Source: Flectobacillus sp. BAB-3569
GTDB taxonomy: Bacteria > Bacteroidota > Bacteroidia > Cytophagales > Spirosomataceae
Assembly (NCBI RefSeq): GCF_002270355.1
Contig: NZ_NJFZ01000007.1
Span: 124,001-188,000 of the forward strand
Length of the DNA stretch: 64,000 nucleotides
Direction: 5' to 3'
Within the stretch, counting starts at the first letter, position 1. Every line of letters begins with the position of its first letter. Below, in pieces: positions 1 through 64,000 of the stretch. The notes under the pieces are model-generated. The model searched no databases, was not told the origin of the DNA, and saw only the letters and a list, made by a program, of their open reading frames with translations. Both the position numbers and the translations under genes were made by a program.

Positions 1-1464
1 TTTGCCATTATCTCATTTAGATTCTTTGCTGGTGGTATGATGATTTTCACATCTATAGTAACCATCGTAGCGTTATTTTTCTCTTTATTCGTTGGTTTTA
101 CGGCGCTCGAAACGGCAAATGTATATATTGGCGACAACCTACCCTTAGGTTTTTTGGCTCGTGACGCTTCTCCTTTTATGTTTATAGCAGGTTTTTTAGC
201 TGCCATTGCTCCTGCTATTGCAGTTGGTATTGCAGGGATTTCCTTAATTATTCGTCGTAATATCTTTACCTCGATAGTTTGGCAAAGTCTGTTAGGGATT
301 TTTATTGTGGGCTTATTTGGTGCCATGTATACAGGAATCAGCTATGCTAAAAACTTTTCAAGAAGTGCAAATATTCAACAATCGTCTAATCTTGATTTTG
401 GCAAAAAAACGCCTCTATTCACAATCAAGCACATTTCTGATCACGTAGAGTTTGTTCCATCACTCGAAATTATAGGCTATGAGGGAGACGCCTACAAACT
501 TGAAAAGGAGTATTATGCAAAGGGTATTGATAAAAAAGATGCAGAAAGAAATGCTTCAGAAATTCTTTATACCTACTCGAAGATAGATTCTGTATTGTCC
601 TTCGACGAAGAATATGAGTTTACCGAAAATGCTCGTTTCCGTGCTCAGCGTGTTCGTTTGAGACTATATGTTCCATACGAAAAACCATTTAGCATGACCA
701 GAGAATTTGCTTCCTTCATCGAGAATAGAATTTCTGGGGGATACTTCGATGGTGAAAAAGATTTATTCAAAGGCTCTTTGTGGCAGTTTACTCGTGAAGG
801 CGAACTTGTATGTTTAAACCGTTTCCCTGTAGAAAACAATTATGATAACGATAGCAACTCTTCTGATGATGAGACTGATTTCGCACCTAATGACTTTGTA
901 CAAAAATTCCCGCTCAAAGACTTCGACAAAGTCCAATCAGCTATAGAAACTCCTTCTGAAGTATATATTCATTTTGGAGAAAATTATAAAGTAGAAGTTG
1001 GCGGAGACCAAAAAGATGTGGAAAACATCGTTGCAGAGGTAAAAGAAAGAAAATTAAGCATTTCGCAAAAGAATCCAAGTAAACAAGCGGGCTTCTTGAC
1101 GGTACATATTACATTACCCAACCTTTCTTATTTGAATCTTGATAAAGGCTTTGGCAATGTTAGAATAAAAGATATTCAGGCTGATAACTTCCAATTAGAT
1201 ACCAAAGGACAATATAAAATTCGTGCTACGGGTCATCTGGGTAATCTTACTGCCGAGCTTGCTGGATTAACTAACTTGGAAGCTTTTGAACTAAATATCG
1301 AAAATGCTAAAATCAATGCTACTGAAAATGCACATGTGGAAGTTGATGTAAATCAAAACCTCGAGGCTAAGGCTTCTGGCGTTGCGCAAATTCGTTACAA
1401 GGGAAGTCCGAACCTTCAAAAAACGATAAAAGATAGTGGTGTAATCAAACCCGAGAGAGATTAG
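1..1464 (+). CDS. Membrane protein with C-terminal DUF2807-like region (5' truncated by window)
   Basis: The frame is open from base 1, so the ATG pair at 37 is probably internal and the true start lies upstream. The visible N-terminal part has about three hydrophobic membrane segments (first 125 residues), in the style of PspC-domain envelope proteins of Cytophagales. A charged linker follows. The C-terminal 150 residues are beta-rich and resemble the DUF2807 head-GIN fold (EVYIHFGENYKVEV, then short repeats ending in ASGVAQIRYKGSP). Its neighbour downstream is a second, soluble DUF2807 protein, so the two probably work together at the envelope. The function is not established. The PspC part is inferred, because the N-terminus is outside the window. 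Confidence 0.7.
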   Translation, partial: FAIISFRFFAGGMMIFTSIVTIVALFFSLFVGFTALETANVYIGDNLPLGFLARDASPFMFIAGFLAAIAPAIAVGIAGISLIIRRNIFTSIVWQSLLGIFIVGLFGAMYTGISYAKNFSRSANIQQSSNLDFGKKTPLFTIKHISDHVEFVPSLEIIGYEGDAYKLEKEYYAKGIDKKDAERNASEILYTYSKIDSVLSFDEEYEFTENARFRAQRVRLRLYVPYEKPFSMTREFASFIENRISGGYFDGEKDLFKGSLWQFTREGELVCLNRFPVENNYDNDSNSSDDETDFAPNDFVQKFPLKDFDKVQSAIETPSEVYIHFGENYKVEVGGDQKDVENIVAEVKERKLSISQKNPSKQAGFLTVHITLPNLSYLNLDKGFGNVRIKDIQADNFQLDTKGQYKIRATGHLGNLTAELAGLTNLEAFELNIENAKINATENAHVEVDVNQNLEAKASGVAQIRYKGSPNLQKTIKDSGVIKPERD

Positions 1465-1474
1465 ATCAACCTAC

Positions 1475-1505
1475 AGAGGCATAATGTCAAACACGTTATG
1501 CCTCT
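1475..1505 (+). terminator. Rho-independent terminator
   Basis: A 13-bp inverted repeat (AGAGGCATAATGT / ACGTTATGCCTCT, one G-T pair) with a 5-nt loop is followed by ATTTTT. It lies 11 nt after the stop of the first gene and separates it from the next DUF2807 gene. Confidence 0.8.
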
Positions 1506-1595
1506 ATTTTTGAAATACTTTTGATTTTTTCAAAACTCATGCAACCTTACTTTCAGTCTTTGCATCTTATCGACAAATCTTAATCAATCAACGTT

Positions 1596-2306
1596 ATGAA
1601 ACTTCAAACCTACTTTCGCCAAGCTCTTATGGCTGGTGCTTTATTCTTAGGAACAAACTTGGCTCAAGCTCAAAGCCAAAAAGATTTTAACTATACAGGA
1701 TTCAACGAAATCGAAATGTCTAGCGCATTTGTGGTAGATGTAACGCATGGCAATACCTTCAAAATTCATGTAGAGGCTGAAAGAAGTGAAGATATAGAAG
1801 ATTTGGAAGTAAAAGTATCAGGCAAACGCCTGATTGCTCGTTACAAAGACAAAGGTAGCTGGGGATGGAACAAAAACCGTAAACGTGTACATTTCAGCAT
1901 CGTTGTACCAGACATCAAAGCATTAGATTTCTCAGGCGCAACAAAATCAAAAATTTCTGGTTTCAATGACTTAGAATATTTGAAAGTACAATTCTCGGGT
2001 GCATCTAGTTCGGAAATCAATGTAAATGTTGACAAACTTCTATTTGATATCTCTGGTGCATCAAACGTAACACTTAAAGGAAATGGAAGTATCATGAAAT
2101 TAGATGCTTCAGGAGCTAGTAAATTCAATGCGCTTGAGTTTGTGGCAAAAGATGCTGATTTAGATGTTTCGGGTGCTACAAGCGTACGCGTAAATGCTTC
2201 AAAAACATTGAACGTAGAAGCTAGTGGTGCATCTTCTGTACGTTACAGAGGTACTCCTTCAGTGCGTAGCGATGCATCTGGTGCCTCTTCAGTAAGAAGC
2301 GAATAA
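1596..2306 (+). CDS. Secreted DUF2807 (head GIN domain) protein
   Basis: A 236-residue protein with a signal peptide (LMAGALFLGTNLAQAQ) for export to the periplasm or surface. The mature part is a DUF2807 domain, a beta-helix-like fold. The turn motif SGAS/SGAT recurs seven times at about 20-residue spacing, ending in SGASSVRSE. DUF2807 proteins were once described as putative auto-transporter adhesin heads, but no activity is firmly known. It lies downstream of a membrane-anchored protein with the same fold. The family call is confident; the role is open. Confidence 0.85.
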   Translation: MKLQTYFRQALMAGALFLGTNLAQAQSQKDFNYTGFNEIEMSSAFVVDVTHGNTFKIHVEAERSEDIEDLEVKVSGKRLIARYKDKGSWGWNKNRKRVHFSIVVPDIKALDFSGATKSKISGFNDLEYLKVQFSGASSSEINVNVDKLLFDISGASNVTLKGNGSIMKLDASGASKFNALEFVAKDADLDVSGATSVRVNASKTLNVEASGASSVRYRGTPSVRSDASGASSVRSE

Positions 2307-2342
2307 GCTGTTAAACCTCTTTAAATATTTTTTGATAAGTGC

Positions 2343-2398
2343 TTTCAAACAAGAAGTCCCATTTGGAATAAAATCCAGATGGGACTTCTTGTTTGAAA
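2343..2398. terminator. Long hairpin terminator after DUF2807 gene
   Basis: Two 25-nt arms (2343-2367 and 2374-2398) pair along their whole length with a single G-T pair and a 6-nt loop. The stem starts about 37 nt after the DUF2807 stop. There is no long U-tract, so it may act as an mRNA-stabilising hairpin or an insulator before the tandem repeats. Confidence 0.6.
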
Positions 2399-2418
2399 TA
2401 GGATATTGTGGAAAAATA

Positions 2419-2850
2419 TTTTCAAATTATCAAACTTGGTTGGGAGATGTAAAGTATTACGTCTCTACGAGGGGTGAAATCATATGCCCTATGCAAATTC
2501 CTCCATTTTCAAATTATCAAACTTGGTTTGGAGACGTAAAATATTACGTATCTACGAGGGGTGAAATCATATGCCCTATACAAATTCCACCATTTTCAAA
2601 TTTTCAAATCACCACATTTTCAAATTATCAAACTTGGTTTGGAGACGTAAAGTATTACGTCTCTACGAGGGATGAAATCATATACCCTATGCAAATTCCT
2701 CCATTTTCAAATTATCAAATCACCATATTTTCAAATTATCAAACTTGGTTTGGAGACGTAAAGTATTACGTCTCTACGAGGGGTGAAATTATTTTCCCTA
2801 CGCATATTCCATCATTTTCAAATTTTCAAATCTTCAAATTACCAAATTAT
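2419..2850. repeat. Four tandem hairpin-bearing repeat units
   Basis: Units begin at 2419, 2506, 2617 and 2728 (spacing 87, 111, 111 bp). Each starts with TTTTCAAATTATCAAACTTGG, then a small hairpin of the form AGACGTAA-AGTA-TTACGTCT, then CTACGAGG and a spacer ending in CCATTTTCAAAT. Hairpin arms vary between units (AGATGTAA in the first, TTACGTAT in the second). The array keeps an open frame of about 180 codons, but the translation is only the repeat itself and I do not regard it as a gene. The last unit runs up to the 3' end of the VOC gene. Confidence 0.85.
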
Positions 2851-3311
2851 CTCTTCGGTTCATTCAATTCAATCACATAACCATCTGGGTCAGTTACGTA
2901 GATTTGATAAGCGCCATCAAAACGCTGTTGACGGTGGTAAGGAACTTCTTTCGATTTCAAAAATGCCTCAATACCATCAGCAGAATTGCTTGGAATGGTG
3001 AGCGAAAAGTGAGCGCCATTTTTATCATTATTACTTACAGGGTCTTTTCGACCGAGCAATAGGTGTAACTCCTGCCCTGGCGCTATCTGAAACCATCTAC
3101 GTATAGAAATTAAGTTGTCTGGAACTGTCACGGGCGACAAACCGATAATTTCTCGATAAAAAGCTGCACTAACTTTCAGGTCTTTTACGGCTAGTCCAAC
3201 ATGGTTATACGACAAAATAGTTATTCCCTTGGGTGTATCTTGTGCCACCGCAGCAACTTGACTCATTCCTACAAATGCTAAGGCTAGCACAGGCAAATGT
3301 GATAATTTCAT
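2847..3311 (-). CDS. Secreted VOC (glyoxalase/bleomycin-resistance-like) protein
   Basis: 154 residues: a signal peptide (LALAFVGMSQVAAVAQ) and one vicinal-oxygen-chelate domain. Candidate metal ligands typical of the fold are visible: His in YNHVGLAV, His in GAHFSLTI and Glu in GYVIELNE. VOC proteins are metal-dependent lyases, dioxygenases or resistance proteins and most are cytosolic, so the clear export signal is unusual. The substrate cannot be read from the sequence. The gene stands alone, convergent with the DUF2807 gene and separated from it by tandem repeats. Confidence 0.8.
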   Translation of the reverse strand: MKLSHLPVLALAFVGMSQVAAVAQDTPKGITILSYNHVGLAVKDLKVSAAFYREIIGLSPVTVPDNLISIRRWFQIAPGQELHLLLGRKDPVSNNDKNGAHFSLTIPSNSADGIEAFLKSKEVPYHRQQRFDGAYQIYVTDPDGYVIELNEPKR

Positions 3312-3667
3312 AGTTATTGGGATATTTAGTTGATTATCAAAAAATTAAATAAAGGTAAAGTGAATATTTAGCACAGTGTCAAAGTTATTTTCAACTTTTT
3401 ATTATAAATGACTCCATTTTATTTGAAAATCTTGCCCTGAACTTTATATTTTTATACTAGTAAACTTTACGTCCTCATAATCGTGGACAAATAGCCCATA
3501 AGATTGCTATATGTCCAGAATGAATTTACTATTTGTATGCCTAATGCTTAACGCTCGTAGCCTAAAGCAATCTTCTAGTAAAAACATAGAGCGATTTTCG
3601 CTAATATGGTTTGCGTGAAACTTGATAATGTGTATTGTGACTAGACCATTTTTTAGACTGATTTTTA
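3312..3667. other. Intergenic region, nothing recognised
   Basis: 356 bp of AT-rich sequence between divergent genes. It must hold the promoters for the VOC gene (minus) and the transglutaminase gene (plus). I found no convincing TTTG / TAnnTTTG pair, RNA gene or conserved small ORF. Confidence 0.4.
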
Positions 3668-4720
3668 ATGAAATACATAACATATTTAATCTTACTGAGT
3701 ATTTCGGTAAATTCTTTTGCCCAAAACTCCGTAAAGCAATTATCCTTACAACTTACCCAATCAGCTCCTAACGATTCCTTAAAAGTAGTCGCTATTTTTG
3801 AGTGGGTTACTGGCTCCATACATTATGACCTAGAAACTTTTCAGCAAAGGCTTCCTACGCTTGATTTAGGGAACTCTCAATCAAGTTCGGTAGTGCTTTC
3901 TAGCCGAAAAGCTATTTGTGGTGGCTATTCAAATCTGTTTTATGACTTGTGTAAATATGCAGGTGTGAAGGCGCAAGTCATCGAGGGCTTGGGTAAAATT
4001 CGCAATTCATCAAACCCAGCAGATTCTACATTTAGAATCGAAAGCCACGCTTGGAATGCCGTCAAACTCAATGAAAAATGGTATTTATTGGATCTTACGT
4101 GGAGTTCGGGAGCCATGATTAATAACTCCTACCAACAACGTCGCAATTGGGAGTTTTTTATGACTCCTCCTGCCGTATTTTTGTTGACCCATTTTCCAAG
4201 TGACCCGATGTGGCAACTTCAGAAAAGAGTCATTTCCTATCAAGAATTTATTAAAGGAAGTCCTTTTTTGAAAACCAAAAGACTGGATTATGATAAGCTT
4301 CTGGAAAAATATGAGCAATTGGATTCCACAACGCAAGTATTAGATACACAAGAAAGAATCATTGCTTTTGACCCCAAGAACGATAATGCTTACAATATGC
4401 TAGGATATTTTTATGCCACTCGTTCTACCAAAACTTTGGAGGAATATACCGCAGTTTCGAGGGCAGTACGAGAACAGAAAAATCCCAAAGAGCAACAGCA
4501 ATTAGCGTTACAGTACAAAAACAAAATGTTTGAGCTACTCAATAAGGCCGAATTGGAACTAAACAAGTCCTTGGATTATTATAATCATATAGGTCCTTCA
4601 GCTCAGATAAAAGGTGTTGTAGATAATAAAAATGCTATTTACAATAACTTAGAGGCGATTCGCAAGGACAAAGAAATGATGAACCGATATTTCGCAATTC
4701 TTGGACGAAACAAACGATGA
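3668..4720 (+). CDS. Secreted transglutaminase-like domain protein
   Basis: 350 residues with a signal peptide (LILLSISVNSFAQ). The transglutaminase/protease-like core is complete: Cys84 (KAICGGYSNLF), His127 (ESHAWNAV) and Asp142 (YLLDLTW) form the papain-like triad. The C-terminal half is helical and charged, with a possible TPR-like stretch around DPKNDNAYNMLGYFYATR. Bacterial members of this fold are thought to act as peptidases or acyl-transfer enzymes at the envelope; the substrate is unknown. The stop codon overlaps the start of ypdA (ATGA), so the two are probably translationally coupled. Confidence 0.85.
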   Translation: MKYITYLILLSISVNSFAQNSVKQLSLQLTQSAPNDSLKVVAIFEWVTGSIHYDLETFQQRLPTLDLGNSQSSSVVLSSRKAICGGYSNLFYDLCKYAGVKAQVIEGLGKIRNSSNPADSTFRIESHAWNAVKLNEKWYLLDLTWSSGAMINNSYQQRRNWEFFMTPPAVFLLTHFPSDPMWQLQKRVISYQEFIKGSPFLKTKRLDYDKLLEKYEQLDSTTQVLDTQERIIAFDPKNDNAYNMLGYFYATRSTKTLEEYTAVSRAVREQKNPKEQQQLALQYKNKMFELLNKAELELNKSLDYYNHIGPSAQIKGVVDNKNAIYNNLEAIRKDKEMMNRYFAILGRNKR

Positions 4721-5685
4721 ACAACTACGATGTTATTATTATTGGCGCAGGCCCAATTGGTTTAGCTTGTGGACTAGAAGCCCAAAATGCTGGACTCAGT
4801 TACTTGATTTTGGAAAAAGGATGCTTGGTAAACTCGCTCTATAATTACCCAGCCAATATGACTTTTTTTAGTACTTCAGAAAGGCTCGAAATTGGCGATA
4901 TTCCTTTTGTATCAAACAATGCAAAACCAACTCGCTCGGAAGCGTTAGAGTATTATCGTCGTGTAGCGGTACACCGTAAACTAGCCATCAATTTGTTCGA
5001 AACAGTTGAATCTGTTACCTCACACGAAAACTTGTATCAGATTAATACTAGTAAATCTCAATACCAGTGCAAAAGCATCGTCATTGCTACAGGATTTTAT
5101 GATATTCCTTATTTGATGGAAGTTGAGGGCGAAGATTTACCTAAAGTAACACACTATTACGAAGAGCCTCATTTTTATTCTATGCAAAATGTACTCGTGG
5201 TAGGTGCCAATAACTCTGCCGTTGATGCTGCCTTAGAAACATGGCGTAAGGGCGCTAATGTTACGATGGTTGTCAGAAGCGAAGGAATTGGTGAAAGGGT
5301 AAAATATTGGGCAAAACCTGATATTGAAAATCGTATCAAAGAAGGCTCTATTCAAGCATTTTTCAATTCGGAAGTCGCTGCCATCCGTCAGCATGAGGTA
5401 GATATCAAAACGCCAGAAGGTATTGTTACGATTCCAAATGACTATGTGATTGCTATGACGGGCTATCAGCCAAATCTAACATTCTTGGAGAAAATGGGAA
5501 TCGAATTATCTCAAGACCATATTCGTAAGCCATTTTATAGCGAAACTACACAAGAAACTAATTTACCCAATGTCTTCTTAGCTGGGGTAATTTGTGGCGG
5601 TATGAATACCCACTCTTTGTTTATCGAAAACTCTCGCGTGCACGCCACGCATATTATGGATACTCTGAAAAAGCGTTTATTGTAG
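4717..5685 (+). CDS. ypdA: YpdA family putative bacillithiol disulfide reductase
   Basis: 322 residues, a pyridine-nucleotide-disulfide oxidoreductase-like flavoprotein. The FAD-binding glycine motif is at residues 8-18 (IIGAGPIGLACG) and the NAD(P)H motif at 161-170 (VVGANNSAVD). The LEKG / NYPANMTFFSTSE segment is characteristic of YpdA. Established knowledge: YpdA reduces oxidised bacillithiol with NADPH in Firmicutes and occurs in bacillithiol-making Bacteroidota. The start overlaps the previous gene by 4 nt. Why it is coupled to a secreted transglutaminase-like protein is unclear. Confidence 0.88.
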   Translation: MNNYDVIIIGAGPIGLACGLEAQNAGLSYLILEKGCLVNSLYNYPANMTFFSTSERLEIGDIPFVSNNAKPTRSEALEYYRRVAVHRKLAINLFETVESVTSHENLYQINTSKSQYQCKSIVIATGFYDIPYLMEVEGEDLPKVTHYYEEPHFYSMQNVLVVGANNSAVDAALETWRKGANVTMVVRSEGIGERVKYWAKPDIENRIKEGSIQAFFNSEVAAIRQHEVDIKTPEGIVTIPNDYVIAMTGYQPNLTFLEKMGIELSQDHIRKPFYSETTQETNLPNVFLAGVICGGMNTHSLFIENSRVHATHIMDTLKKRLL

Positions 5686-5706
5686 ATAAACCTAACACTG
5701 GTTAAA

Positions 5707-5750
5707 TGCTAAAAAAGGTGCTGGATTCCTATCCAGCACCTTTTTTAGCA
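5707..5750. terminator. Bidirectional rho-independent terminator
   Basis: A perfect 20-bp inverted repeat (5707-5726 / 5731-5750, loop TCCT) with A6 and T6 flanks inside the stem. It sits between the convergent ypdA and GH20 genes and can terminate both. Confidence 0.95.
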
Positions 5751-5768
5751 AATGATTCCAATCCTTTA

Positions 5769-7655
5769 TTAAAATCCAAAATCGCTACTATATCGTCCAG
5801 CACGGTCGTATAAAGACTTTACAGGGATACTCAATCGTTGTCCAATGGGTTTGCCACTTCTATAACTTTGAATTTTCAAGAAAGAAGCATTTTTAGGAAT
5901 ATCCAATTTACTTTGGTATTTGGGTGAAAACGCATCAGGATTTGTTCCATCAAAAGTATAATACAAATCCAATCCTTTGATTTCCGATAACATCTCGATT
6001 TTGAGATTTACACCTTCCTTCATCGTTCTAACCAAAGGGTCATACACACTTCGTGAATAGTTGATTGAAGCTTCGTCCATTCTCAAAAATTGGTTTTCCA
6101 TTTTAGTAATAAAATAATCCCAATTTCGCTTTTCTTTCTTACTCCATAATACCTCCGACAAAGCCCATGCTCGTGGATACATCATATATTCAACATGGCG
6201 AGAATTAGGAATAGACTCCGTCCAAAGGTTTCCTTGTCCACCCAAAATCAAAGAAGAACTTACTCCAGCGGGTGTTGGTTCAAAACTGTAAACTCTTTTT
6301 AATCGTAACAAATCATAGGTCATCGGTTCCGCTGTGGGCTCACCTTGGTACAAATCCAGATAGGCAAAAGTATTGGGTGTCATCACTACCGCATGATTTT
6401 GTTTGGCTGCTTCTATCCCACCTTTATCACCTCGCCACGACATTACGGTAGCTTCTGGAGCTAAGCCACCTTCCAAAATTTCGTCCCAGCCTATGAGTTT
6501 CTTGCCTTTGCTCGACAAGATTTTTTCGACTCTTTTAACAAAGTAGCTTTGTAATTCAGCCGTGTTTTTTAAACCTTCCCTTTTCATTAAGGCTTGACAT
6601 TCGGCACTTTTTTCCCAGTATCCTTTATAACATTCGTCGCCACCAATGTGGATGTATGGGTGTGGAAAAAGCTCCGCTACTTCTCCAAAAACTTTATCCA
6701 AAAACTCATATACCTTTTCATTGGATGGACAAAGTGAGTTTTCTACATCTCGGTAAAACTTCCATCCTGCATTTATCTGAAACTTATTGCCTCCCGCACA
6801 AGACAATTCTGGATAAGCCGTCAAAATCGCCAAGCTATGTCCAGGCACATCGATTTCTGGCAAAATCTGGATATATTTCGATTGTGCATACGCCACAATT
6901 TCCTTAATATCTTCTTGGGTATAAAATCCTCCATAAGTAGGTTTTTCTCCTTCTTGAGGCAATTCTCTTTCCCACCAATTTCCCACACGTGGTACTCGCC
7001 AAGCACCTACGCTGGTGAGTTTAGGATACGATTTTATCTCAATACGCCAGCCTTGATCGTCGGTCAAATGCCAATGAAAGGTATTGAATTTATAACGTGC
7101 CAGTTGGTCGATAAAGCTTTTAATATATTCCTTCGGGAAAAAATGGCGACTTACGTCCAACATAATGCCACGCCACGCATAACGAGGGTAATCGATGACA
7201 CTACTCGCTGGGATTTTCCAAACCATTCTTTGGTACTTTTTGCCTTCAATTTGTTTAGGAAAAAGCTGAATCAAAGATTGAACGCCATAAAACAAGCCCG
7301 CAGGTGTTTGCGCTTTGATATCGATATGTTTAGGCGTAATTTCTAAAGAATATCCTTCTTCCTGTCCAACGACTTTGAAGGGTGTACGTTCCAGCTTAAA
7401 ATTGATATGTTTCCCAATTTTAGGCGTCTCCAATACAGGTAGTTTTACCCCAGTCGGAATAGCCAAAGTCATGGCTAAAAACTCAGCAATCTTCCGTACT
7501 TCTGGATTTCCTTTGGGTATATGAATGCGCGTATCAGCCGTGAGGACAAACTCGCCAAGCGCTTTTTGTTGAGCTACAGGTTCTGGGATAATTTGTTGGG
7601 AAAAAACAAGAGGACTACTCCACAATACCAAGGCTAGGAACTTTACTAATTTCAT
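5769..7655 (-). CDS. Beta-N-acetylhexosaminidase, GH20
   Basis: 628 residues when started at the ATG at 7655; a TTG three codons upstream is less likely. Signal peptide LALVLWSSPLVFSQ. An N-terminal GH20b-like alpha/beta domain is followed by the GH20 barrel starting near YPRYAWRGIMLDVSRH. HIGGDECYKG carries the catalytic Asp-Glu pair of GH20, which uses substrate-assisted catalysis through the N-acetyl group. The C-terminal 90 residues resemble the chitobiase C-terminal beta-sandwich. The likely role is removal of terminal GlcNAc/GalNAc from chitin oligomers, peptidoglycan or glycans in the periplasm or at the surface. It is convergent with ypdA across a shared terminator. Confidence 0.93.
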   Translation of the reverse strand: MKLVKFLALVLWSSPLVFSQQIIPEPVAQQKALGEFVLTADTRIHIPKGNPEVRKIAEFLAMTLAIPTGVKLPVLETPKIGKHINFKLERTPFKVVGQEEGYSLEITPKHIDIKAQTPAGLFYGVQSLIQLFPKQIEGKKYQRMVWKIPASSVIDYPRYAWRGIMLDVSRHFFPKEYIKSFIDQLARYKFNTFHWHLTDDQGWRIEIKSYPKLTSVGAWRVPRVGNWWERELPQEGEKPTYGGFYTQEDIKEIVAYAQSKYIQILPEIDVPGHSLAILTAYPELSCAGGNKFQINAGWKFYRDVENSLCPSNEKVYEFLDKVFGEVAELFPHPYIHIGGDECYKGYWEKSAECQALMKREGLKNTAELQSYFVKRVEKILSSKGKKLIGWDEILEGGLAPEATVMSWRGDKGGIEAAKQNHAVVMTPNTFAYLDLYQGEPTAEPMTYDLLRLKRVYSFEPTPAGVSSSLILGGQGNLWTESIPNSRHVEYMMYPRAWALSEVLWSKKEKRNWDYFITKMENQFLRMDEASINYSRSVYDPLVRTMKEGVNLKIEMLSEIKGLDLYYTFDGTNPDAFSPKYQSKLDIPKNASFLKIQSYRSGKPIGQRLSIPVKSLYDRAGRYSSDFGF

Positions 7656-7740
7656 TATTAACAAGAGGCTTTATAGTATGAGTGTTGAATGATGAATTGC
7701 GAATTGTGAATCAGAACTGTAAGAAGAAATTATAACTATT

Positions 7741-7857
7741 GCGGATTTGGGATTTCTGATTTCGGAGATAAAATAAAATACCTTTATTTTTTACAAAGTA
7801 TAGAAGTTTACACTCCCGAAATCCAACATTCGATATCCGAAATAAATGTTTTTTTTA
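7741..7857 (-). repeat. MITE/REPIN-like dispersed repeat, copy 1 (reverse orientation)
   Basis: About 117 bp that match, in reverse complement, the copies at 9478 and 28322. The ends are imperfect inverted repeats built from ATTTCGGAT... and ...ATCCGAAAT, and the AT-rich core contains GGTATTT. Bases 7858-7997 hold a second inverted stretch (GTGTCCCACTCG ... GTCAGTGGGACAC) and no gene. Confidence 0.8.
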
Positions 7858-7997
7858 TCCGTGGCGAGTGTCCCACTCGACAACTTGCGACAGCACAGCG
7901 TACTATTTTTCTATCTATATGATACTTTAGCGCTGTATAGGTAAGTGACTTTTTCCTGTCGCCTTTGGTCAGTGGGACACCGACCACAAATGTAACC

Positions 7998-8585
7998 CTA
8001 TCCTAAATTCATCATTTTACGAATGTACTTTCCTACAATATCAAATTCCAAATTGACGATATCGCCTACTTCTAATGTATGAAAAACTGTATGTTCATAC
8101 GTATAAGGAATAATCGCCACACGGAAAGTATTAGTACCTGAATTAAAAACGGTCAAACTGGTTCCATTAATACAAATAGAGCCTTTTTCTACCGTAATAT
8201 TTTGTCCTTCTGGTTCGTATTCAAAATCATATAACCACGAACCATCTTGTGGAGTAATCGCTGTTACACGACCAATCTGGTCGACGTGCCCTTGCACAAT
8301 ATGACCATCAAAACGACCATTGGCAGGCATACAACGTTCGAGGTTTACTTTTGAGCCAACCTCCAATTTACCGAGATTGGTTTTCTTCAAAGTCTCATCA
8401 ATCGCCGTTACTGAGTAAAGATTTCCCTCAATAGCAATCACCGTAAGACAAACCCCATTATGAGATAAACTTTGGTCGATTTTTAACTCATTGGTAAACG
8501 GACAAGTGAGCGTAAATGTAATATTTGTACCTTCTTTATGAATATCCACCACCTCGCCGATAGCCTCAACAATTCCTGTAAACAT
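7998..8585 (-). CDS. ribE: Riboflavin synthase, alpha subunit
   Basis: 195 residues forming two lumazine-binding domains of about 97 residues each. The first begins MFTGIVEAIGEV, the family signature, with NGVCLTV; the second has GHIVQGHVDQIGRV and NGTSLTV. The enzyme dismutates two 6,7-dimethyl-8-ribityllumazine molecules to riboflavin and a pyrimidinedione in the cytosol. It stands alone here, without other rib genes. Length and motifs are normal. The symbol ribC is also used for this subunit in some genera. Confidence 0.97.
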   Translation of the reverse strand: MFTGIVEAIGEVVDIHKEGTNITFTLTCPFTNELKIDQSLSHNGVCLTVIAIEGNLYSVTAIDETLKKTNLGKLEVGSKVNLERCMPANGRFDGHIVQGHVDQIGRVTAITPQDGSWLYDFEYEPEGQNITVEKGSICINGTSLTVFNSGTNTFRVAIIPYTYEHTVFHTLEVGDIVNLEFDIVGKYIRKMMNLG

Positions 8586-8720
8586 AGTTGTAAAAGATTA
8601 AAATGAAAATTTGCATTAGCAGGCGCAAAGTTAAGGATTTATTGGAATCGCTTTCACTTCAAAACTTTGCGTCTTTGTATTCTTTAACAACAAGCGCCAA
8701 CAAATGATTGCCTCTATTGT

Positions 8721-8728
8721 TATCTTTG
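8721..8728 (+). promoter_or_regulatory. Candidate -7 box for the DUF1684 gene
   Basis: TATCTTTG fits the Bacteroidota TAnnTTTG -7 consensus. No clear -33 TTTG is present at the expected distance. If used, transcription would begin near 8735, after the first possible ATG (8704), which favours the internal start at 8767. Confidence 0.4.
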
Positions 8729-8766
8729 CAAACAAAGACATAACAAAAGGCGAATTTCAGAAGCAA

Positions 8767-9372
8767 ATGAAAAATTTAAAATGGATTATCGGTTTAGTGA
8801 TTTTAGTCATTGTTGGCTATACCATATTCAACGGAAGCGAATCTGCACCGAAGCAAGATAACGCTGCTTACACGCAGCAACTCCAAAATGCTCGAAAAGA
8901 AAAGGATGAATTTTTCAAAACAGGGAAAGAATCTCCTATCGAAGATAAAGCCGCTTTCAAAGGTTTATCCTATTTTGAGACAGACCCTACTTGGAAGGTT
9001 TTGGGAAAAATAGATAAAGTCAAAAGTGGTCAAAAATTCGAAATTCAAATGACGGGAGGCGAAACAGAGACGTATGAACCTTACGGAAATATCAGTTTTG
9101 AAAAAGAAGGAAAAAAGGTTTCGTTGAAAATATTTATCAATAGTGAGGGAATGTTGTTTTTACCTTTCAAAGATTTGACTTCAGGTAAAGAAACTTACGG
9201 CGCAGGAAGATATATCGACCTTGATCCAAAAAATGAAAAGGATTCACAAATTGAGATTGATTTTAACTTAGCCTATCATCCATTTTGTGCTTACAACCAT
9301 ACATTTACTTGTCCGCTACCACCAGCCGAAAACTTGATTCCAATGGCAGTAACAGCAGGCGAAAAACTTTAA
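8767..9372 (+). CDS. DUF1684 domain protein
   Basis: 201 residues from the ATG at 8767. An upstream in-frame ATG at 8704 would add 21 residues before the membrane segment, but a promoter-like box lies between the two. The N-terminus is a signal anchor or signal peptide (WIIGLVILVIVGYTIF). The C-terminal signature of DUF1684 is clear: RYIDLDP, DFNLAYHPFCAYN, TCPLPPAENLIPMAV, AGEK. Conserved Cys and Pro residues are present, but no activity is established for the family. It lies divergently from riboflavin synthase. Confidence 0.88.
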   Translation: MKNLKWIIGLVILVIVGYTIFNGSESAPKQDNAAYTQQLQNARKEKDEFFKTGKESPIEDKAAFKGLSYFETDPTWKVLGKIDKVKSGQKFEIQMTGGETETYEPYGNISFEKEGKKVSLKIFINSEGMLFLPFKDLTSGKETYGAGRYIDLDPKNEKDSQIEIDFNLAYHPFCAYNHTFTCPLPPAENLIPMAVTAGEKL

Positions 9373-9477
9373 TTTGATTGGAGATTTGGGATTTTTGATT
9401 TCGGAAGTAAATGAACATGCCTTCCTTCCCAAAATCAAAAATCCCAAATTAGGAGTGTACGAAGAATTCTAAAACTG

Positions 9478-9588
9478 TTTATTTCGGATATCGGATGTTG
9501 GATTTCGGAAGTGTAATCTTATACATTTCCGAAAAAATAAAGGTATTTAACCGAGTTTCCGAAATCCGCAATCCCAAATCCGAAATAC
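9478..9588 (+). repeat. MITE/REPIN-like dispersed repeat, copy 2
   Basis: Starts TTTATTTCGGATATCGGATG and ends in CCCAAATCCGAAATAC. The two ends can fold on each other as an imperfect stem of about 30 bp. A shorter inverted pair (GGATTTTTGATTTCGG at 9388 / CCAAAATCAAAAATCCC at 9428) lies just before it. The copy reaches to within 5 bp of the acyl-CoA dehydrogenase stop codon. Confidence 0.8.
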
Positions 9589-9592
9589 ACTG

Positions 9593-11401
9593 TTAGGCTT
9601 CTACCTCCTCTTGTAACACCGTCAGTACTTCTGTATCCAACAATCTGGCGGCAAGGCTCAACGTCTTGATTAGTTCATAATGGAAATAGAATTTCATCGT
9701 ATGAATTTTATCTTGATAGAACGCCAGTTCATCGCCAGTCGGCGCTTGTTGTTCTATCACATTTTGAGCTACAATGCCTTGTTTCAGCCATTGCCAAGCC
9801 ACGGTGATAATACCAAACAACTCCATATACAAAGTAGCATCTGCCAAAAATACCTCATTGTTTCCTTGAGCGGCCAAGCCAAGCAAGTGCATAGTCACTT
9901 TCTGTAAACGACCTAATTCCTTTTCTAGCTTTTCGGCATACGGTAACAATACTTCATGTGTTTTGGCTTCTGCAACGGTTTTCATCACTTCAGCAAAAAG
10001 AAGTTGAGGCGCTCTGCCACCGTTAGCGGTAACACCTCTACCCAGTAAATTCAAAGAATGGATTCCCGTGGTGCCTTCATAAATCGACATAATTCTTACA
10101 TCGCGTGCCATTTGCTCCAAGGGAAAATCTTCGGTATATCCATACCCTCCAAATACTTGCAAACCTTCATTTACCGCTTTGATACCATATTCGGCTGGAT
10201 ACGTTTTGGCAACTGTCGTCATCAAATCTAGCATCGTTTGATAAGCTTTTGCCTCCTCGCTGTCGCTACCCAAGCCATGAATCATATCTTGCCACCAATA
10301 ACATTGAAACAACAAACCAATACAACCCTCGACAATCGCCTTTTGGAACGTCAGCATACGACGCACATCAGGGTGATTGATAATGAACGTCTGTGAGTCA
10401 ACGAGATTCTTATTCGTTAATCTTCGACCTTGTGGACGCTCTTGGGCATACTCCAAAGCCGCATAATAGGCAGCCGAAGCGATATAAGTACCACCCATAC
10501 CCACTCCCAGACGAGCTTCGTTCATCATTTGGAACATATATTGCAAACCACGATTGGCCTCTCCTACCAAATACCCTACGGAATTATCCTTATCTCCAAA
10601 AGTCAAGTGCATCGCTGGCGTAGCTTTTTGCCCCATTTTATGATAAATACCCGTCGAAACCACATCATTGTCTATCGTATAGTTGCCAGCGTCATCGGCT
10701 CTAAATTTCGGAACCACAAATAATGAAATACCCTTCGTTCCTAGCGGAGCGCCATCGATTCTTGCCAAAACCAAATGAATAATATTATCGGCAATGTCAT
10801 GATCGCCCGCAGAGATAAATACCTTTTGCCCTTTGATTTTATAGGTTCCATCTGCCTGAGGCGAGGCCGTAGTGACTACATCCGACAAAGAACTTCCAGC
10901 CTGAGGCTCAGTCAAACACATTGTGCCTGTCCACTCAGCGGTAATCATACGGTCAGCAAATTTTTCTTGCAATTCTTTTGAGCCAAAAGAATAAATCAAA
11001 TGTGCCGAACCAGCAGTCAAGCCCGTAAACATCACAAATGAGTTATGCGCAGCGCCACGAATAAACTCATTGGCGGCATTGACCAACAAAGGCAATTGCT
11101 GTCCACCATGCTCATAGTGGAAAGTGGCGCTAATCATGCCAGAGTCCCCCATTGCCTTCATATAATCCTTTACGGCAGGATGCACTTTTACTTGACCATT
11201 GATAAGCTCAGGTTGTTTACGGTCAGATTCCACGTAGGCAGGACGCATGATTTTATCGGCAATTTCCTCAGCCGTATCCAATACCATATCAAACATATCA
11301 GGCGTGTAATCCTGAAAATGAGGATACTGCGTAAGTTCTCCCACTTTGAGTACCTCCTTGAGCATAAAGTCGAGATTTCGACGAGAATATTGTTGTGCCA
11401 T
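9593..11401 (-). CDS. Acyl-CoA dehydrogenase (with C-terminal extension domain)
   Basis: 602 residues, longer than the 380-residue core dehydrogenases, as expected for the subgroup with an extra C-terminal domain. Order: N-terminal helical domain; middle beta domain with CLTEPQAGSSLSDV and the flavin-contacting KGQKVFISAG; C-terminal helical domain with FGGYGYTEDFPLEQMARD and SIYEGTTGIHSLNLLGRG, where the Glu is the likely catalytic base; then a helical tail. It oxidises acyl-CoA thioesters to enoyl-CoA and passes electrons to ETF, mainly in beta-oxidation. Chain-length preference cannot be read. The gene is monocistronic here. Confidence 0.93.
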   Translation of the reverse strand: MAQQYSRRNLDFMLKEVLKVGELTQYPHFQDYTPDMFDMVLDTAEEIADKIMRPAYVESDRKQPELINGQVKVHPAVKDYMKAMGDSGMISATFHYEHGGQQLPLLVNAANEFIRGAAHNSFVMFTGLTAGSAHLIYSFGSKELQEKFADRMITAEWTGTMCLTEPQAGSSLSDVVTTASPQADGTYKIKGQKVFISAGDHDIADNIIHLVLARIDGAPLGTKGISLFVVPKFRADDAGNYTIDNDVVSTGIYHKMGQKATPAMHLTFGDKDNSVGYLVGEANRGLQYMFQMMNEARLGVGMGGTYIASAAYYAALEYAQERPQGRRLTNKNLVDSQTFIINHPDVRRMLTFQKAIVEGCIGLLFQCYWWQDMIHGLGSDSEEAKAYQTMLDLMTTVAKTYPAEYGIKAVNEGLQVFGGYGYTEDFPLEQMARDVRIMSIYEGTTGIHSLNLLGRGVTANGGRAPQLLFAEVMKTVAEAKTHEVLLPYAEKLEKELGRLQKVTMHLLGLAAQGNNEVFLADATLYMELFGIITVAWQWLKQGIVAQNVIEQQAPTGDELAFYQDKIHTMKFYFHYELIKTLSLAARLLDTEVLTVLQEEVEA

Positions 11402-11602
11402 ATATTAAATAGGATTTTATTTCTTTAAAAGTTATATTCTATTTTAAGTAAAAATAATACAAATATAAATATTATGCAAGCATACTATTTATGATAAAAA
11501 TTATTGAGCTGTAAGAATTTGTCTGATTTTTATCATGACTCGCTCCTACAGCTCAGAAAGGTGATTTTTATCTTTTTTTGATTTGGAAATCTAAATAAGT
11601 TT

Positions 11603-11640
11603 GCTAAAATTTGCCATAACTAAAAGCTTAGTAGATATTT
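11603..11640 (+). promoter_or_regulatory. Upstream element shared by two TlpA-like genes, copy 1
   Basis: A block containing CTAAAATTTGCCATAACTAA and CTTAGTAGATATTT recurs with few changes 1.7 kb downstream, ahead of the next TlpA-like gene. It contains an ACTAA ... TTAGT inverted repeat. It sits about 65 bp before the start of the first gene of the array. The rest of 11402-11704 is AT-rich with nothing else recognised. Confidence 0.55.
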
Positions 11641-11704
11641 GGTTTACACATTATCATTTTTAGTCTCCTAATGATTTCTAATACCCTATCAATCTCTATA
11701 AATC

Positions 11705-13191
11705 ATGATCAAAATCTACACCACCGCCCTCAGTTTTATCACTCTCATTTGTTTATTAGGCTCATGTAAACAAACAGAAAAATCTGATAATACAGGTGGG
11801 TCATACGCTACTCTATATGGTACCATCAATATCTCTCCTGAGTTAGAATCAATTGATAATATTCCCTTGTATCAGTTCAACTATGCGCTTCAAGATAGAG
11901 CCCCAATAGCTCGTATAGCATTAGACAAACCACAAAAGGAATATAGAATAAAACTAAAAATCGATAAGCCAGCACTTTTTCAATTGGCACATCAAGGAAT
12001 TTTTGTTAGTCCTCACGATTCTGTCCATCTAAATATTTCCATCAAAAAAGACGCTCATTCTGATTTACCCAAGACAATCTTCGAAGTATTGTCTTCTCAA
12101 AACAAAGGTAATTATCTCTATTATCAACAGTTTTCTGACCCAGAAACTTCAAGTTTACTGAATATCAACATTGAAGACTATCTTCAGAATTTTAGTCAGT
12201 ATAAGGCAAGATTAAAAGAGGAATATGATTTTCGCAGAAACCAGTTTAATAACTTTAGTCTTCAATATCCTGTTAGTAATGAGTTCAAATCATGGGTACT
12301 AAATGACTTAAAGTTTCAATATTTCGACGGTTTACTTAGCACACTATACTACACTAATCATACGACACTGGACGCAGATTTTTTTAAAGAAATTAAGACC
12401 ACTTTTCAGCAAAATGATAGTCTTCTTCACATGGTTTCGTATGGAAGTTTTTGCCTAAACTACATTTGGCAATACAAGAATCAAATCAAAAATGGTAATG
12501 ACTATTGGAATAACCTGTCGAGTTTAAATAGCCTCACACATTCTATCAATACAAATTTTAAGGGGACTACAAGAGACTATCTGTTATATACGCTGTTGAG
12601 AGATATTGCTGAAAATAAAAATCAGCGCTATGATGTTTCTATTCAACAGTTTTTTCAAAACACAAAAAATCAGATAAAAGATAGCCTCTTTATCAAGGCT
12701 GTTAACCACCTAAACTTTACAGAATCAAATCTTTCTATCCCAGAAGATGTGCAAAAGCTATCACTAGAAAATAGTATTGGTGAGAAAAGTGAACTAAATG
12801 ATATTTTGAAAAAACATAAAGGAAAAATCATTTTTGTTGATTTCTGGGCATCGTGGTGCAGTCCATGTATAGCCGAGTTTGGAAGCTTAAAAAAATCATA
12901 AAGTCATACAAAAAAGATATAGTCTTTATCAATTTTTCCATTGACACCGAACAATCAAAATGGCAAAAGAGCGCTCAAAAAAATCTACCCGAAGGTGTTG
13001 AATCATATAGAATTCTAGGAACAAAAGCCAATGATGACATTTTAAGTTCATTCTGGGGTTTGTCTACTATTCCTCGCTATGTCATTATTAACCAGCAAGG
13101 AAACATCGCTTATTTCAATGCTCCACGTCCTTCCGAATCCAAACTTCATGAAATTATCAAGCTATTGCCAAAGAGCAATTCGCTCCATTGA
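11705..13191 (+). CDS. TlpA-like thioredoxin-domain lipoprotein 1 (frameshifted as written)
   Basis: As written, the first frame stops at 12901 and the second continues from within it. With one extra A in the A7 run at 12889-12895 the gene reads as 495 residues. It has a lipoprotein signal (LICLLGSC), a long variable N-terminal region with a DUF4369-like start, then a thioredoxin domain with WCSPC (Cys385, Cys388). After the junction come IVFINFSID, the cis-proline motif TIPRYVII and the tail NAPRPSES. TlpA-type proteins are membrane-tethered thiol oxidoreductases of the periplasm. The break is either a sequence error, a real mutation, or -1 slippage on A AAA AAA, which is in phase. Confidence 0.75.
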
Positions 13192-13294
13192 TTTAGCATA
13201 CTTTCATTTCTGAATATCTTTTATTTCAGATTTATTAGCGTAGAAAGTAGTACACATACTTTTTGTTTGTTGGCTAGGAAATGAAAAAATATTT

Positions 13295-13332
13295 TCTAAA
13301 ATTTGTTATAACTAAAGATTTAGTAGATTTTT
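13295..13332 (+). promoter_or_regulatory. Upstream element shared by two TlpA-like genes, copy 2
   Basis: CTAAAATTTGTTATAACTAA followed by TTTAGTAGATTTTT, matching the block at 11603-11640 with few substitutions and keeping the ACTAAA ... TTTAGT inverted repeat. It lies about 35-70 bp upstream of the second TlpA-like gene. Confidence 0.55.
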
Positions 13333-13366
13333 CCTCATAAATAAACCATATACTCCTATACCTCCT

Positions 13367-14737
13367 ATGAAAACTCAATGGTCTTATTATTTGCTGCTTT
13401 GCTTAGTAATAGCATGTTCGACTAAGGACACTAAACATAATGTTTCAAATAGCACCGAATTTTTCTTCAAATCGTCTGATAAAGATTCAATCATAGCTAA
13501 TATCGATTTATCAGAGCAAGAAACAAAAAAATATGCTAAACAATTTACTATTACTGCGTCAAAGTCGACAGAAATTCCTTTGGTGCATGGCTATCATATA
13601 GTAGGATTAGAGTATTACCCTTCCTATTATGGAGAAATCATTGTATCTAAAGGCGATAAAATATCGATTGAGCTCAATGATGGAATGCTTTCTTTTTTCA
13701 AAACCAACGAGGACAAAAAAGTAAAAATAAATACTATCCAACAGCAAATCATTTTTGATTCTTTAGGTTATCAAAATCTTCAAAAACAAACCCAACTTTT
13801 TTTAGAAACCAAAATTAATAATCAGACTAGGAAAAATAATGATGCCCTTAGTTTATTACAACATTATCTAAAATACTTCGATGATGTTTTTAAAAATATT
13901 GAGAAAAGCTACAAATCAGATGAATATAAACTTCTTCTCATAAAATCAGCCAAAGTACAACTTTACGAAAACTTATCGAAGGTAAACGATCAGATAGAAA
14001 GTGATACATTATCAAATTTCTTAAAATCGAAACAATTCTTAAATGAAACTAACTTGAATGATAGAGTACTATCAAAACTATTTGTTTGCTACAATCATTA
14101 TAACCTATTTAAACGCCCAAGAAATAAATCACTTTCAGAAAAATACAATTCCGATTTTAATTCATTCTCTACTCCATTACAAAGTTATTTTAAGCGACTA
14201 GTAATAAGCACTATGATTAATGATAAATATGACAGGAAAACCATAGGAAAATTTATCGATGATTATGAGAAGAATTATGGTGTACATGAAGATATTGAGG
14301 CAATGAAGCAAGAAATTGAATATGGTATTAAGGATAGTAAAGATTTAAAGTTAATAGGAATTGACCATAAGCCAGAAACATGGGAAACGCTTATACGTAA
14401 ATACAGAGGTAAAAAAATTTATGTAGACTTTTGGGCCAGTTGGTGTGGTCCATGCATTAGTGAATTACCTTATTCAAAGAAAATGAAAGCTCAATACCAA
14501 GATATGGTATTTATATATTTGGCGCTAAATGACAAGGAGGATGCATGGCGTAAAGCCATTGTCAAATACAATCTCTTTTCAGACAGTTATCTGATTACTA
14601 ACTCAAAAAGTGCTCAATTTATTTTTGAACACAACATCAGTACAATTCCAAGATATATGATTATAAATGAAAATGGGAAAATCATTAATCCTGATGCACC
14701 TCGTCCTTCAAGTGGTCTTCTAAAAGATATGCTATAG
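13367..14737 (+). CDS. TlpA-like thioredoxin-domain lipoprotein 2
   Basis: 456 residues, intact. Lipoprotein signal ending CLVIACST. The N-terminal 330 residues are helical, Lys/Asn-rich and poorly conserved relative to its neighbours. The C-terminal thioredoxin domain has KIYVDFWASWCGPC near residue 360, VFIYLALND, the cis-Pro motif TIPRYMII and the family tail NPDAPRPSSG. It is expected to be a periplasmic thiol-disulfide reductant or a relative of one. It begins a run of closely spaced genes (33 bp to the next), so a polycistron to 18.8 kb is possible. Confidence 0.88.
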   Translation: MKTQWSYYLLLCLVIACSTKDTKHNVSNSTEFFFKSSDKDSIIANIDLSEQETKKYAKQFTITASKSTEIPLVHGYHIVGLEYYPSYYGEIIVSKGDKISIELNDGMLSFFKTNEDKKVKINTIQQQIIFDSLGYQNLQKQTQLFLETKINNQTRKNNDALSLLQHYLKYFDDVFKNIEKSYKSDEYKLLLIKSAKVQLYENLSKVNDQIESDTLSNFLKSKQFLNETNLNDRVLSKLFVCYNHYNLFKRPRNKSLSEKYNSDFNSFSTPLQSYFKRLVISTMINDKYDRKTIGKFIDDYEKNYGVHEDIEAMKQEIEYGIKDSKDLKLIGIDHKPETWETLIRKYRGKKIYVDFWASWCGPCISELPYSKKMKAQYQDMVFIYLALNDKEDAWRKAIVKYNLFSDSYLITNSKSAQFIFEHNISTIPRYMIINENGKIINPDAPRPSSGLLKDML

Positions 14738-14770
14738 TGACTTACTCCTATATCTAAACCTCCAAAAATC

Positions 14771-15046
14771 ATGTACAAAACCTATTGCCTTCTCTCCTTT
14801 TTCTGGATATGCTTTCTATTTAAAGGTCATAGCGCTATGCTATATGCTGAAAATATACTTACTACTGACTCCACGACATTAGACATTCGAGCTTCAAAAG
14901 AAAAGCCTTTCAAATTCTACTATAAAGTAAGTTCTATTCCTCGTTATATGCTCGTAGGACGCGATGGCACAATAATCAGCGACAATGCACCCAGACCAAC
15001 CGATCAACATATAAGAAGTTTTTTGGATGAGATTTTGAAGAAATAA
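14771..15046 (+). CDS. Internally deleted TlpA-like remnant (91 aa)
   Basis: An intact 91-codon frame. An N-terminal hydrophobic export signal and a short linker are joined directly to the last 45 residues of the TlpA-like family: SSIPRYMLVGRDG, then NAPRPTDQ and a helix ending LDEILKK. The thioredoxin active-site region (WCxxC) and the 300-residue N-domain are missing. It could be a decayed copy or a small exported protein that keeps only the cis-proline/tail unit. Its frame is open throughout, unlike the next remnant. Confidence 0.65.
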   Translation: MYKTYCLLSFFWICFLFKGHSAMLYAENILTTDSTTLDIRASKEKPFKFYYKVSSIPRYMLVGRDGTIISDNAPRPTDQHIRSFLDEILKK

Positions 15047-15072
15047 GATACATATACACAAACCCTACAACT

Positions 15073-15308
15073 ATGAAACCTGTTATTATAGCTCTACTCT
15101 GTATTATTTTCTATTCTTGTAAAAGCGATAGGAAAGACGATAATCAGTCGAGTACAGAAATGCCTACGACGCCACAAAACATTACCATTATCATCAATAA
15201 TCCCTTGAAGAAGCAAATCTTTTTTGATTGGTCTTAAATGCTGACGCTCCACGTCCTTCGGATGCTAAACTTAAAACAGTTTTTGATGAATTACTCAAAG
15301 AAAAGTAA
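15073..15308 (+). pseudogene. Broken TlpA-like remnant: lipoprotein start plus out-of-frame tail
   Basis: Frame 1 from 15073 gives a 54-residue lipoprotein-like start (FYSCKSD lipobox region) that stops at 15237. From 15237 to 15308, in another frame, the sequence reads NADAPRPSDAKLKTVFDELL and ends in KEK-stop, the family's C-terminal tail. Almost the whole gene body is missing. The simplest reading is an internal deletion that joined the two ends out of frame. Confidence 0.75.
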
Positions 15309-15462
15309 TGAACGAATAGCGATACACTTGTGTGGAATTGAATGAATTTCTGTGAGTGAAGTTCTCTCTTTGAAAAATCGCAACATTTATCAGTTCTCAG
15401 TTTATCAGTTAACACGTATTATCCAACAATCAATATAGTCTAAACCTCAAAAACAGTCCAGA

Positions 15463-16929
15463 ATGAAAGTCAATCTCATCTTCTTATTACTTTTCATAAC
15501 CATTTGTTTTTCATCTATTTCACAGATTCAAAAACCAGATTCTATAGTCGTGACAATGGATAAACAAACAAAACGTAATATTGATAAGTACAATAATTTT
15601 TGGTATTTATTTCCCTATGTAACTGTGTATGATAGTCGTCATCCTAATGGGGTTGAAATACTCAACAAACAGTCATTAAAAGATACCATCACTACCCTAT
15701 TATTCTCTACAGAAGACGATTTCTATATACTCAATTGTAGAACCCTACAAAGTGAAGTTGAAGTAGTTGTTAAAAATGGAGATAAGGTTATTCTATCTTT
15801 AAATAATGAGCAAATAGCGATAAATGTTACCAACAGAACAACTCAGCCTTTAGAATTTAAGGTAGATAATATATTATATCACAGACAGAAAAACCCATTA
15901 ATTTTAGTCAAAAAATACTACAATCCACTACATTTTATGTCTATTGAGGAGGCATTGAAGACTCCTAAAAAAAAGTATCTCGTAAAAAAACAAGCATTTG
16001 AGGAAATTGCCGCTTGTATAAAATCGGCTACTCAAATAGTAGATTCTTTAGAGCAAAATGCCCTAATTTCCACTAATACGGCTAGTTTTAATAAAATGAA
16101 ATTTAGGACTTTTTTGCTTTCACTAAATATCTTAGAATCTAAAATAAACTTTGATTCTGCCAGAATATTACTAAACTCCTACCCTAATACGCTTCGGTAT
16201 CCTGACAAATACCATTACAAATTAGCTGAATGTATTACCGATAAATTTATTGTCGAAAAAGCCAAAGAAATTCCATTTAATGATCTTACAAATAGAGACT
16301 ACGCTGAAATCTACGATAAAATAAACCAGAGTGACCTATTTCTAACCAGACATAAAAACTTTCTTTTAATGCGAGAATTAGACAGGATTTTCAAGTCTTT
16401 TTCGAGAAATATCAGTAAAAAATACTATGATTCCTTTCTTAACAATACTCAAGATAGTGCAGCTAAAAATATAGTCCGTGATAAATATGCTTTCTTTTTT
16501 ACTCCAATTAATAACCGTGATGAAGTGTTATCTGTACAAAATCAAAAGCAGTCATTGAGTGAATTACTAAAGGAAAATAAACTTACCTATGTTGACTTTT
16601 GGGCATCGTGGTGTGGTCCTTGTAGAGTCGAAGTACCGCATTCTAAAAAGTTACAAGAAAAGTATGAAAAGGATATAAACTTCATATACCTTTCCATTGA
16701 TCAAAATGCTACTCAATGGAAAACAGCGATAAATCAACTTGCTTTACCTTTGAAGAAAAACTTCTTAATAACCAATCCTAAAAACAATACATTAATTCAA
16801 AAATATAAGGTTATCTCTATTCCTAGGTACATGATTATTGATGCTAAAGGGGTAGTTATTAATCAAAATGCCCCACGTCCTTCCGACCCTAGACTGATAA
16901 AGGTTTTTAATGAGCTACTAAAAAAGTAA
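15463..16929 (+). CDS. TlpA-like thioredoxin-domain protein 3
   Basis: 488 residues, intact. Sec signal (LFITICFSSISQ) without a clear lipobox. A variable N-region of about 360 residues (beta-rich first, then helical) precedes the thioredoxin domain: LTYVDFWASWCGPC near residue 380, INFIYLSID, SIPRYMII and the tail NQNAPRPSDPRL. The CGPC motif matches classical reducing thioredoxins. The preceding 150 bp hold no gene. The next gene begins 12 bp after its stop. The substrate is unknown. Confidence 0.88.
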   Translation: MKVNLIFLLLFITICFSSISQIQKPDSIVVTMDKQTKRNIDKYNNFWYLFPYVTVYDSRHPNGVEILNKQSLKDTITTLLFSTEDDFYILNCRTLQSEVEVVVKNGDKVILSLNNEQIAINVTNRTTQPLEFKVDNILYHRQKNPLILVKKYYNPLHFMSIEEALKTPKKKYLVKKQAFEEIAACIKSATQIVDSLEQNALISTNTASFNKMKFRTFLLSLNILESKINFDSARILLNSYPNTLRYPDKYHYKLAECITDKFIVEKAKEIPFNDLTNRDYAEIYDKINQSDLFLTRHKNFLLMRELDRIFKSFSRNISKKYYDSFLNNTQDSAAKNIVRDKYAFFFTPINNRDEVLSVQNQKQSLSELLKENKLTYVDFWASWCGPCRVEVPHSKKLQEKYEKDINFIYLSIDQNATQWKTAINQLALPLKKNFLITNPKNNTLIQKYKVISIPRYMIIDAKGVVINQNAPRPSDPRLIKVFNELLKK

Positions 16930-16941
16930 CGCTATACCCCT

Positions 16942-17388
16942 ATGAAACTCATTCTCATCAATCTCCTTCTTATTGGTACAACGGCATATACAAGTCATGC
17001 GCAAAAGCAAGAGACAATCAGGGTATTTGATATTGAATCTTTTATAAGTTCTTACCAAGAAATTAGATCTGATACGATGGTGTATATGGCAATACAACAT
17101 CCTGCAACTTTCCCCGAAGGAAATATGGCGCTGAATCGTTTTGTAAAACAATATATATAAAAACACTTTAAAAGTTCTATTCAAGATAAGGTCATGGTTT
17201 TGTATTCAATCATTATCGAAAAAAATGGTTGCATCTCTGGAGTTCATATTCTACCTACCAACAATACCGATAAAGGTCTAGAAGGTCATGTAAAAGAAGC
17301 GTTATTTGCCTCCGCACCGTGGTTTCCTGCTTTACAAGACGGTAAACGATTGAGATATAAAACCTACTTTTCGGTTCAGTTTCCTTAG
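16942..17388 (+). pseudogene. Stand-alone TonB C-terminal domain protein with in-frame stop
   Basis: One continuous frame is interrupted by TAA at 17158-17160. The first part is a signal peptide (LLLIGTTAYTSHAQ) and the start of a TonB-C-like domain (PATFPEGNMALNRFVKQYI). After the stop the same domain continues with KHFKSS, VMVLYSIIIEKNGCISGV, APWFPALQDGKRLR and YFSVQFP. TonB C-terminal domains contact outer-membrane receptors; this one has no membrane anchor, so it would be a free periplasmic form. A single substitution or suppression would restore about 148 residues. Confidence 0.7.
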
Positions 17389-17485
17389 GTCGGCTTTTAA
17401 GGCATTTTCACAGAGAGGTATGACTTATTTTAAAATTATAAAACAGCAATTTTTAATTTTCTCACCATAACAACCAAATTTTACC

Positions 17486-18792
17486 GTGAAATACACACTA
17501 TCTCTATTCGTACTTTTACTCTTTTTTGCCTTTGCAGGGTCTGCACAAAATGGCAGTTCTACCGACACTGTCGAAATCATTAGTAAGCTTAAGCCAGGCG
17601 AAAAAGCCTATCTGTATTACTACAATCAATTTCAAGAATTCCCGACGCCAATTGAATTTAATCAAACTAAAAAATCAAAGTCGCATTTAAGAATTTGCTA
17701 ATTCTTAAGGATACTGAGAAACAAATGACGTTTCCCATTACCAATTCGGAGAAATTGTATGTTATCAAGGATGCTGAAAAAATCACAAGATTGGTATCTG
17801 ACGATAAAAACCGAACTAACGAATTGGCTTTTTTAGTACCTATTATTGCCAGTAATCAAGATTTTTTTGCTTTTGGTAAATCGCTAGACTACCGCTCTAT
17901 TTGGCAAAAAATTGATGCTGCAAATACCAAAAATGTCGTAGCACCAAGCTATATAGAAATACTAAAAAATCATGTTTACAGCAATTATCTGGCAATGATT
18001 GCCTCAAACTACTTATATCCTGAAGGGAAAAACACGTCGGGCTCGGCGTGGGCACTACTCGAAAAAGAAAAAGCCGCCTATCAAAATGAAAACTTTCTGA
18101 AGGATGCTCAATTTCGTACGGCATTGATCAATTATGAAAAAGCCTTGCTAAAAAAGGCGATGGTATCAACTACCGATTTTGGTGGTATCGAACAATCCAT
18201 TTCAAGTAATTTTAGAGGAAAAATCAAAGATTTTTTGCTGTTTGCATTTCTGTGTCATCCTCAAAAACAAGATGCTAAGTTTGATACAGCGCTCCAAAAT
18301 TATCTGAATGCTTCGCAAAACAAAGAATATGTCGAGTATCTCAAAGAGAAATATCTAAGTGGTCCAAAAGTTAAAAATGGAAATCTACTCTCTGATAAAA
18401 ATGAGAGTATTTCTATGGATGAAATCCTAAAACAACACAAAGGAAAAGTCATTTACCTTGACTTTTGGGCAAGTTGGTGTGCACCATGCAGACAAGAAAT
18501 TCCCGATTCTAAAAAGCTTATTGCCTCCTATCAAGCCAAAGGATTGCAAGTCATTACCATCTCGATGGATGAAAACAAAGTAGCTTGGCAAAAGGCTTTA
18601 AAAGCAGAAGATCTTTCTCTTTCAGCTAATTATCTTTTGTCCAAAGATTTCGGCTCGGAGCTTGCCAAAAAATATAAGATTAAATCCATTCCTCGCTATA
18701 TGATTATTGACAAAAATGGCAAATTTATCAACACCAACGCTCCTCGCCCATCCGACCCCAAACTAAAGGAGTTGTTAAAAGAGCTTTTGTAG
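17486..18792 (+). CDS. TlpA-like thioredoxin-domain protein 4 (frameshifted as written)
   Basis: The GTG start at 17486 gives a signal peptide (LLFFAFAGSAQ) and a DUF4369-like beta region that stops at 17701. The rest lies in another frame. Adding one A to the A6 run at 17669-17674 yields 435 residues reading FNQTKKIKVAFKNLLILKD across the join. The C-terminal domain has VIYLDFWASWCAPC, VITISMDENK, SIPRYMII and the tail NTNAPRPSDPKL. The cause is a sequence error or a recent frameshift. An alternative start after the break would lack an export signal, so I do not treat the second part as a separate gene. Confidence 0.75.
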
Positions 18793-18849
18793 AGGAGACG
18801 CTTACTACCTGTTTTTTAAATACCTTATAACCCACAAACAACACATTCT

Positions 18850-18881
18850 CCTTAGTGGGCGACTTAAGTCGCCCACTAAGG
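18850..18881. repeat. Perfect 32-bp palindrome
   Basis: CCTTAGTGGGCGACTT followed immediately by its reverse complement. It is GC-rich against an AT-rich background. Similar REP-like palindromes are scattered in many Bacteroidota genomes. It may also terminate the TlpA array transcript. Confidence 0.75.
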
Positions 18882-18914
18882 GAAATGACAATTAAAGGTG
18901 GAATGACTATCTCT

Positions 18915-18934
18915 AGACGCAAAGTATTGCGTCT
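18915..18934. repeat. Single copy of the 2.4-kb hairpin motif
   Basis: AGACGCAA-AGTA-TTGCGTCT, then CTACAGG and TGAAAT. It is the same hairpin as in the 2419-2850 array, with a T-to-C change in one arm and the compensating A-to-G change in the other. This supports selection or copying of the folded form. Confidence 0.7.
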
Positions 18935-19142
18935 CTACAGGTGAAATTTATCCTAATAATAATCACTAATTCACTCAATTCTGGATGACCCTTGTTTAGT
19001 TTACTCCTAATTGTCACCCTAATCTCAACTCATTTACGTTCAAATATCTGAGCAACTGCCCCTTCAATCCCAATTTAATCCTTTTATCTTACTTCATTTT
19101 GTCATTATACAAAGTAAAAATATAACCTTACATATTTATTTA

Positions 19143-19225
19143 TTATTAGTCTAAATAAATATTTGCACAACACATCTTTGAGACTTACTTTTGTTGAGCC
19201 TTTTATTTGTATTTAGTCTAAATAG
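19143..19225 (+). promoter_or_regulatory. Two inverted-repeat operators, Fur-like candidates
   Basis: TTATTAGTCTAAATAA (19143-19158) and TATTTAGTCTAAATAG (19210-19225), 67 bp apart. The second contains the perfect inverted repeat ATTTAG-T-CTAAAT. Both lie 73-155 bp upstream of a TonB receptor gene. AT-rich ATTTAGnCTAAAT-type sites have been proposed as iron-responsive (Fur) boxes in Bacteroidota. Assignment to Fur is inference from form and context. Confidence 0.6.
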
Positions 19226-19297
19226 AACACACTATTCAAACCTAATAGATATAATTGATGATGGCGAAAAAATCACATACATAGTTTGCAAAATTTT

Positions 19298-21705
19298 ATG
19301 AAAATCACGGTTACTACGTTTCTACTCATACTAGCCTATTTTACCTCCTTTTCACAAATCGCAACGATTAAAGGTCGAGTTTACAGTCAAAACGAAGGAG
19401 GAATTAGTCACGCTAGTATTCGGCTTGCCAATAGCAACATTGCTACACTGGCTGATAACAACGGCTATTTTACTTTGAAAAAAGTCCCTTATGGACAGTA
19501 TGACCTTGTGGTTTCTTCCGTCGAAATCGAAACTCGAAGTATCAAGATTAATGTCAATCAGGCACATACAGAAATACCTGTTGTGGTAAAGCATCAAAGT
19601 CTTGACTTGGCAGAAGTAAATGTGGTACAAAAAACCGAAAAAAGGGAAATTGAGACAAGTGGTTTTGCTGTTAACATCATCGAAACAAAGGATATTGCCC
19701 AACGAAATGTTCAAACCAATGAAATGTTGGATAGAACTGTAGGTATCAGAGTTCGACAAATGGTGGCTTAGGTTCGGCCGTCAATTATAATCTCAATGGC
19801 ATGTCGGGCAACTCCGTCAGAATTTTCATTGACGGTATTTCAATTTCGACTTATGGTGAATCCTTCAGTCTCAACAGTATTCCTCCTGCACTAATCGAAC
19901 GAATTGAAGTGTATAAAGGTGTTATTCCTGCACACTTAGCAGATGACGCTCTTGGTGGTGCCATCAATGTTATTTTGAAAAAAGGTGGTATGAATAACCT
20001 CTCAGCTTCTGTGTCCTATGGGTCTTTCAATACTTTCCAAACCAACTTCAATGCTTCTTTCCGAGAAGAAAAAACGGGCTTCACGGTCAAGGCCTCTGGC
20101 TTTCATAATTACTCAGATAATGACTATGAAGTATGGGGAAAGTTTGTAAGAAATATTCTGCCCAATGGTCGTTACGATTATGTTAGAGCCAAAAGGTTTG
20201 ATGATGCTTATCGCTCCACAGGCGGACAAATTCAAGTAGGCTTTACCAATGTGCGATGGGCAGACCAATTTATGATTGGCTATAATGGCTCAGATGATTA
20301 CAAAGAAATTCAGCACGGAACATACATGTCGATTCCTTACAAAGGGCGATTTACGGAGTCGCAAGCTCATGTTTTTAGTCTTAATTATATCAAGAAAGAC
20401 TTCATGACCAAAGGCTTAGAATTCAACATCAATGGGATGTATAGTCAAAGAGCTCAGCTAGTGGTAGACACCGTAAAATGGAATTATAATTGGTATGGGC
20501 AAATCAGCATTGGTCTGAACGGCGACCCCATTTTAAGACCTAGCGGTGCTCAACAAGCAGCACCAACTATCAATCATATCAATAGAAATGTAAGTACTTT
20601 CAGAGCTGGTTTTAATTATGATTTAAACCGCAATCATAGAATCGTATTGAATCATATCTATTACGCCATTGATAGAAATGAGCAAGATATGATGCGTTCT
20701 GAAGTTGAGCGCACCTTTATTGGCACCCGAAATCTTGTCAAAAATATTACTTCTATCGCTTACGAACTAAGAGCTTTTGACTCAAAGTTCAAGAATAATA
20801 TCTTCACTAAATTCTACCAGCAAGGGATAGACCGCATGGACCCTGTTCTAACATTTGTTGAAAATCAACCCATTACCACTGAAAACAAAACCAATAGCAG
20901 CAAAACTGCCACAGGCTACGGTATTGCCATGTCTTATGCTATTGCGCCGAAATATACCATTTTGGTATCAGCCGAAAAGGCAGTTCGACTACCTTCAGAA
21001 AATGAGGTATTTGGAAGTCCAGGCGAAAACATTGTGGAAAACTTTGGTATCCGTCCAGAGGTAAGTTACAACTTGAATGTGGGTCTGAATGGAGCAAACT
21101 TCCAAGTGGGAAAGCATAAATACTCGTTTACAGTATCGGGTTTTATTCGTGATACTCGTGATAAAATTACCCAAAGAATCAACCCTCGCCTCAACGATGC
21201 GGTACAAACGAATCCTTACGAAAACTTAGGAAAAACAAAGGCGATTGGTTTCGAATCGGATTTTAGATATACCTATAACAACAACCTGATGGTAGGGTTG
21301 AATATGTCAAAATTCAACTCGGTATTCAACATTCGTTATGACCCCAACGGACGAGAGTATGACTATTATAACAAGCAATTGCCCAACGAACCTTACTGGA
21401 CAGCCAATACTAATATTCAATACTCTTTTAAAAATATTCTCCAGAAAAACACTGTCCTGAATCTTTACTACAGTTTCAGATTTGTAGAGAGATTTTATAC
21501 TACTTGGTTAGACATTGAAGACTTCAGAACTCCACGCCAATATATTCAAGACATTGGTGTAAGCTATGCTTTTCCAAACAACAAATTTGTTATTACCGCC
21601 GATGCCAAAAATATTCTTGATGCGCAAGTGTACGACAATTTTGCTGTTCAAAAACCTGGAAGAGCCTTCTACCTGAAACTTAATTATATGCTTAGTAAAT
21701 TTTAA
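19298..21705 (+). CDS. TonB-dependent receptor, probable iron/siderophore type (frameshifted as written)
   Basis: The ATG at 19298 is preferred over a TTG at 19286. One extra A at 19758-19760 joins the two frames into 802 residues, reading GIRVRQNGGLGSAVNYNLNG across the break. Order: signal peptide, carboxypeptidase-regulatory-like domain (IATIKGRVYSQNEGGISHAS), plug domain (NEMLDRTVGI, IFIDGISI, IERIEVYKGVIPAHL, LGGAINVILKK) and a 22-strand-type barrel ending GRAFYLKLNYMLSKF, with terminal Phe. Fur-like sites upstream and a DUF4374 protein 17 bp downstream suggest iron-complex uptake (inference). The break lies in a run of only three As, less typical of homopolymer miscalls. Confidence 0.82.
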
Positions 21706-21722
21706 TAAACCAATACATACAA

Positions 21723-23039
21723 ATGAAAAATCAGTTTAAAACCCTATCAATTATTGCTGCTACTGTCTATACCTTATCAAGTTGCACTAAGGTAGACTCT
21801 TCCGAAAATGTTGACCCTGTAACCAATCAAGATCGCTGGATTACCGTGGCTGGTGCTTTGATGAGTACAACCCCAGGCGATGGCAATGGCGGAACGATGG
21901 TTTATTCGGTAAGTAAAGAGGATGCTCGAAATCCCAATATCTCAATTAATGTTTATGACAAAGGTTTTCCTGTAAAATCTACCAGAACGGCTCGTTTACA
22001 ATCTTCTGAAGACGGAAACACTTTGTTTAACATTGCTTATTCAGGCGATAACGGAGGCGAATTTGCTCGCTATAAAGTCAATGGCGCAGGTAGTTTTACC
22101 CAACAAGATGTTACGGTAAACATTTCCCAATATGCTACCACAACACCTCGCTGGTCAAAGTTATATGATGGCGACAAAACGGGTGTTGCTCTTAATGTTA
22201 CAGGAATTGCAGCCAACAATGCTACTGACAAAACTAAGTCCTTTCAATACTACCGTGGCGTAGCAACGGTTCTTTCTTTAGACTTACAAAATGTTCTTAT
22301 CAATAGCTATAGACAATATCAAATCCCGCTTGCTACAGCAGAAGAACTCAATGGTCACTGTATTTTCCGTTTGGATGCTCCAGTGTTGAACAAAGCACAA
22401 AACAAGTTGATTCTTGGTACATGGATGCGCAAATACAACCCTGCTACTGGACTTACCGAAAGTACCTTCGACCGTCTAGGTAGCAAGTCTGTTATTGTTG
22501 ATTATCCTTCTCTCGAAAACCCTAAAGTCATTACCTCCACTGTTGGTTTTGGTGATAATAGTGGCTATCGTAGTCCTAATGCCTTTGTGGCCACAGATGG
22601 CAATATCTATCAGGCAACCCAACGTGATAGCAAAGGCTCACATATCTTAAGAATTAATCAAAATAATGAATATGACAATTCTTATGTATTTAGCTTAGAC
22701 GCTGCTCTTGGCGTAAAAGGTGTGTATGTTGACTGTTGGAAATATGCTGGAAATGGAATTGCTTATGCCCTATATACTCACGATGGCACTACGCAAGGAT
22801 ATGTAGCTCGTTTGGACCTAAACGCCAAAACAGCCACAAAAATTGATATTACTTACGATGCTGACTTAAATTTTGGACAATATCAGGGTATTTTGGTAAG
22901 TGGAGACGAGGTATTTGTTGCCGTAACACCTGTAGGAAAAGATGGGAATATTTATATTTTTAACAAGAAAACAGGTACTGTTACAAAAGGGGCAACATTA
23001 GTTAATAAAGCAGGAAATCACTACATCGGTATTTTCTAG
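21723..23039 (+). CDS. DUF4374 lipoprotein
   Basis: 438 residues. Lipoprotein signal (VYTLSSCTKV). The mature protein is beta-rich with repeating blade-like segments (for example GGTMVYSVSK, GVYVDCWKYAGNGIAYALY, EVFVAVTPVGKDGNIYIFN), consistent with a beta-propeller as expected for DUF4374. These proteins commonly accompany siderophore-type TonB receptors in Bacteroidota and are presumed surface partners; their ligand is not established. The gene begins 17 bp after the receptor stop, so it is probably in the same operon under the Fur-like sites. Confidence 0.85.
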   Translation: MKNQFKTLSIIAATVYTLSSCTKVDSSENVDPVTNQDRWITVAGALMSTTPGDGNGGTMVYSVSKEDARNPNISINVYDKGFPVKSTRTARLQSSEDGNTLFNIAYSGDNGGEFARYKVNGAGSFTQQDVTVNISQYATTTPRWSKLYDGDKTGVALNVTGIAANNATDKTKSFQYYRGVATVLSLDLQNVLINSYRQYQIPLATAEELNGHCIFRLDAPVLNKAQNKLILGTWMRKYNPATGLTESTFDRLGSKSVIVDYPSLENPKVITSTVGFGDNSGYRSPNAFVATDGNIYQATQRDSKGSHILRINQNNEYDNSYVFSLDAALGVKGVYVDCWKYAGNGIAYALYTHDGTTQGYVARLDLNAKTATKIDITYDADLNFGQYQGILVSGDEVFVAVTPVGKDGNIYIFNKKTGTVTKGATLVNKAGNHYIGIF

Positions 23040-23065
23040 AAAATATCATACAAGAGCTGTATCGA

Positions 23066-23177
23066 ATTGAGCGAATTGAGATTGAGTGAATGAGTGATTA
23101 TTTAAAAAATCTATATTCTAGCAGTAGAGACTACTGGTAAAATTTATCCTAATAATAATCACTAATTCACTCAACCA
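23066..23177. repeat. Dispersed inverted repeat (TGAGTGAAT family)
   Basis: The arm TGAGTGAATGAGTGATTATT (23083) pairs with AATAATCACTAATTCACTCA (23156). The right arm recurs at 18950-18980 (ATCCTAATAATAATCACTAA) and the left arm at 61048-61083. It lies between convergent genes. Confidence 0.75.
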
Positions 23178-23199
23178 CTCATTCAAAAACATTCATTCC

Positions 23200-25995
23200 C
23201 TATCTCATTCTTTTTTCAAAAAGATGAAAAACTGGTATATCTACACTCAACGTCATGCCATAACGCAACATGCTTACTTCTGAAACGGTATTAGTCAAAC
23301 CGCCTGAGGAACTGGTTACGTTGACATCTCTCAATTGTGGTGTAATTTGCGCTCCTACTTTCAAGGCAATTGGTGCATTTTTGACGCCCCAAACCAAATA
23401 ACACCCTGGCGCAAAGATTTGTGAAAACTTGATTTTCGGAAAACCATTAATCTCATCTCCTTGTGACCAACGATAACTAAATGCCGCCCCAATATCTACA
23501 ATTGGCACAAACAAGCTCAACGAATGCCCGCCTCGACTATCTCTTTCGTAACCGCCCAATACCTTACGTTTTTTGCCCCAACTAAATGCCACACCAATCG
23601 GAGCGGTAATACCTGTCACAAAGGCACTTTGCGACACGCCTCTACTTGAGGCAATGGGTTGCTCAACGCCCGCATACAACCCTGGGTAAGCATTGATATC
23701 GAGACTAAAAGCATTTTTGCGCTTAAGACTATACGAGCCAACAGGAGCTGCATATTTATCAATAATCTCCTGCAAATCCGTGGTCGAATCGGAGGTAATT
23801 ACATCGGTCATAAAATTGGCATAAAACGTAATTTGGTCAAATTTTGCTTTAAGACGTTCCTTCTGTTTTTCCTGAACCTTGGTATTATTTTGAGCCATCA
23901 ATTCATCGATATTTTTTACTTCTGATAAGCTTTTCTGAATACTTTCAAAAGTCCTTTTCTGACTTGTCAAATCTTCTACTTGCTTTTGTAGCAACTCCAA
24001 TTGGGTTTTGGTTTCTTGTAATTTTTTAATGGTCAAAATTCTCAAAGAATCTTTGTCCATATTGTCTTTCAGTTGCTTTAAGAGCACATTAGCTTCTTTT
24101 TCTTTTGTCGCAATCAAGCCTTTATTGGCCAGCAAATCTTTTTCTACCTGAGCAATATGTGTTTTTTGTAAAATCGCCAAGCCATTATTCAAAAGCCCTA
24201 AGCGGACATCTTTAGGACGAACCTCTGCCCATATAGGCTTCATTGCCGCAATGGTATGCAATAAGCCTGAACCATAGCTTTTGGTATAAAATGCCTTAAT
24301 TGCTTCGATGGCATCGGTGGCGATGGGTTTCCATTTTTGATTGTAAGCACTTTTGTAAAAACTTGTATCTGGCTCGCCACTTTTTAGTAAATACTTGATT
24401 TGAAAACCTACATTCACCATGTCAAAAATTGATTGGGTGTAGTGTAAAAATGGCTTCACGTCTCGCAAAGGCAGATTATCCGAAGTGGAATTATACAAAA
24501 TCTGCTTTTGAATATCATCTAGCATGAGTAAAAACTGGCTAACCGTCTGATTAAAATATTCCAAACGATTATTGGACTCACCGAGCCAATTTCCAAGGCT
24601 TTGTCCATCAGCACCTACTTTCAAATTATTGAAAAGCAAGGTGTCTTTTTGGTACAACAAGCCCAAGAAATAGCGACCAACCAAAGGGTCCGAAAACTGC
24701 TTCAATGCCTCCGAAGGACGAATCCACATCTTATTGGCAGGATCGTTAGTCAGGTCAATGAGGTTGTCAGACAACAATGCCAACAAACGTATCGTGCGAC
24801 TCACTTCCGAAGTTCGAATATCGGCATCGGTCGCATAACGTGTTTTCAGAAAATCTAAAAGTGTTGCTGGATTGGTACCTTTTTCTAATAAATCAAAAGA
24901 ATGATAAGTCATCAAGAAGATTTTGAAACTATCTTCTTTCAACATTTCAGGGTGATATTGTTGAATATAACTTTCAAAATTCTGTGGAATTTTGGTTACA
25001 TCCGAATGAAAAGCCGCTAACCAAGTATTTCCCAGAGAAGGCAAACGATAGATATTTTCATCGTTTTGTAACATCAAGTAAGTAGAAGGAAAGAAAGCCC
25101 TCAGCTCAGGAATCGTATCGAGACGATTGCGGAGTTTATCAAAAAAAGCTAAAGTCAATTCCTGTTTAGTACGTTTGACCAACCATCTGGCGGTGGCGTC
25201 CACCATGCGAGTAGTCATGTCGAGCGACAAGCCCGAACCAGAGGTAGAAGTACTTTGCAACTGAGGTTTACGCGTATTATTCAGTGCATCTGTAGTCACA
25301 AAAGATTGCGTTTCGAGAATCTCTTTTTCTTTTTTCTTAATAAGATTTTTATTAATAACCGAATCCATAATCGCTATGCGAGCGCCTGCCATTTCGCTCA
25401 AAGTCGAATCCAAATCAGACGCTATTTCACCCACCTTAAACTGAGTTATTTGAATCGACTCTTGATATTTTTGTCGAACAGAATCAGGCATTGGCTCGAA
25501 CTTTACATACAAATTACGGCTCGAAATAGGCAAACGTTCTGAACCTGCAAAACTGGTCGTTTTATATACCACATTGACTTTGTAGCGTGTATTGAGCGAG
25601 TCGATGCGTAGTTTGAGTTTGCTCATAAGCGTATCTATTGCCTTGGCTGTTACACGAGCTTTGTCATTGATTACTGACTGAGCACCGTCAAACTCATGAA
25701 ACAATTTAAAGGCATTAGGCAACTGATTAATCGTATTCAGCTCATTATTGACTTTAGAAAAAGGCTTTTTTACAAAACTTTTAATCGCCTCATAATCTTT
25801 GGCATTCATAACTCTTTTAGTATCCAAATAGCCAAAGAAAGTCCTTTTGGCGCCTCCACGGCTAGCATTTGGATAAATTTTCTCCAAAGAATCCTTGTAC
25901 ACACGCAAGGTGAGTGCATCATAATAGGCATTTTGAGAAAATGAGGAAAAGCCCCAAAACAAGCATATTCCCACTAATAGTAAACGTGTTTTCAT
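23200..25995 (-). CDS. Large secreted protein, coiled coil plus C-terminal barrel-like domain
   Basis: 931 residues that I do not recognise as a named family. It has a signal peptide (LLLVGICLFWGFSSFSQ). The first 600 residues are mostly helical. A predicted coiled coil lies near residues 620-720 (KEANVLLKQLKDNMDKDS, QLELLQKQVEDL). The last 180 residues alternate polar and aromatic residues in strand-like pieces (GISTPIG-type turns, GHSLSLFVPIVDIGAAFSYRW), suggesting a small outer-membrane barrel. One reading is an outer-membrane protein with a long periplasmic domain. The gene is isolated between two repeat clusters, convergent with the DUF4374 gene. Confidence 0.7.
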   Translation of the reverse strand: MKTRLLLVGICLFWGFSSFSQNAYYDALTLRVYKDSLEKIYPNASRGGAKRTFFGYLDTKRVMNAKDYEAIKSFVKKPFSKVNNELNTINQLPNAFKLFHEFDGAQSVINDKARVTAKAIDTLMSKLKLRIDSLNTRYKVNVVYKTTSFAGSERLPISSRNLYVKFEPMPDSVRQKYQESIQITQFKVGEIASDLDSTLSEMAGARIAIMDSVINKNLIKKKEKEILETQSFVTTDALNNTRKPQLQSTSTSGSGLSLDMTTRMVDATARWLVKRTKQELTLAFFDKLRNRLDTIPELRAFFPSTYLMLQNDENIYRLPSLGNTWLAAFHSDVTKIPQNFESYIQQYHPEMLKEDSFKIFLMTYHSFDLLEKGTNPATLLDFLKTRYATDADIRTSEVSRTIRLLALLSDNLIDLTNDPANKMWIRPSEALKQFSDPLVGRYFLGLLYQKDTLLFNNLKVGADGQSLGNWLGESNNRLEYFNQTVSQFLLMLDDIQKQILYNSTSDNLPLRDVKPFLHYTQSIFDMVNVGFQIKYLLKSGEPDTSFYKSAYNQKWKPIATDAIEAIKAFYTKSYGSGLLHTIAAMKPIWAEVRPKDVRLGLLNNGLAILQKTHIAQVEKDLLANKGLIATKEKEANVLLKQLKDNMDKDSLRILTIKKLQETKTQLELLQKQVEDLTSQKRTFESIQKSLSEVKNIDELMAQNNTKVQEKQKERLKAKFDQITFYANFMTDVITSDSTTDLQEIIDKYAAPVGSYSLKRKNAFSLDINAYPGLYAGVEQPIASSRGVSQSAFVTGITAPIGVAFSWGKKRKVLGGYERDSRGGHSLSLFVPIVDIGAAFSYRWSQGDEINGFPKIKFSQIFAPGCYLVWGVKNAPIALKVGAQITPQLRDVNVTSSSGGLTNTVSEVSMLRYGMTLSVDIPVFHLFEKRMR

Positions 25996-26029
25996 AGATT
26001 ATTTTATGAGTTAGAAAGAGTGGCAGGTG

Positions 26030-26150
26030 GTCAGATGTTGGCTATCGGCACTCGGCCGTCGGCTATCGGCGGTCGGCTGTCGAATGGATATATTTCCGAG
26101 TGCTGACGGCTGTTATAGCCCATCGCTGAAAGCCGACAGCCGACAGCCAT
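26030..26150. repeat. GC-rich repeat cluster (GGCTATCGGC / GCCGACAGCC)
   Basis: Direct copies of GGCTATCGGC, GGCCGTCGGC and GCGGTCGGCTGTCG are followed about 60 bp later by their complements GCCGACAGCCGACAGCC, so the region folds on itself. It is strikingly GC-rich relative to its surroundings. A related short pair occurs at 48826-48895. Confidence 0.7.
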
Positions 26151-26485
26151 CACACATAGCTATGTGCCCATGCCATGAGGGCAAATTGAAGTGGCAAACG
26201 AGCATACAAAATCCATTTAGGAAATTGTTTAAATTTATCGGAAGTCGCCATGTAAATATTGGCTGGAAAAACTGCCACAAAAAGTGCGATTAATCCCCAC
26301 GCAGCCCACGAACGAGTATTGTCAAATAAGAGTCCTGTCCCAAAAATAACTTCAGCAACACCACTCAATGCCACCATTAATTGATGAGCAGGAATATATG
26401 GCGGCATGATTGCTAGAAAAAACTTGGGCTTCACAAAGTGCAAAATACCAGCCAATATCATTAGTGAACTCAATAAGTACATCAT
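26150..26485 (-). CDS. DoxX-like small membrane protein
   Basis: 111 residues with four hydrophobic segments, no signal peptide apart from the first segment, and the DoxX-like pattern ILAGILHFVKPKFFLAIMPPY, followed by LSGVAEVIFGTGLL and FPANIYMATSD. Two adjacent ATGs (26485, 26482) are possible starts. DoxX-like proteins are inner-membrane proteins of poorly known function, some linked to redox or thiol stress. It is isolated, with repeats on both sides. Confidence 0.8.
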   Translation of the reverse strand: MMYLLSSLMILAGILHFVKPKFFLAIMPPYIPAHQLMVALSGVAEVIFGTGLLFDNTRSWAAWGLIALFVAVFPANIYMATSDKFKQFPKWILYARLPLQFALMAWAHSYV

Positions 26486-26518
26486 AGCTACGGATTTGAA
26501 AGGTTAGGAATATTTTGG

Positions 26519-26635
26519 ATATGAGATTTTTGATTGTGGATTTGGGATTCTGGTAGGTTTTTAAATTAAAACCATTAGATATTTACGAATCTGAAACCCG
26601 AAATCTAAAATCCCAAATCCTTCTGATAGCTCTAC
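26519..26635. repeat. Diverged MITE-like repeat
   Basis: GATTTTTGATTGTGGATTTGGGATT ... AATCTGAAACCCGAAATCTAAAATCCCAAATCC keeps the GGATTTGGGATT / AATCCCAAATCC ends of the elements at 7741, 9478 and 28322, but the core differs. Probably an old copy or a related element. Confidence 0.5.
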
Positions 26636-26717
26636 ACTCCAGATACACTAAGGTAGGGATAATTTATGTATCCTAAAACATTCTTATTTTACAGGCTGTT
26701 ATCTCAAATAGGAAGTG

Positions 26718-26725
26718 TAACTTTG
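26718..26725 (+). promoter_or_regulatory. Candidate -7 box for ubiE-porT
   Basis: TAACTTTG fits TAnnTTTG and lies 79 bp before the ATG of ubiE, inside the region that would be coding only if the far-upstream ATG at 26666 were used. It therefore argues for the start at 26804. No strong -33 box was seen. Confidence 0.35.
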
Positions 26726-26803
26726 TGGTCTGTTTTGGATTCTACAAATTACAGAAGTGCGGTTAGACTTCCAAGGCATTTTTTCATCAAAATATTTTGT
26801 ACA

Positions 26804-27526
26804 ATGACAGTACTTCCATACAAAGAGCAAGAGGCTAGCAAAAAGGAGCAAGTAGCTCAAATGTTTAATAATATTTCACATAAATACGACTTTTTGAATC
26901 ACCTTTTGAGCGGTGGTATTGATATTTTATGGCGTAAAAAAGCCATCAAACTATTGAAAGCTGCCCAGCCAAAAAATATTTTGGATATTGCTACTGGAAC
27001 GGGTGATTTTGCTATTGAGGCATTGGCTCTAAAGCCCGAAAAAATTGTCGGAGTGGATATTTCGGAAGGAATGTTGAATGTAGGGAAAGAGAAAATCAAA
27101 AAATTAGGTGTTGATAATATCATCGAAATGCAATTAGGTGATTCGGAAAGATTACTTTTCGAAGACAATACTTTTGATGCTGTCATCGTTAGTTTTGGCG
27201 TAAGAAACTTCGAAAATTTGGAGAAAGGGCTTACCGATATGTGTCGTGTAATGAAGCCAGGAGGTACATGTATTGTTTTGGAGTTTTCAAAGCCAAAATC
27301 ATTCCCTTTCAAACAGATTTATAATTTCTATTTCAAATACATTTTGCCTACTATTGGTAATATGGTTTCAAAAGATTCATCGGCTTATACATATCTTCCA
27401 GAGTCTGTACAAGCATTTCCTGATGGTGAAGACTTTTTGAAGGTATATCACAAAGCAGGTTTTACTCAGACGCAATGCTTACCACTTACGTTCGGAATAA
27501 GTACGATTTACATTGGCAAAAAATAA
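26804..27526 (+). CDS. ubiE: Demethylmenaquinone methyltransferase (UbiE/MenG)
   Basis: 240 residues from the ATG at 26804, the normal family length; the in-frame ATG at 26666 would add 46 residues of unrelated sequence. The motifs are clear: MFNNISHKYDFLNHLLSGG near the N-terminus, SAM-binding DIATGTGDFA (61-70), VGVDISEGML and VVSFGVRNFENL. It methylates demethylmenaquinone with SAM as the last step of menaquinone synthesis; Bacteroidota use menaquinone, so this is the relevant reaction. The 3' end overlaps the start of the PorT-like gene by 52 nt. Confidence 0.96.
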   Translation: MTVLPYKEQEASKKEQVAQMFNNISHKYDFLNHLLSGGIDILWRKKAIKLLKAAQPKNILDIATGTGDFAIEALALKPEKIVGVDISEGMLNVGKEKIKKLGVDNIIEMQLGDSERLLFEDNTFDAVIVSFGVRNFENLEKGLTDMCRVMKPGGTCIVLEFSKPKSFPFKQIYNFYFKYILPTIGNMVSKDSSAYTYLPESVQAFPDGEDFLKVYHKAGFTQTQCLPLTFGISTIYIGKK

Positions 27527-28227
27527 TTTTTGCTGCTGTTACAGGCATATTGGTGCTAGGGTTTTCGCAAAAATCTCAGGCTCAACGCTATAAATACAAA
27601 AGAATTTATGACGAGTTTTATGATGAAAAACTTGTGCATTTTGGCTTTCTTTTTGGTTTTGGAGATGCTCGATTCAACTTGTATCATGGACCTCAAGTAG
27701 CGTCTACCTCTGATACATCAAGGTCGATTGTTTCGCCAGGCAATTTTGCCTTCCTTGTTGGAGGTATTGCCAATTTTACGCTAAGCAAGCACTTTGATCT
27801 CAAAACGGGCATTAATATTGCGCTTTATGGTCGTGAAATTGATTACCGATTTAATAACTCTCCCAATTATCCACCCGAACTGCGAGAGTCAACGTGGCTC
27901 GAAATACCTGTATTACTAAAGCTAAAATCACAAAGACGAGGTAATTCGAGGATGTTTATTGATGCAGGATTTAAGGTAGGTATTGAAGCCAATGTAAGGA
28001 AAAATGCAGCGACAACCACACGATTAAATACTCGAACGGGAGATTTTTCAATAGAATATGGTATTGGATTTGAACAGTTTTTCAAGTATTTCAAATTTAC
28101 GCCAGAACTACGATTCTCACATGGTTTGGTCAATATGTACATAGCACCGACTAATCCATTTTCGTATGCCAATGCCATCCAAAAACTTAACTCTCACTCA
28201 GTTACGCTGTATTTGATGTTTGAGTAA
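27475..28227 (+). CDS. porT: PorT-like outer-membrane protein (type IX secretion/gliding associated)
   Basis: 250 residues. The start at 27475 lies inside ubiE, giving a 14-residue leader before the hydrophobic signal (IIFAAVTGILVLGFSQKSQAQ). The mature protein is an eight-strand-type outer-membrane barrel: LVHFGFLFGFGDARFNLYH, LSKHFDLKTGINIALYG, WLEIPVLLKLK, the last strand SVTLYLMFE. Established knowledge: PorT/SprT is needed for type IX secretion, and a porT-like gene next to ubiE is a common Bacteroidota arrangement. The name rests on fold and context. Confidence 0.78.
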   Translation: MLTTYVRNKYDLHWQKIIFAAVTGILVLGFSQKSQAQRYKYKRIYDEFYDEKLVHFGFLFGFGDARFNLYHGPQVASTSDTSRSIVSPGNFAFLVGGIANFTLSKHFDLKTGINIALYGREIDYRFNNSPNYPPELRESTWLEIPVLLKLKSQRRGNSRMFIDAGFKVGIEANVRKNAATTTRLNTRTGDFSIEYGIGFEQFFKYFKFTPELRFSHGLVNMYIAPTNPFSYANAIQKLNSHSVTLYLMFE

Positions 28228-28268
28228 AGGTTATTTATTAATAGTTATTCGTTATTGGATAATTCAAC

Positions 28269-28306
28269 AAAAAAGCGGTCGAAAAGCACTTTTCGACCGC
28301 TTTTTT
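28269..28306. terminator. Terminator after porT, part of a dispersed element
   Basis: A perfect 17-bp stem (AAAAAAGCGGTCGAAAA / TTTTCGACCGCTTTTTT) with loop GCAC. The same stem plus an adjoining GATGCTAC / GTAGCATC flank occurs in opposite orientation at 61155-61194, so the terminator belongs to a copied element. Confidence 0.85.
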
Positions 28307-28321
28307 TGATGCTACCATGTG

Positions 28322-28441
28322 TTTATTTCGGATATCGGATGTTGGATTTCGGAAGTATGATCTTCTATATTTTGTAAAAAACATAGGTATTTTACTTTAT
28401 TTCCGAAATCAGAAATCCCAAATCTGCAAAAGTCTGAAATA
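28322..28441 (+). repeat. MITE/REPIN-like dispersed repeat, copy 3
   Basis: Starts TTTATTTCGGATATCGGATG like the copy at 9478. The core matches the reverse copy at 7741 closely (TTTTGTAAAAAA ... GGTATTTTA). It ends with CAGAAATCCCAAATC. Confidence 0.8.
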
Positions 28442-28489
28442 CTTCGGTTTATTAGGAAAATTGGAAGGAACGTTTCAAGCATTTACCTC

Positions 28490-28510
28490 AGCTCCGTAGG
28501 AGCTTTTTTA
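28490..28510 (+). repeat. Small GGAGCT hairpin element
   Basis: AGCTCC-GTA-GGAGCT followed by T6. This CTCAGCTCCGTAGGAGC motif is a short dispersed element of the kind seen in many Bacteroidota genomes. No plus-strand gene lies immediately upstream for it to terminate. Confidence 0.5.
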
Positions 28511-28576
28511 AGCAATACGCTAAATCTAAAAAGCAACCTATTTTAGGCAAGGACAAAGGACAATTCAAAACTCCTA

Positions 28577-31500
28577 CTACTTCACTATATCCCAAACCTC
28601 TGCTACATCATTATTTTTGGCGATGAGTAGGGCTTTTTTGCCATTTGCTTTATTGAGAATTCTTGTTTTGCGGACTTGTCCTTTTACTAAAAATCCTGTT
28701 TCTAAAGAGGTCATTTTTCTAAAATTACCTTTCCCATCATTTTGAAGAATTACGCCGTAGTTGGCATCAAATCTGCCGATTTCTGGTAAAACATCAAAGA
28801 AGTTGCCATTCATGATAATTTCTAAGACGTCATCTTTATTCAGGTCAATACACTGAATACTGGTAATTGGCGAGGTTTGTGCCATCATAGGGAATGGCGT
28901 AAACTTAAATTGTCCTTTACCCAAATTCCATAAAACGCCAGACTCGCTAATATTCACCTTCTGCACCGTGGCAGATTCCAATTGACTATCTTCAAAAAGA
29001 TCTCCCATTTGTGCTGAAGCATAATCTGAGAACTTCAAAAACTTTTGTTTTATTTCTGGTAACTGCTTTTGTAAATCGGCTTTTAAGACCATCGGCCAAG
29101 GTTCTCCTTGACGATAACAAGTCATGATTTGCTCGAATGAACCATTTTTGTCAAAATCATTTACATATAATTCTGCTGGTTCGGTGGCAGATACTTTGAA
29201 GTGATGGTTATAGCCTAAATTACCCAACACAAAATCTAAATCGCCATCATTATCCAAATCTGCAGCTTGGATAGCATTCCACCAGCCGTTCAATGCCTGA
29301 TTTCCGAGATCTGTTTTTGTAAAGTTTTTACCTTTATTATTTTGCAAAATAACCACAGGCATCCAGTCGCCCACCACAATAATTTCAGGATAACGGTCGC
29401 CATTCAAATCCTGAATAGTCACATCGGTAATCATTCCTAGTGCTTGGTTAGTGCCTAGAAGCTGGCTCGAAACATCTTTAAAATTCCCTTTACCATCATT
29501 TTGTAAGATAAAGCTATTGGGATTCTGCCCATAGCGTGCGGGAGTCATACGTGTACCTATAAATAGGTCTAAATCACCATCTAAATCATAATCTAAGGCT
29601 TTGACACAAGCCCCACTGGTACGATTAGTTGGGAGAGTTGGACTATAAGTAAAATTTCCTTTCCCATCGTTCAAGAAAAGACAATCCGCCAATTGTGGGT
29701 CGTTAGGTAAAAACTCGTTACTTCCTGTTACCCAATATAAGTCCAAATCTTTATCACCATCGGCATCAAAAAACAGGGCATCTACCACCTCAAAACCCTT
29801 GTAAGGCTCAAATGAAGGCATGTTTTTCAAGGATAACCGTCCCGAAGCTGTTTGCAGATATATTTGTTTCGGTTGCGTAGCCGAGCCTCCAATAAACACA
29901 TCTTCGATACCATCGCCATTAACATCGCCTACTGCTAAGGCTGGTCCTTGGGTAGAGTATTTTTGTTTGAGCAAACCATCACGATTATAATCTACAAAGT
30001 CATTTTCGACATGGGTATATTTCCAACCTGACTGTTCGGTGTGGTTTACTAATAATGGTTTCGGATTACTTGGTGCTTTATACACAAATTTCTCTTGAGC
30101 TTGGGCGTGGTCTAGCGTAAGTGTTTGATTTGCTTTGACGTTTCGCAAGGTCTGTTTGGCATCGTCACTCCATACAATTACCAAGGAATCAATTTTTGTG
30201 CTTTTTCCTAAACCAAAATTTAAAGACAAATCCATCGACGACTGGAAGCCTCGATTGGGTAGCTGTTGTAAAACCTGCTGTTCTCCTTTCTGGAAAATAC
30301 AAACCTTTGCTCCCACTCCAAAAGCATTTTTCTCATATCCTTTCAAACGAACTTTCAGATAATTAGCTTGAAGTTTTTCGTTGGTTTTATTTTTATAAAT
30401 CGAAACTGGAGAGTCATTGTTATTTACCACTAAATCTAAATCGCCATCGTTGTCTAAATCAGCATAAGCAGCGCCATTCGAAAACCCTGGTCCTTCAAGT
30501 CCAAAATCTGCTGCATGATTTTCGAATTTAAAATTCCCCAAATTTTTGAAAGCATAATTGGGCACTGGCGTAGAGGTCATTTTATCGACAAACTCATGAT
30601 AATCAAATTTCTTCCCATTCAACATTTGTTGCATGGTATTTTCGTCGCCCAAGAAGGCAATATAATCTTGGTCGGTGAGATCTTTCATGATACCTGTTGC
30701 CACAAAAAAGTCTTTCAAACCATCGTTATCCATATCGAACATCAAACCTCCCCAACTCCAGTCGGTGGCGTGCAATCCCAATTGCTGACCCATTTCCGAA
30801 AAAGTCCCATCGCCGTTATTGATATGCACCATATTGCGCATATATTGGTAATAATAGTCTTGCTTGAGCTTGAACTGGAAAAAATCGTAACTCTCGTAAG
30901 TGGCAGTGCGCTTGACACGCTCCTCACTTTCGGGGAACATTTCGGTTACGATAATATCCTGCCAACCGTCGTTATTCAAATCGGCAATATCGGATCCCAT
31001 TGAGGATAATGGCGTATGACCAATTTGTTCCTCAATAGCTTCCTTGAAAGTACCATTTCGCTGGTTGATATAGAGGTAATCTCTTTCGTAAAAATCATTA
31101 GAAACATAAATATCAGGCCAGTTGTCGTTGTTAACATCACCGATGGTTACTCCCAATCCAAAACCAATCAAACTCCCATAAATACCTACCTGTTCGCTGA
31201 CATCCACAAAGTGGTTATTATCATTACGATAGAGTTTATCGCCTCCTAACGCATCTCTTTTTGCTCTGAGATTGGCATATCCTAGCCTATCCATTGGCGT
31301 AAAGCTGTTGTTGAGACAATACATATCAAGGTCGCCATCGCGGTCATAATCAAAAAATGCGGCATGAGTCGTAAAACCACCATTGGTCAAGCCATACTCT
31401 TGAGCTTGTTCTTTGAACGTTGGCATTCCAGCTTTTATTCCTTGATTTATATAGAGCTGATTTCCACGGTTATCTTTATTTCCTGAATTACAAACATAAA

Positions 31501-31879
31501 TATCGAGCAAGCCGTCGCCATTGACATCTGCCATGGTTACGCCTGTACTCCAAAACTTTTTCCCAGAAATTCCTGCTTTTTCGGTAATATCCTCAAACTG
31601 TAAATTGCCTTTGTTGAGATACAAACGGTTTTGTTCAAAATTAGAAGTCAAAAACAGGTCAGGCAAACCATCATTGTTGAGGTCACCAAGAGCCACACCA
31701 CCGCCATTATAAAAATTGCGGTAGTTAAAAATGTTAAAATCTGGTCGATCGAGGATATGATTGGTAAAATCTACACCAGTGTGGCTAGCAGATAGCTCTT
31801 CAAAAAGCGTATCCTTGGGCGATGTAGAACAACTCCAGAAACACAAAATTGATACTAGTAATCCAACTATTTTTTTCAT
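28577..31879 (-). CDS. CRTAC1-like lipoprotein 1 (FG-GAP/VCBS repeats plus ASPIC/UnbV)
   Basis: 1100 residues. Lipoprotein signal (LCFWSCSTS). Many FG-GAP/VCBS repeats with the calcium-binding loop DxNxDGxxD (DLNNDGLPDLF, DVNGDGLLDIYV, DYDRDGDLDMYCL) form two beta-propeller blocks. Between them, near residues 530-600, is an ASPIC/UnbV-type segment (GVGAKVCIF, NRGFQSSMDLSLNFGLGK, IDSLVIVW). The conserved C-terminus reads GQVRKTRIL...KNNDVAEVW. Such lipoproteins are expected at the cell surface; proposed roles are adhesion or glycan binding, and none is established. It is the last of four paralogues and is separated from the next by a terminator. Confidence 0.88.
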   Translation of the reverse strand: MKKIVGLLVSILCFWSCSTSPKDTLFEELSASHTGVDFTNHILDRPDFNIFNYRNFYNGGGVALGDLNNDGLPDLFLTSNFEQNRLYLNKGNLQFEDITEKAGISGKKFWSTGVTMADVNGDGLLDIYVCNSGNKDNRGNQLYINQGIKAGMPTFKEQAQEYGLTNGGFTTHAAFFDYDRDGDLDMYCLNNSFTPMDRLGYANLRAKRDALGGDKLYRNDNNHFVDVSEQVGIYGSLIGFGLGVTIGDVNNDNWPDIYVSNDFYERDYLYINQRNGTFKEAIEEQIGHTPLSSMGSDIADLNNDGWQDIIVTEMFPESEERVKRTATYESYDFFQFKLKQDYYYQYMRNMVHINNGDGTFSEMGQQLGLHATDWSWGGLMFDMDNDGLKDFFVATGIMKDLTDQDYIAFLGDENTMQQMLNGKKFDYHEFVDKMTSTPVPNYAFKNLGNFKFENHAADFGLEGPGFSNGAAYADLDNDGDLDLVVNNNDSPVSIYKNKTNEKLQANYLKVRLKGYEKNAFGVGAKVCIFQKGEQQVLQQLPNRGFQSSMDLSLNFGLGKSTKIDSLVIVWSDDAKQTLRNVKANQTLTLDHAQAQEKFVYKAPSNPKPLLVNHTEQSGWKYTHVENDFVDYNRDGLLKQKYSTQGPALAVGDVNGDGIEDVFIGGSATQPKQIYLQTASGRLSLKNMPSFEPYKGFEVVDALFFDADGDKDLDLYWVTGSNEFLPNDPQLADCLFLNDGKGNFTYSPTLPTNRTSGACVKALDYDLDGDLDLFIGTRMTPARYGQNPNSFILQNDGKGNFKDVSSQLLGTNQALGMITDVTIQDLNGDRYPEIIVVGDWMPVVILQNNKGKNFTKTDLGNQALNGWWNAIQAADLDNDGDLDFVLGNLGYNHHFKVSATEPAELYVNDFDKNGSFEQIMTCYRQGEPWPMVLKADLQKQLPEIKQKFLKFSDYASAQMGDLFEDSQLESATVQKVNISESGVLWNLGKGQFKFTPFPMMAQTSPITSIQCIDLNKDDVLEIIMNGNFFDVLPEIGRFDANYGVILQNDGKGNFRKMTSLETGFLVKGQVRKTRILNKANGKKALLIAKNNDVAEVWDIVK

Positions 31880-32040
31880 ATAAACAGAATGCTATGAGCC
31901 AAAGCTTTAGGCATTTTCTAAGATCTTTTTTTATATGGGTATGTTTGAAAAAAGGGATAAACTTATGCTGAAAGGACTGTTCTCACTTTGTGCCTATGAA
32001 CCTTTGCCCCTATTCCCTCTATCTACAACTTTTCCTTACA

Positions 32041-32088
32041 AAAATACAAACCTCACCACGCTTTTACGCATAGTGAGGTTTGTATTTT
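32041..32088. terminator. Terminator after CRTAC1-like gene 2
   Basis: A 16-bp inverted repeat (AAAATACAAACCTCAC / GTGAGGTTTGTATTTT) with a 16-nt loop, 30 nt past the minus-strand stop. It insulates gene 2 from gene 1. Confidence 0.85.
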
Positions 32089-32117
32089 AGCATTTATTCG
32101 ACCATTTGGAAAAAGTA

Positions 32118-35100
32118 TTAGACTTGCGACAATACCATCAGTGTATCATTGTTTCTAACCACCAAAATATAGGTCTTTCCTTGTATTTTGATTGATTGTA
32201 ATCGTTTGACTTGCCCTTTGATAGAAATACCTAAAGGCTTTACTTCAAAATCACCTTTTCCTTTGTTGACCAACAAGGTTCCATAATCGGCATCGTAGCG
32301 TCCCATTTGAACATTACAATCATAAAAATTACCCATAAGGAGAAAATCAGGCAGATTATCGCTATTGGCATTTATGGCTTGTGCTGCAAAGTATGGGGCA
32401 AATTGCGCCTGATATGGCAAGGCATTTACAGTAAAGTTTCCTTTACCATCATTGATAAAAACGGCATTTGAAAAATAGTTGGCTTCTAGGATTTTGGCAG
32501 CTTCCAATTCTGTACTTCCCACCAAATCTTTGACTTCGGCTTTGGCAAAATCCTTAGCTAGCAAGAATTTCTTTTTCATAAAAGGAAACTGCTTTTGCGT
32601 CTCGGTTTTATTGGCAAAAAGAATTTCTTGCCCTCCTAAATAATAAGTCAATAAGCCATCGGTTGAGCCATTTTTATCAAAATCATTGACATACAAACGC
32701 ACAGGTTGCTCTGGGGTGGCTTTGAGTCGGCTATTTAATCCCAAGTTTCCTGCTACAATATCCAAATCGCCATCAGCATCTATGTCTGTAGTGTAGGTAA
32801 AATTCCACCAACCTTTTTCTTGTGTCAGGATTTTTTTCACCAACTTTCCTTTTTGATTTTCGAATAGACAAAGGCCATCCCATTCCAAAGACAAGAGTAA
32901 ATCTGTATCGCCGTCTTTATCTAAATCTACACTTTCAGCATTTTTAACCAAACCTACTTCGGATAATTCTGGAGCTATTTTAGCGGTAATATCTACAAAC
33001 TGTTTTCCATTGTATTTGAACAAATACGATGGAGGAATTTTACCATAAGCAAAAGGAACCGAGCGTCCACCCACAAAAACTTCTGGGCGACCATCGCCAT
33101 CTATATCTTGTGCTTTGATACAAGCTTCGGTCATTGTAACTGCTGGAAAAGCGCCTTCTTGAGCTTTTAAAAGCCCTTTACCATCATTGAGATACAAACG
33201 AGGCTGGATATATTCGGAGCCAACAGCGTATTGATTTCCACCTTCTGCCACTAGCAAATCTACATGTGAATCGCCATTGATGTCAATCCATTGGGCATCT
33301 ACCTCTTCATAATTTAGGTCTTTTTGCAAATCGGGTTGAGCTATTTCTTTAAACTTTCCATTTCTTTGCTGAAGGTAGACTTTTGCCAAACTGGTTTGCG
33401 ATGAACCAATAAAGAAATCTTCCAAACCATCATGATTGATATCGGCAACCGCTAGCGCTGGCCCTTCCGAGGACATTTTATGTGGGATTAACGCTTCTCT
33501 TTCAAACTCATGGAAAAGGTTTTCCTCATGTTTTACTGTTACTCCGAGAATTTCTGAAACGTCTTTGAAATATGTTTTCGGACGGTATTTATTTTTGAAA
33601 CCTTCAAAATCGAATACAGGGAGATTTACCTTATGCGATATCGTTAAAGAATCTTTCAAGTCTTCTTTTCTTATTTTCTGAAAGGTTCGGTCTGGCCAAA
33701 TCAAGTATGCCGAATCTACCTCGGCACGATTACCCAACCCCATCACCAGCGGAATCTCCATACTTGCTTGAAAGGCTCTAACAGGAAATTTTTCAAAATA
33801 AAGGGTTTCATTTTTCTTAAAAATCAACACCTTCGCTCCTATTGCATTAAGATTTTGGGCTTTGCCTTTTAAATACAATCTTGTATGTCCTTGACCTGGT
33901 GCGTAAGCATCCGCTAAGTTCTTGTAGACGTAAGCTTTTTCATTGATATTATTGGTCACAATATCCAAATCGCCATCATTGTCTAAATCGGCATAAATAG
34001 CGCCATTGGAATAAGAATTTTGATTATTGGCAATCTGCGAAGCTATTTCCTCAAAGGCTAAATTAGGATTATTCTTAAAGAACTGATTCGGAATTTTGAT
34101 TTCAGGAAGTTTCCCGTCCAAAGAAATATCCTTTTCATCCATTTGCTTTTGATCGAGCTTATTTTGGACTTCTTCCGAAGAAATAAAATTGATATAGTCC
34201 ATATCATTTACTCGTTTCGGAATACCGTTGGATACAAACAAATCTTTTCGACCGTCATTATCAAAATCAAAAATCAATGGCGACCACGACCAGTCTGTGG
34301 CAAACATATTGGCATATAAACCTATTTCGCTAAAAGTATTATCGCCGCGGTTGAGCTGTAAGTTATTGCGTGAAAACTGATACCCATAACCTGCTTGAAT
34401 TTTGTAGAAAAAGGTAGAATAGGAATCTTCTCCTTCCGAACGTTTGAGGATTTCACGGTCATAAGGAAGCATATCCATAGACACAATATCATCCAAAAAA
34501 TCGTTGTTCAAATCTGCAACATCAACTCCCATCGAAAACTGGCTGGTATGACCAATTTGACTTGTGAGTTGATCAGCAAAACTTCCATTTTTTGATTGAT
34601 GTATAAATAATCATTTTCATGGAAATCATTGCCAATATACATATCTGGGTATCCATCAAAATTGAAATCGCCCAGACCAATACCTAAACCATAGCCCAAA
34701 GCATCGGCAGCAATACCTGCCTGCTGCGTTATTTCTTCAAATTTGCCATTATTATTTACGTAAAATCTATCGCCAGCCAAAGGGTGAATGGTTCCCTTAA
34801 AATTATCTCTTAAACCGAAAGTTCCGTTTTGATGCACCGAGTGATTGAGCTGAAACATATCCAAATCACCGTCTAAATCATAATCAAAAAAGGCAGCTTG
34901 TGTACCAAATCCAATCAAATCAAGTCCATATTTTTGAGATTGTTCCTCATACACAGGTACACCATCAGCGCCTATTTTCTGGCAAACAAATAATAGGTTA
35001 TGCCCTTTTAACACCTCAAAATCACCAACTTGATTGACATAAATATCCAATAAGCCATCTTGATTTATGTCGACAATCGATACGCCGTTTGACCAACCTT

Positions 35101-35434
35101 TTCCTCCTTTGAAGTTTGATTTTTCTGTAACATTTTCAAACTTCATATTACCCTTATTCAAGAAAATTTTGTTGTCGCTCATGTTGGCAGTAAATACCAA
35201 ATCTACCCAACCATCATTGTTTAAATCTCCAGCGCCAATACCTCCACCATTGTAGAAATACATGTAACGGAAAATATTAAAATCTTTAGTCGGATTGAGG
35301 TCGTTCGAAAAATCAATACCCGTAGTTTCGCCATCTAACAACTCAAAGGCAGGAGGTGTTTTCTTCTGACAGCTTTGTGTAAAAAGAAGGAATAGGGCAA
35401 CAGGGAGGTATATAAGAAATGAAAATCTTTTCAT
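32118..35434 (-). CDS. CRTAC1-like lipoprotein 2 (frameshifted as written)
   Basis: The 5' frame (from 35434) stops at 34508; the 3' frame opens at 34532. Adding one T to the T6 run at 34588-34593 (plus strand) gives 1105 residues, reading LYINQKNGSFADQLTSQIGH across the break. Lipobox FLLFTQSC. The same layout as its paralogues: FG-GAP repeats (GDLNNDGWVDLVF, DYDLDGDLDMFQL), a central ASPIC/UnbV-like part (AIGAKVLIFKK, VRAFQASMEIPLVMGLG), a second propeller block, and the C-terminus GQVKRLQSIKI...VRNNDTLMVL. The break is probably a sequence error or a recent mutation. Confidence 0.8.
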
Positions 35435-35466
35435 CGAATCAGCTTGAATGATGTGTATATCGAAAA

Positions 35467-35503
35467 TTTCCCCTTATGAAGGTTTTACCAACATAAGGGG
35501 AAA
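35467..35503 (-). terminator. Terminator after CRTAC1-like gene 3
   Basis: Stem TTTCCCCTTATG / CATAAGGGGAAA immediately after the minus-strand stop, followed on that strand by a short T-run (AAATTTTCG). It lies in the 74-bp gap between paralogues 3 and 2, so read-through may be partial. Confidence 0.75.
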
Positions 35504-35508
35504 CAAAA

Positions 35509-38500
35509 CTATTTTTTGAGCGCAAATAACCTTGGCACTTCATTGTTGATAAGTGCCAGATACTCAGTCTGACTTTTTACTTTCACAGGCAAAATTTGCT
35601 TGATTTCACCATTCAGTACAAAACCACTTTCTTGATTGGTAAGTACTTCAAACTGTCCTTTTCCCTTATTAATCAATACATTTCCACGACTTGCATCAAT
35701 CATCGCCAACTGCGGAATAAAGCCCGTGTAGTTACCTCCAATAATCAAATCAGGTTTACCATCGTGGTTTACATCAGTTTGTTCGATAGCATTGATACAC
35801 GATAACTGTGCCACTTCTGGCAGGGCTACTACCGTAAAATTGCCTTTACCGTCGTTGATTGCCACGATAGATTTGCAGTACCCCACCGTTTTGGTCAAAC
35901 TTCCTTCTAACACATCCGACGGAAACAAATCTTGCAATGACTTTTTAGCATACTCAGCATGTTGAAGAATCTGCTTTTTCAAGGCTGGGAATTGCTCTGC
36001 CATTTCTCTTTTTAGGAAAACAGGAGAATCCTTTTCATTAATCGTCTTAGTCAAGATTTTATCAATGCTTCCATTTTTATCAAAATCTTTTACCCATATC
36101 TTCAGTGGCGCATCCAACTGGGTATGTAGCGTAAAGTTTTCGCCCATATTGCCCAATACCATGTCGTTGTCTCCATCACCATCAACATCCAATACCTTGA
36201 TTGCTCCCCAGAAACCTGTATATTCTTCCAGTCCATTATCTGCTTTTTCGAATTTGGCGCCTTTAGCCAACAAAGTCACAGGTGCCATCCAGTCGCCCAC
36301 GATGACCAAATCCTTTTTACCATCTTTGTTGACATCCGACAAAGAGGCATCACGCACCATACCGAGTTCTTTTAATTGTGGCGCAACACTTGCTGTCACA
36401 TCCTTGAAAGCTCCTTTTCCATCATTTTGGTAAATAAAACTATTCGGATTCAAGCCGTATTGCATTGGCACACTACGACTTCCTACAAACAAATCTATAT
36501 CGCCATCGGCATCATAATCGAGTGGCAAAACCACTGAAGTGTTCAAGGTATTCATCGGAATAGCTCCCGACGAATAAGTAAATTTGCCTTTCCCGTCGTT
36601 TAGGTACAATCTATCCAACAAGTCATTTGTCCCTTCCGAAACCTCATTACCTCCGCTACCTACGAACAAATCCAAATCGCCATCTTTGTCAGCATCAAAA
36701 ATAGCACCGCAGTATCTTCAAAAAAGGCTGTTCTTTCAAATGATTCTTGTTTGGATAATTTGAAACCAACCGCTGTTTGCAAATACAACATACCTGCTTG
36801 ATTTTTTGCACCTGCTATATAAATGTCCTCTAAACCATCGCCATTGACATCGCCAACAGCAGCCTTTGGACCTTCTTTCGAAAGCATAGCAGGCAGGTTT
36901 TTTTCTTGGTAAAAATCTTCATAAGGATCTTCTTGGTGTTTTTCAAATGACTGTGTTACCCACTGAAAATAACCTTCCACCAACTTTGCCTTTGGATAAG
37001 ACATTTTTTTACCATCCTTCATTTGATACGAAACCAAGCCATCAATTTTAGGATTTTTGTAAATACTAATACGTTGGTCAGGCCAAGTAATAATGAGAGA
37101 ATCTATTTTGGTATTTTTCCCTAAACCAAAATTCAAAACATACTCCGCACTCGACTGAAATCCACGAGAAGGAATCAGTGAACGAGTTTGTGTTTCTTTT
37201 CCTGTAAAAACATCTACTTTGGCTCCTACCGCATAGGTATTTTGACCTTCGCCTTGAAGTTTTACTTTTAAGAAATGAGGCTTTTCGGCCTGTTTGTCAG
37301 AATTGTTGCGATATACAAAACATTGAGCATTGACGTTGTTTACCACCAAATCTTCATCTCCATCGTTATCCAAATCAGCATACATAGCGCCATTCGAGAA
37401 CGACGGCGCATCAAAACCAAAATCCTTAGCCTTTTCTTCGAACTTCAATGATTTAGTATTATGGAAAAAGTTGTTAGGAATTGGCGTTGAAGGCATTTTT
37501 TCAATGATTTTATTAAAATCCTGTTTTACACCCGTCATACGCATATCCTGCACCAGCTCATTGGCAAAAAAGTCAATAAAATCTTGGTCGATTACGTCGT
37601 TGTAAATACCATTACAAACATAAATATCATTGTATCCGTCGTTATCAGCATCAAACATCAAAGCACCCCAACTCCAATCACTCGCGGCTACGCCAGCGTA
37701 ATTTCCTATTTCCGAAAAAGTACCATCTTGGTTATTTAACTGAAGGCTATTTTGCTGGAATTGGTTATAAAAACCACGTTCTTTTTTTAGTTTAAAAACA
37801 TAATGATTATCGAAAGAAGAAGTAGTTTTCAAACGATATTCATCTCGAGGAAGCATATCTGTTGTAATAATTTCCTGATAACCATCATTGTTAATATCGG
37901 CCATATCTGCTCCCATTGAGGCAAGGCTGATATGCTTCATACGTTGCTCGATTTCTTCTTTGAAAGTTCCATCCTTTTGGTTGATATAGAGATAGTCTTT
38001 TTCGTAAAAGTCATTAGAAACGTAGATGTCTGGATAATTATCATTGTTAGCATCGCCAATGGTTACACCCAAGCCAAAACCAATCAATGAGCTATAAATA
38101 CCTGCATCTTTGGAAACGTCATGGAAAAAGCCGTTGTCGTTGCGCATCAATTTGTCGCCTCCGCCTTTCAAGAAATCCTTTACTGGCCAATCTTCAGCAC
38201 GTAATTCACGGTTGTTGGCATAGTTGAGCGTATTGACAGGGATAAAACTGTTGTTGAGGATATAACAATCCAAATCGCCATCTAAATCATAATCAAAAAA
38301 TGCCGCATGAGTGGTATAACCTCCTTCATCTAAGCCATATTTGGCGGCTGATTCGGTAAAAGTCGAGTTACCATTGTTGATAAAAAGAGCATTTTTTTGT
38401 TTTTGAGTAAACTTATTAATCCCTGCGTTGCAAACATAAATATCCAACAAACCATCGTGGTTAATATCGACCATAACCACGCCTGTATTCCATTTACCAA

Positions 38501-38822
38501 TCTCTTCGACGCCCGCTTTTTTAGAAATATCTTCAAATTTCCAGTCGCCTTTGTTGAGATATAATTTATTGGCGCCCATGTTGGAAGTCAAGAAAATATC
38601 GGGCAAACCGTCGTTATTAATATCACCAATGGCTACGCCTCCGCCATTGTAAAAATTGCGGTAATTGAATATATTGAAGTCTTTTGAGTTTTCGACTTTA
38701 TTCACAAAATCAATGCCCGTATCCTTGCTATCCATGAGTTCGAACACGGTGTCGCTTTTACTCGAACATCCCAATCCAATTCCCATCAGGGCTATTAGCG
38801 ACAATTGTTGTAATACTTTCAT
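35509..38822 (-). CDS. CRTAC1-like lipoprotein 3 (frameshifted as written)
   Basis: The 5' frame ends at 36660 and the 3' frame opens at 36675. One extra base in the A5 run at 36697-36701 (plus strand) gives 1104 residues reading AVLFFDADKDGDLDLFVGSG, which matches ALFFDADGDKDLDLYW of paralogue 1 at the same place. Lipobox IGLGCSSK. FG-GAP repeats (GDINNDGLPDIFL, DYDLDGDLDCYIL), an ASPIC/UnbV segment (PSRGFQSSAEYVLNFGLGK) and the C-terminus GEIKQILPVKV. It lies 75 bp downstream of the GH97 gene, so the two are probably co-transcribed. Confidence 0.8.
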
Positions 38823-38897
38823 TCTTTTGTTTATATAAGGTTAGTTATGGTTGTTAAAAAACGATTTTTTTCATTTTTCAACCCAACATTCATTATC

Positions 38898-40961
38898 CTA
38901 TTTAATGCTGATGGCAAATCCACCACCTTTAGCGATTTTGATGGTACGTTTGGTTTGGGAATCCACCGAAACCTTTTGGATTTGATATGCCTCTGGATTT
39001 TTCTCCCAATCTGCATTGCTTGCATCTTGGTAAATGGTGGCTGTATAAGTTTTACCAGCAGGCAGAAAATCAAAATTCACCAAAAGCTCTCTTGAATTTT
39101 CATCACTCACGGCACCCACAAACCACTGATTTTGTCCTTTTTGCTTACGCGCAATCATGATAAATTCTCCTGGCTCGGCAGAAAGGATTTTAGTATCGTC
39201 CCAATCTACAGGAACATCTTTAATAAATTGCAAAGCATCGGGGTAAACCTTGAGATTTTCTGGCAAATCGCCCACCATCTGCAAAGGACTGTACATAGTC
39301 ACATACAATGCCAATTGTTTGGCCAAGGTCGTGCGTACACGTGTAGTGCGAGATGGAATAAACTGATTGAGGTGCATTTTGAAGAAACCTGGCGTATAAT
39401 CCATCGGACCACCCATCAAGCGAGTGAATGGCAAGATGGTTTCATGCTCTGGTACCAATCCCAACGTTGGAGCGTTGTTGAACTCATTTCCACGAGCCGC
39501 TTCGTTGGCTAACCAGTTTGGATACGTACGGTGCAAGCCCGTTGGACGAGATGACTCATGTGCTTCAATCATAATTTGATACTCAGCAGCTTTTGCTGCT
39601 ACACGATTGAAGTGATTTACCATCCATTGACTATCATGATGCTCGCCACGAGGAATAATACGACCAACATAACCCGTTTTGGCAGTTTCAAAACCTTTAT
39701 TTTTCATAAATTGAAATGCCTTATCCATACGACGCTCATAGTTGGTCACCGAACCCGAAGTTTCGTGGTGCATAATCAATTTGACATTTTTCTTTTTGGC
39801 ATAAGCTAGTAAAGCATCTACATCATAGTCCGAATAAGGAGTAACAAAATCAAACACCTCTTCTTTCCAGTTACCAAACCAATCTTCCCAACCTTCGTTC
39901 CAGCCTTCGACCAAGACGCCATCGAAGCCATGTTCTGAAGCAAAATCTATATATTTCTTAACATTTTCGGTATTAGCGCCGTGTTTTCCTCCTACTTTTT
40001 CCCAAGTAGCTTTACCCACGTGCATTTCCCACCACATACCGATAAATTTCTGTGGTTTTATCCAATCGGTCTTTTCAATTTTGGAAGGCTCGTTGAGATT
40101 AAGAATGAGTTTAGATGCCAAAATATCTTCGGCTTTATTACTCAATACGATAGTTCTCCAAGGAGTATTAAAAGGCGTTTGTAAATAGGCTTTATTACCA
40201 ACTGCATCAGGCGTGAGATGTGAAGTTAGACCAAAAGTCTTGGTATTTGCCATCAGGTGCATGACAGGATAATTGACCAAAGCCGCCTCATGGATATTCA
40301 AATATATTCCTTGGGGCGTTTTCATCATCAAAGGCGTTTGAATGGCATTATCTGCAATCAAGGATTGTAGGGCTATATCTTTTTCCTTTTTAGCAGCGGC
40401 TAAAGCGTGAATTTCAGAAAATAAGGTTGTATTGTACAAATATTCATTAGTATCATAATCCCCAGGAATCCAGAAAGTTTTGTTATTAGTCGCTAGATTG
40501 AATTGCGTCAACTCATCGGCAACTATAAAATGCTTAAATCCTTCTTGCTCAGGAAATTCATAGCGAAATCCGATACCATCATTAAAAATCCTAAAAACAA
40601 CATCAATCAATACATTCGCAGGAATAGCTTTCAGACGAAGCTTGAGTTGCTTGTAATGGTTTTCGATACTTTTTACCTCTCCCCAAACAGGATTCCAAGT
40701 TTCAGAAAACTCACTAGAATCAGCAGAAATCAAGGTGAAATTTGTGAGAGAAATAGCAGGTTTTTGAAGTTTAAAACCTAAAGAAGAAGGCTTTACAACC
40801 GAAGTTTGAGCCAAATTTAAGGCATATGTAAGTTTACCTTCATTACTGACATTGACAGTCAAATTAACACGTGCATTCGGAGAGGCAAGATGGTATGCCT
40901 TTTGAGAAAAAACCTCTGCTGACAACAGCAAAAGCCCCAATAATAAGCCAGTGAATTTCAT
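38898..40961 (-). CDS. GH97 family glycosidase (alpha-glucosidase/alpha-galactosidase type)
   Basis: 687 residues, within the normal GH97 range. Signal peptide LLLGLLLLSAEVFSQ. N-terminal beta-sandwich, then a TIM barrel with GVLVEGWNEGWEDW, KLIMHHETSG and AHESSRPTGLHRTYPN, then the family hallmark EAARGNEFN and GGPMDYTPG; C-terminal beta-sandwich. GH97 enzymes contain calcium near the active site. The HHET motif suggests the inverting SusB-like (alpha-glucosidase) branch over the retaining alpha-galactosidase branch, but this needs alignment. It acts in the periplasm on oligosaccharides imported by SusC/D-type systems. Confidence 0.9.
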   Translation of the reverse strand: MKFTGLLLGLLLLSAEVFSQKAYHLASPNARVNLTVNVSNEGKLTYALNLAQTSVVKPSSLGFKLQKPAISLTNFTLISADSSEFSETWNPVWGEVKSIENHYKQLKLRLKAIPANVLIDVVFRIFNDGIGFRYEFPEQEGFKHFIVADELTQFNLATNNKTFWIPGDYDTNEYLYNTTLFSEIHALAAAKKEKDIALQSLIADNAIQTPLMMKTPQGIYLNIHEAALVNYPVMHLMANTKTFGLTSHLTPDAVGNKAYLQTPFNTPWRTIVLSNKAEDILASKLILNLNEPSKIEKTDWIKPQKFIGMWWEMHVGKATWEKVGGKHGANTENVKKYIDFASEHGFDGVLVEGWNEGWEDWFGNWKEEVFDFVTPYSDYDVDALLAYAKKKNVKLIMHHETSGSVTNYERRMDKAFQFMKNKGFETAKTGYVGRIIPRGEHHDSQWMVNHFNRVAAKAAEYQIMIEAHESSRPTGLHRTYPNWLANEAARGNEFNNAPTLGLVPEHETILPFTRLMGGPMDYTPGFFKMHLNQFIPSRTTRVRTTLAKQLALYVTMYSPLQMVGDLPENLKVYPDALQFIKDVPVDWDDTKILSAEPGEFIMIARKQKGQNQWFVGAVSDENSRELLVNFDFLPAGKTYTATIYQDASNADWEKNPEAYQIQKVSVDSQTKRTIKIAKGGGFAISIK

Positions 40962-41224
40962 AGATTGATATAATATTGTTTAAATAAAAATGGTTTTTAA
41001 AAAAGGGGAAAAGGGAAGAGGCTCAAAGGCACAAAGGGAGAATTTTGAATGATGAGTTGTGAGTGCTGAGTGATGAATGTAAAATTTTAATCGCCCACTA
41101 AAACCCAACTTCTCTTTACCTATACCCTGAACCCTATCCCCTAAAAACACTTTGTGCCTTTGCTACTTTGCCCCTGTTCACTAAAACTAATGCCTATCCT
41201 CTAAACCCTGACCCCTATCCCCTC

Positions 41225-44200
41225 CTACTTCCACACATACCCTTCCACTCCTTCGTTATTTTTTCCAACGAATAAATGTTTTGGTAGAGCTAGGACAGAT
41301 TTAATATCTCCTTTGAAAAATAGACCTGTTTGAGCGACAGACAAACTTTCGAAGGCAAACTTTCCCTTATTTTTCAACAAAATACCATAATTGGCGTCAA
41401 CCTTGCCAATTCTCAGACGCAATTTACTATTATTACCAGCTAACAAAATATCGGTTTTGCCATCCTTGTCAAAATCTTGCAAAGCTATCGCATATACAGG
41501 GGCGTATTGGGCTTGCATCGGTAACTGATGTGCCACAAATTTCCCTTTTTGATTTTCCAGAACCAATGTTTTCAAGTTAGTAATCTCTAGTCTATGTGCT
41601 TTCTCTAAAGCTGCTTGGTCAAAAACATCCTCTATCGTTGCCTTGGCAAAAGTGGCATAATCTGGGAATTTCTTTTTCAAAATTGGCATTTGCTCTGCCA
41701 TTTCGTCTCTGGTACAAGCTGGATAAGATTTTCCTTGAATGTAGTAGTTGAGGAAAAAGTCAACAGTTCCGTTCATATCAAAATCGTCAAAAACTAAACT
41801 AGCAGGCTCAGCTTTTGAAGCACGAATTTGGGTGTTTAAACCCAAATTCCCCAATACAATATCAAGGTCTTTATCTCCGTCCAAATCGGCTTGAGAAAGG
41901 CTTGTGTACCAACCCGAAGGAATATCTGTTGTCTGAGTTTCAAACTTTTTATTGCCCTTATTTTTTAGAATCATCGGACTCATCCACTCTCCTACTATAA
42001 ATATATCAGGGCTTCCATTTTGGTCAAAATCATCAATCGCAGCGTCTGTCACCAAGCCAAACGCATCTAATTCTTGTTTGGTAAAATGCCCTTTACCATC
42101 ATTCCATAAGATAGCACTCTTTTCTGCTACTGGAAAACGATTAGGTTGAATATGTCCACCTACAAAAACATCCAAATCGCCATCTTTATCAAAATCTGAG
42201 GCTTTTACTGTTTTGGTATTCAAACCATCTTCAATAGTTTGAGCAAGTTTTAAATTTCCCTTTCCATCATTTAACCATAATTGGTCTTGTTGTTCTGTTA
42301 ATTGTGCATTAGCATAATTTCCAACTGTTACATATACATCTGGCCATTGGTCGCCATTAAAGTCGCCAACCACGGCATCTTGTTGAAAAACAGGCGGCGC
42401 TGGAAGTTTTTGTTGCGTAAAACCTTCTCCTTTTGCCAAGTAGATTACTGGCGATGATGAAGCATTTCCACATACCCAAACATCCATTTGTCCATCTCTA
42501 TTAAAATCACCCGCCACCATTTTCGGACCAGTGTAAGAATAGTGCATCGGCAACATTACCTGACGGTCGAAGTTATTGGTAAGAGCTATCTCAGAAACCG
42601 CCGAAGGAATGATTGTTTTGGTGAAAATTGGATTTACTTTTTGCTCCGCTTGTAGAGCATTACAAGTTGGTGTTTTCTGATAAATTATGTCGTATTTACT
42701 ATCTGCTTTAGGTTGACACAATTCTGTAATAGAACCTTGCGCATCAGGCCAAAATACCTTTACAGAAATAACTTTTCCATTCCCAATTCCAAAAGTCAAA
42801 GGCTCAAGGCTGCTCGACTGAAAACCACGACTATTAGCTATTTCTTGAGTTAAGGTCATTGTGGAATCATTTCCTTGTACACGAACCTGCACTTTAGCAC
42901 CAATGGCAAAAGGATTTTGAGAAGAACCCGTCAGTTTTACTTTTACCGCATGATAATCTGGCTGGATTTTTTGACTTTGATTTTCATACACATGAGCCTT
43001 ATCGTTTAGGTTGTTCGTAATAATCTCAATATCTCCATCATTATCCAAGTCGGCATATACTGCACCGCTTGCCACGGTAGCGCGGTCAAAGCCCCAATTT
43101 ACTTGCTCGTTGACAAAACCTAATTGATGGTTATTTCTAAAAATATAATTCTTGGTTTGACTCGTCGGCATTTGCTTCAAATGTTCCAATAAGGGCTTTT
43201 TAGCACCATAAGCCTCCTCATCGTTGTAATATTTGATAAAGTCGGCATTGGTATAATCTTTTCCTAAACCATTACTTACAAAAATATCTTTGTAACCATC
43301 CAAGTCAAAATCTGCCATGAGCGTTCCCCAACTCCAATCGGTATTAGATACACCAGCCAATTGCCCTATCTCTGCGAACTGTCCACTTCCTTGGTTTACC
43401 TGCAACATATTGCGCATATTGGCATGCCAAAAACCATTTTGCAACTGTGCCTGATAGGTATTCCAGTTGTCTGGCCAAAGCAACAATTTTTGTCGAGCAT
43501 TATCCTCCGGCAGCATATCCAGCGTAAAAATATCGGGCAGGTTATCGTTATTGATATCCGCAATATCTACTCCCATCGACGAGTAAGAGGTATGTCCAAT
43601 ACGCTCACGGAGTTCATCTTTGAAAGTTCCATTTTTCTGGTTGATGTACAAATAGTCATCCTCCACGTAGTCGTTGGTTACATAAATGTCGGGATAACCA
43701 TCCTGATTGACATCCGAAACCATCACTCCTAAGCCAAAACCCAATGGATTTCCTTTGATACCCGCTTGTTCGGATACATCGGTAAAATGTCCATTATCAT
43801 TTCTAAATAGCTTATCTCCTGCATTATAGTCACGTGCTGCTCGCATTACGGCTGCCTCCTTACGTTGATATCCAGCTAGGTTATGGTTAATCAGAAAGCA
43901 ATCTAAATCACCATCGAGGTCATAATCTACAAAACTAGCTTGCGTAGAATACCCTGAATCATCCAGTCCATATTCTTGTGCTTTTTCGGTGAATGTCAGA
44001 TTATGATTATTGATAAAAAGCTGATTTTTACGAATTTCCTCTGACCTTAATCCAGAGTAACAAACGTAAATATCCAGCCAACCATCGGCATTAATATCAA
44101 CCACTGAAACACCTGTTTTCCAGGCACCCTGTCGACCAGCCACACCTGCTTTGGAGGTTATATTTTCAAATTGCATTTCGCCTTTGTTCAGGTACAAAGC

Positions 44201-44479
44201 ATTAAGCACTTGATTGCCTGTAAAATACAAATCAGTTAAACCATCGTTGTTGAAATCGGCAGCAGCAACACCTCCTCCATTATAAAAATATTCATAATTA
44301 AGAATATTTTCTTGTTCAGATTCTGTCACGATATTAGCAAACTGAATACCCGTTTCTTCAGGTGTTTTGAGTGTAAAAAGTGTATCTTGATTTTTACAAG
44401 AAATACTTACCATACCCAAAAATCCTAGGTAGCATATATTTTTAAAAATATGTTTTATCACTATCAAATGCTTTGTCAT
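41225..44479 (-). CDS. CRTAC1-like lipoprotein 4 (FG-GAP/VCBS plus ASPIC/UnbV)
   Basis: 1084 residues, intact. Lipobox GMVSISCKN. The same plan as the other three copies: FG-GAP loops (AADFNNDGLTDLYF, DINADGWLDIYV, DYDLDGDLDCFLI), an ASPIC/UnbV-type centre (AIGAKVQVRVQ, NSRGFQSSSLEPLTFGIG) and a C-terminus with KGDIKSVLALPKHLFVGKNN. It differs from the others in context: it begins 17 bp after a DUF4249 gene and so ends a lipoprotein-TBDT-DUF4249-CRTAC1 operon rather than following GH97. The upstream gap to GH97 (40962-41224) holds only low-complexity repeats. Confidence 0.88.
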   Translation of the reverse strand: MTKHLIVIKHIFKNICYLGFLGMVSISCKNQDTLFTLKTPEETGIQFANIVTESEQENILNYEYFYNGGGVAAADFNNDGLTDLYFTGNQVLNALYLNKGEMQFENITSKAGVAGRQGAWKTGVSVVDINADGWLDIYVCYSGLRSEEIRKNQLFINNHNLTFTEKAQEYGLDDSGYSTQASFVDYDLDGDLDCFLINHNLAGYQRKEAAVMRAARDYNAGDKLFRNDNGHFTDVSEQAGIKGNPLGFGLGVMVSDVNQDGYPDIYVTNDYVEDDYLYINQKNGTFKDELRERIGHTSYSSMGVDIADINNDNLPDIFTLDMLPEDNARQKLLLWPDNWNTYQAQLQNGFWHANMRNMLQVNQGSGQFAEIGQLAGVSNTDWSWGTLMADFDLDGYKDIFVSNGLGKDYTNADFIKYYNDEEAYGAKKPLLEHLKQMPTSQTKNYIFRNNHQLGFVNEQVNWGFDRATVASGAVYADLDNDGDIEIITNNLNDKAHVYENQSQKIQPDYHAVKVKLTGSSQNPFAIGAKVQVRVQGNDSTMTLTQEIANSRGFQSSSLEPLTFGIGNGKVISVKVFWPDAQGSITELCQPKADSKYDIIYQKTPTCNALQAEQKVNPIFTKTIIPSAVSEIALTNNFDRQVMLPMHYSYTGPKMVAGDFNRDGQMDVWVCGNASSSPVIYLAKGEGFTQQKLPAPPVFQQDAVVGDFNGDQWPDVYVTVGNYANAQLTEQQDQLWLNDGKGNLKLAQTIEDGLNTKTVKASDFDKDGDLDVFVGGHIQPNRFPVAEKSAILWNDGKGHFTKQELDAFGLVTDAAIDDFDQNGSPDIFIVGEWMSPMILKNKGNKKFETQTTDIPSGWYTSLSQADLDGDKDLDIVLGNLGLNTQIRASKAEPASLVFDDFDMNGTVDFFLNYYIQGKSYPACTRDEMAEQMPILKKKFPDYATFAKATIEDVFDQAALEKAHRLEITNLKTLVLENQKGKFVAHQLPMQAQYAPVYAIALQDFDKDGKTDILLAGNNSKLRLRIGKVDANYGILLKNKGKFAFESLSVAQTGLFFKGDIKSVLALPKHLFVGKNNEGVEGYVWK

Positions 44480-44496
44480 GCGTTTATTCCCTTTGC

Positions 44497-45639
44497 TTAT
44501 TCACGCCAAGCTTCAGGTTCTTTTTTAGTTCGATATTTGCCTTCTATGCAAGGCGTCTGCGGACCACTTATAGCGCCTGGTGGCGGAGGAATGGTTCTTC
44601 CTTGATATACTTTGGGGATAGCGGTATATCCATCAGAACCAATCGAGCGGTCAATATATACTATTTTTTGTTTGGCTCCGAATACTTCAAAAACACCTAA
44701 AATCTTTTCTTCTGGAAAATCCACAGAGATGATATTGGGACTAAACTGTGTTTCGGCAGGTACGTCAAATAACGTTCCTGAACTTTGAGATACATTTTTG
44801 ATTGTTCTTAAGTACTGATAAAGTTTAGTTGGAATAGCTCTTTGTTCTATCTTCAAATAATACAAAGATTTATCCGTGTAAGGCACACTCGCTACCTTTA
44901 TGCCTCTGATGGTTTGTCCATTCAACAAATTATCTGAAAGTATATTAATTAAAGTTGAATAGGCTATATCAAAACAAGTCTCAGAGCATTTGTAATTGAT
45001 TAATTCTGGAAATGTTTGTCCCAAAGGAAAATTATTTTCTATGCTACATTTATTTTGAATATAATCATAACCACGTTCGCAGCTTGCGCAATACAGGGTA
45101 CGCTCATAATGTGTCCATTTCCATTCGTAATATTGCTGTGGGCTTTCAGGGTCTTTAAAATCAGCAAATACCTGAAAAGCATACCTACGAGCATCGTTGG
45201 TCGGGTAATCCGTATCGATTTTAAATTGTGTATAAACACTATCAATGGCGGGCGAAGCCATTATTTGCTCAGGGGTTGATTTATATTTTTTACCGTTTTG
45301 CAAGGTAATATTTAAAGTATAACTTCTACCTACAACGCCTTGAAAAGTGGCTGAAGACTCATAAACTCCTCCTGAAAGCTCAGAGAGTCTTTCCTGTTTT
45401 CCTAAATCATCCTCAAAAAATACCGTCGCACCAGTAATGGGTGTACTTTCGGTATTGATATTGATGTTGGGAGAAGAAAAAGAAAGATACACTCGATGAG
45501 GTCCTTTCAAGTCAGAAAGTGAGGCTTCTACCGACAAATATCGTTCTCCTGTTACTTGGGTATAATCTCTAAGCTCGTCGATACAAGAACTTAATCCCAG
45601 TATCAAGCTCAGAGTTAAAAATCTAAAATAGGTTTTCAT
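44497..45639 (-). CDS. DUF4249 lipoprotein
   Basis: 380 residues. Lipobox LGLSSCIDE. N-terminal beta-sandwich with RYLSVEASLSDLKGPHRVYL, PITGATVFFEDD and GGVYESSATFQGVVGRSYTLNI, the DUF4249 pattern. A Cys-rich stretch (YCASCERGYDYIQNKCS, YKCSETCFD) follows, common in the family. DUF4249 proteins are almost always encoded with a TonB receptor and are presumed to be its surface partner, by analogy with SusD. Spacing is 29 bp to the receptor and 17 bp to the CRTAC1-like gene, so it is probably one transcript. Confidence 0.88.
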   Translation of the reverse strand: MKTYFRFLTLSLILGLSSCIDELRDYTQVTGERYLSVEASLSDLKGPHRVYLSFSSPNININTESTPITGATVFFEDDLGKQERLSELSGGVYESSATFQGVVGRSYTLNITLQNGKKYKSTPEQIMASPAIDSVYTQFKIDTDYPTNDARRYAFQVFADFKDPESPQQYYEWKWTHYERTLYCASCERGYDYIQNKCSIENNFPLGQTFPELINYKCSETCFDIAYSTLINILSDNLLNGQTIRGIKVASVPYTDKSLYYLKIEQRAIPTKLYQYLRTIKNVSQSSGTLFDVPAETQFSPNIISVDFPEEKILGVFEVFGAKQKIVYIDRSIGSDGYTAIPKVYQGRTIPPPPGAISGPQTPCIEGKYRTKKEPEAWRE

Positions 45640-45668
45640 ACGCGATGAATGCTAAAGGTCGGTAAAAC

Positions 45669-48148
45669 TTATTTGAACTTGAAATTATAACCTAATGATA
45701 CAATCGGTGAGGCAAAAACACTCAATCGGTAAGCTCTAATTACATCGTTTTGTGTTTTGAAAAATACAGAATAAGCATTTGAGCGCCCCAAAAGATTATA
45801 TACCGTAAATGCCCAACTTCCCTCCCAACGCTTGGTTTTCATACTCGGATTAGAGATAATCCAAGAAAAGTCTAGTCGGTAGTAGTCAGGAATGCGGTCA
45901 TTATTTCGACTAGTATATACCAAAATCTTTTGGTCATCAAGCGTATAAGTTCCTACAGGCGCAGTCAGCGGGCGCCCTGTGCTATAGACAAAATTGAAAG
46001 AAAAGCTATTATGTTTATCTGGCTGAGCATTAAACATTAAGTTGAGCGTATGAGGCTTATCATAATTGGTTGGATACCAGTTGCCAGTATTAATACGCTG
46101 TTCTGGATATTGACCATCAACTTTTGAAAACGAACGTGCGAAGGTATATCCAATAGAGCCTGTAACCTCTCCCTTTTTCTTGGTAAGCATCAACTCCGCG
46201 CCATAAGCCAAGCCTTTTCCATTCAATAATTGTGTTTCTATCGTAGGATTTAGCTGTAAGTTTGCCCCCGAAATATAATCAATCATATCTTGAGTTCTGC
46301 GATAGTAAGTCTCTACAGATAACTCCCAGATACTTTCTTTCAGATTTTTGAAATACCCCAACGACAACAAATCACTGCTTTGTGGCTTGATATTATTGTC
46401 AGACAATTTCCATCTAGCTGTTGGCAAAGGAGTCGTATTATTGGAAACCAATTGCAAAAACTGGTGCATTCGATTATAACCAAGTTTCAAAGAAGAGTTT
46501 GCGTCGATGGTATAGAGTGCAGTTAAGCGAGGTTCCAAACCGCCATAATTCGCAATCAGGCCTGATGTCCAAGTATTTTGTAAAAGCGTTTCGCCCGAAA
46601 GAGGCTCACCAGATACATATACGCGTTTGGGAGCTGGACCCACACTCAAGTATTGCACATAGCGCAAACCTAATTGCACTCTTAGTTTTTCACTAAGTTT
46701 ATATTCATCATCCACATAAGTTGCCAATTCGTAGCCCTGCTCTTTATCCAGAATGACTTTGGCTATATTCGACACAATATCTTTATTCAATACGCCTGGC
46801 TCTAACTCATACCGAATACCCGATATACCCGCATTGATTTTATGCTTCTCGTTAGGATAGTAGGAAAATTGAGCTTTGAGATTATAATATCGAATAGCGT
46901 TGCGAAGGTCTATCTTATTGGCAGTATCTGGAGCAACCGTCTGGCTTTTGTACAAACTAGAAATTGCGGAAACTTCTAAACTACTTTTACTTGAAAAAAA
47001 TGATTCCAGCGTAACGCCAAATTTTGATGACCATAAGTGAAATCCGTTTGATTTGCCACCACATTTTCGAGGCTGAACAAAGAATCCACTCGATAAAAAT
47101 CATGATTAATGTAAGCCGTCAGTGAAATCGTATTTTTCTTGTCAGGCTTAAAAAACACTTTGGATGCCAAATCGTAAAAGTTAGCTCTAGTATTTTTTAC
47201 CTCAGGAGTACCAAACCATTTAAACCAAAAATCATTAAAGGATACCCGAGCAGAAGTCATCAAAGAAAGTTTTTCTTTGATTAAAGGCGTTTCAAAAGTC
47301 AAACGATTTGAAATTGCGCCGATTCCACCCTGTACACTTCCTTTTTCGAGACTAGGCTCGCTCATTTTAATATCCAAAACAGAAGCAGTTCGTCCTCCAA
47401 AACGAGCAGGAACACCACCTTTGTATAGTTCAACTTCACGAATCGCATCAGATGGAAAAATGGAAAATAAACCAAACAAATGCGTTGGATTAAAAATGGG
47501 CGTATCGTCAACATAAATCAAATTTTGATCGACAGCACCACCACGCACGTTAATTCCATTACTTCCTTCTCCCACAGAGCTTACGCCTGGCAGTGTTTGC
47601 AAGCTTCTCAAAATATCCACCTCTCCCATCATTGCAGGAATCTTTTTAATGCCTTTGAGGCTCAATAAAGAAACCCCTAACGAAGGCGTTTGAATATCCT
47701 TACGCGTTGCAACACTCGACACTATCACCTCTTCTAGCATATTTGATACAGATTGAAGCTCTATCTTCATCTTAGTATCTTTATCTAGTTTGATGTACTT
47801 TCTAAATATCTTATATCCTACGGCTGAGATTTTTAGAATATATTCACCTTGTGTCAATCTCATATAAAAATTACCTGTAGAATCTGTAATCACACCAGAC
47901 TTCACATAGTCAATCGAAACACTAGCATTAGGGATAGGCTTTTGACTTTCTACATCAACCACATTGCCAACTAGCGCAAAGGTTCGTAAGAAGGTTCTAT
48001 CTTTATTGACTGGAGAATTCAATCTGGCTAGTAATGTATTTGAATTCCTCTGAGTTTTTGCTACAGAAAAATAATTAGCTCCAAAAATACCCATCAGTAG
48101 GATGAATATTGGAAGCTTAAAGCTATTAATAGGTTTATTGTTTTTCAT
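45669..48148 (-). CDS. TonB-dependent receptor of the DUF4249-paired type (frameshifted as written)
   Basis: The 5' frame (from 48148) stops at 46976 and the rest reads from 46955. One more base in the A7 run at 46994-47000 (plus strand) gives 826 residues with RWNHFFSSKSSLEVSAISSL across the join. Order: signal-like N-terminus, carboxypeptidase-regulatory domain (ALVGNVVDVESQKPIPNASV), plug (MGEVDILRSLQTLPGVSSVG, NLIYVDDTPIFNPTHLFGLF, EVELYKGGVPARFGGR) and a beta-barrel ending VSLGYNFKFK. On the coding strand the run reads T TTT TTT in phase, a canonical -1 slippery form, so programmed slippage is possible though less likely than error. Confidence 0.8.
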
Positions 48149-48177
48149 TTATTCATAGGTTCAAACGATTCAGTTTT

Positions 48178-48741
48178 CTAGTAAAGCGTATTGGCCTCAT
48201 TTACATCCAGAAAAGCAATTTTTGGTTTTTTACACACAATAATACCTTCTACTTCAAAAGCTGGGTCTGTTTCGCCAACATTTGGGTATTTTTTTGCTTT
48301 GCCCACAACCTCAATAACAATTTTATCTTTATTGAGAGATTTGAAGGTAAGAAGACCCTGACTCATCAAGTACCCTTCACCTCTTCTTTTGGCTTTGTCC
48401 TTGATTTTGCCAAACATCACTGTAGATGTATATGAATTAAACATTCGGATAGGAGCTTTCAAAGGTTTTTCTTCATAGAGATTCTCCCCCGAAAAATGTA
48501 TCATTACGTTGCTATCAAACTGATCGAAATAATTGATTGTAAATGATTTTTCAACGATTTCAAGGTGTCCATGAAAGATACTTTCTTCTTTATAAAAGTT
48601 ATCACCTTTAACCTTTAAAATAATTTTTGTTTGGTCGTCTTTCAACTGACTATAAACTTCATCAGCTTTGTATTTATCTGAAATTGTACAACCCGAAACC
48701 AACAATAAAATTCCAATAATAAAAAAGAATTGACGTACCAT
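48178..48741 (-). CDS. Hypothetical lipoprotein
   Basis: 187 residues with a lipoprotein signal (ILLLVSGCTIS). The mature part is beta-rich and charged (IILKVKGDNFYKEESIFHGH, MIHFSGENLYEEKPLKAP). I recognise no family. It is the first gene of the tight set with the TonB receptor (29 bp), DUF4249 and CRTAC1-like genes, which suggests a surface or periplasmic accessory of that system. Confidence 0.65.
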   Translation of the reverse strand: MVRQFFFIIGILLLVSGCTISDKYKADEVYSQLKDDQTKIILKVKGDNFYKEESIFHGHLEIVEKSFTINYFDQFDSNVMIHFSGENLYEEKPLKAPIRMFNSYTSTVMFGKIKDKAKRRGEGYLMSQGLLTFKSLNKDKIVIEVVGKAKKYPNVGETDPAFEVEGIIVCKKPKIAFLDVNEANTLY

Positions 48742-48920
48742 TATTTTGAGAGCTAATTAATGTTTATGTAGTAATTAAGTAATAATGTAAAATAAAATTG
48801 CATTATTACGCATTAGGCTATAAGCCGTAGGCATTAAGCCAAAAAGAATGTTTGAATTGATTGGGATTATTGTTGCCGAAAGCCGATTGCTGAAAAAGGC
48901 ATATAACAACATCCTTAAAA

Positions 48921-48950
48921 GGAAAATGCTCGATAAATCGAGCATTTTCC
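48921..48950 (-). terminator. Terminator after susD
   Basis: A 14-bp perfect stem (GGAAAATGCTCGAT / ATCGAGCATTTTCC, loop AA), 23 nt past the SusD stop, with a T-run on the minus strand. It separates the SusCD transcript from the lipoprotein-TBDT-DUF4249 set. The flanking 48742-48920 has only a short GCCGAAAGCC-type repeat. Confidence 0.88.
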
Positions 48951-48973
48951 GGTATTATAAAACTATCAGATGA

Positions 48974-50509
48974 TTAGTATCCAACGTTTTGCTTCAAGTT
49001 TGAGTTGATTTCCAATTCTCTTTGAGGGATTGGGAATACAACGCGGTAAGCAGGAGACGCTGTTGTTCTGTTATCAACAGGGTTTGCGAAAGTACCAAAA
49101 CGAATTTGGTCATTTCTTCTCCAACCTTCCCAGTACAATTCACGACCACGTTCAGCCAAGATATTGTTTGCTGTTAATGCAGTCAAAGCAGCTACACCAC
49201 GAGTTGTTCTCAAATTATTAATAATTGTTAACGCACCAGCTGTGTTACCACCTCTGAATAACGCTTCAGCTTTCATCAATAATAAGTCAGCATAGCGGAA
49301 GAATACATAGTCGTTTCCTGGTGCATCAATATTTGACACATCTGGGATATACTTAATAACACGAGCACCATCAGCCTCACTAGCTACTCTAAAATCATAT
49401 TTCAACGTAAAACTAAGTGGCTTTCCAGAACGATCTGTCAATGCTACTCCATTTTGATCAAATTGTTGACCTGCCAATAGACCTGCACGCAAACCTGACT
49501 TATCAGTCAAACCTGGCACTGCAGCACTCAAACGGCTATCTGTTTTCTCAAAGCTGTTATAGAAATCAGATAAAGTAGTAAAACCATTCCAACCACTAGG
49601 CACTTGATTATAGTGCGTTGTCATGTAAAAACGGTTTCTTACTGAAGAACCATTGTCAAGACTAGCACCTTTTTCATTCTGAATTACAAAGATTAATTCT
49701 TTTGAACGAGATGAATTTTCAAAGTGGAAGTTATCGAAGTAACTTTCAGTCAAACTAAATTTACCTGAACCAGTAATGGCATCTGCTAATGATACCACTT
49801 GATCCATGTCAGCTTTTGCAAAAGTAAATGGACCTGCTGGACTAGCTGGATCTTGATCGTAAACAGCTTTGTTCAAATAAACTTTCGCTAATAAGAAGCG
49901 AGCTGCCTCTTTGGTAGCAGTACCTGCATTAGAACCAGAAGCATTATCCAATGTTGGGAGAATTGCATTCAAATCAGCAATGATTTGAGCAGCAGCCTCT
50001 TTACGACTCAATGCTTTTGGTAAAGCACCTGGGTTTGCAGGATCTCTAAATGCCACTTGACCGAATAAGTCCATTGTATAAAACATATAGAACGCACGCA
50101 AGTAAGTAGCTTCCGCCTTTTGTTTTGCCGATGCTGTCGCATTGTTGATTACCTCGTTAGCAAGTGCATGACCACGGTTTAGGTTATTCCATGCAGCTAA
50201 CACATCATCACTTTGGTCAGTCCAAGTATGTGTGTGAAGGTTTCTCCAACGACCATTATCGTCCCAGTCAGCACCACGAGTTGGACCTTGCATTTCATCA
50301 GAAGGATGTTCTGTCAAAGCGTAAATAGCAGCTTGATCAGTAAAAGTACCCAAACTTTGATATGCCGATTTCAATGTTAATTCAGGAGAAATCGATGAAG
50401 CGTCTGTCAAACGATCTAGTACAGCATCATCCAAATTTGTACATCCGATCGCGCCTCCCATTGCTAAAGTTAACAACGAAGGGTACAATATATTTTTAAA
50501 ATTTTTCAT
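48974..50509 (-). CDS. SusD/RagB family outer-membrane lipoprotein
   Basis: 511 residues. Lipobox AMGGAIGCTN. Family signatures: AWNNLNRGHALANEVINN, ATYLRAFYMFYTMDLFGQVAFRD with the TPR-like helices, YVFFRYADLLLMKAEALFRGG, and the C-terminal INNLRTTRG, LAERGRELYWEGWRRNDQIRFG, VFPIPQRELEINSNLKQNVGY. SusD proteins cap the SusC barrel and bind the glycan or peptide ligand at the surface. Spacing to susC is 72 bp. A terminator follows. Confidence 0.95.
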   Translation of the reverse strand: MKNFKNILYPSLLTLAMGGAIGCTNLDDAVLDRLTDASSISPELTLKSAYQSLGTFTDQAAIYALTEHPSDEMQGPTRGADWDDNGRWRNLHTHTWTDQSDDVLAAWNNLNRGHALANEVINNATASAKQKAEATYLRAFYMFYTMDLFGQVAFRDPANPGALPKALSRKEAAAQIIADLNAILPTLDNASGSNAGTATKEAARFLLAKVYLNKAVYDQDPASPAGPFTFAKADMDQVVSLADAITGSGKFSLTESYFDNFHFENSSRSKELIFVIQNEKGASLDNGSSVRNRFYMTTHYNQVPSGWNGFTTLSDFYNSFEKTDSRLSAAVPGLTDKSGLRAGLLAGQQFDQNGVALTDRSGKPLSFTLKYDFRVASEADGARVIKYIPDVSNIDAPGNDYVFFRYADLLLMKAEALFRGGNTAGALTIINNLRTTRGVAALTALTANNILAERGRELYWEGWRRNDQIRFGTFANPVDNRTTASPAYRVVFPIPQRELEINSNLKQNVGY

Positions 50510-50581
50510 TTCTTTTATTTCGGATAATGTGGATTAAAGTAGAGTTTTAAACGATGTCAAAACTCAACTAAATACAAGTTG

Positions 50582-53500
50582 TTAGAAATTAGCGTTGATA
50601 CCTAATGAGAACGTTCTAGCTCTTGGGTAAGAAATATAATCGATACCCAATGATGGTACTCCATTTCTAACCGCAGCAGTGTTTGTCACTTCTGGATCTA
50701 GACCTGAATAATTAGAGATCAACAACAAGTTCTGACCTGTTAACGAAACATTAAGAGACTTAGCAAAACTGTTTGCTGGTAACTTGAATGTATAACCCAA
50801 TGAGAAGTTAGATACACGAATAAAATCAGATTTCTCTAGGTAGAATGCTGATGGTACTGGCGCATCACCAAATGATTGACCAGTAGTACTTGAGATTGTT
50901 TGGTAAGTTACGTTATTACCTTGTTTTACTGATGCTCTATTTAATACAGCGTTAGCAGTGTTGTTGTAAACGTATCCACCTTGTTGACCATTGATAAACA
51001 AGCTAGCATTCCAGCTACCCAAGTTAAAGCTGTTGTTCAAGCCCCAAGTCATTGTAGGGAAAGGGCTTCCTTTATATGTTTTATCAGCAGAAAGCTTTGT
51101 ATTACCATTTTCATCATAACCTAAGAAATCAGCTAAGAAGAAACCATACAATGGATAACCTTGAGTAATTGGTTGGATAAATGCTCCTGATAAACCTTGA
51201 CCGTACAAGTTACCAGTTTGAATAGTTGCAACGTCCAAACGAGCAATCTCATTTTTCAAGAAGGTTGCATTAGCAGATATTTCCCAATCCAATTTTTTGC
51301 CAGCTAAAACTTGATAGTTTAACGAAACTTCAACCCCTTTGTTTCTAATATCAGCAGGGATATTGCTCCATCTTGTAGTTGCAACGTCTGGTTGTGGTGC
51401 AGCAAATGGGAACAACAAGTTGTTTGTAGATTTGTTGAAGTATTCAACTGTACCAGACAAACGACCTTTCATTAATGCAAAATCTAAACCAATGTTTACT
51501 GCAGTAGTAGTTTCCCATTTAATGTCTGGGTTAGGTACATTTTCTTTTTGCAAACCACCTGATGAAGAGTTAGGAGCATAAGTCGCCAAAGAAGTATTAG
51601 TTGGGAACTCTTGGTTACCTGTGATACCCCAACCAGCTCTTAATTTCAAATCACTAAATACCTCTTTTGGAACAAATTCCTCGTTAGATAATCTCCAAGC
51701 ACCAGCAAATGATGGGAAGTAACCATATTTGTTGTTAGCACCGAATTTTGATGAACCATCCACACGTAAAGTTGCAGTCAATAAGTATTTGTCAGCATAA
51801 TTGTAGTTTACACGGCTAAAATATGACTGTAACTCACTCATTCCTTTACTTGAACCACCAGTATACGCTTTGTTAGTTCCTGAGTTGTTCACAAAATTGA
51901 TATTGTTAACCAAATCAAAACCTGCAGGAGATACAAAGAAATTCGCTTGAATGAAGTTACTTTGGTTTTCAAACTGTTGATAAGAGAAACCAGCCAAGGC
52001 ATCGATTTTATTCTTACCCAAATCTAACTTGTAGTTTAACGTGTGCTCCAAAGTTGTTGTAGTCAAATAGCGATTTGCGATACGTGCGTAGCCTTGGTTA
52101 CCAGGAATGTTTGTTGCAAAACCAGGTGTATTAGGATCAACACTTGTTCTTGTTACACCATCAGAATTATCATAACCAAAGTTAGCTTTGTAAGATAAGT
52201 TTGGTAGGATATTCCAAGTACCACTGATGTTCATCAAAGTTCTGTTTGTTACAACACCACCTCTATATTGATTTAATAATGAAACAGGGTTACGGAATGA
52301 TGGAGTACCATTAGTAAAATATGAACCATCTGTCGAATAAACAGGGTAAGTAGGGTTAGTTTTGATAGCCGTTGAAATAACGTTTCCTTCAAAACCGATG
52401 TCACCACCTGTTGCAGATAATTGGTCAGTTACTTTAGTAGATGTCATTGCTACAGCCAAAACAACTTTGTTATCAAACAATTTGTGCGTAGCATTTACAC
52501 GAGCTGTAACTTTCTTCATTCCTGAGTTTTTGATAGTACCTTGTTGGTCGTTATAACCCAAAGAGAAGAAGTAGTTAGTATTATCATTACCACCACCGTA
52601 GCTCAAGTTGTAGTTTTGAGCAATCGCTGTACGATATACTTGATCTTGCCAGTTTGTATTAGAACCAGCATTAATCAATTTATTATTTACATCCAAACCA
52701 GCAGCAGTAGCTTGTTTCAAGAAATCAGCTGTAGACAATACATCATAATTCTTGTAGTTGTTCGAAATCGCTGTACTAGCAGAAAAGTTCAAATTACTTT
52801 GTCCAGATTTACCTTTCTTAGTAGTGATCAATACAACACCATTTGCACCACGAGAACCATAAATAGCGGCAGAAGAAGCATCCTTCAATACAGAGATGTT
52901 TTCAATATCACTTGGGTTCAAGAAGTTCAATGGGTTTCTCGCAGCTGTTGTACCAACACCTGCACTACCATCTGTACCATCAGAAGTGTTTCCACCATCC
53001 AAAGGAATACCATCTACAACATACAACGGACCATTACCTGAACGAATTGAAGTGGTACCACGAATACGGATGTTGATACCTGCACCTGGCTCACCAGAGT
53101 TAGGAGTCATTTGAACACCCGCCGCACGACCTTGTAATAATTGTTCTGGAGAAGCAATCACACCTTTGTTAAAATCCTTAGCAGTCAACGCTACAACACC
53201 ACCTGTTGCATCTTTCTTCGTTGTAGTACCATAACCTACTACTACAACTTCTTCCAATGCTTTCGTTTCAGATGCCAATGATACGTTCACTTGCGAACGA
53301 CCACCTACTGAAACTTCTTGTTTTGCATAACCTACAAATGAGAAAACCAAAACAGCATTGTCTGATACATTGCTCAATTTGAATGAACCTGTAGCATCTG
53401 TTTGTGTACCTTTGTTTGTTCCTTTTACACTTACAGATACACCTGGTAGTCCAGAGCCATCGCCACTGTCAGTAACTTTTCCGGTAACAGTTTTGTCTTG

Positions 53501-53620
53501 AGCATAAGCCCCAATAGACAAAAGCATAGCTACAGCTATCGCCGCGAACTTAAGAAGTCCCGTTGATACTGCACCTTGTCGCATTGGGCGACCAAACCAT
53601 CGGTAAAAATGATTTTTCAT
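50582..53620 (-). CDS. SusC/RagA family TonB-linked outer-membrane protein
   Basis: 1012 residues. A long N-terminal leader (signal ending SIGAYAQ, about 40 residues) precedes a carboxypeptidase-regulatory-like domain (TVTGKVTDSGDGSGLPGVSV), the TonB box region EVVVVGYGTTTKKDATGG, a plug (SPEQLLQGRAAGVQ, NIRIRGTTSIRSGNGPLYVV, ISVLKDASSAAIYGSRGANG) and a 22-strand barrel ending RTFSLGINANF. It imports oligosaccharides or peptides with its SusD lid, powered by TonB. The neighbouring GH97 suggests an alpha-glucan or galactoside, but that gene is 9 kb downstream. The leader mRNA may be long; see the candidate promoter at 53889. Confidence 0.95.
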   Translation of the reverse strand: MKNHFYRWFGRPMRQGAVSTGLLKFAAIAVAMLLSIGAYAQDKTVTGKVTDSGDGSGLPGVSVSVKGTNKGTQTDATGSFKLSNVSDNAVLVFSFVGYAKQEVSVGGRSQVNVSLASETKALEEVVVVGYGTTTKKDATGGVVALTAKDFNKGVIASPEQLLQGRAAGVQMTPNSGEPGAGINIRIRGTTSIRSGNGPLYVVDGIPLDGGNTSDGTDGSAGVGTTAARNPLNFLNPSDIENISVLKDASSAAIYGSRGANGVVLITTKKGKSGQSNLNFSASTAISNNYKNYDVLSTADFLKQATAAGLDVNNKLINAGSNTNWQDQVYRTAIAQNYNLSYGGGNDNTNYFFSLGYNDQQGTIKNSGMKKVTARVNATHKLFDNKVVLAVAMTSTKVTDQLSATGGDIGFEGNVISTAIKTNPTYPVYSTDGSYFTNGTPSFRNPVSLLNQYRGGVVTNRTLMNISGTWNILPNLSYKANFGYDNSDGVTRTSVDPNTPGFATNIPGNQGYARIANRYLTTTTLEHTLNYKLDLGKNKIDALAGFSYQQFENQSNFIQANFFVSPAGFDLVNNINFVNNSGTNKAYTGGSSKGMSELQSYFSRVNYNYADKYLLTATLRVDGSSKFGANNKYGYFPSFAGAWRLSNEEFVPKEVFSDLKLRAGWGITGNQEFPTNTSLATYAPNSSSGGLQKENVPNPDIKWETTTAVNIGLDFALMKGRLSGTVEYFNKSTNNLLFPFAAPQPDVATTRWSNIPADIRNKGVEVSLNYQVLAGKKLDWEISANATFLKNEIARLDVATIQTGNLYGQGLSGAFIQPITQGYPLYGFFLADFLGYDENGNTKLSADKTYKGSPFPTMTWGLNNSFNLGSWNASLFINGQQGGYVYNNTANAVLNRASVKQGNNVTYQTISSTTGQSFGDAPVPSAFYLEKSDFIRVSNFSLGYTFKLPANSFAKSLNVSLTGQNLLLISNYSGLDPEVTNTAAVRNGVPSLGIDYISYPRARTFSLGINANF

Positions 53621-53888
53621 AGGTAATATTAAGATTGGGAAAAATGGTTAATGAAATTTGAGAACGCTCTTCACAGCATTTTTGAGTAAAAACCATCATA
53701 CTAGAAAGATTGTTTTGGGAATTAGTAGTTAGTCTAGTTATGGAATTTTCTTACTAAAAAGTATGAATTTGCTGTGATTTCACACAACAAAGTAGGCGAT
53801 AAAGTTTCTATAATTCAATTTTTTTTGGAAAAAATTTTATTTCAAAAAATACTTATTTTTACCAAAATTGCACTAAAACGATACCTTG

Positions 53889-53921
53889 CAAACTTAGCAC
53901 AGTGTAGGACAGATTTGCAAA
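53889..53921 (-). promoter_or_regulatory. Candidate Bacteroidota promoter for susC
   Basis: On the minus strand, TTTG (53918-53921) is followed after 21 bp by TAAGTTTG (53889-53896), fitting the -33 TTTG / -7 TAnnTTTG consensus. Transcription would begin near 53882 and leave a leader of about 260 nt before the susC ATG at 53620. Confidence 0.5.
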
Positions 53922-53938
53922 ACTTTGTAAAACTTTGC
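53914..53938. repeat. TTTG motifs at exact 10-bp phase, array 1
   Basis: TTTGCAAAAC-TTTGTAAAAC-TTTGCG: three TTTG motifs at 53914, 53924 and 53934. The array overlaps the candidate -33 region of the susC promoter, so a regulator could bind one helix face here. Confidence 0.55.
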
Positions 53939-54241
53939 GTATTCACGTTTTTTGTTAATAAATGTTAAAAACGTCTTCAATTACACAATAAAAAAACATT
54001 GTACTTTTCCAATAAATAAAATAATGAATTTTGTACTCTTTAGAACAGTCTAACATTCTTTTATTAATACATTAAAACAGGAAAATTTCTACATTTAAGC
54101 CTATCATCACAAAAAAGTACAATTATTTATTTGGCTTTATTTAAAATCGTTTTGGTATTTTACTTCATACAAACATTATTAAATACCTATTCCAAAATCC
54201 CTTAATTTCTCCGTTTGTCTCATGGGTATCCCAATGCAATA

Positions 54242-54280
54242 GTTTGAATAAGTTTGCATAATGTTTGCAATCGTTTGCAA
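54242..54280. repeat. GTTTG(C)A motifs at 10-11-bp phase, array 2
   Basis: GTTTGAATA, GTTTGCATA, GTTTGCAA and GTTTGCAA start at 54242, 54252, 54263 and 54273, one helical turn apart. They lie about 350 bp from array 1 and share its TTTGCAA core. Confidence 0.6.
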
Positions 54281-54584
54281 AATATTTCAGCATAATCATT
54301 GCTCTATATATCCTAAATAATCTGCACATTATGAATTGACAACTTCTCTTTTTTTGGCTTTTGCTATACATTTTCATGTGACAGATAAGTATATTTTTGC
54401 ACGAATTTGCTTTTAACTAGATAACCAATTTCCTTGCTATTTATCGCTCCATATAGCCGAGTTATCTACACTTTCCCATCACTCTTCTGTTGTATTGAAA
54501 TGTAATACTATTGGTTATTCTACTTCATTCTTTCTAATCTTTTATTACCGTAATTTTACTTAGGCTGTTATGCCTTTAATTTCG

Positions 54585-54592
54585 TATCTTTG
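54585..54592 (+). promoter_or_regulatory. Candidate -7 box for the FAD/Fe-S oxidoreductase
   Basis: TATCTTTG matches TAnnTTTG, 110 bp before the ATG at 54702. No convincing -33 TTTG lies at 19-21 bp upstream, so support is partial. Confidence 0.4.
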
Positions 54593-54701
54593 AGCATTCA
54601 ATTCTGTATTGATAAACCAAAAAACTCTTTCATAATTCGTACTAATTTTGCATTAATCTGAATAGCAATCATACTATTGATAGATTAATCCCTTATCAAA
54701 A

Positions 54702-57647
54702 ATGAGTCAAAAAGTAAGTAATCAGCTCTTAGCACAACTTGCTGGTACGCTTGAAGGTGATTTCCATTACGATACCGTAATGCGTACCTTGTATGCGACC
54801 GACGCTTCGGCCTATCGTGAAATGCCTACCGCTGTTGCTATCCCAAAATCGGTAGAAGACATCAAAAAACTTATTGCTTTTGCTGCCAATAATGGTTCCT
54901 CCATTATTCCTCGTACCGCTGGTACATCGCTTGCTGGACAGGTTGTTGGTGACGGTATTGTGGTAGATGTTTCTAAAAACTTTACGAAAATCCTCGAAAT
55001 TAATAAAGAAGAACACTGGGTGAGAGTACAACCAGGGGTGGTACGCGATGTGCTCAACATGGAGCTCAAAAAACATGGCTTATTCTTCGGGCCTGAAACC
55101 TCTACTGCCAACCGTGCTATGATTGGCGGGATGGTCGGAAACAACTCATGTGGCTCCAATTCAGTAGTTTATGGGTCTACCAGAGACCACCTATTGGAAG
55201 TGCACGCTATTTTAGCAGATGGTTCAGAAACCGTTTTTAAGTCAACTGACAAAGCTAACTTTAGCGCTTTGGTAGCTACAGCACAGCAAAAAAATGGCTC
55301 TGCAACCCTGTTAGACAAGATTTATCTCAAAACTAACGATATACTCAGCGATTCAAAAAATCAAGATGAAATCCGTGCAGAATTTCCTAAGCCTACCATC
55401 GAACGTAGAAATACAGGATATGCATTAGATATGCTTTTGAACTGTGAGCCATTTACACCAAATGGAAAACCGTTTAATATGTGTGAACTGATTGCTGGAT
55501 CAGAGGGTACACTTTGTTTCATCACCGAAATCAAAATCCATGTAAACGATTTACCTCCAAAAGAAATTGGTTTATTATGTGTTCATTTCAATACTATAGA
55601 CGAAGCTCTTAGAGCCAATCTTATTGCGATGAAATACAAGCCATCTGCTTCGGAACTGATGGATCACTATATCTTAGAATGTACAAAAGCTAATCCTGAA
55701 CATCGTCAAAATCGTTTCTTTGTAGAAGGCGACCCTGGTGCTCTTTTGGTAGTTGAGTTACGTGATAATGATGTTTCAGAAATTGAAAAGCAAGCTGCTG
55801 CTATCGAGGCTGAAATGCGTGCTGCAGGCTTTGGCTATCATTTCCCTCGTGTTTATGGTGCTGATACCAAGCGTGTTTGGGATTTACGCAAGGCTGGTTT
55901 AGGACTACTATCAAACCTTCCGGGTGACGAAAAAGCAGTAGCTGTTATCGAAGACACAGCTGTGGATGTCAATGACCTCCCTGAGTTTATCAAAGAATTT
56001 AATGAAATTCTTGCAGCCAATAATATGTATTGCGTGCATTATGCACACGCAGGCTCTGGCGAACTTCACCTCCGCCCTATCATCAATTTAAAGACAGAGG
56101 AAGGCAATAAACAATTTAGATTGATTGCAGAAGAGATTGCTACTTTGGTAAAAAAATTCAAAGGTTCTCTTTCTGGAGAACATGGTGATGGTCGTTTGAG
56201 AGGTGAATTTATCAAACAGATGGTTGGTGACCACAACTATCAATTGATGAAAGAAATCAAAAAGGTATGGGATCCTAAGAATATCTTCAATCCAAATAAA
56301 ATTGTAGATACTCCTCCAATGGATACGTTCCTACGCTATACGCCAGGACAAACTACCCCAGAATTCAAAACTACTTTCCGTTTTTACGACCAAGATATCT
56401 TGCAACATGCCGAACAATGTAACGGTTCGGGCGACTGTCGTAAGACGCATATGTCTGGCGGAACTATGTGCCCTTCTTATATGGCTACTCGCAATGAGAA
56501 AGAAACTACTCGTGCTCGTGCCAACATATTAAGAGAGTTTTTGACTCGTTCGGACAAAGCCAATCGTTTTGATCATGAGGAAATCAAGGAAGTGATGGAT
56601 TTATGCTTGGCATGTAAAGGCTGTAAATCTGATTGTCCATCGAACGTAGATATGGCAAAATTGAAGATGGAATTCTTGCACCAATATTACAAGGATAATG
56701 GAGTACCTCTTCGTAGTAAAATGATTGCCAATTTCTCTAAGCTTTCAAAAGTTGCTTCTTATGTGCCTTGGGCTTATAATTTGGTATTTGACACGCCTGC
56801 ACTTCGTAAAATTGCTAATAATATCGTCGGATTTCACCCAGAGCGTACTATGCCTCTTTTGGCAAAAGAAACTTTCTTAAATTGGAATAAAAAGCGTTCA
56901 AAATCGACGGGATTAAGCAAAAAAGTATATCTATTTGCTGATGAATTTACGAATTACAACGACGTAGAAATCGGTAAAAAAGCAGTTGAGTTATTAGAAA
57001 AACTGGGATATGAAGTCGTTATTCCAAACCATGTAGAATCTGGACGTCCGCAGCTATCAAAAGGTTTATTGGACGATGCAAAAGCATTGGCAACGAAAAA
57101 CGTAACCTTACTAAAAGATGTTATTTCAGAAAATACGCCTTTAGTAGGTATTGAACCATCAGCAATTCTAACTTTCCGTGATGAATATCCTGATTTAGTA
57201 GACGATAACTTATTAGAAGATGCTAGAAAATTAGCAAAAAATACCTTTATGGTAGAAGAGTTTTTGGCGAAAGAAATTGATGCTAAACGTATTGATAAGT
57301 CTTTGTTTACAAGTGAAAAACGTTTGATAAAATTACACGGTCACTGTCAACAAAAATCACTTTCTAGCTTAGTTCCTGCTAAAAAAGCGCTTTCATTACC
57401 GAGCAACTATGAAGTTCAATTGATTCCAAGTGGTTGTTGTGGTATGGCTGGTTCGTTTGGCTACGAAAAAGAACACTTCGAGCTTTCTAATCAAGTAGGT
57501 GAATTAGTGTTGTTCCCAACAATTCGCCAACAACCGGATGAAGTAATCATTGCAGCTTCAGGTACAAGTTGCCGTCACCAAATCCATGATGGTACTGGTC
57601 GTACAGCTTTGCATGCGGTTGAGATTCTTCACGCAGCCTTGAAATAA
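54702..57647 (+). CDS. FAD-binding and 4Fe-4S oxidoreductase (D-2-hydroxyacid dehydrogenase type)
   Basis: 981 residues, YdiJ-like in size and order. The N-terminal FAD-binding PCMH domain has IIPRTAGTSLAGQ and MIGGMVGNNSCGSNSVVYG; the FAD-linked oxidase C-terminal domain has HYAHAGSGELHLRP and SGEHGDGRLRGEF. A ferredoxin-like region follows, with CNGSGDC..., MCPSYMATRNE and CLACKGCKSDCP, then a CCG-type C-terminal domain with GHCQQKS and SGCCGMAGSFGY. Relatives oxidise D-lactate, glycolate or D-2-hydroxyglutarate and pass electrons to the respiratory chain at the inner membrane. The exact substrate is not readable. Confidence 0.92.
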   Translation: MSQKVSNQLLAQLAGTLEGDFHYDTVMRTLYATDASAYREMPTAVAIPKSVEDIKKLIAFAANNGSSIIPRTAGTSLAGQVVGDGIVVDVSKNFTKILEINKEEHWVRVQPGVVRDVLNMELKKHGLFFGPETSTANRAMIGGMVGNNSCGSNSVVYGSTRDHLLEVHAILADGSETVFKSTDKANFSALVATAQQKNGSATLLDKIYLKTNDILSDSKNQDEIRAEFPKPTIERRNTGYALDMLLNCEPFTPNGKPFNMCELIAGSEGTLCFITEIKIHVNDLPPKEIGLLCVHFNTIDEALRANLIAMKYKPSASELMDHYILECTKANPEHRQNRFFVEGDPGALLVVELRDNDVSEIEKQAAAIEAEMRAAGFGYHFPRVYGADTKRVWDLRKAGLGLLSNLPGDEKAVAVIEDTAVDVNDLPEFIKEFNEILAANNMYCVHYAHAGSGELHLRPIINLKTEEGNKQFRLIAEEIATLVKKFKGSLSGEHGDGRLRGEFIKQMVGDHNYQLMKEIKKVWDPKNIFNPNKIVDTPPMDTFLRYTPGQTTPEFKTTFRFYDQDILQHAEQCNGSGDCRKTHMSGGTMCPSYMATRNEKETTRARANILREFLTRSDKANRFDHEEIKEVMDLCLACKGCKSDCPSNVDMAKLKMEFLHQYYKDNGVPLRSKMIANFSKLSKVASYVPWAYNLVFDTPALRKIANNIVGFHPERTMPLLAKETFLNWNKKRSKSTGLSKKVYLFADEFTNYNDVEIGKKAVELLEKLGYEVVIPNHVESGRPQLSKGLLDDAKALATKNVTLLKDVISENTPLVGIEPSAILTFRDEYPDLVDDNLLEDARKLAKNTFMVEEFLAKEIDAKRIDKSLFTSEKRLIKLHGHCQQKSLSSLVPAKKALSLPSNYEVQLIPSGCCGMAGSFGYEKEHFELSNQVGELVLFPTIRQQPDEVIIAASGTSCRHQIHDGTGRTALHAVEILHAALK

Positions 57648-57663
57648 GGCAAGTAGTTTATAG

Positions 57664-57710
57664 AAAAGAGTCTGAGTATCTGTTAAAATAAAAGATATTC
57701 AGGCTCTTTT
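57664..57710. terminator. Terminator between convergent genes
   Basis: An 18-nt stem (AAAAGAGTCTGAGTATCT / AGATATTCAGGCTCTTTT with two G-T pairs) and U-rich 3' flank, 17 nt after the oxidoreductase stop and just before the convergent small gene. Confidence 0.85.
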
Positions 57711-57728
57711 TATTGACACCATTTTGTT

Positions 57729-58079
57729 CTAAATTCCTGCATCTAATGATCTAACACTCACCTGATGAGGTTGAGGATAGGTGATTAATTTAGAAAAGTC
57801 TACTTTCCAAAAATCTAAATCCAACAGCTTGCCATTTGAATCTTTGGTAAGCGTAATCACCACAGGTGTTCCATCAGAATCTACATACTCTACCTGCACC
57901 AAATCACCATCATAAAGATTAGGGTCGTCACCCATACTTATACTCCCCATTTTGCCCCCTTCATATTCTACAACATCTTCACGAATGGGATAGTGTGCAG
58001 TAGTAAAGCCAATCAATCCTAAAAGATGCTCTACTAATGCTCGCTCTTGCGGTCTAATTTTTCTTGTATCTTGACTCAT
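57729..58079 (-). CDS. Small protein, DUF6984-like
   Basis: 116 residues, no export signal. The pattern KIRPQERALVEHLLGLIGF, GGKMGSISM, VEYVDSDGTPVVITLTKDSNGKLL and LDFWKVDFSKLI resembles the uncharacterised DUF6984 family as I recall it. No catalytic motif is visible. It is a lone gene, convergent with the oxidoreductase and divergent from the M1 peptidase. Confidence 0.65.
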   Translation of the reverse strand: MSQDTRKIRPQERALVEHLLGLIGFTTAHYPIREDVVEYEGGKMGSISMGDDPNLYDGDLVQVEYVDSDGTPVVITLTKDSNGKLLDLDFWKVDFSKLITYPQPHQVSVRSLDAGI

Positions 58080-58255
58080 TATTTTTGTTCTTTCAATCGT
58101 TTATCGTTTCAGAATACTTTTATTTTAACTATAAATGATACCCGTTGGCTCAAAGCTACAAAGATAAAACATTGTCTTTGTAGGAAAACATCTAAATTGC
58201 ATTGGATTCAGTTTTATAGTTTCTGCCAAATCTTCTTTTAAACATTCAACAACAG

Positions 58256-60217
58256 ATGATGAAAAAATTAATTGCCTTAGGTTCATTACTTGCCTTGCAT
58301 TGGAGCAGTCAGGCACAACAAAAATCTAATTACAGTCAATACGACCTTTTTAACCCACTTTTTAATTACACTTTGTCAACGCCTACTCGCAGTGGAACAG
58401 GATCCCCTGGAGCTACATATTGGCAAAACCAAGCAGATTATAAAATCAATGTCTCACTCGATGATCAAAAAAATGTTTTGGATGGCGACGTAGAAATTAC
58501 CTACAAAAATGCTTCGCCCGACAAGCTTAATTTTCTTTGGTTACAACTTGATCAAAACCAATTTAGTAACACATCTCGTGGCTCGGCTACTACGCCTATT
58601 TCTGGCGGACGCTTTGGCAATGTGAATTTCAACGGGGGATATACCATCAAGTCTGTGACAGTCGATGGTAAGCCTGCGGAATTTGTGGTAGAAGATACTC
58701 GTATGCAAATTCGTTTGGCGAATCCAATGGCTGAGAAAATCGGCTCGGCGAAAATCAAAATTGTATATTCTTTCCAAATCCCTAAATATGGCTCCGACCG
58801 TGTCGGAATGCACGAAGCACAGCAAGGAACTGTTTATGAAATTGCTCAGTGGTATCCTCGTATGTGTGTATATGACGATGTTGAGGGCTGGAACGTTCTG
58901 CCTTATCTGGGTGCAGGCGAATTTTACCTCGAATACGGTAATTTTGAATATGCCATCACCGCTCCTGCATCACATATTATTGTAGGTTCGGGCGAACTTA
59001 CCAATCCATCTGAATGCTGGACAGGTGAACAACTTAAAAGATTAGCACAAGCGAGCAATAGCGATAAGACTGTCATGATCAGAAGTGCGGCAGAGGTTAT
59101 AGAGGCTAATTCAAGACCTAAATCTGAAGGCAAAATTACGTGGAAGTTTAAATGCAGTACAGCACGTGACGTAGCCTTTGCTTCTTCAAAAGCATTTGTC
59201 ATTGATGCTGCTAGAATTAATTTACCAAGTGGTAAAAAATCATTGGCTATGTCTGCCTATCCCGCAGAATCAGGTGGAGAAAAAGGCTGGGGACGCTCAA
59301 CAGAATACGTAAAATCTTGCTTGGAGTTCTATTCAAAATGGTTGTATGAATACACCTATCCTGTGGCTACCAATGTGGCTGGTTCAATCAGCGGTATGGA
59401 ATATCCTGGAATTGTTTTTTGTGGTAGTACAAGCACAACACAAGGTCTTTGGGGCGTAACAGACCACGAATTTGGACATAACTGGTTCCCAATGATTGTA
59501 GGTTCAAACGAACGCAAATTTGCATGGATGGACGAAGGTTTTAATACTTTCATCAACTTTTACTCGACCGACGATTTTAATAATGGCGAATACAAAGGTT
59601 ATAAGATGGATATGCACCAAATGGCAAAACAGCTATTCCGTGAAAGTGCAGAGCCTATCATGAATATTCCCGATGTATTACAATCGAGCAATTTGGGCTA
59701 TGAAGCCTATTACAAACCCGCAATTGGCTTAAAGATTTTGAGAGAACAAGTTTTAGGAAAAGATAGATTTGATTATGCCTTCAAGGAGTATATCAAACGT
59801 TGGGCTTTTAAACATCCAACACCTTATGACTTTTTCAAAACGATAGAAGATGCCTCAGGTGAAGATTTGAGCTGGTTTTGGAGAGGTTGGTTTTACGAAA
59901 CTTGGAAACTTGATCAAGCTGTAAAAGATGTTCAGTATATCGAACAAGACCCTAAAAATGGAGCCGTTATTACCATTGAAAATCTTGAAAAGCTAGCCAT
60001 GCCTGTCGAGGTTGAGCTGGAAATGGTTGGTGGCACTAAAGAACGTATCAAACTTCCTGTTGAAATCTGGCAAAGAGGAAACTCTTGGACTTTCAAAACT
60101 TCCACCACCTTGCCTTTGAAGTCTGTGAGTATTGATCCAGACCATGCTCTTCCTGATTTTAACTCTAAAAATAACGTTTGGAGACCTTTGAACGTAAAGG
60201 CTCAAAAACCAAATTAG
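58256..60217 (+). CDS. M1 family metallopeptidase
   Basis: 653 residues; the second ATG at 58259 is equally possible. Signal peptide [15 protein letters not shown]. An N-terminal beta domain is followed by the thermolysin-like catalytic domain: GMEYP (380-384, in place of GAMEN), the zinc motif HEFGH (404-408) and Glu427 in WMDEGFN as the third ligand. It would be a zinc aminopeptidase acting on peptides in the periplasm or outside. The C-terminus is a beta-sandwich without the long helical ERAP domain. A strong hairpin follows the stop. Confidence 0.92.
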
Positions 60218-60239
60218 GAAATAAATAATCATCCTATCT

Positions 60240-60290
60240 ATCCATAATAAAGGGGGAGCAACACCATGTTGTTTCCCCTTTATTATGGAT
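60240..60290. terminator. Terminator after M1 peptidase
   Basis: A 24-nt stem (60240-60263 / 60267-60290) with loop CCA and two G-T/A-C irregularities near the loop, 22 nt after the stop. Confidence 0.8.
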
Positions 60291-60384
60291 ACCCTTTTCT
60301 CATTTTTAAGGCATTTGTACAGAAAGTATTGCTATTTTCTTTAATTTCAACGATTCAGAATCTAATCATTTACCTCCTTTTCAA

Positions 60385-61017
60385 ATGAATAACCTAGATT
60401 GGCTATCAATAGCTCAGAAACTTCAATCAATTGCCCAAGCGGGTATTTTCTATGCGGCTGACAAGCCATATGACCTTGAACGATACCAAGAAATCTCTGA
60501 TTTAAGCGTAAAAATCATGGAGAAATTAACGGATGAACCTGTTGAAAAAATCATTAACCTATTTGCAAGCGAACGAGATGGTTATCAAACTCCAAAAGTA
60601 GATATTCGGGCTGTCGTTTTTAATGAGAGGGGGCAAATCTTGATGGCCAAAGAAACAGTAGACGGTAGATGGTCTTTGCCCGGCGGCTGGGGCGATGTAG
60701 GATATACGCCATTTGAAGTAGCTGAGAAAGAAGCTTGGGAAGAAACTGGTCTTAAGGTAAAAGCCGTGAAACTATTAGGAGTTTTTGACAAACGAAATCA
60801 TGCCCATCCTCCGCAGGCTTGGTATGTGTACAAGCTTTTTATTTTATGTGACATCATTGGTGGAGAATTAAACGCACATACTCAGGAAACATCAGCAGTA
60901 GACTTTTTTGATAGAGATAATATTCCTCCTCTTTCGGTGGATCGCATAGTTGAAAGTCAAATCACTAAAATGTTTGAATACTACGACAATCCAGAGTTAC
61001 CTATTTACTGTGATTAA
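60385..61017 (+). CDS. NUDIX hydrolase with N-terminal helical domain
   Basis: 210 residues, cytosolic. A short helical N-terminal domain (about 60 residues; WLSIAQKLQSIAQAGIFYA) is typical of the ADP-sugar/ADP-ribose-like Nudix group carrying the Nudix_N domain. The Nudix box is at residues 101-123 (GWGDVGYTPF, then EKEAWEETGL), with Lys replacing the usual Arg of REUXEE. It hydrolyses a nucleoside diphosphate linked to another moiety, with Mg2+. The substrate cannot be stated. Monocistronic. Confidence 0.9.
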   Translation: MNNLDWLSIAQKLQSIAQAGIFYAADKPYDLERYQEISDLSVKIMEKLTDEPVEKIINLFASERDGYQTPKVDIRAVVFNERGQILMAKETVDGRWSLPGGWGDVGYTPFEVAEKEAWEETGLKVKAVKLLGVFDKRNHAHPPQAWYVYKLFILCDIIGGELNAHTQETSAVDFFDRDNIPPLSVDRIVESQITKMFEYYDNPELPIYCD

Positions 61018-61047
61018 TGGTTTAGAAAATGTATATATTTCCTTATT

Positions 61048-61122
61048 GAGTAAATTGAGATTGAGAGAATGAGTGATTATTCCTGAAATCTACATTTTAA
61101 CAGTAAAGACACAATATTTACA
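61048..61122. repeat. Copy of the TGAGTGAAT dispersed repeat (left half)
   Basis: GAGTAAATTGAGATTGAGAG, AATGAGTGATTATT, a short AT spacer and ACAGTAAAGAC match the left half of the element at 23066 with few changes. The right arm is absent. Confidence 0.65.
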
Positions 61123-61154
61123 CCTTAAGCCAAATCATATATAGCATAGTAGCA

Positions 61155-61194
61155 TCAAAAAAGCGGTCGAAAAAATATTTTCAACCGCTTTTTG
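61155..61194. terminator. Terminator-bearing element, second copy
   Basis: Stem AAAAAGCGGTCGAAAA / TTTTCAACCGCTTTTT with one mismatch, preceded by GTAGCATC. It matches the element at 28269 in opposite orientation, including the flank outside the stem. It serves the convergent NUDIX and TonB-C genes. Confidence 0.8.
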
Positions 61195-61258
61195 ATAAAA
61201 ACTTGGAGAATAGTCCTAACCCTAAAATTAGGGATGACTAATCTTTATATTTATGCTG

Positions 61259-62140
61259 TTATTTAGGACTAATAACAGGAACTTCTACCTGTACTAATGA
61301 ACTAACTGTAGCTCCCTTCGTGATGGCTGGCTCCCAATTAGGCATTTTACTCAAAGCGTCCAATACTAATCCTGTAGAATTGATGTCAGAGGCTTTCATG
61401 AGCTTAAAGCGCTCGGTACGTCCATCTTTACGCACAACAAACTGCACTATCACCTTATCTTGCTTTTCTGCATCAGACAGCTTTTTAGAGGTTTTCAGTG
61501 TCTTGTCTAAGTATTTTAATAATGACTTTGACCCTCCAGGAAATACAGCTACTTGATCTGGTTTGGAAAATACTGAATCACTGTAAGCTTCTTCTTCAAG
61601 CAAAGAGAGCACTCGCATTCCTCTTGAATTATATTGTTTTTTCTCTTCCTCCGTTAAAGTTACCTCAGGAACAGCCTCTTTTACGACATATTCGTACAAT
61701 CCACCTTCGGATTTAGCGCCGCCTACTGGCACAGATTTTGATTCTTCGACTTTTGGAGCAGGCTTTTGCAATACAATCGTTTCTTTGACCTTTGCTTTTT
61801 TGTCCATAATCGAACGTAATGCAGCCTCGTCATCCTCATCATTTTCATCATCGTACGATACATTTGTAATGATGTAATCACGATTAGAGGAACTAAGCTT
61901 CAAATCTGGAGTTTCGGTTTTTACCGATTCGACTAAAGCAAAAGATGATAACAAAGAAGAAACTGATAATAGAACAGGTACATCACTTATACTCGTATAA
62001 GGATTGGCAGGTAACACAAAAGCTTGATTGGCGGGTAGCTTCAATGTAAACTTACTACTGTTTTTCTTTGAGGATTGAGCAAATGTATTGGCGGTATAAA
62101 TGCTTAAAATACTTAGGACTAAGAGATACTTTCTTTTCAT
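61259..62140 (-). CDS. Secreted TonB C-terminal domain protein
   Basis: 293 residues from the ATG at 62140 (MKRKYLLVLSIL); the longer frame to 62239 adds 33 residues without a plausible signal. Signal peptide ending YTANTFAQ. The middle is an acidic, low-complexity linker (DDENDEDDEAAL). The C-terminal TonB-C domain reads FPGGSKSLLKYLDKTL, VIVQFVVRKDGRTERFKL and LSKMPNWEPAITKGATV. It lacks the N-terminal membrane anchor of energising TonB, so it is a periplasmic relative whose partner is unknown. Confidence 0.85.
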   Translation of the reverse strand: MKRKYLLVLSILSIYTANTFAQSSKKNSSKFTLKLPANQAFVLPANPYTSISDVPVLLSVSSLLSSFALVESVKTETPDLKLSSSNRDYIITNVSYDDENDEDDEAALRSIMDKKAKVKETIVLQKPAPKVEESKSVPVGGAKSEGGLYEYVVKEAVPEVTLTEEEKKQYNSRGMRVLSLLEEEAYSDSVFSKPDQVAVFPGGSKSLLKYLDKTLKTSKKLSDAEKQDKVIVQFVVRKDGRTERFKLMKASDINSTGLVLDALSKMPNWEPAITKGATVSSLVQVEVPVISPK

Positions 62141-62230
62141 TTTTTTAATAAATAGTCTTAACGTGTGGGTAATACATCTATACGTACAAATTTTATGCCA
62201 TTCGACTATGAGGTTTATGAAATAAAAAAG

Positions 62231-62248
62231 GTGAAGCAAGCTTCACCC
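62231..62248 (-). terminator. Rho-independent terminator for the small membrane protein gene
   Basis: On the minus strand, GGTGAAGC-TT-GCTTCACC is followed by T6, 35 nt after the stop at 62283. It separates this gene from the TonB-C gene downstream. Confidence 0.92.
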
Positions 62249-62282
62249 TTAAATCGTACTCAAATCTTTACTTAACTCATTA

Positions 62283-62771
62283 TCAAGGATATTGTAATTT
62301 TATCACTGTATCCTTTTTAAAATAGCGTTGTATCGTAACATCTAAGCTTCCTTCTTTTTTAATTAGGGTGTTTTTAGGACTCACTTTATCCCAAAAGTCA
62401 CCTTTCTCTTCAAATAAATCTACAATCTTTTTCTCCTTAGTGCTATCATTCACAACTTCAGTAATCTCAAGTAAATAATGGGTTCTTGCCGAATCAATTA
62501 CGTTGGCCCATTTTTTGGTAATTTTACCGTTCCAAGCCATTTGCTTTATATCTCCAGCTCCTGTAACAGTTTTATTTTTGTTACTACTTGTTAAATAATC
62601 AATCCCATAAACCACCAGCACCACCAGAAAAATCAATGGTGTAATTTTACCATTTAAAGGATTTTTCTCTTGACCAGTCGAGCTATTGCCTGATCCGCCC
62701 ATCAAATCTCCAAAGAAAGGCATTTTTAACTTTTGACGAGGTGGACGACGGCGTTGAGGAGTTTGTTCCAT
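62283..62771 (-). CDS. Hypothetical single-pass membrane protein
   Basis: 162 residues from the ATG at 62771; a TTG at 62780 would add three residues. A basic N-terminal tail (QRRRPPRQKLKMPFFGDLMG) is followed by one membrane segment at residues 43-60 (ITPLIFLVVLVVYGIDYL) and an external domain of about 100 residues with beta character (THYLLEITEVVNDSTKE, VTIQRYFKKDTVIKLQYP). No family recognised. It lies divergently from secA, with the gap holding a secA promoter candidate. Confidence 0.7.
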   Translation of the reverse strand: MEQTPQRRRPPRQKLKMPFFGDLMGGSGNSSTGQEKNPLNGKITPLIFLVVLVVYGIDYLTSSNKNKTVTGAGDIKQMAWNGKITKKWANVIDSARTHYLLEITEVVNDSTKEKKIVDLFEEKGDFWDKVSPKNTLIKKEGSLDVTIQRYFKKDTVIKLQYP

Positions 62772-62864
62772 GATATTCAATAACTTACCTATTCAAAAAG
62801 GCGTTTTAAGTGATTTCTAAAATATGACAAATCGTTTTATTATGCAATATTAATTATAACGAAA

Positions 62865-62897
62865 TTGTTTTTAAAAGGTTCTAATGAACTAAATTTG
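62865..62897 (+). promoter_or_regulatory. Candidate secA promoter
   Basis: TTG (62865-62867) and TAAATTTG (62890-62897) with a 22-bp spacer resemble the Bacteroidota -33/-7 pair. The leader would be about 110 nt to the ATG at 63015. Confidence 0.45.
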
Positions 62898-63014
62898 TAA
62901 GTAATTAATTTTCTGTAGGAATACCAATAGGAATTTACAGGCTTTGTGTTTGAAAAAATACCCTATTTTAAAACCTCATTTAATAATCTCTAAAGATTAA
63001 CGAATACGAACAAA

Positions 63015-64000
63015 ATGATAAATTATTTAACCAAGGCAGTTACAAAATTCTTTGGTACTAAGTCAGAGCGTGACATCAAAGAATTAATGCCAATTGTAGA
63101 AAACGTCAAAGTTGAATTCGCCAAACTTTCTAGCTTGACAGACAATCAACTTCGTCAAAAAACAGTTGACCTTAAAGCCCTTATTCAAGAGCGTTTAGCC
63201 AAATATGATGCTGAAATTTCTGATTTCAAATTGGAGATTGAAGGTAATCCTGAAATGTCGGTTGATGTTAAAGAAAATATCTTTAATCAAATCGACAAGT
63301 TGGAAGTTGATCGTAACAAATCGTTAGAAGTAGTTTTGATGGAAATTCTTCCTCAGGCATTTGCGATTGTAAAAGAAACGGCTAGAAGATATACGGAAAA
63401 CAAAAAACTTGAGGTTACTGCAACTCCTTATGATATTGAGATGGCTAGCCGAAAGAAAAACGTTGAGATTGTTGGAGACACCGCCATCTGGCATAACAAA
63501 TGGATGGCAGCTGGTAACGAAATCGAGTGGAATATGATTCACTACGATGTACAGTTGATCGGTGGTATTGTATTGCACCAAGGTAAAATTGCAGAAATGG
63601 CAACTGGGGAAGGTAAAACGTTGGTTTCTACCCTACCTTCATTCTTGAATGCTTTGGCTGGACGTGGTGTACACCTTGTAACTGTAAACGACTACCTTGC
63701 TAAACGTGACTCTGAGTGGAATGCGCCATTGTTTGAATTCCATCAAATTACGGTTGACTGTATTGATAAGCACGAACCAAACACAGACGCTCGTCGTAAA
63801 GCCTATTTGGCAGATATTACATATGGTACAAACAATGAATTTGGTTTTGACTATCTACGTGACAACATGGCTCGTAGCCCAGAAGAACAAGTTCAACGCA
63901 AGCACCACTATGCCATGGTCGATGAGGTTGACTCCGTTTTGATTGATGATGCTCGTACTCCATTGATTATCAGTGGACCAATGGCTCGTGGAGATGAACA
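63015..64000 (+). CDS. secA: Preprotein translocase ATPase SecA (3' truncated by window)
   Basis: The frame is open from the ATG at 63015 to the window end (328 codons). It opens with [20 protein letters not shown]. Then come the Bacteroidota-type N-terminal insertion (residues about 60-170), the Walker A motif MATGEGKT (195-202), [25 protein letters not shown] and the Walker B region [20 protein letters not shown]. SecA drives Sec-dependent export of the many secreted proteins in this window. The rest of the roughly 1100-residue protein lies beyond the edge. Confidence 0.97.

Follow-up and report, generated by a model that had tools for sequence, protein, structure and literature searches.

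Operons of the SusC/SusD type rank among the major nutrient-uptake systems of Bacteroidota; outside gut Bacteroides, to our knowledge, most of the regulators that control them are uncharacterised. Among regulators that recognise tandem direct repeats, those of the OmpR/PhoB type are the textbook case of head-to-tail binding, and in E. coli the Pho boxes overlap the upstream promoter element. In AraC proteins the two helix-turn-helix (HTH) motifs normally recognise words that differ from each other, and the genes of hybrid two-component sensors (HTCS) are usually linked to their locus.

Head-to-tail tandem binding to direct repeats has been described for regulators of the PhoB/PhoP type (PMC4415409, partial text), the operators of which are composed of 7-bp repeats with a 4-bp spacer (PMC4832192, partial text). 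In B. fragilis, PhoB has been found to bind the pst promoter (PMC3547664, partial text). Predicted HTCS motifs of Bacteroides are direct repeats averaging 21 bp apart, according to the available part of PMC3878776. BldC was described as binding variable numbers of AT-rich direct repeats at 9 bp per protomer, with protection from approximately -60 to -10 of one promoter (PMC5859096, partial text). The housekeeping promoter of Bacteroidetes carries TTTG near -33 and TAnnTTTG near -7 (PMC7366714, partial text). In the literature searched, no Bacteroidetes Pho box with direct repeats, TTTGCAA promoter element or response-regulator TTTG direct repeat was found, nor was anything to the point found for Flectobacillus or Arcicella.

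The susC locus and the genomes compared

The window examined here (the whole stretch of DNA analysed, 64 kb in length) encodes on its minus strand a susC/ragA-type TonB-dependent outer-membrane transporter (50582..53620; TIGR04056, 724 bits against a cut-off of 368), which is the presumed target gene of the elements described below. A SusD-family gene is situated next after susC (48974-50509). Further downstream, at 28577-44479, the susC strand also encodes a series of large FG-GAP / UnbV-ASPIC repeat proteins together with a GH97 enzyme. The divergent gene on the plus strand (54702..57647) encodes an FAD/Fe-S oxidase whose nearest family is D-2-hydroxyglutarate dehydrogenase YdiJ, with a score below that family's cut-off. 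The intergenic region between susC and the oxidase gene is 1081 bp in length (53621-54701), with a G+C content of approximately 27%. Of 14 genomes in which susC was matched, nine have the divergent oxidase adjoining the susC orthologue, as judged by coordinates; this conserved linkage of a YdiJ-like oxidase and susC as divergent neighbours is unexplained.

Comparison was made among five congeners of genus g1 (G000 to G004, with G000 being the window's own genome), and Arcicella aurantiaca was added as a sixth genome. Among the susC-homologue loci collected, L109 (NZ_JAAALB010000007.1) comes from a record named 'Cellulophaga sp. BC115SP'. Its SusC is 95% identical to that of the window and it groups with Flectobacillus longus; the genus name of this record is probably wrong.

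A Pfam scan of 37 of the 77 listed window ORFs of at least 80 aa (ORFs 5769-7664 and 14771-15046 being among those outside the scan) identified a regulator, HTH or sensor domain in none of the 37. This agrees with a first-pass annotation of the locus, made from the sequence, which had remarked that no regulator gene is adjacent to susC.

Two phased TTTG arrays upstream of susC

Two arrays of TTTG words were identified in the intergenic region, neither of them assigned to a strand. Array 1 (53914..53937) is a 10-bp direct repeat over the -33 region of susC with the arrangement TTTGCAAAAC-TTTGTAAAAC-TTTG, its TTTG words lying at 53914, 53924 and 53934 (steps of 10 and 10 bp). Array 2 (54242..54281), located 350 bp farther upstream, is composed of four TTTG words at steps of 10, 11 and 10 bp, with GTTTG copies at 54242, 54252, 54263 and 54273 and an inner TTTGCAA pair at 54264-54280. 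The first-pass annotation had reported these positions and steps correctly, and the repeats are real both by inspection of the sequence and by comparison with randomised DNA. Dinucleotide shuffling of 53621-54701, repeated 5000 times, never produced two runs of three or more TTTG words at 10/11-bp steps, nor a single run of four; runs of three or more averaged 0.011 per shuffle. Two TTTGYAA-N3-TTTGYAA pairs were obtained in one of the 5000 shuffles. Among step pairs from 6/7 to 20/21 bp, runs of three or more were obtained with 9/10 and 10/11 alone.

For array 2, the motif had been proposed as GTTTGNA. Four copies at 10, 11 and 10 bp are indeed present, but the conserved word that is common to both arrays is TTTG(C/T)AA (TTTGYAA) at 10-bp steps, and the initial G varies among the genomes.

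Conservation and spacing of the arrays

Alignment of the regions upstream of susC orthologues, suggested earlier as a check on the arrays, revealed that both are kept in the compared genomes while most of the surrounding DNA diverges. Twenty three TTTG words are present in the intergenic region of G000, and those found to be identical in all five genomes were at 53914, 53924, 53951 (just upstream of array 1) and 54264; the words at 53934 and 54274 each differ in one of the five. In the five-genome alignment, 21 of the 24 columns of array 1 are invariant, a level reached by two of the 782 24-bp segments starting at or beyond 53897, both of them at array 1. The first two units of this array are kept in all six genomes compared, while its third unit is altered to ATTG in G004 and to GTGTG in Arcicella aurantiaca, where the array reads TTTGCAAAAGTTTGCAAAAGTGTG.

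With regard to array 2, the inner pair is kept in five of the six genomes compared, in one of them with an altered base (the last copy being TATG in G003). The outer two GTTTG copies were found only in G000, G001 and G002, with array 2 of G003 and G004 being a single 10-bp doublet. On the evidence of the alignment, the inner TTTGCAA pair is the old core of array 2, older than the outer copies. The core (54264-54281) has 15 of 18 columns invariant among the five genomes; this was reached by 21 of 788 18-bp segments, of which the array 2 core is the sole one starting beyond 54055. Six differences separate G000 from G001 across array 2, all of them outside the TTTG cores. Moving from susC toward the oxidase gene, no strongly conserved island follows array 2 in the five-genome alignment, in which G004 is gapped near the oxidase gene, so that invariant columns are undercounted there. 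Array 2 is absent from the intergenic region of Arcicella aurantiaca (approximately 531 bp). More distant genomes that also possess the divergent gene pair (G005, G007, G011 and G013) were found to have no TTTGCAA in this region, and among 80 susC-homologue loci a TTTGYAA pair was identified in L108-L111 only.

The first TTTGCAA of array 1 (53914) and the third array 2 word (54264) are separated by exactly 350 bp. This separation is the same in four of the five congeners (G000, G001, G002 and G004) and 337 bp in the remaining one (G003), a departure of 13 bp that is not a whole number of helical turns. Array 1 lies 293-302 bp from the susC start across the five congeners, and array 2 lies 438, 439, 436, 343 and 568 bp from the oxidase start. 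Array 2 thus travels with susC, its distance to susC being near-fixed while that to the oxidase gene ranges from 343 to 568 bp. The retention of 350 bp in G004 despite a much-diverged spacer hints at a constrained distance between the arrays, in a sample of five related genomes, which is few, with G003 and Arcicella departing from 350 bp.

Chance occurrence and uniqueness of the repeats

Runs of at least three TTTG words at 10/11-bp steps were found at three places in the window, namely the two arrays, both of which lie outside ORFs of at least 100 aa, and position 7229, which is inside an ORF. No such run was found on the minus strand of the 64-kb window. Across the whole genome, 52 bare TTTG triples were counted against 33 for a reversed-pattern control, three of the 52 coming from the region of the arrays. 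Thirty triple matches, none of them from that region, were located, and ten of these lay outside ORFs of at least 100 aa. The genome-wide count of the bare triple is therefore weak evidence for the arrays: as such triples are not rare, phase alone would not carry the claim.

It is the fuller word that carries it, as exact TTTGYAAAASTTTGYAAAA was found at the susC locus only among 59 genomes. There it occurs once in each of the five congeners, in array 1 in every case. Equal frequency of such repeats in unrelated intergenic DNA, raised earlier as an argument that would count against the arrays, was thus not seen for the exact repeat. Allowing up to one mismatch, TTTGYAAAASTTTGYAAAA gave 24 matches in the 59 genomes against ten for the reversed control, five of them exact and 19 with one mismatch. 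Eleven of the latter fall within ORFs of 80 aa or longer; the remaining eight do not, and one of these is array 2 of G004. One non-coding pair of one-mismatch matches (G000:C22 and G001:C39) was observed to lie in a common stretch of approximately 270 bp. A spaced-repeat pattern search returned as its only matches two overlapping placements in array 2, with one match for the control. The looser form TTTGNAA-N3-TTTGNAA had 23 matches in the window's own genome (10 + 13; control 3 + 6). No wider regulon emerged there, as the four of the 23 with the TTTGYAA form were the two arrays and two matches inside ORFs of at least 80 aa.

Candidate promoter, leader and further conserved islands

On the susC strand of G000, the sequence fits a -33/-7 promoter. 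A candidate -33 TTTG (53918..53921, minus strand) lies inside array 1, and a candidate -7 element, TAAGTTTG (TAnnTTTG; 53889..53896, minus strand), fits the Bacteroidetes consensus. The overlap of the TTTG array with a candidate -33 element, pointed out in the first-pass annotation, is accordingly present, with array 1 containing the TTTG at 53921-53918. Because TTTGCAAA in array 1 is a palindrome, the plus-strand repeat supplies this minus-strand TTTG. Among relatives, the TA of the -7 element is kept, while its TTTG half drifts to TAAGTTGA in G003, TATGATGT in G004 and TAAACTTTG in Arcicella. Scans for sigma-70-type promoters and for terminators yielded no more matches than chance predicts (5 against 7.3, and 0 against 0.2, respectively).

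The long susC leader that had been proposed was found to be conserved. A block around the susC start codon (53613..53653, minus strand) is nearly invariant in the genus; among ten genomes searched, it occurs once in each of the five congeners (0-1 mismatch) and in none of the other five. This block is near-identical in congeners though their SusC proteins are 52-96% identical to that of the window. An AT-rich leader element of 38 bp (53805..53842, minus strand), for which an A/U-only hairpin is possible, had one match each (up to three mismatches; control 0) in seven of 29 genomes belonging to three genera. By coordinates, it is upstream of the susC orthologue in all seven, and it is more widely kept than the arrays. 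The eight pairs of the hairpin never vary, and so give no covariation evidence for it. The consensus fold of the leader is weak (-7.8 kcal/mol, with a covariation term of +1.6); double changes were seen in one or more sequences for six of the 29 pairs predicted, and five of these six are also broken in others. A search for a known RNA element in Rfam returned STAXI as its sole match up to an E-value of 1 (19.7 bits against a gathering threshold of 40.5, E 0.1).

Additional islands, not assigned to a strand, were identified between the arrays. A second 10-bp direct repeat, GTTAATAAATGTTAA (GTTAA-N5-GTTAA; 53954..53968), has both copies kept in the five congeners with variable bases between them, and is altered in Arcicella; G013 keeps this repeat without a TTTG array. 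The island TTGTACTTTTC (53999..54009) has an inverted partner at 54113-54123, and in G000 ATTGTACTTTT (53998-54008) and AAAAGTACAAT (54113-54123) are exact reverse complements. Both are conserved, and they are possibly the sites of a second factor. A further island, ATTCTTTTATTAATAC (54055..54070), was identified in the five-genome alignment. Judging from these islands, and from the longer-lived element in the leader, the arrays are not all that the region contains.

A proposed regulator of susC and the alternatives

As they are kept by related bacteria, the arrays are probably docking sites for a gene-control protein. At both sites the words fall on the same face of the helix once per turn and are kept while the bases between them vary, and for this reason they are read here as head-to-tail operators. 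We are somewhat inclined to believe that both arrays are bound by a single unlinked regulator, and that susC is under its control. The two arrays would then be two operators for a single sequence-specific transcription regulator, arranged head-to-tail with one subunit per TTTGYAA-type 10-bp unit and all subunits on one face of the helix. As array 1 covers the -33 element of susC and the DNA immediately upstream of it, a protein bound there could recruit or block RNA polymerase; its position leads us to prefer class II activation over repression.

Array 2 would act as an auxiliary site 350 bp upstream that raises the occupancy of array 1, probably by looping. Cooperative binding of one regulator at both sites with looping had been put forward in the first-pass annotation. 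The shared conserved repeat fits the idea of one regulator; looping between the arrays is suggested by spacing only, and it would not be essential in Arcicella, where array 1 is kept without array 2.

The putative regulator would be encoded elsewhere in the genome, with a winged-helix response regulator of the OmpR/PhoB type as the leading candidate. Twelve matches to Trans_reg_C (winged-helix) over the cut-off were identified in the genome, one of them in a reading frame containing a TGA, and none of the 12 lies within the coordinates of the window. If a single regulator is indeed involved, this family has perhaps one half of the probability; it is a leading guess, with the AraC type as a serious rival. 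That a two-component regulator should have a single target operon is unusual, which counts against this explanation. A Pho regulon was considered and is not supported: the best match to PstC (TIGR02138) in the window's own genome scored 26 bits, where the cut-off is 196, and an identical search of 14 control genomes gave matches in all 14, with 12 over the cut-off.

Binding of the arrays by an AraC-type regulator, either stand-alone or an HTCS, is the strongest of the competing explanations and is nonetheless unlikely. A dimer of such a protein would cover four successive grooves, since each subunit has two HTH motifs approximately one turn apart, and array 2 of G000 can be divided into a pair of 10-bp doublets (54243/54253 and 54264/54274) offset by 21 bp, with copies 1 and 3 of array 1 being 20 bp apart. 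Alternate copies do lie at this HTCS-like spacing of 20-21 bp, but the copy between them is also conserved, and every copy is the same word. The doublet of doublets is moreover confined to G000, G001 and G002, with G003 and G004 having one doublet in array 2, and the 37 window ORFs scanned contain no HTH.

It is less probable again that array 1 is merely a reinforced core promoter with tandem -33-like TTTG words, and that array 2 is unrelated to it, for example as a promoter or operator of the oxidase gene or of a small RNA. In favour of this, the housekeeping promoter of Bacteroidetes has TTTG as its -33 word (PMC7366714, in the part available), and TAAGTTTG also occurs at 54249 on the plus strand, where it fits a -7 element. 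Against this, the additional TTTG copies in array 1 are not on the strand of susC transcription but on the opposite one, the conserved word runs past TTTG to TTTGYAA at both arrays, and array 2 holds its distance to susC and not to the oxidase gene. The TAAGTTTG at 54249 is itself CAAGTTTG in G002, with the copy missing in G003 and G004.

A more elaborate form of the one-regulator reading may also be entertained, in which a regulator with essentially a single target promoter would polymerise head-to-tail into a filament on the variable-copy 10-bp repeats, both at the core promoter and at the outlying site 350 bp away, with a fixed loop gating the susC operon. We regard this as doubtful, below the preceding alternative; no such one-target filament-and-loop architecture of regulator and operator was found in the literature searched for Bacteroidota.

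Head-to-tail polymerisation of a BldC-like single-domain protein of the MerR type on the repeats, with distortion of the DNA, appears very unlikely. The copy number of the arrays varies as well (2 to 4), but the unit here is 10 bp (once 11 bp) and the word is TTTGYAA rather than AATTnnnnC; BldC is described in the available part of PMC5859096 as a pleiotropic regulator, whereas the array motif is unique to one locus. Equally improbable is an origin in intrinsic DNA curvature without a sequence-specific protein, or in chance repeats of AT-rich DNA, for which the AAAA tracts recurring every 10 bp in array 1 and the bare TTTG triples elsewhere in the genome could be cited: the AA/TT phase sum (a crude measure) places the arrays at the 30th and 35th percentile of the region, and scores as high or higher were obtained for fractions of 0.56 and 0.48 of all 40-bp segments in the 64 kb, so that the DNA-bending control once suggested for these sites is not borne out by their ordinary phasing, and both the shuffles and the conservation speak against chance.

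Comparison with described systems

Like Pho boxes and other OmpR/PhoB operators, the arrays are tandem direct repeats approximately one turn apart (steps of 10 and 10 bp, and of 10, 11 and 10 bp). They differ from Pho boxes in their word (TTTGYAA), in a period that is mostly 10 bp and not 11 bp, in their restriction to a single locus and in the presence of a second array 350 bp away; in addition, their genome has no PstC match over the family cut-off.

The arrays further resemble the Bacteroides HTCS operators, as far as these are described in the available text of PMC3878776, in being same-face direct repeats upstream of a sus-type operon with alternate copies 20-21 bp apart. They are distinct in having an identical word every 10 bp, in place of the two sites approximately 21 bp apart with a non-conserved spacer given in that text. 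A second array is also present here, with no regulator in the scanned window ORFs. The occurrence of two same-face sites upstream of sus genes is shared with SusR-type operators, for which separations of 67 or 77 bp are given in the same source, compared to 350 bp here, where each site is itself a repeat. Similarity was also seen to the Streptomyces BldC sites, which are variable-number AT-rich direct repeats over a promoter; in the portion of PMC5859096 available, these have a 9-bp unit with AATTnnnnC and many targets, and the arrays differ from them in both respects.

A tandem-repeat operator with a remote auxiliary site is thus known as a kind, while this array site and its regulator were not found in the literature searched. 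As a conserved and locus-unique pair of candidate operators, the arrays would provide a clean bait for the regulator and a means of testing long-range control in environmental Bacteroidota.
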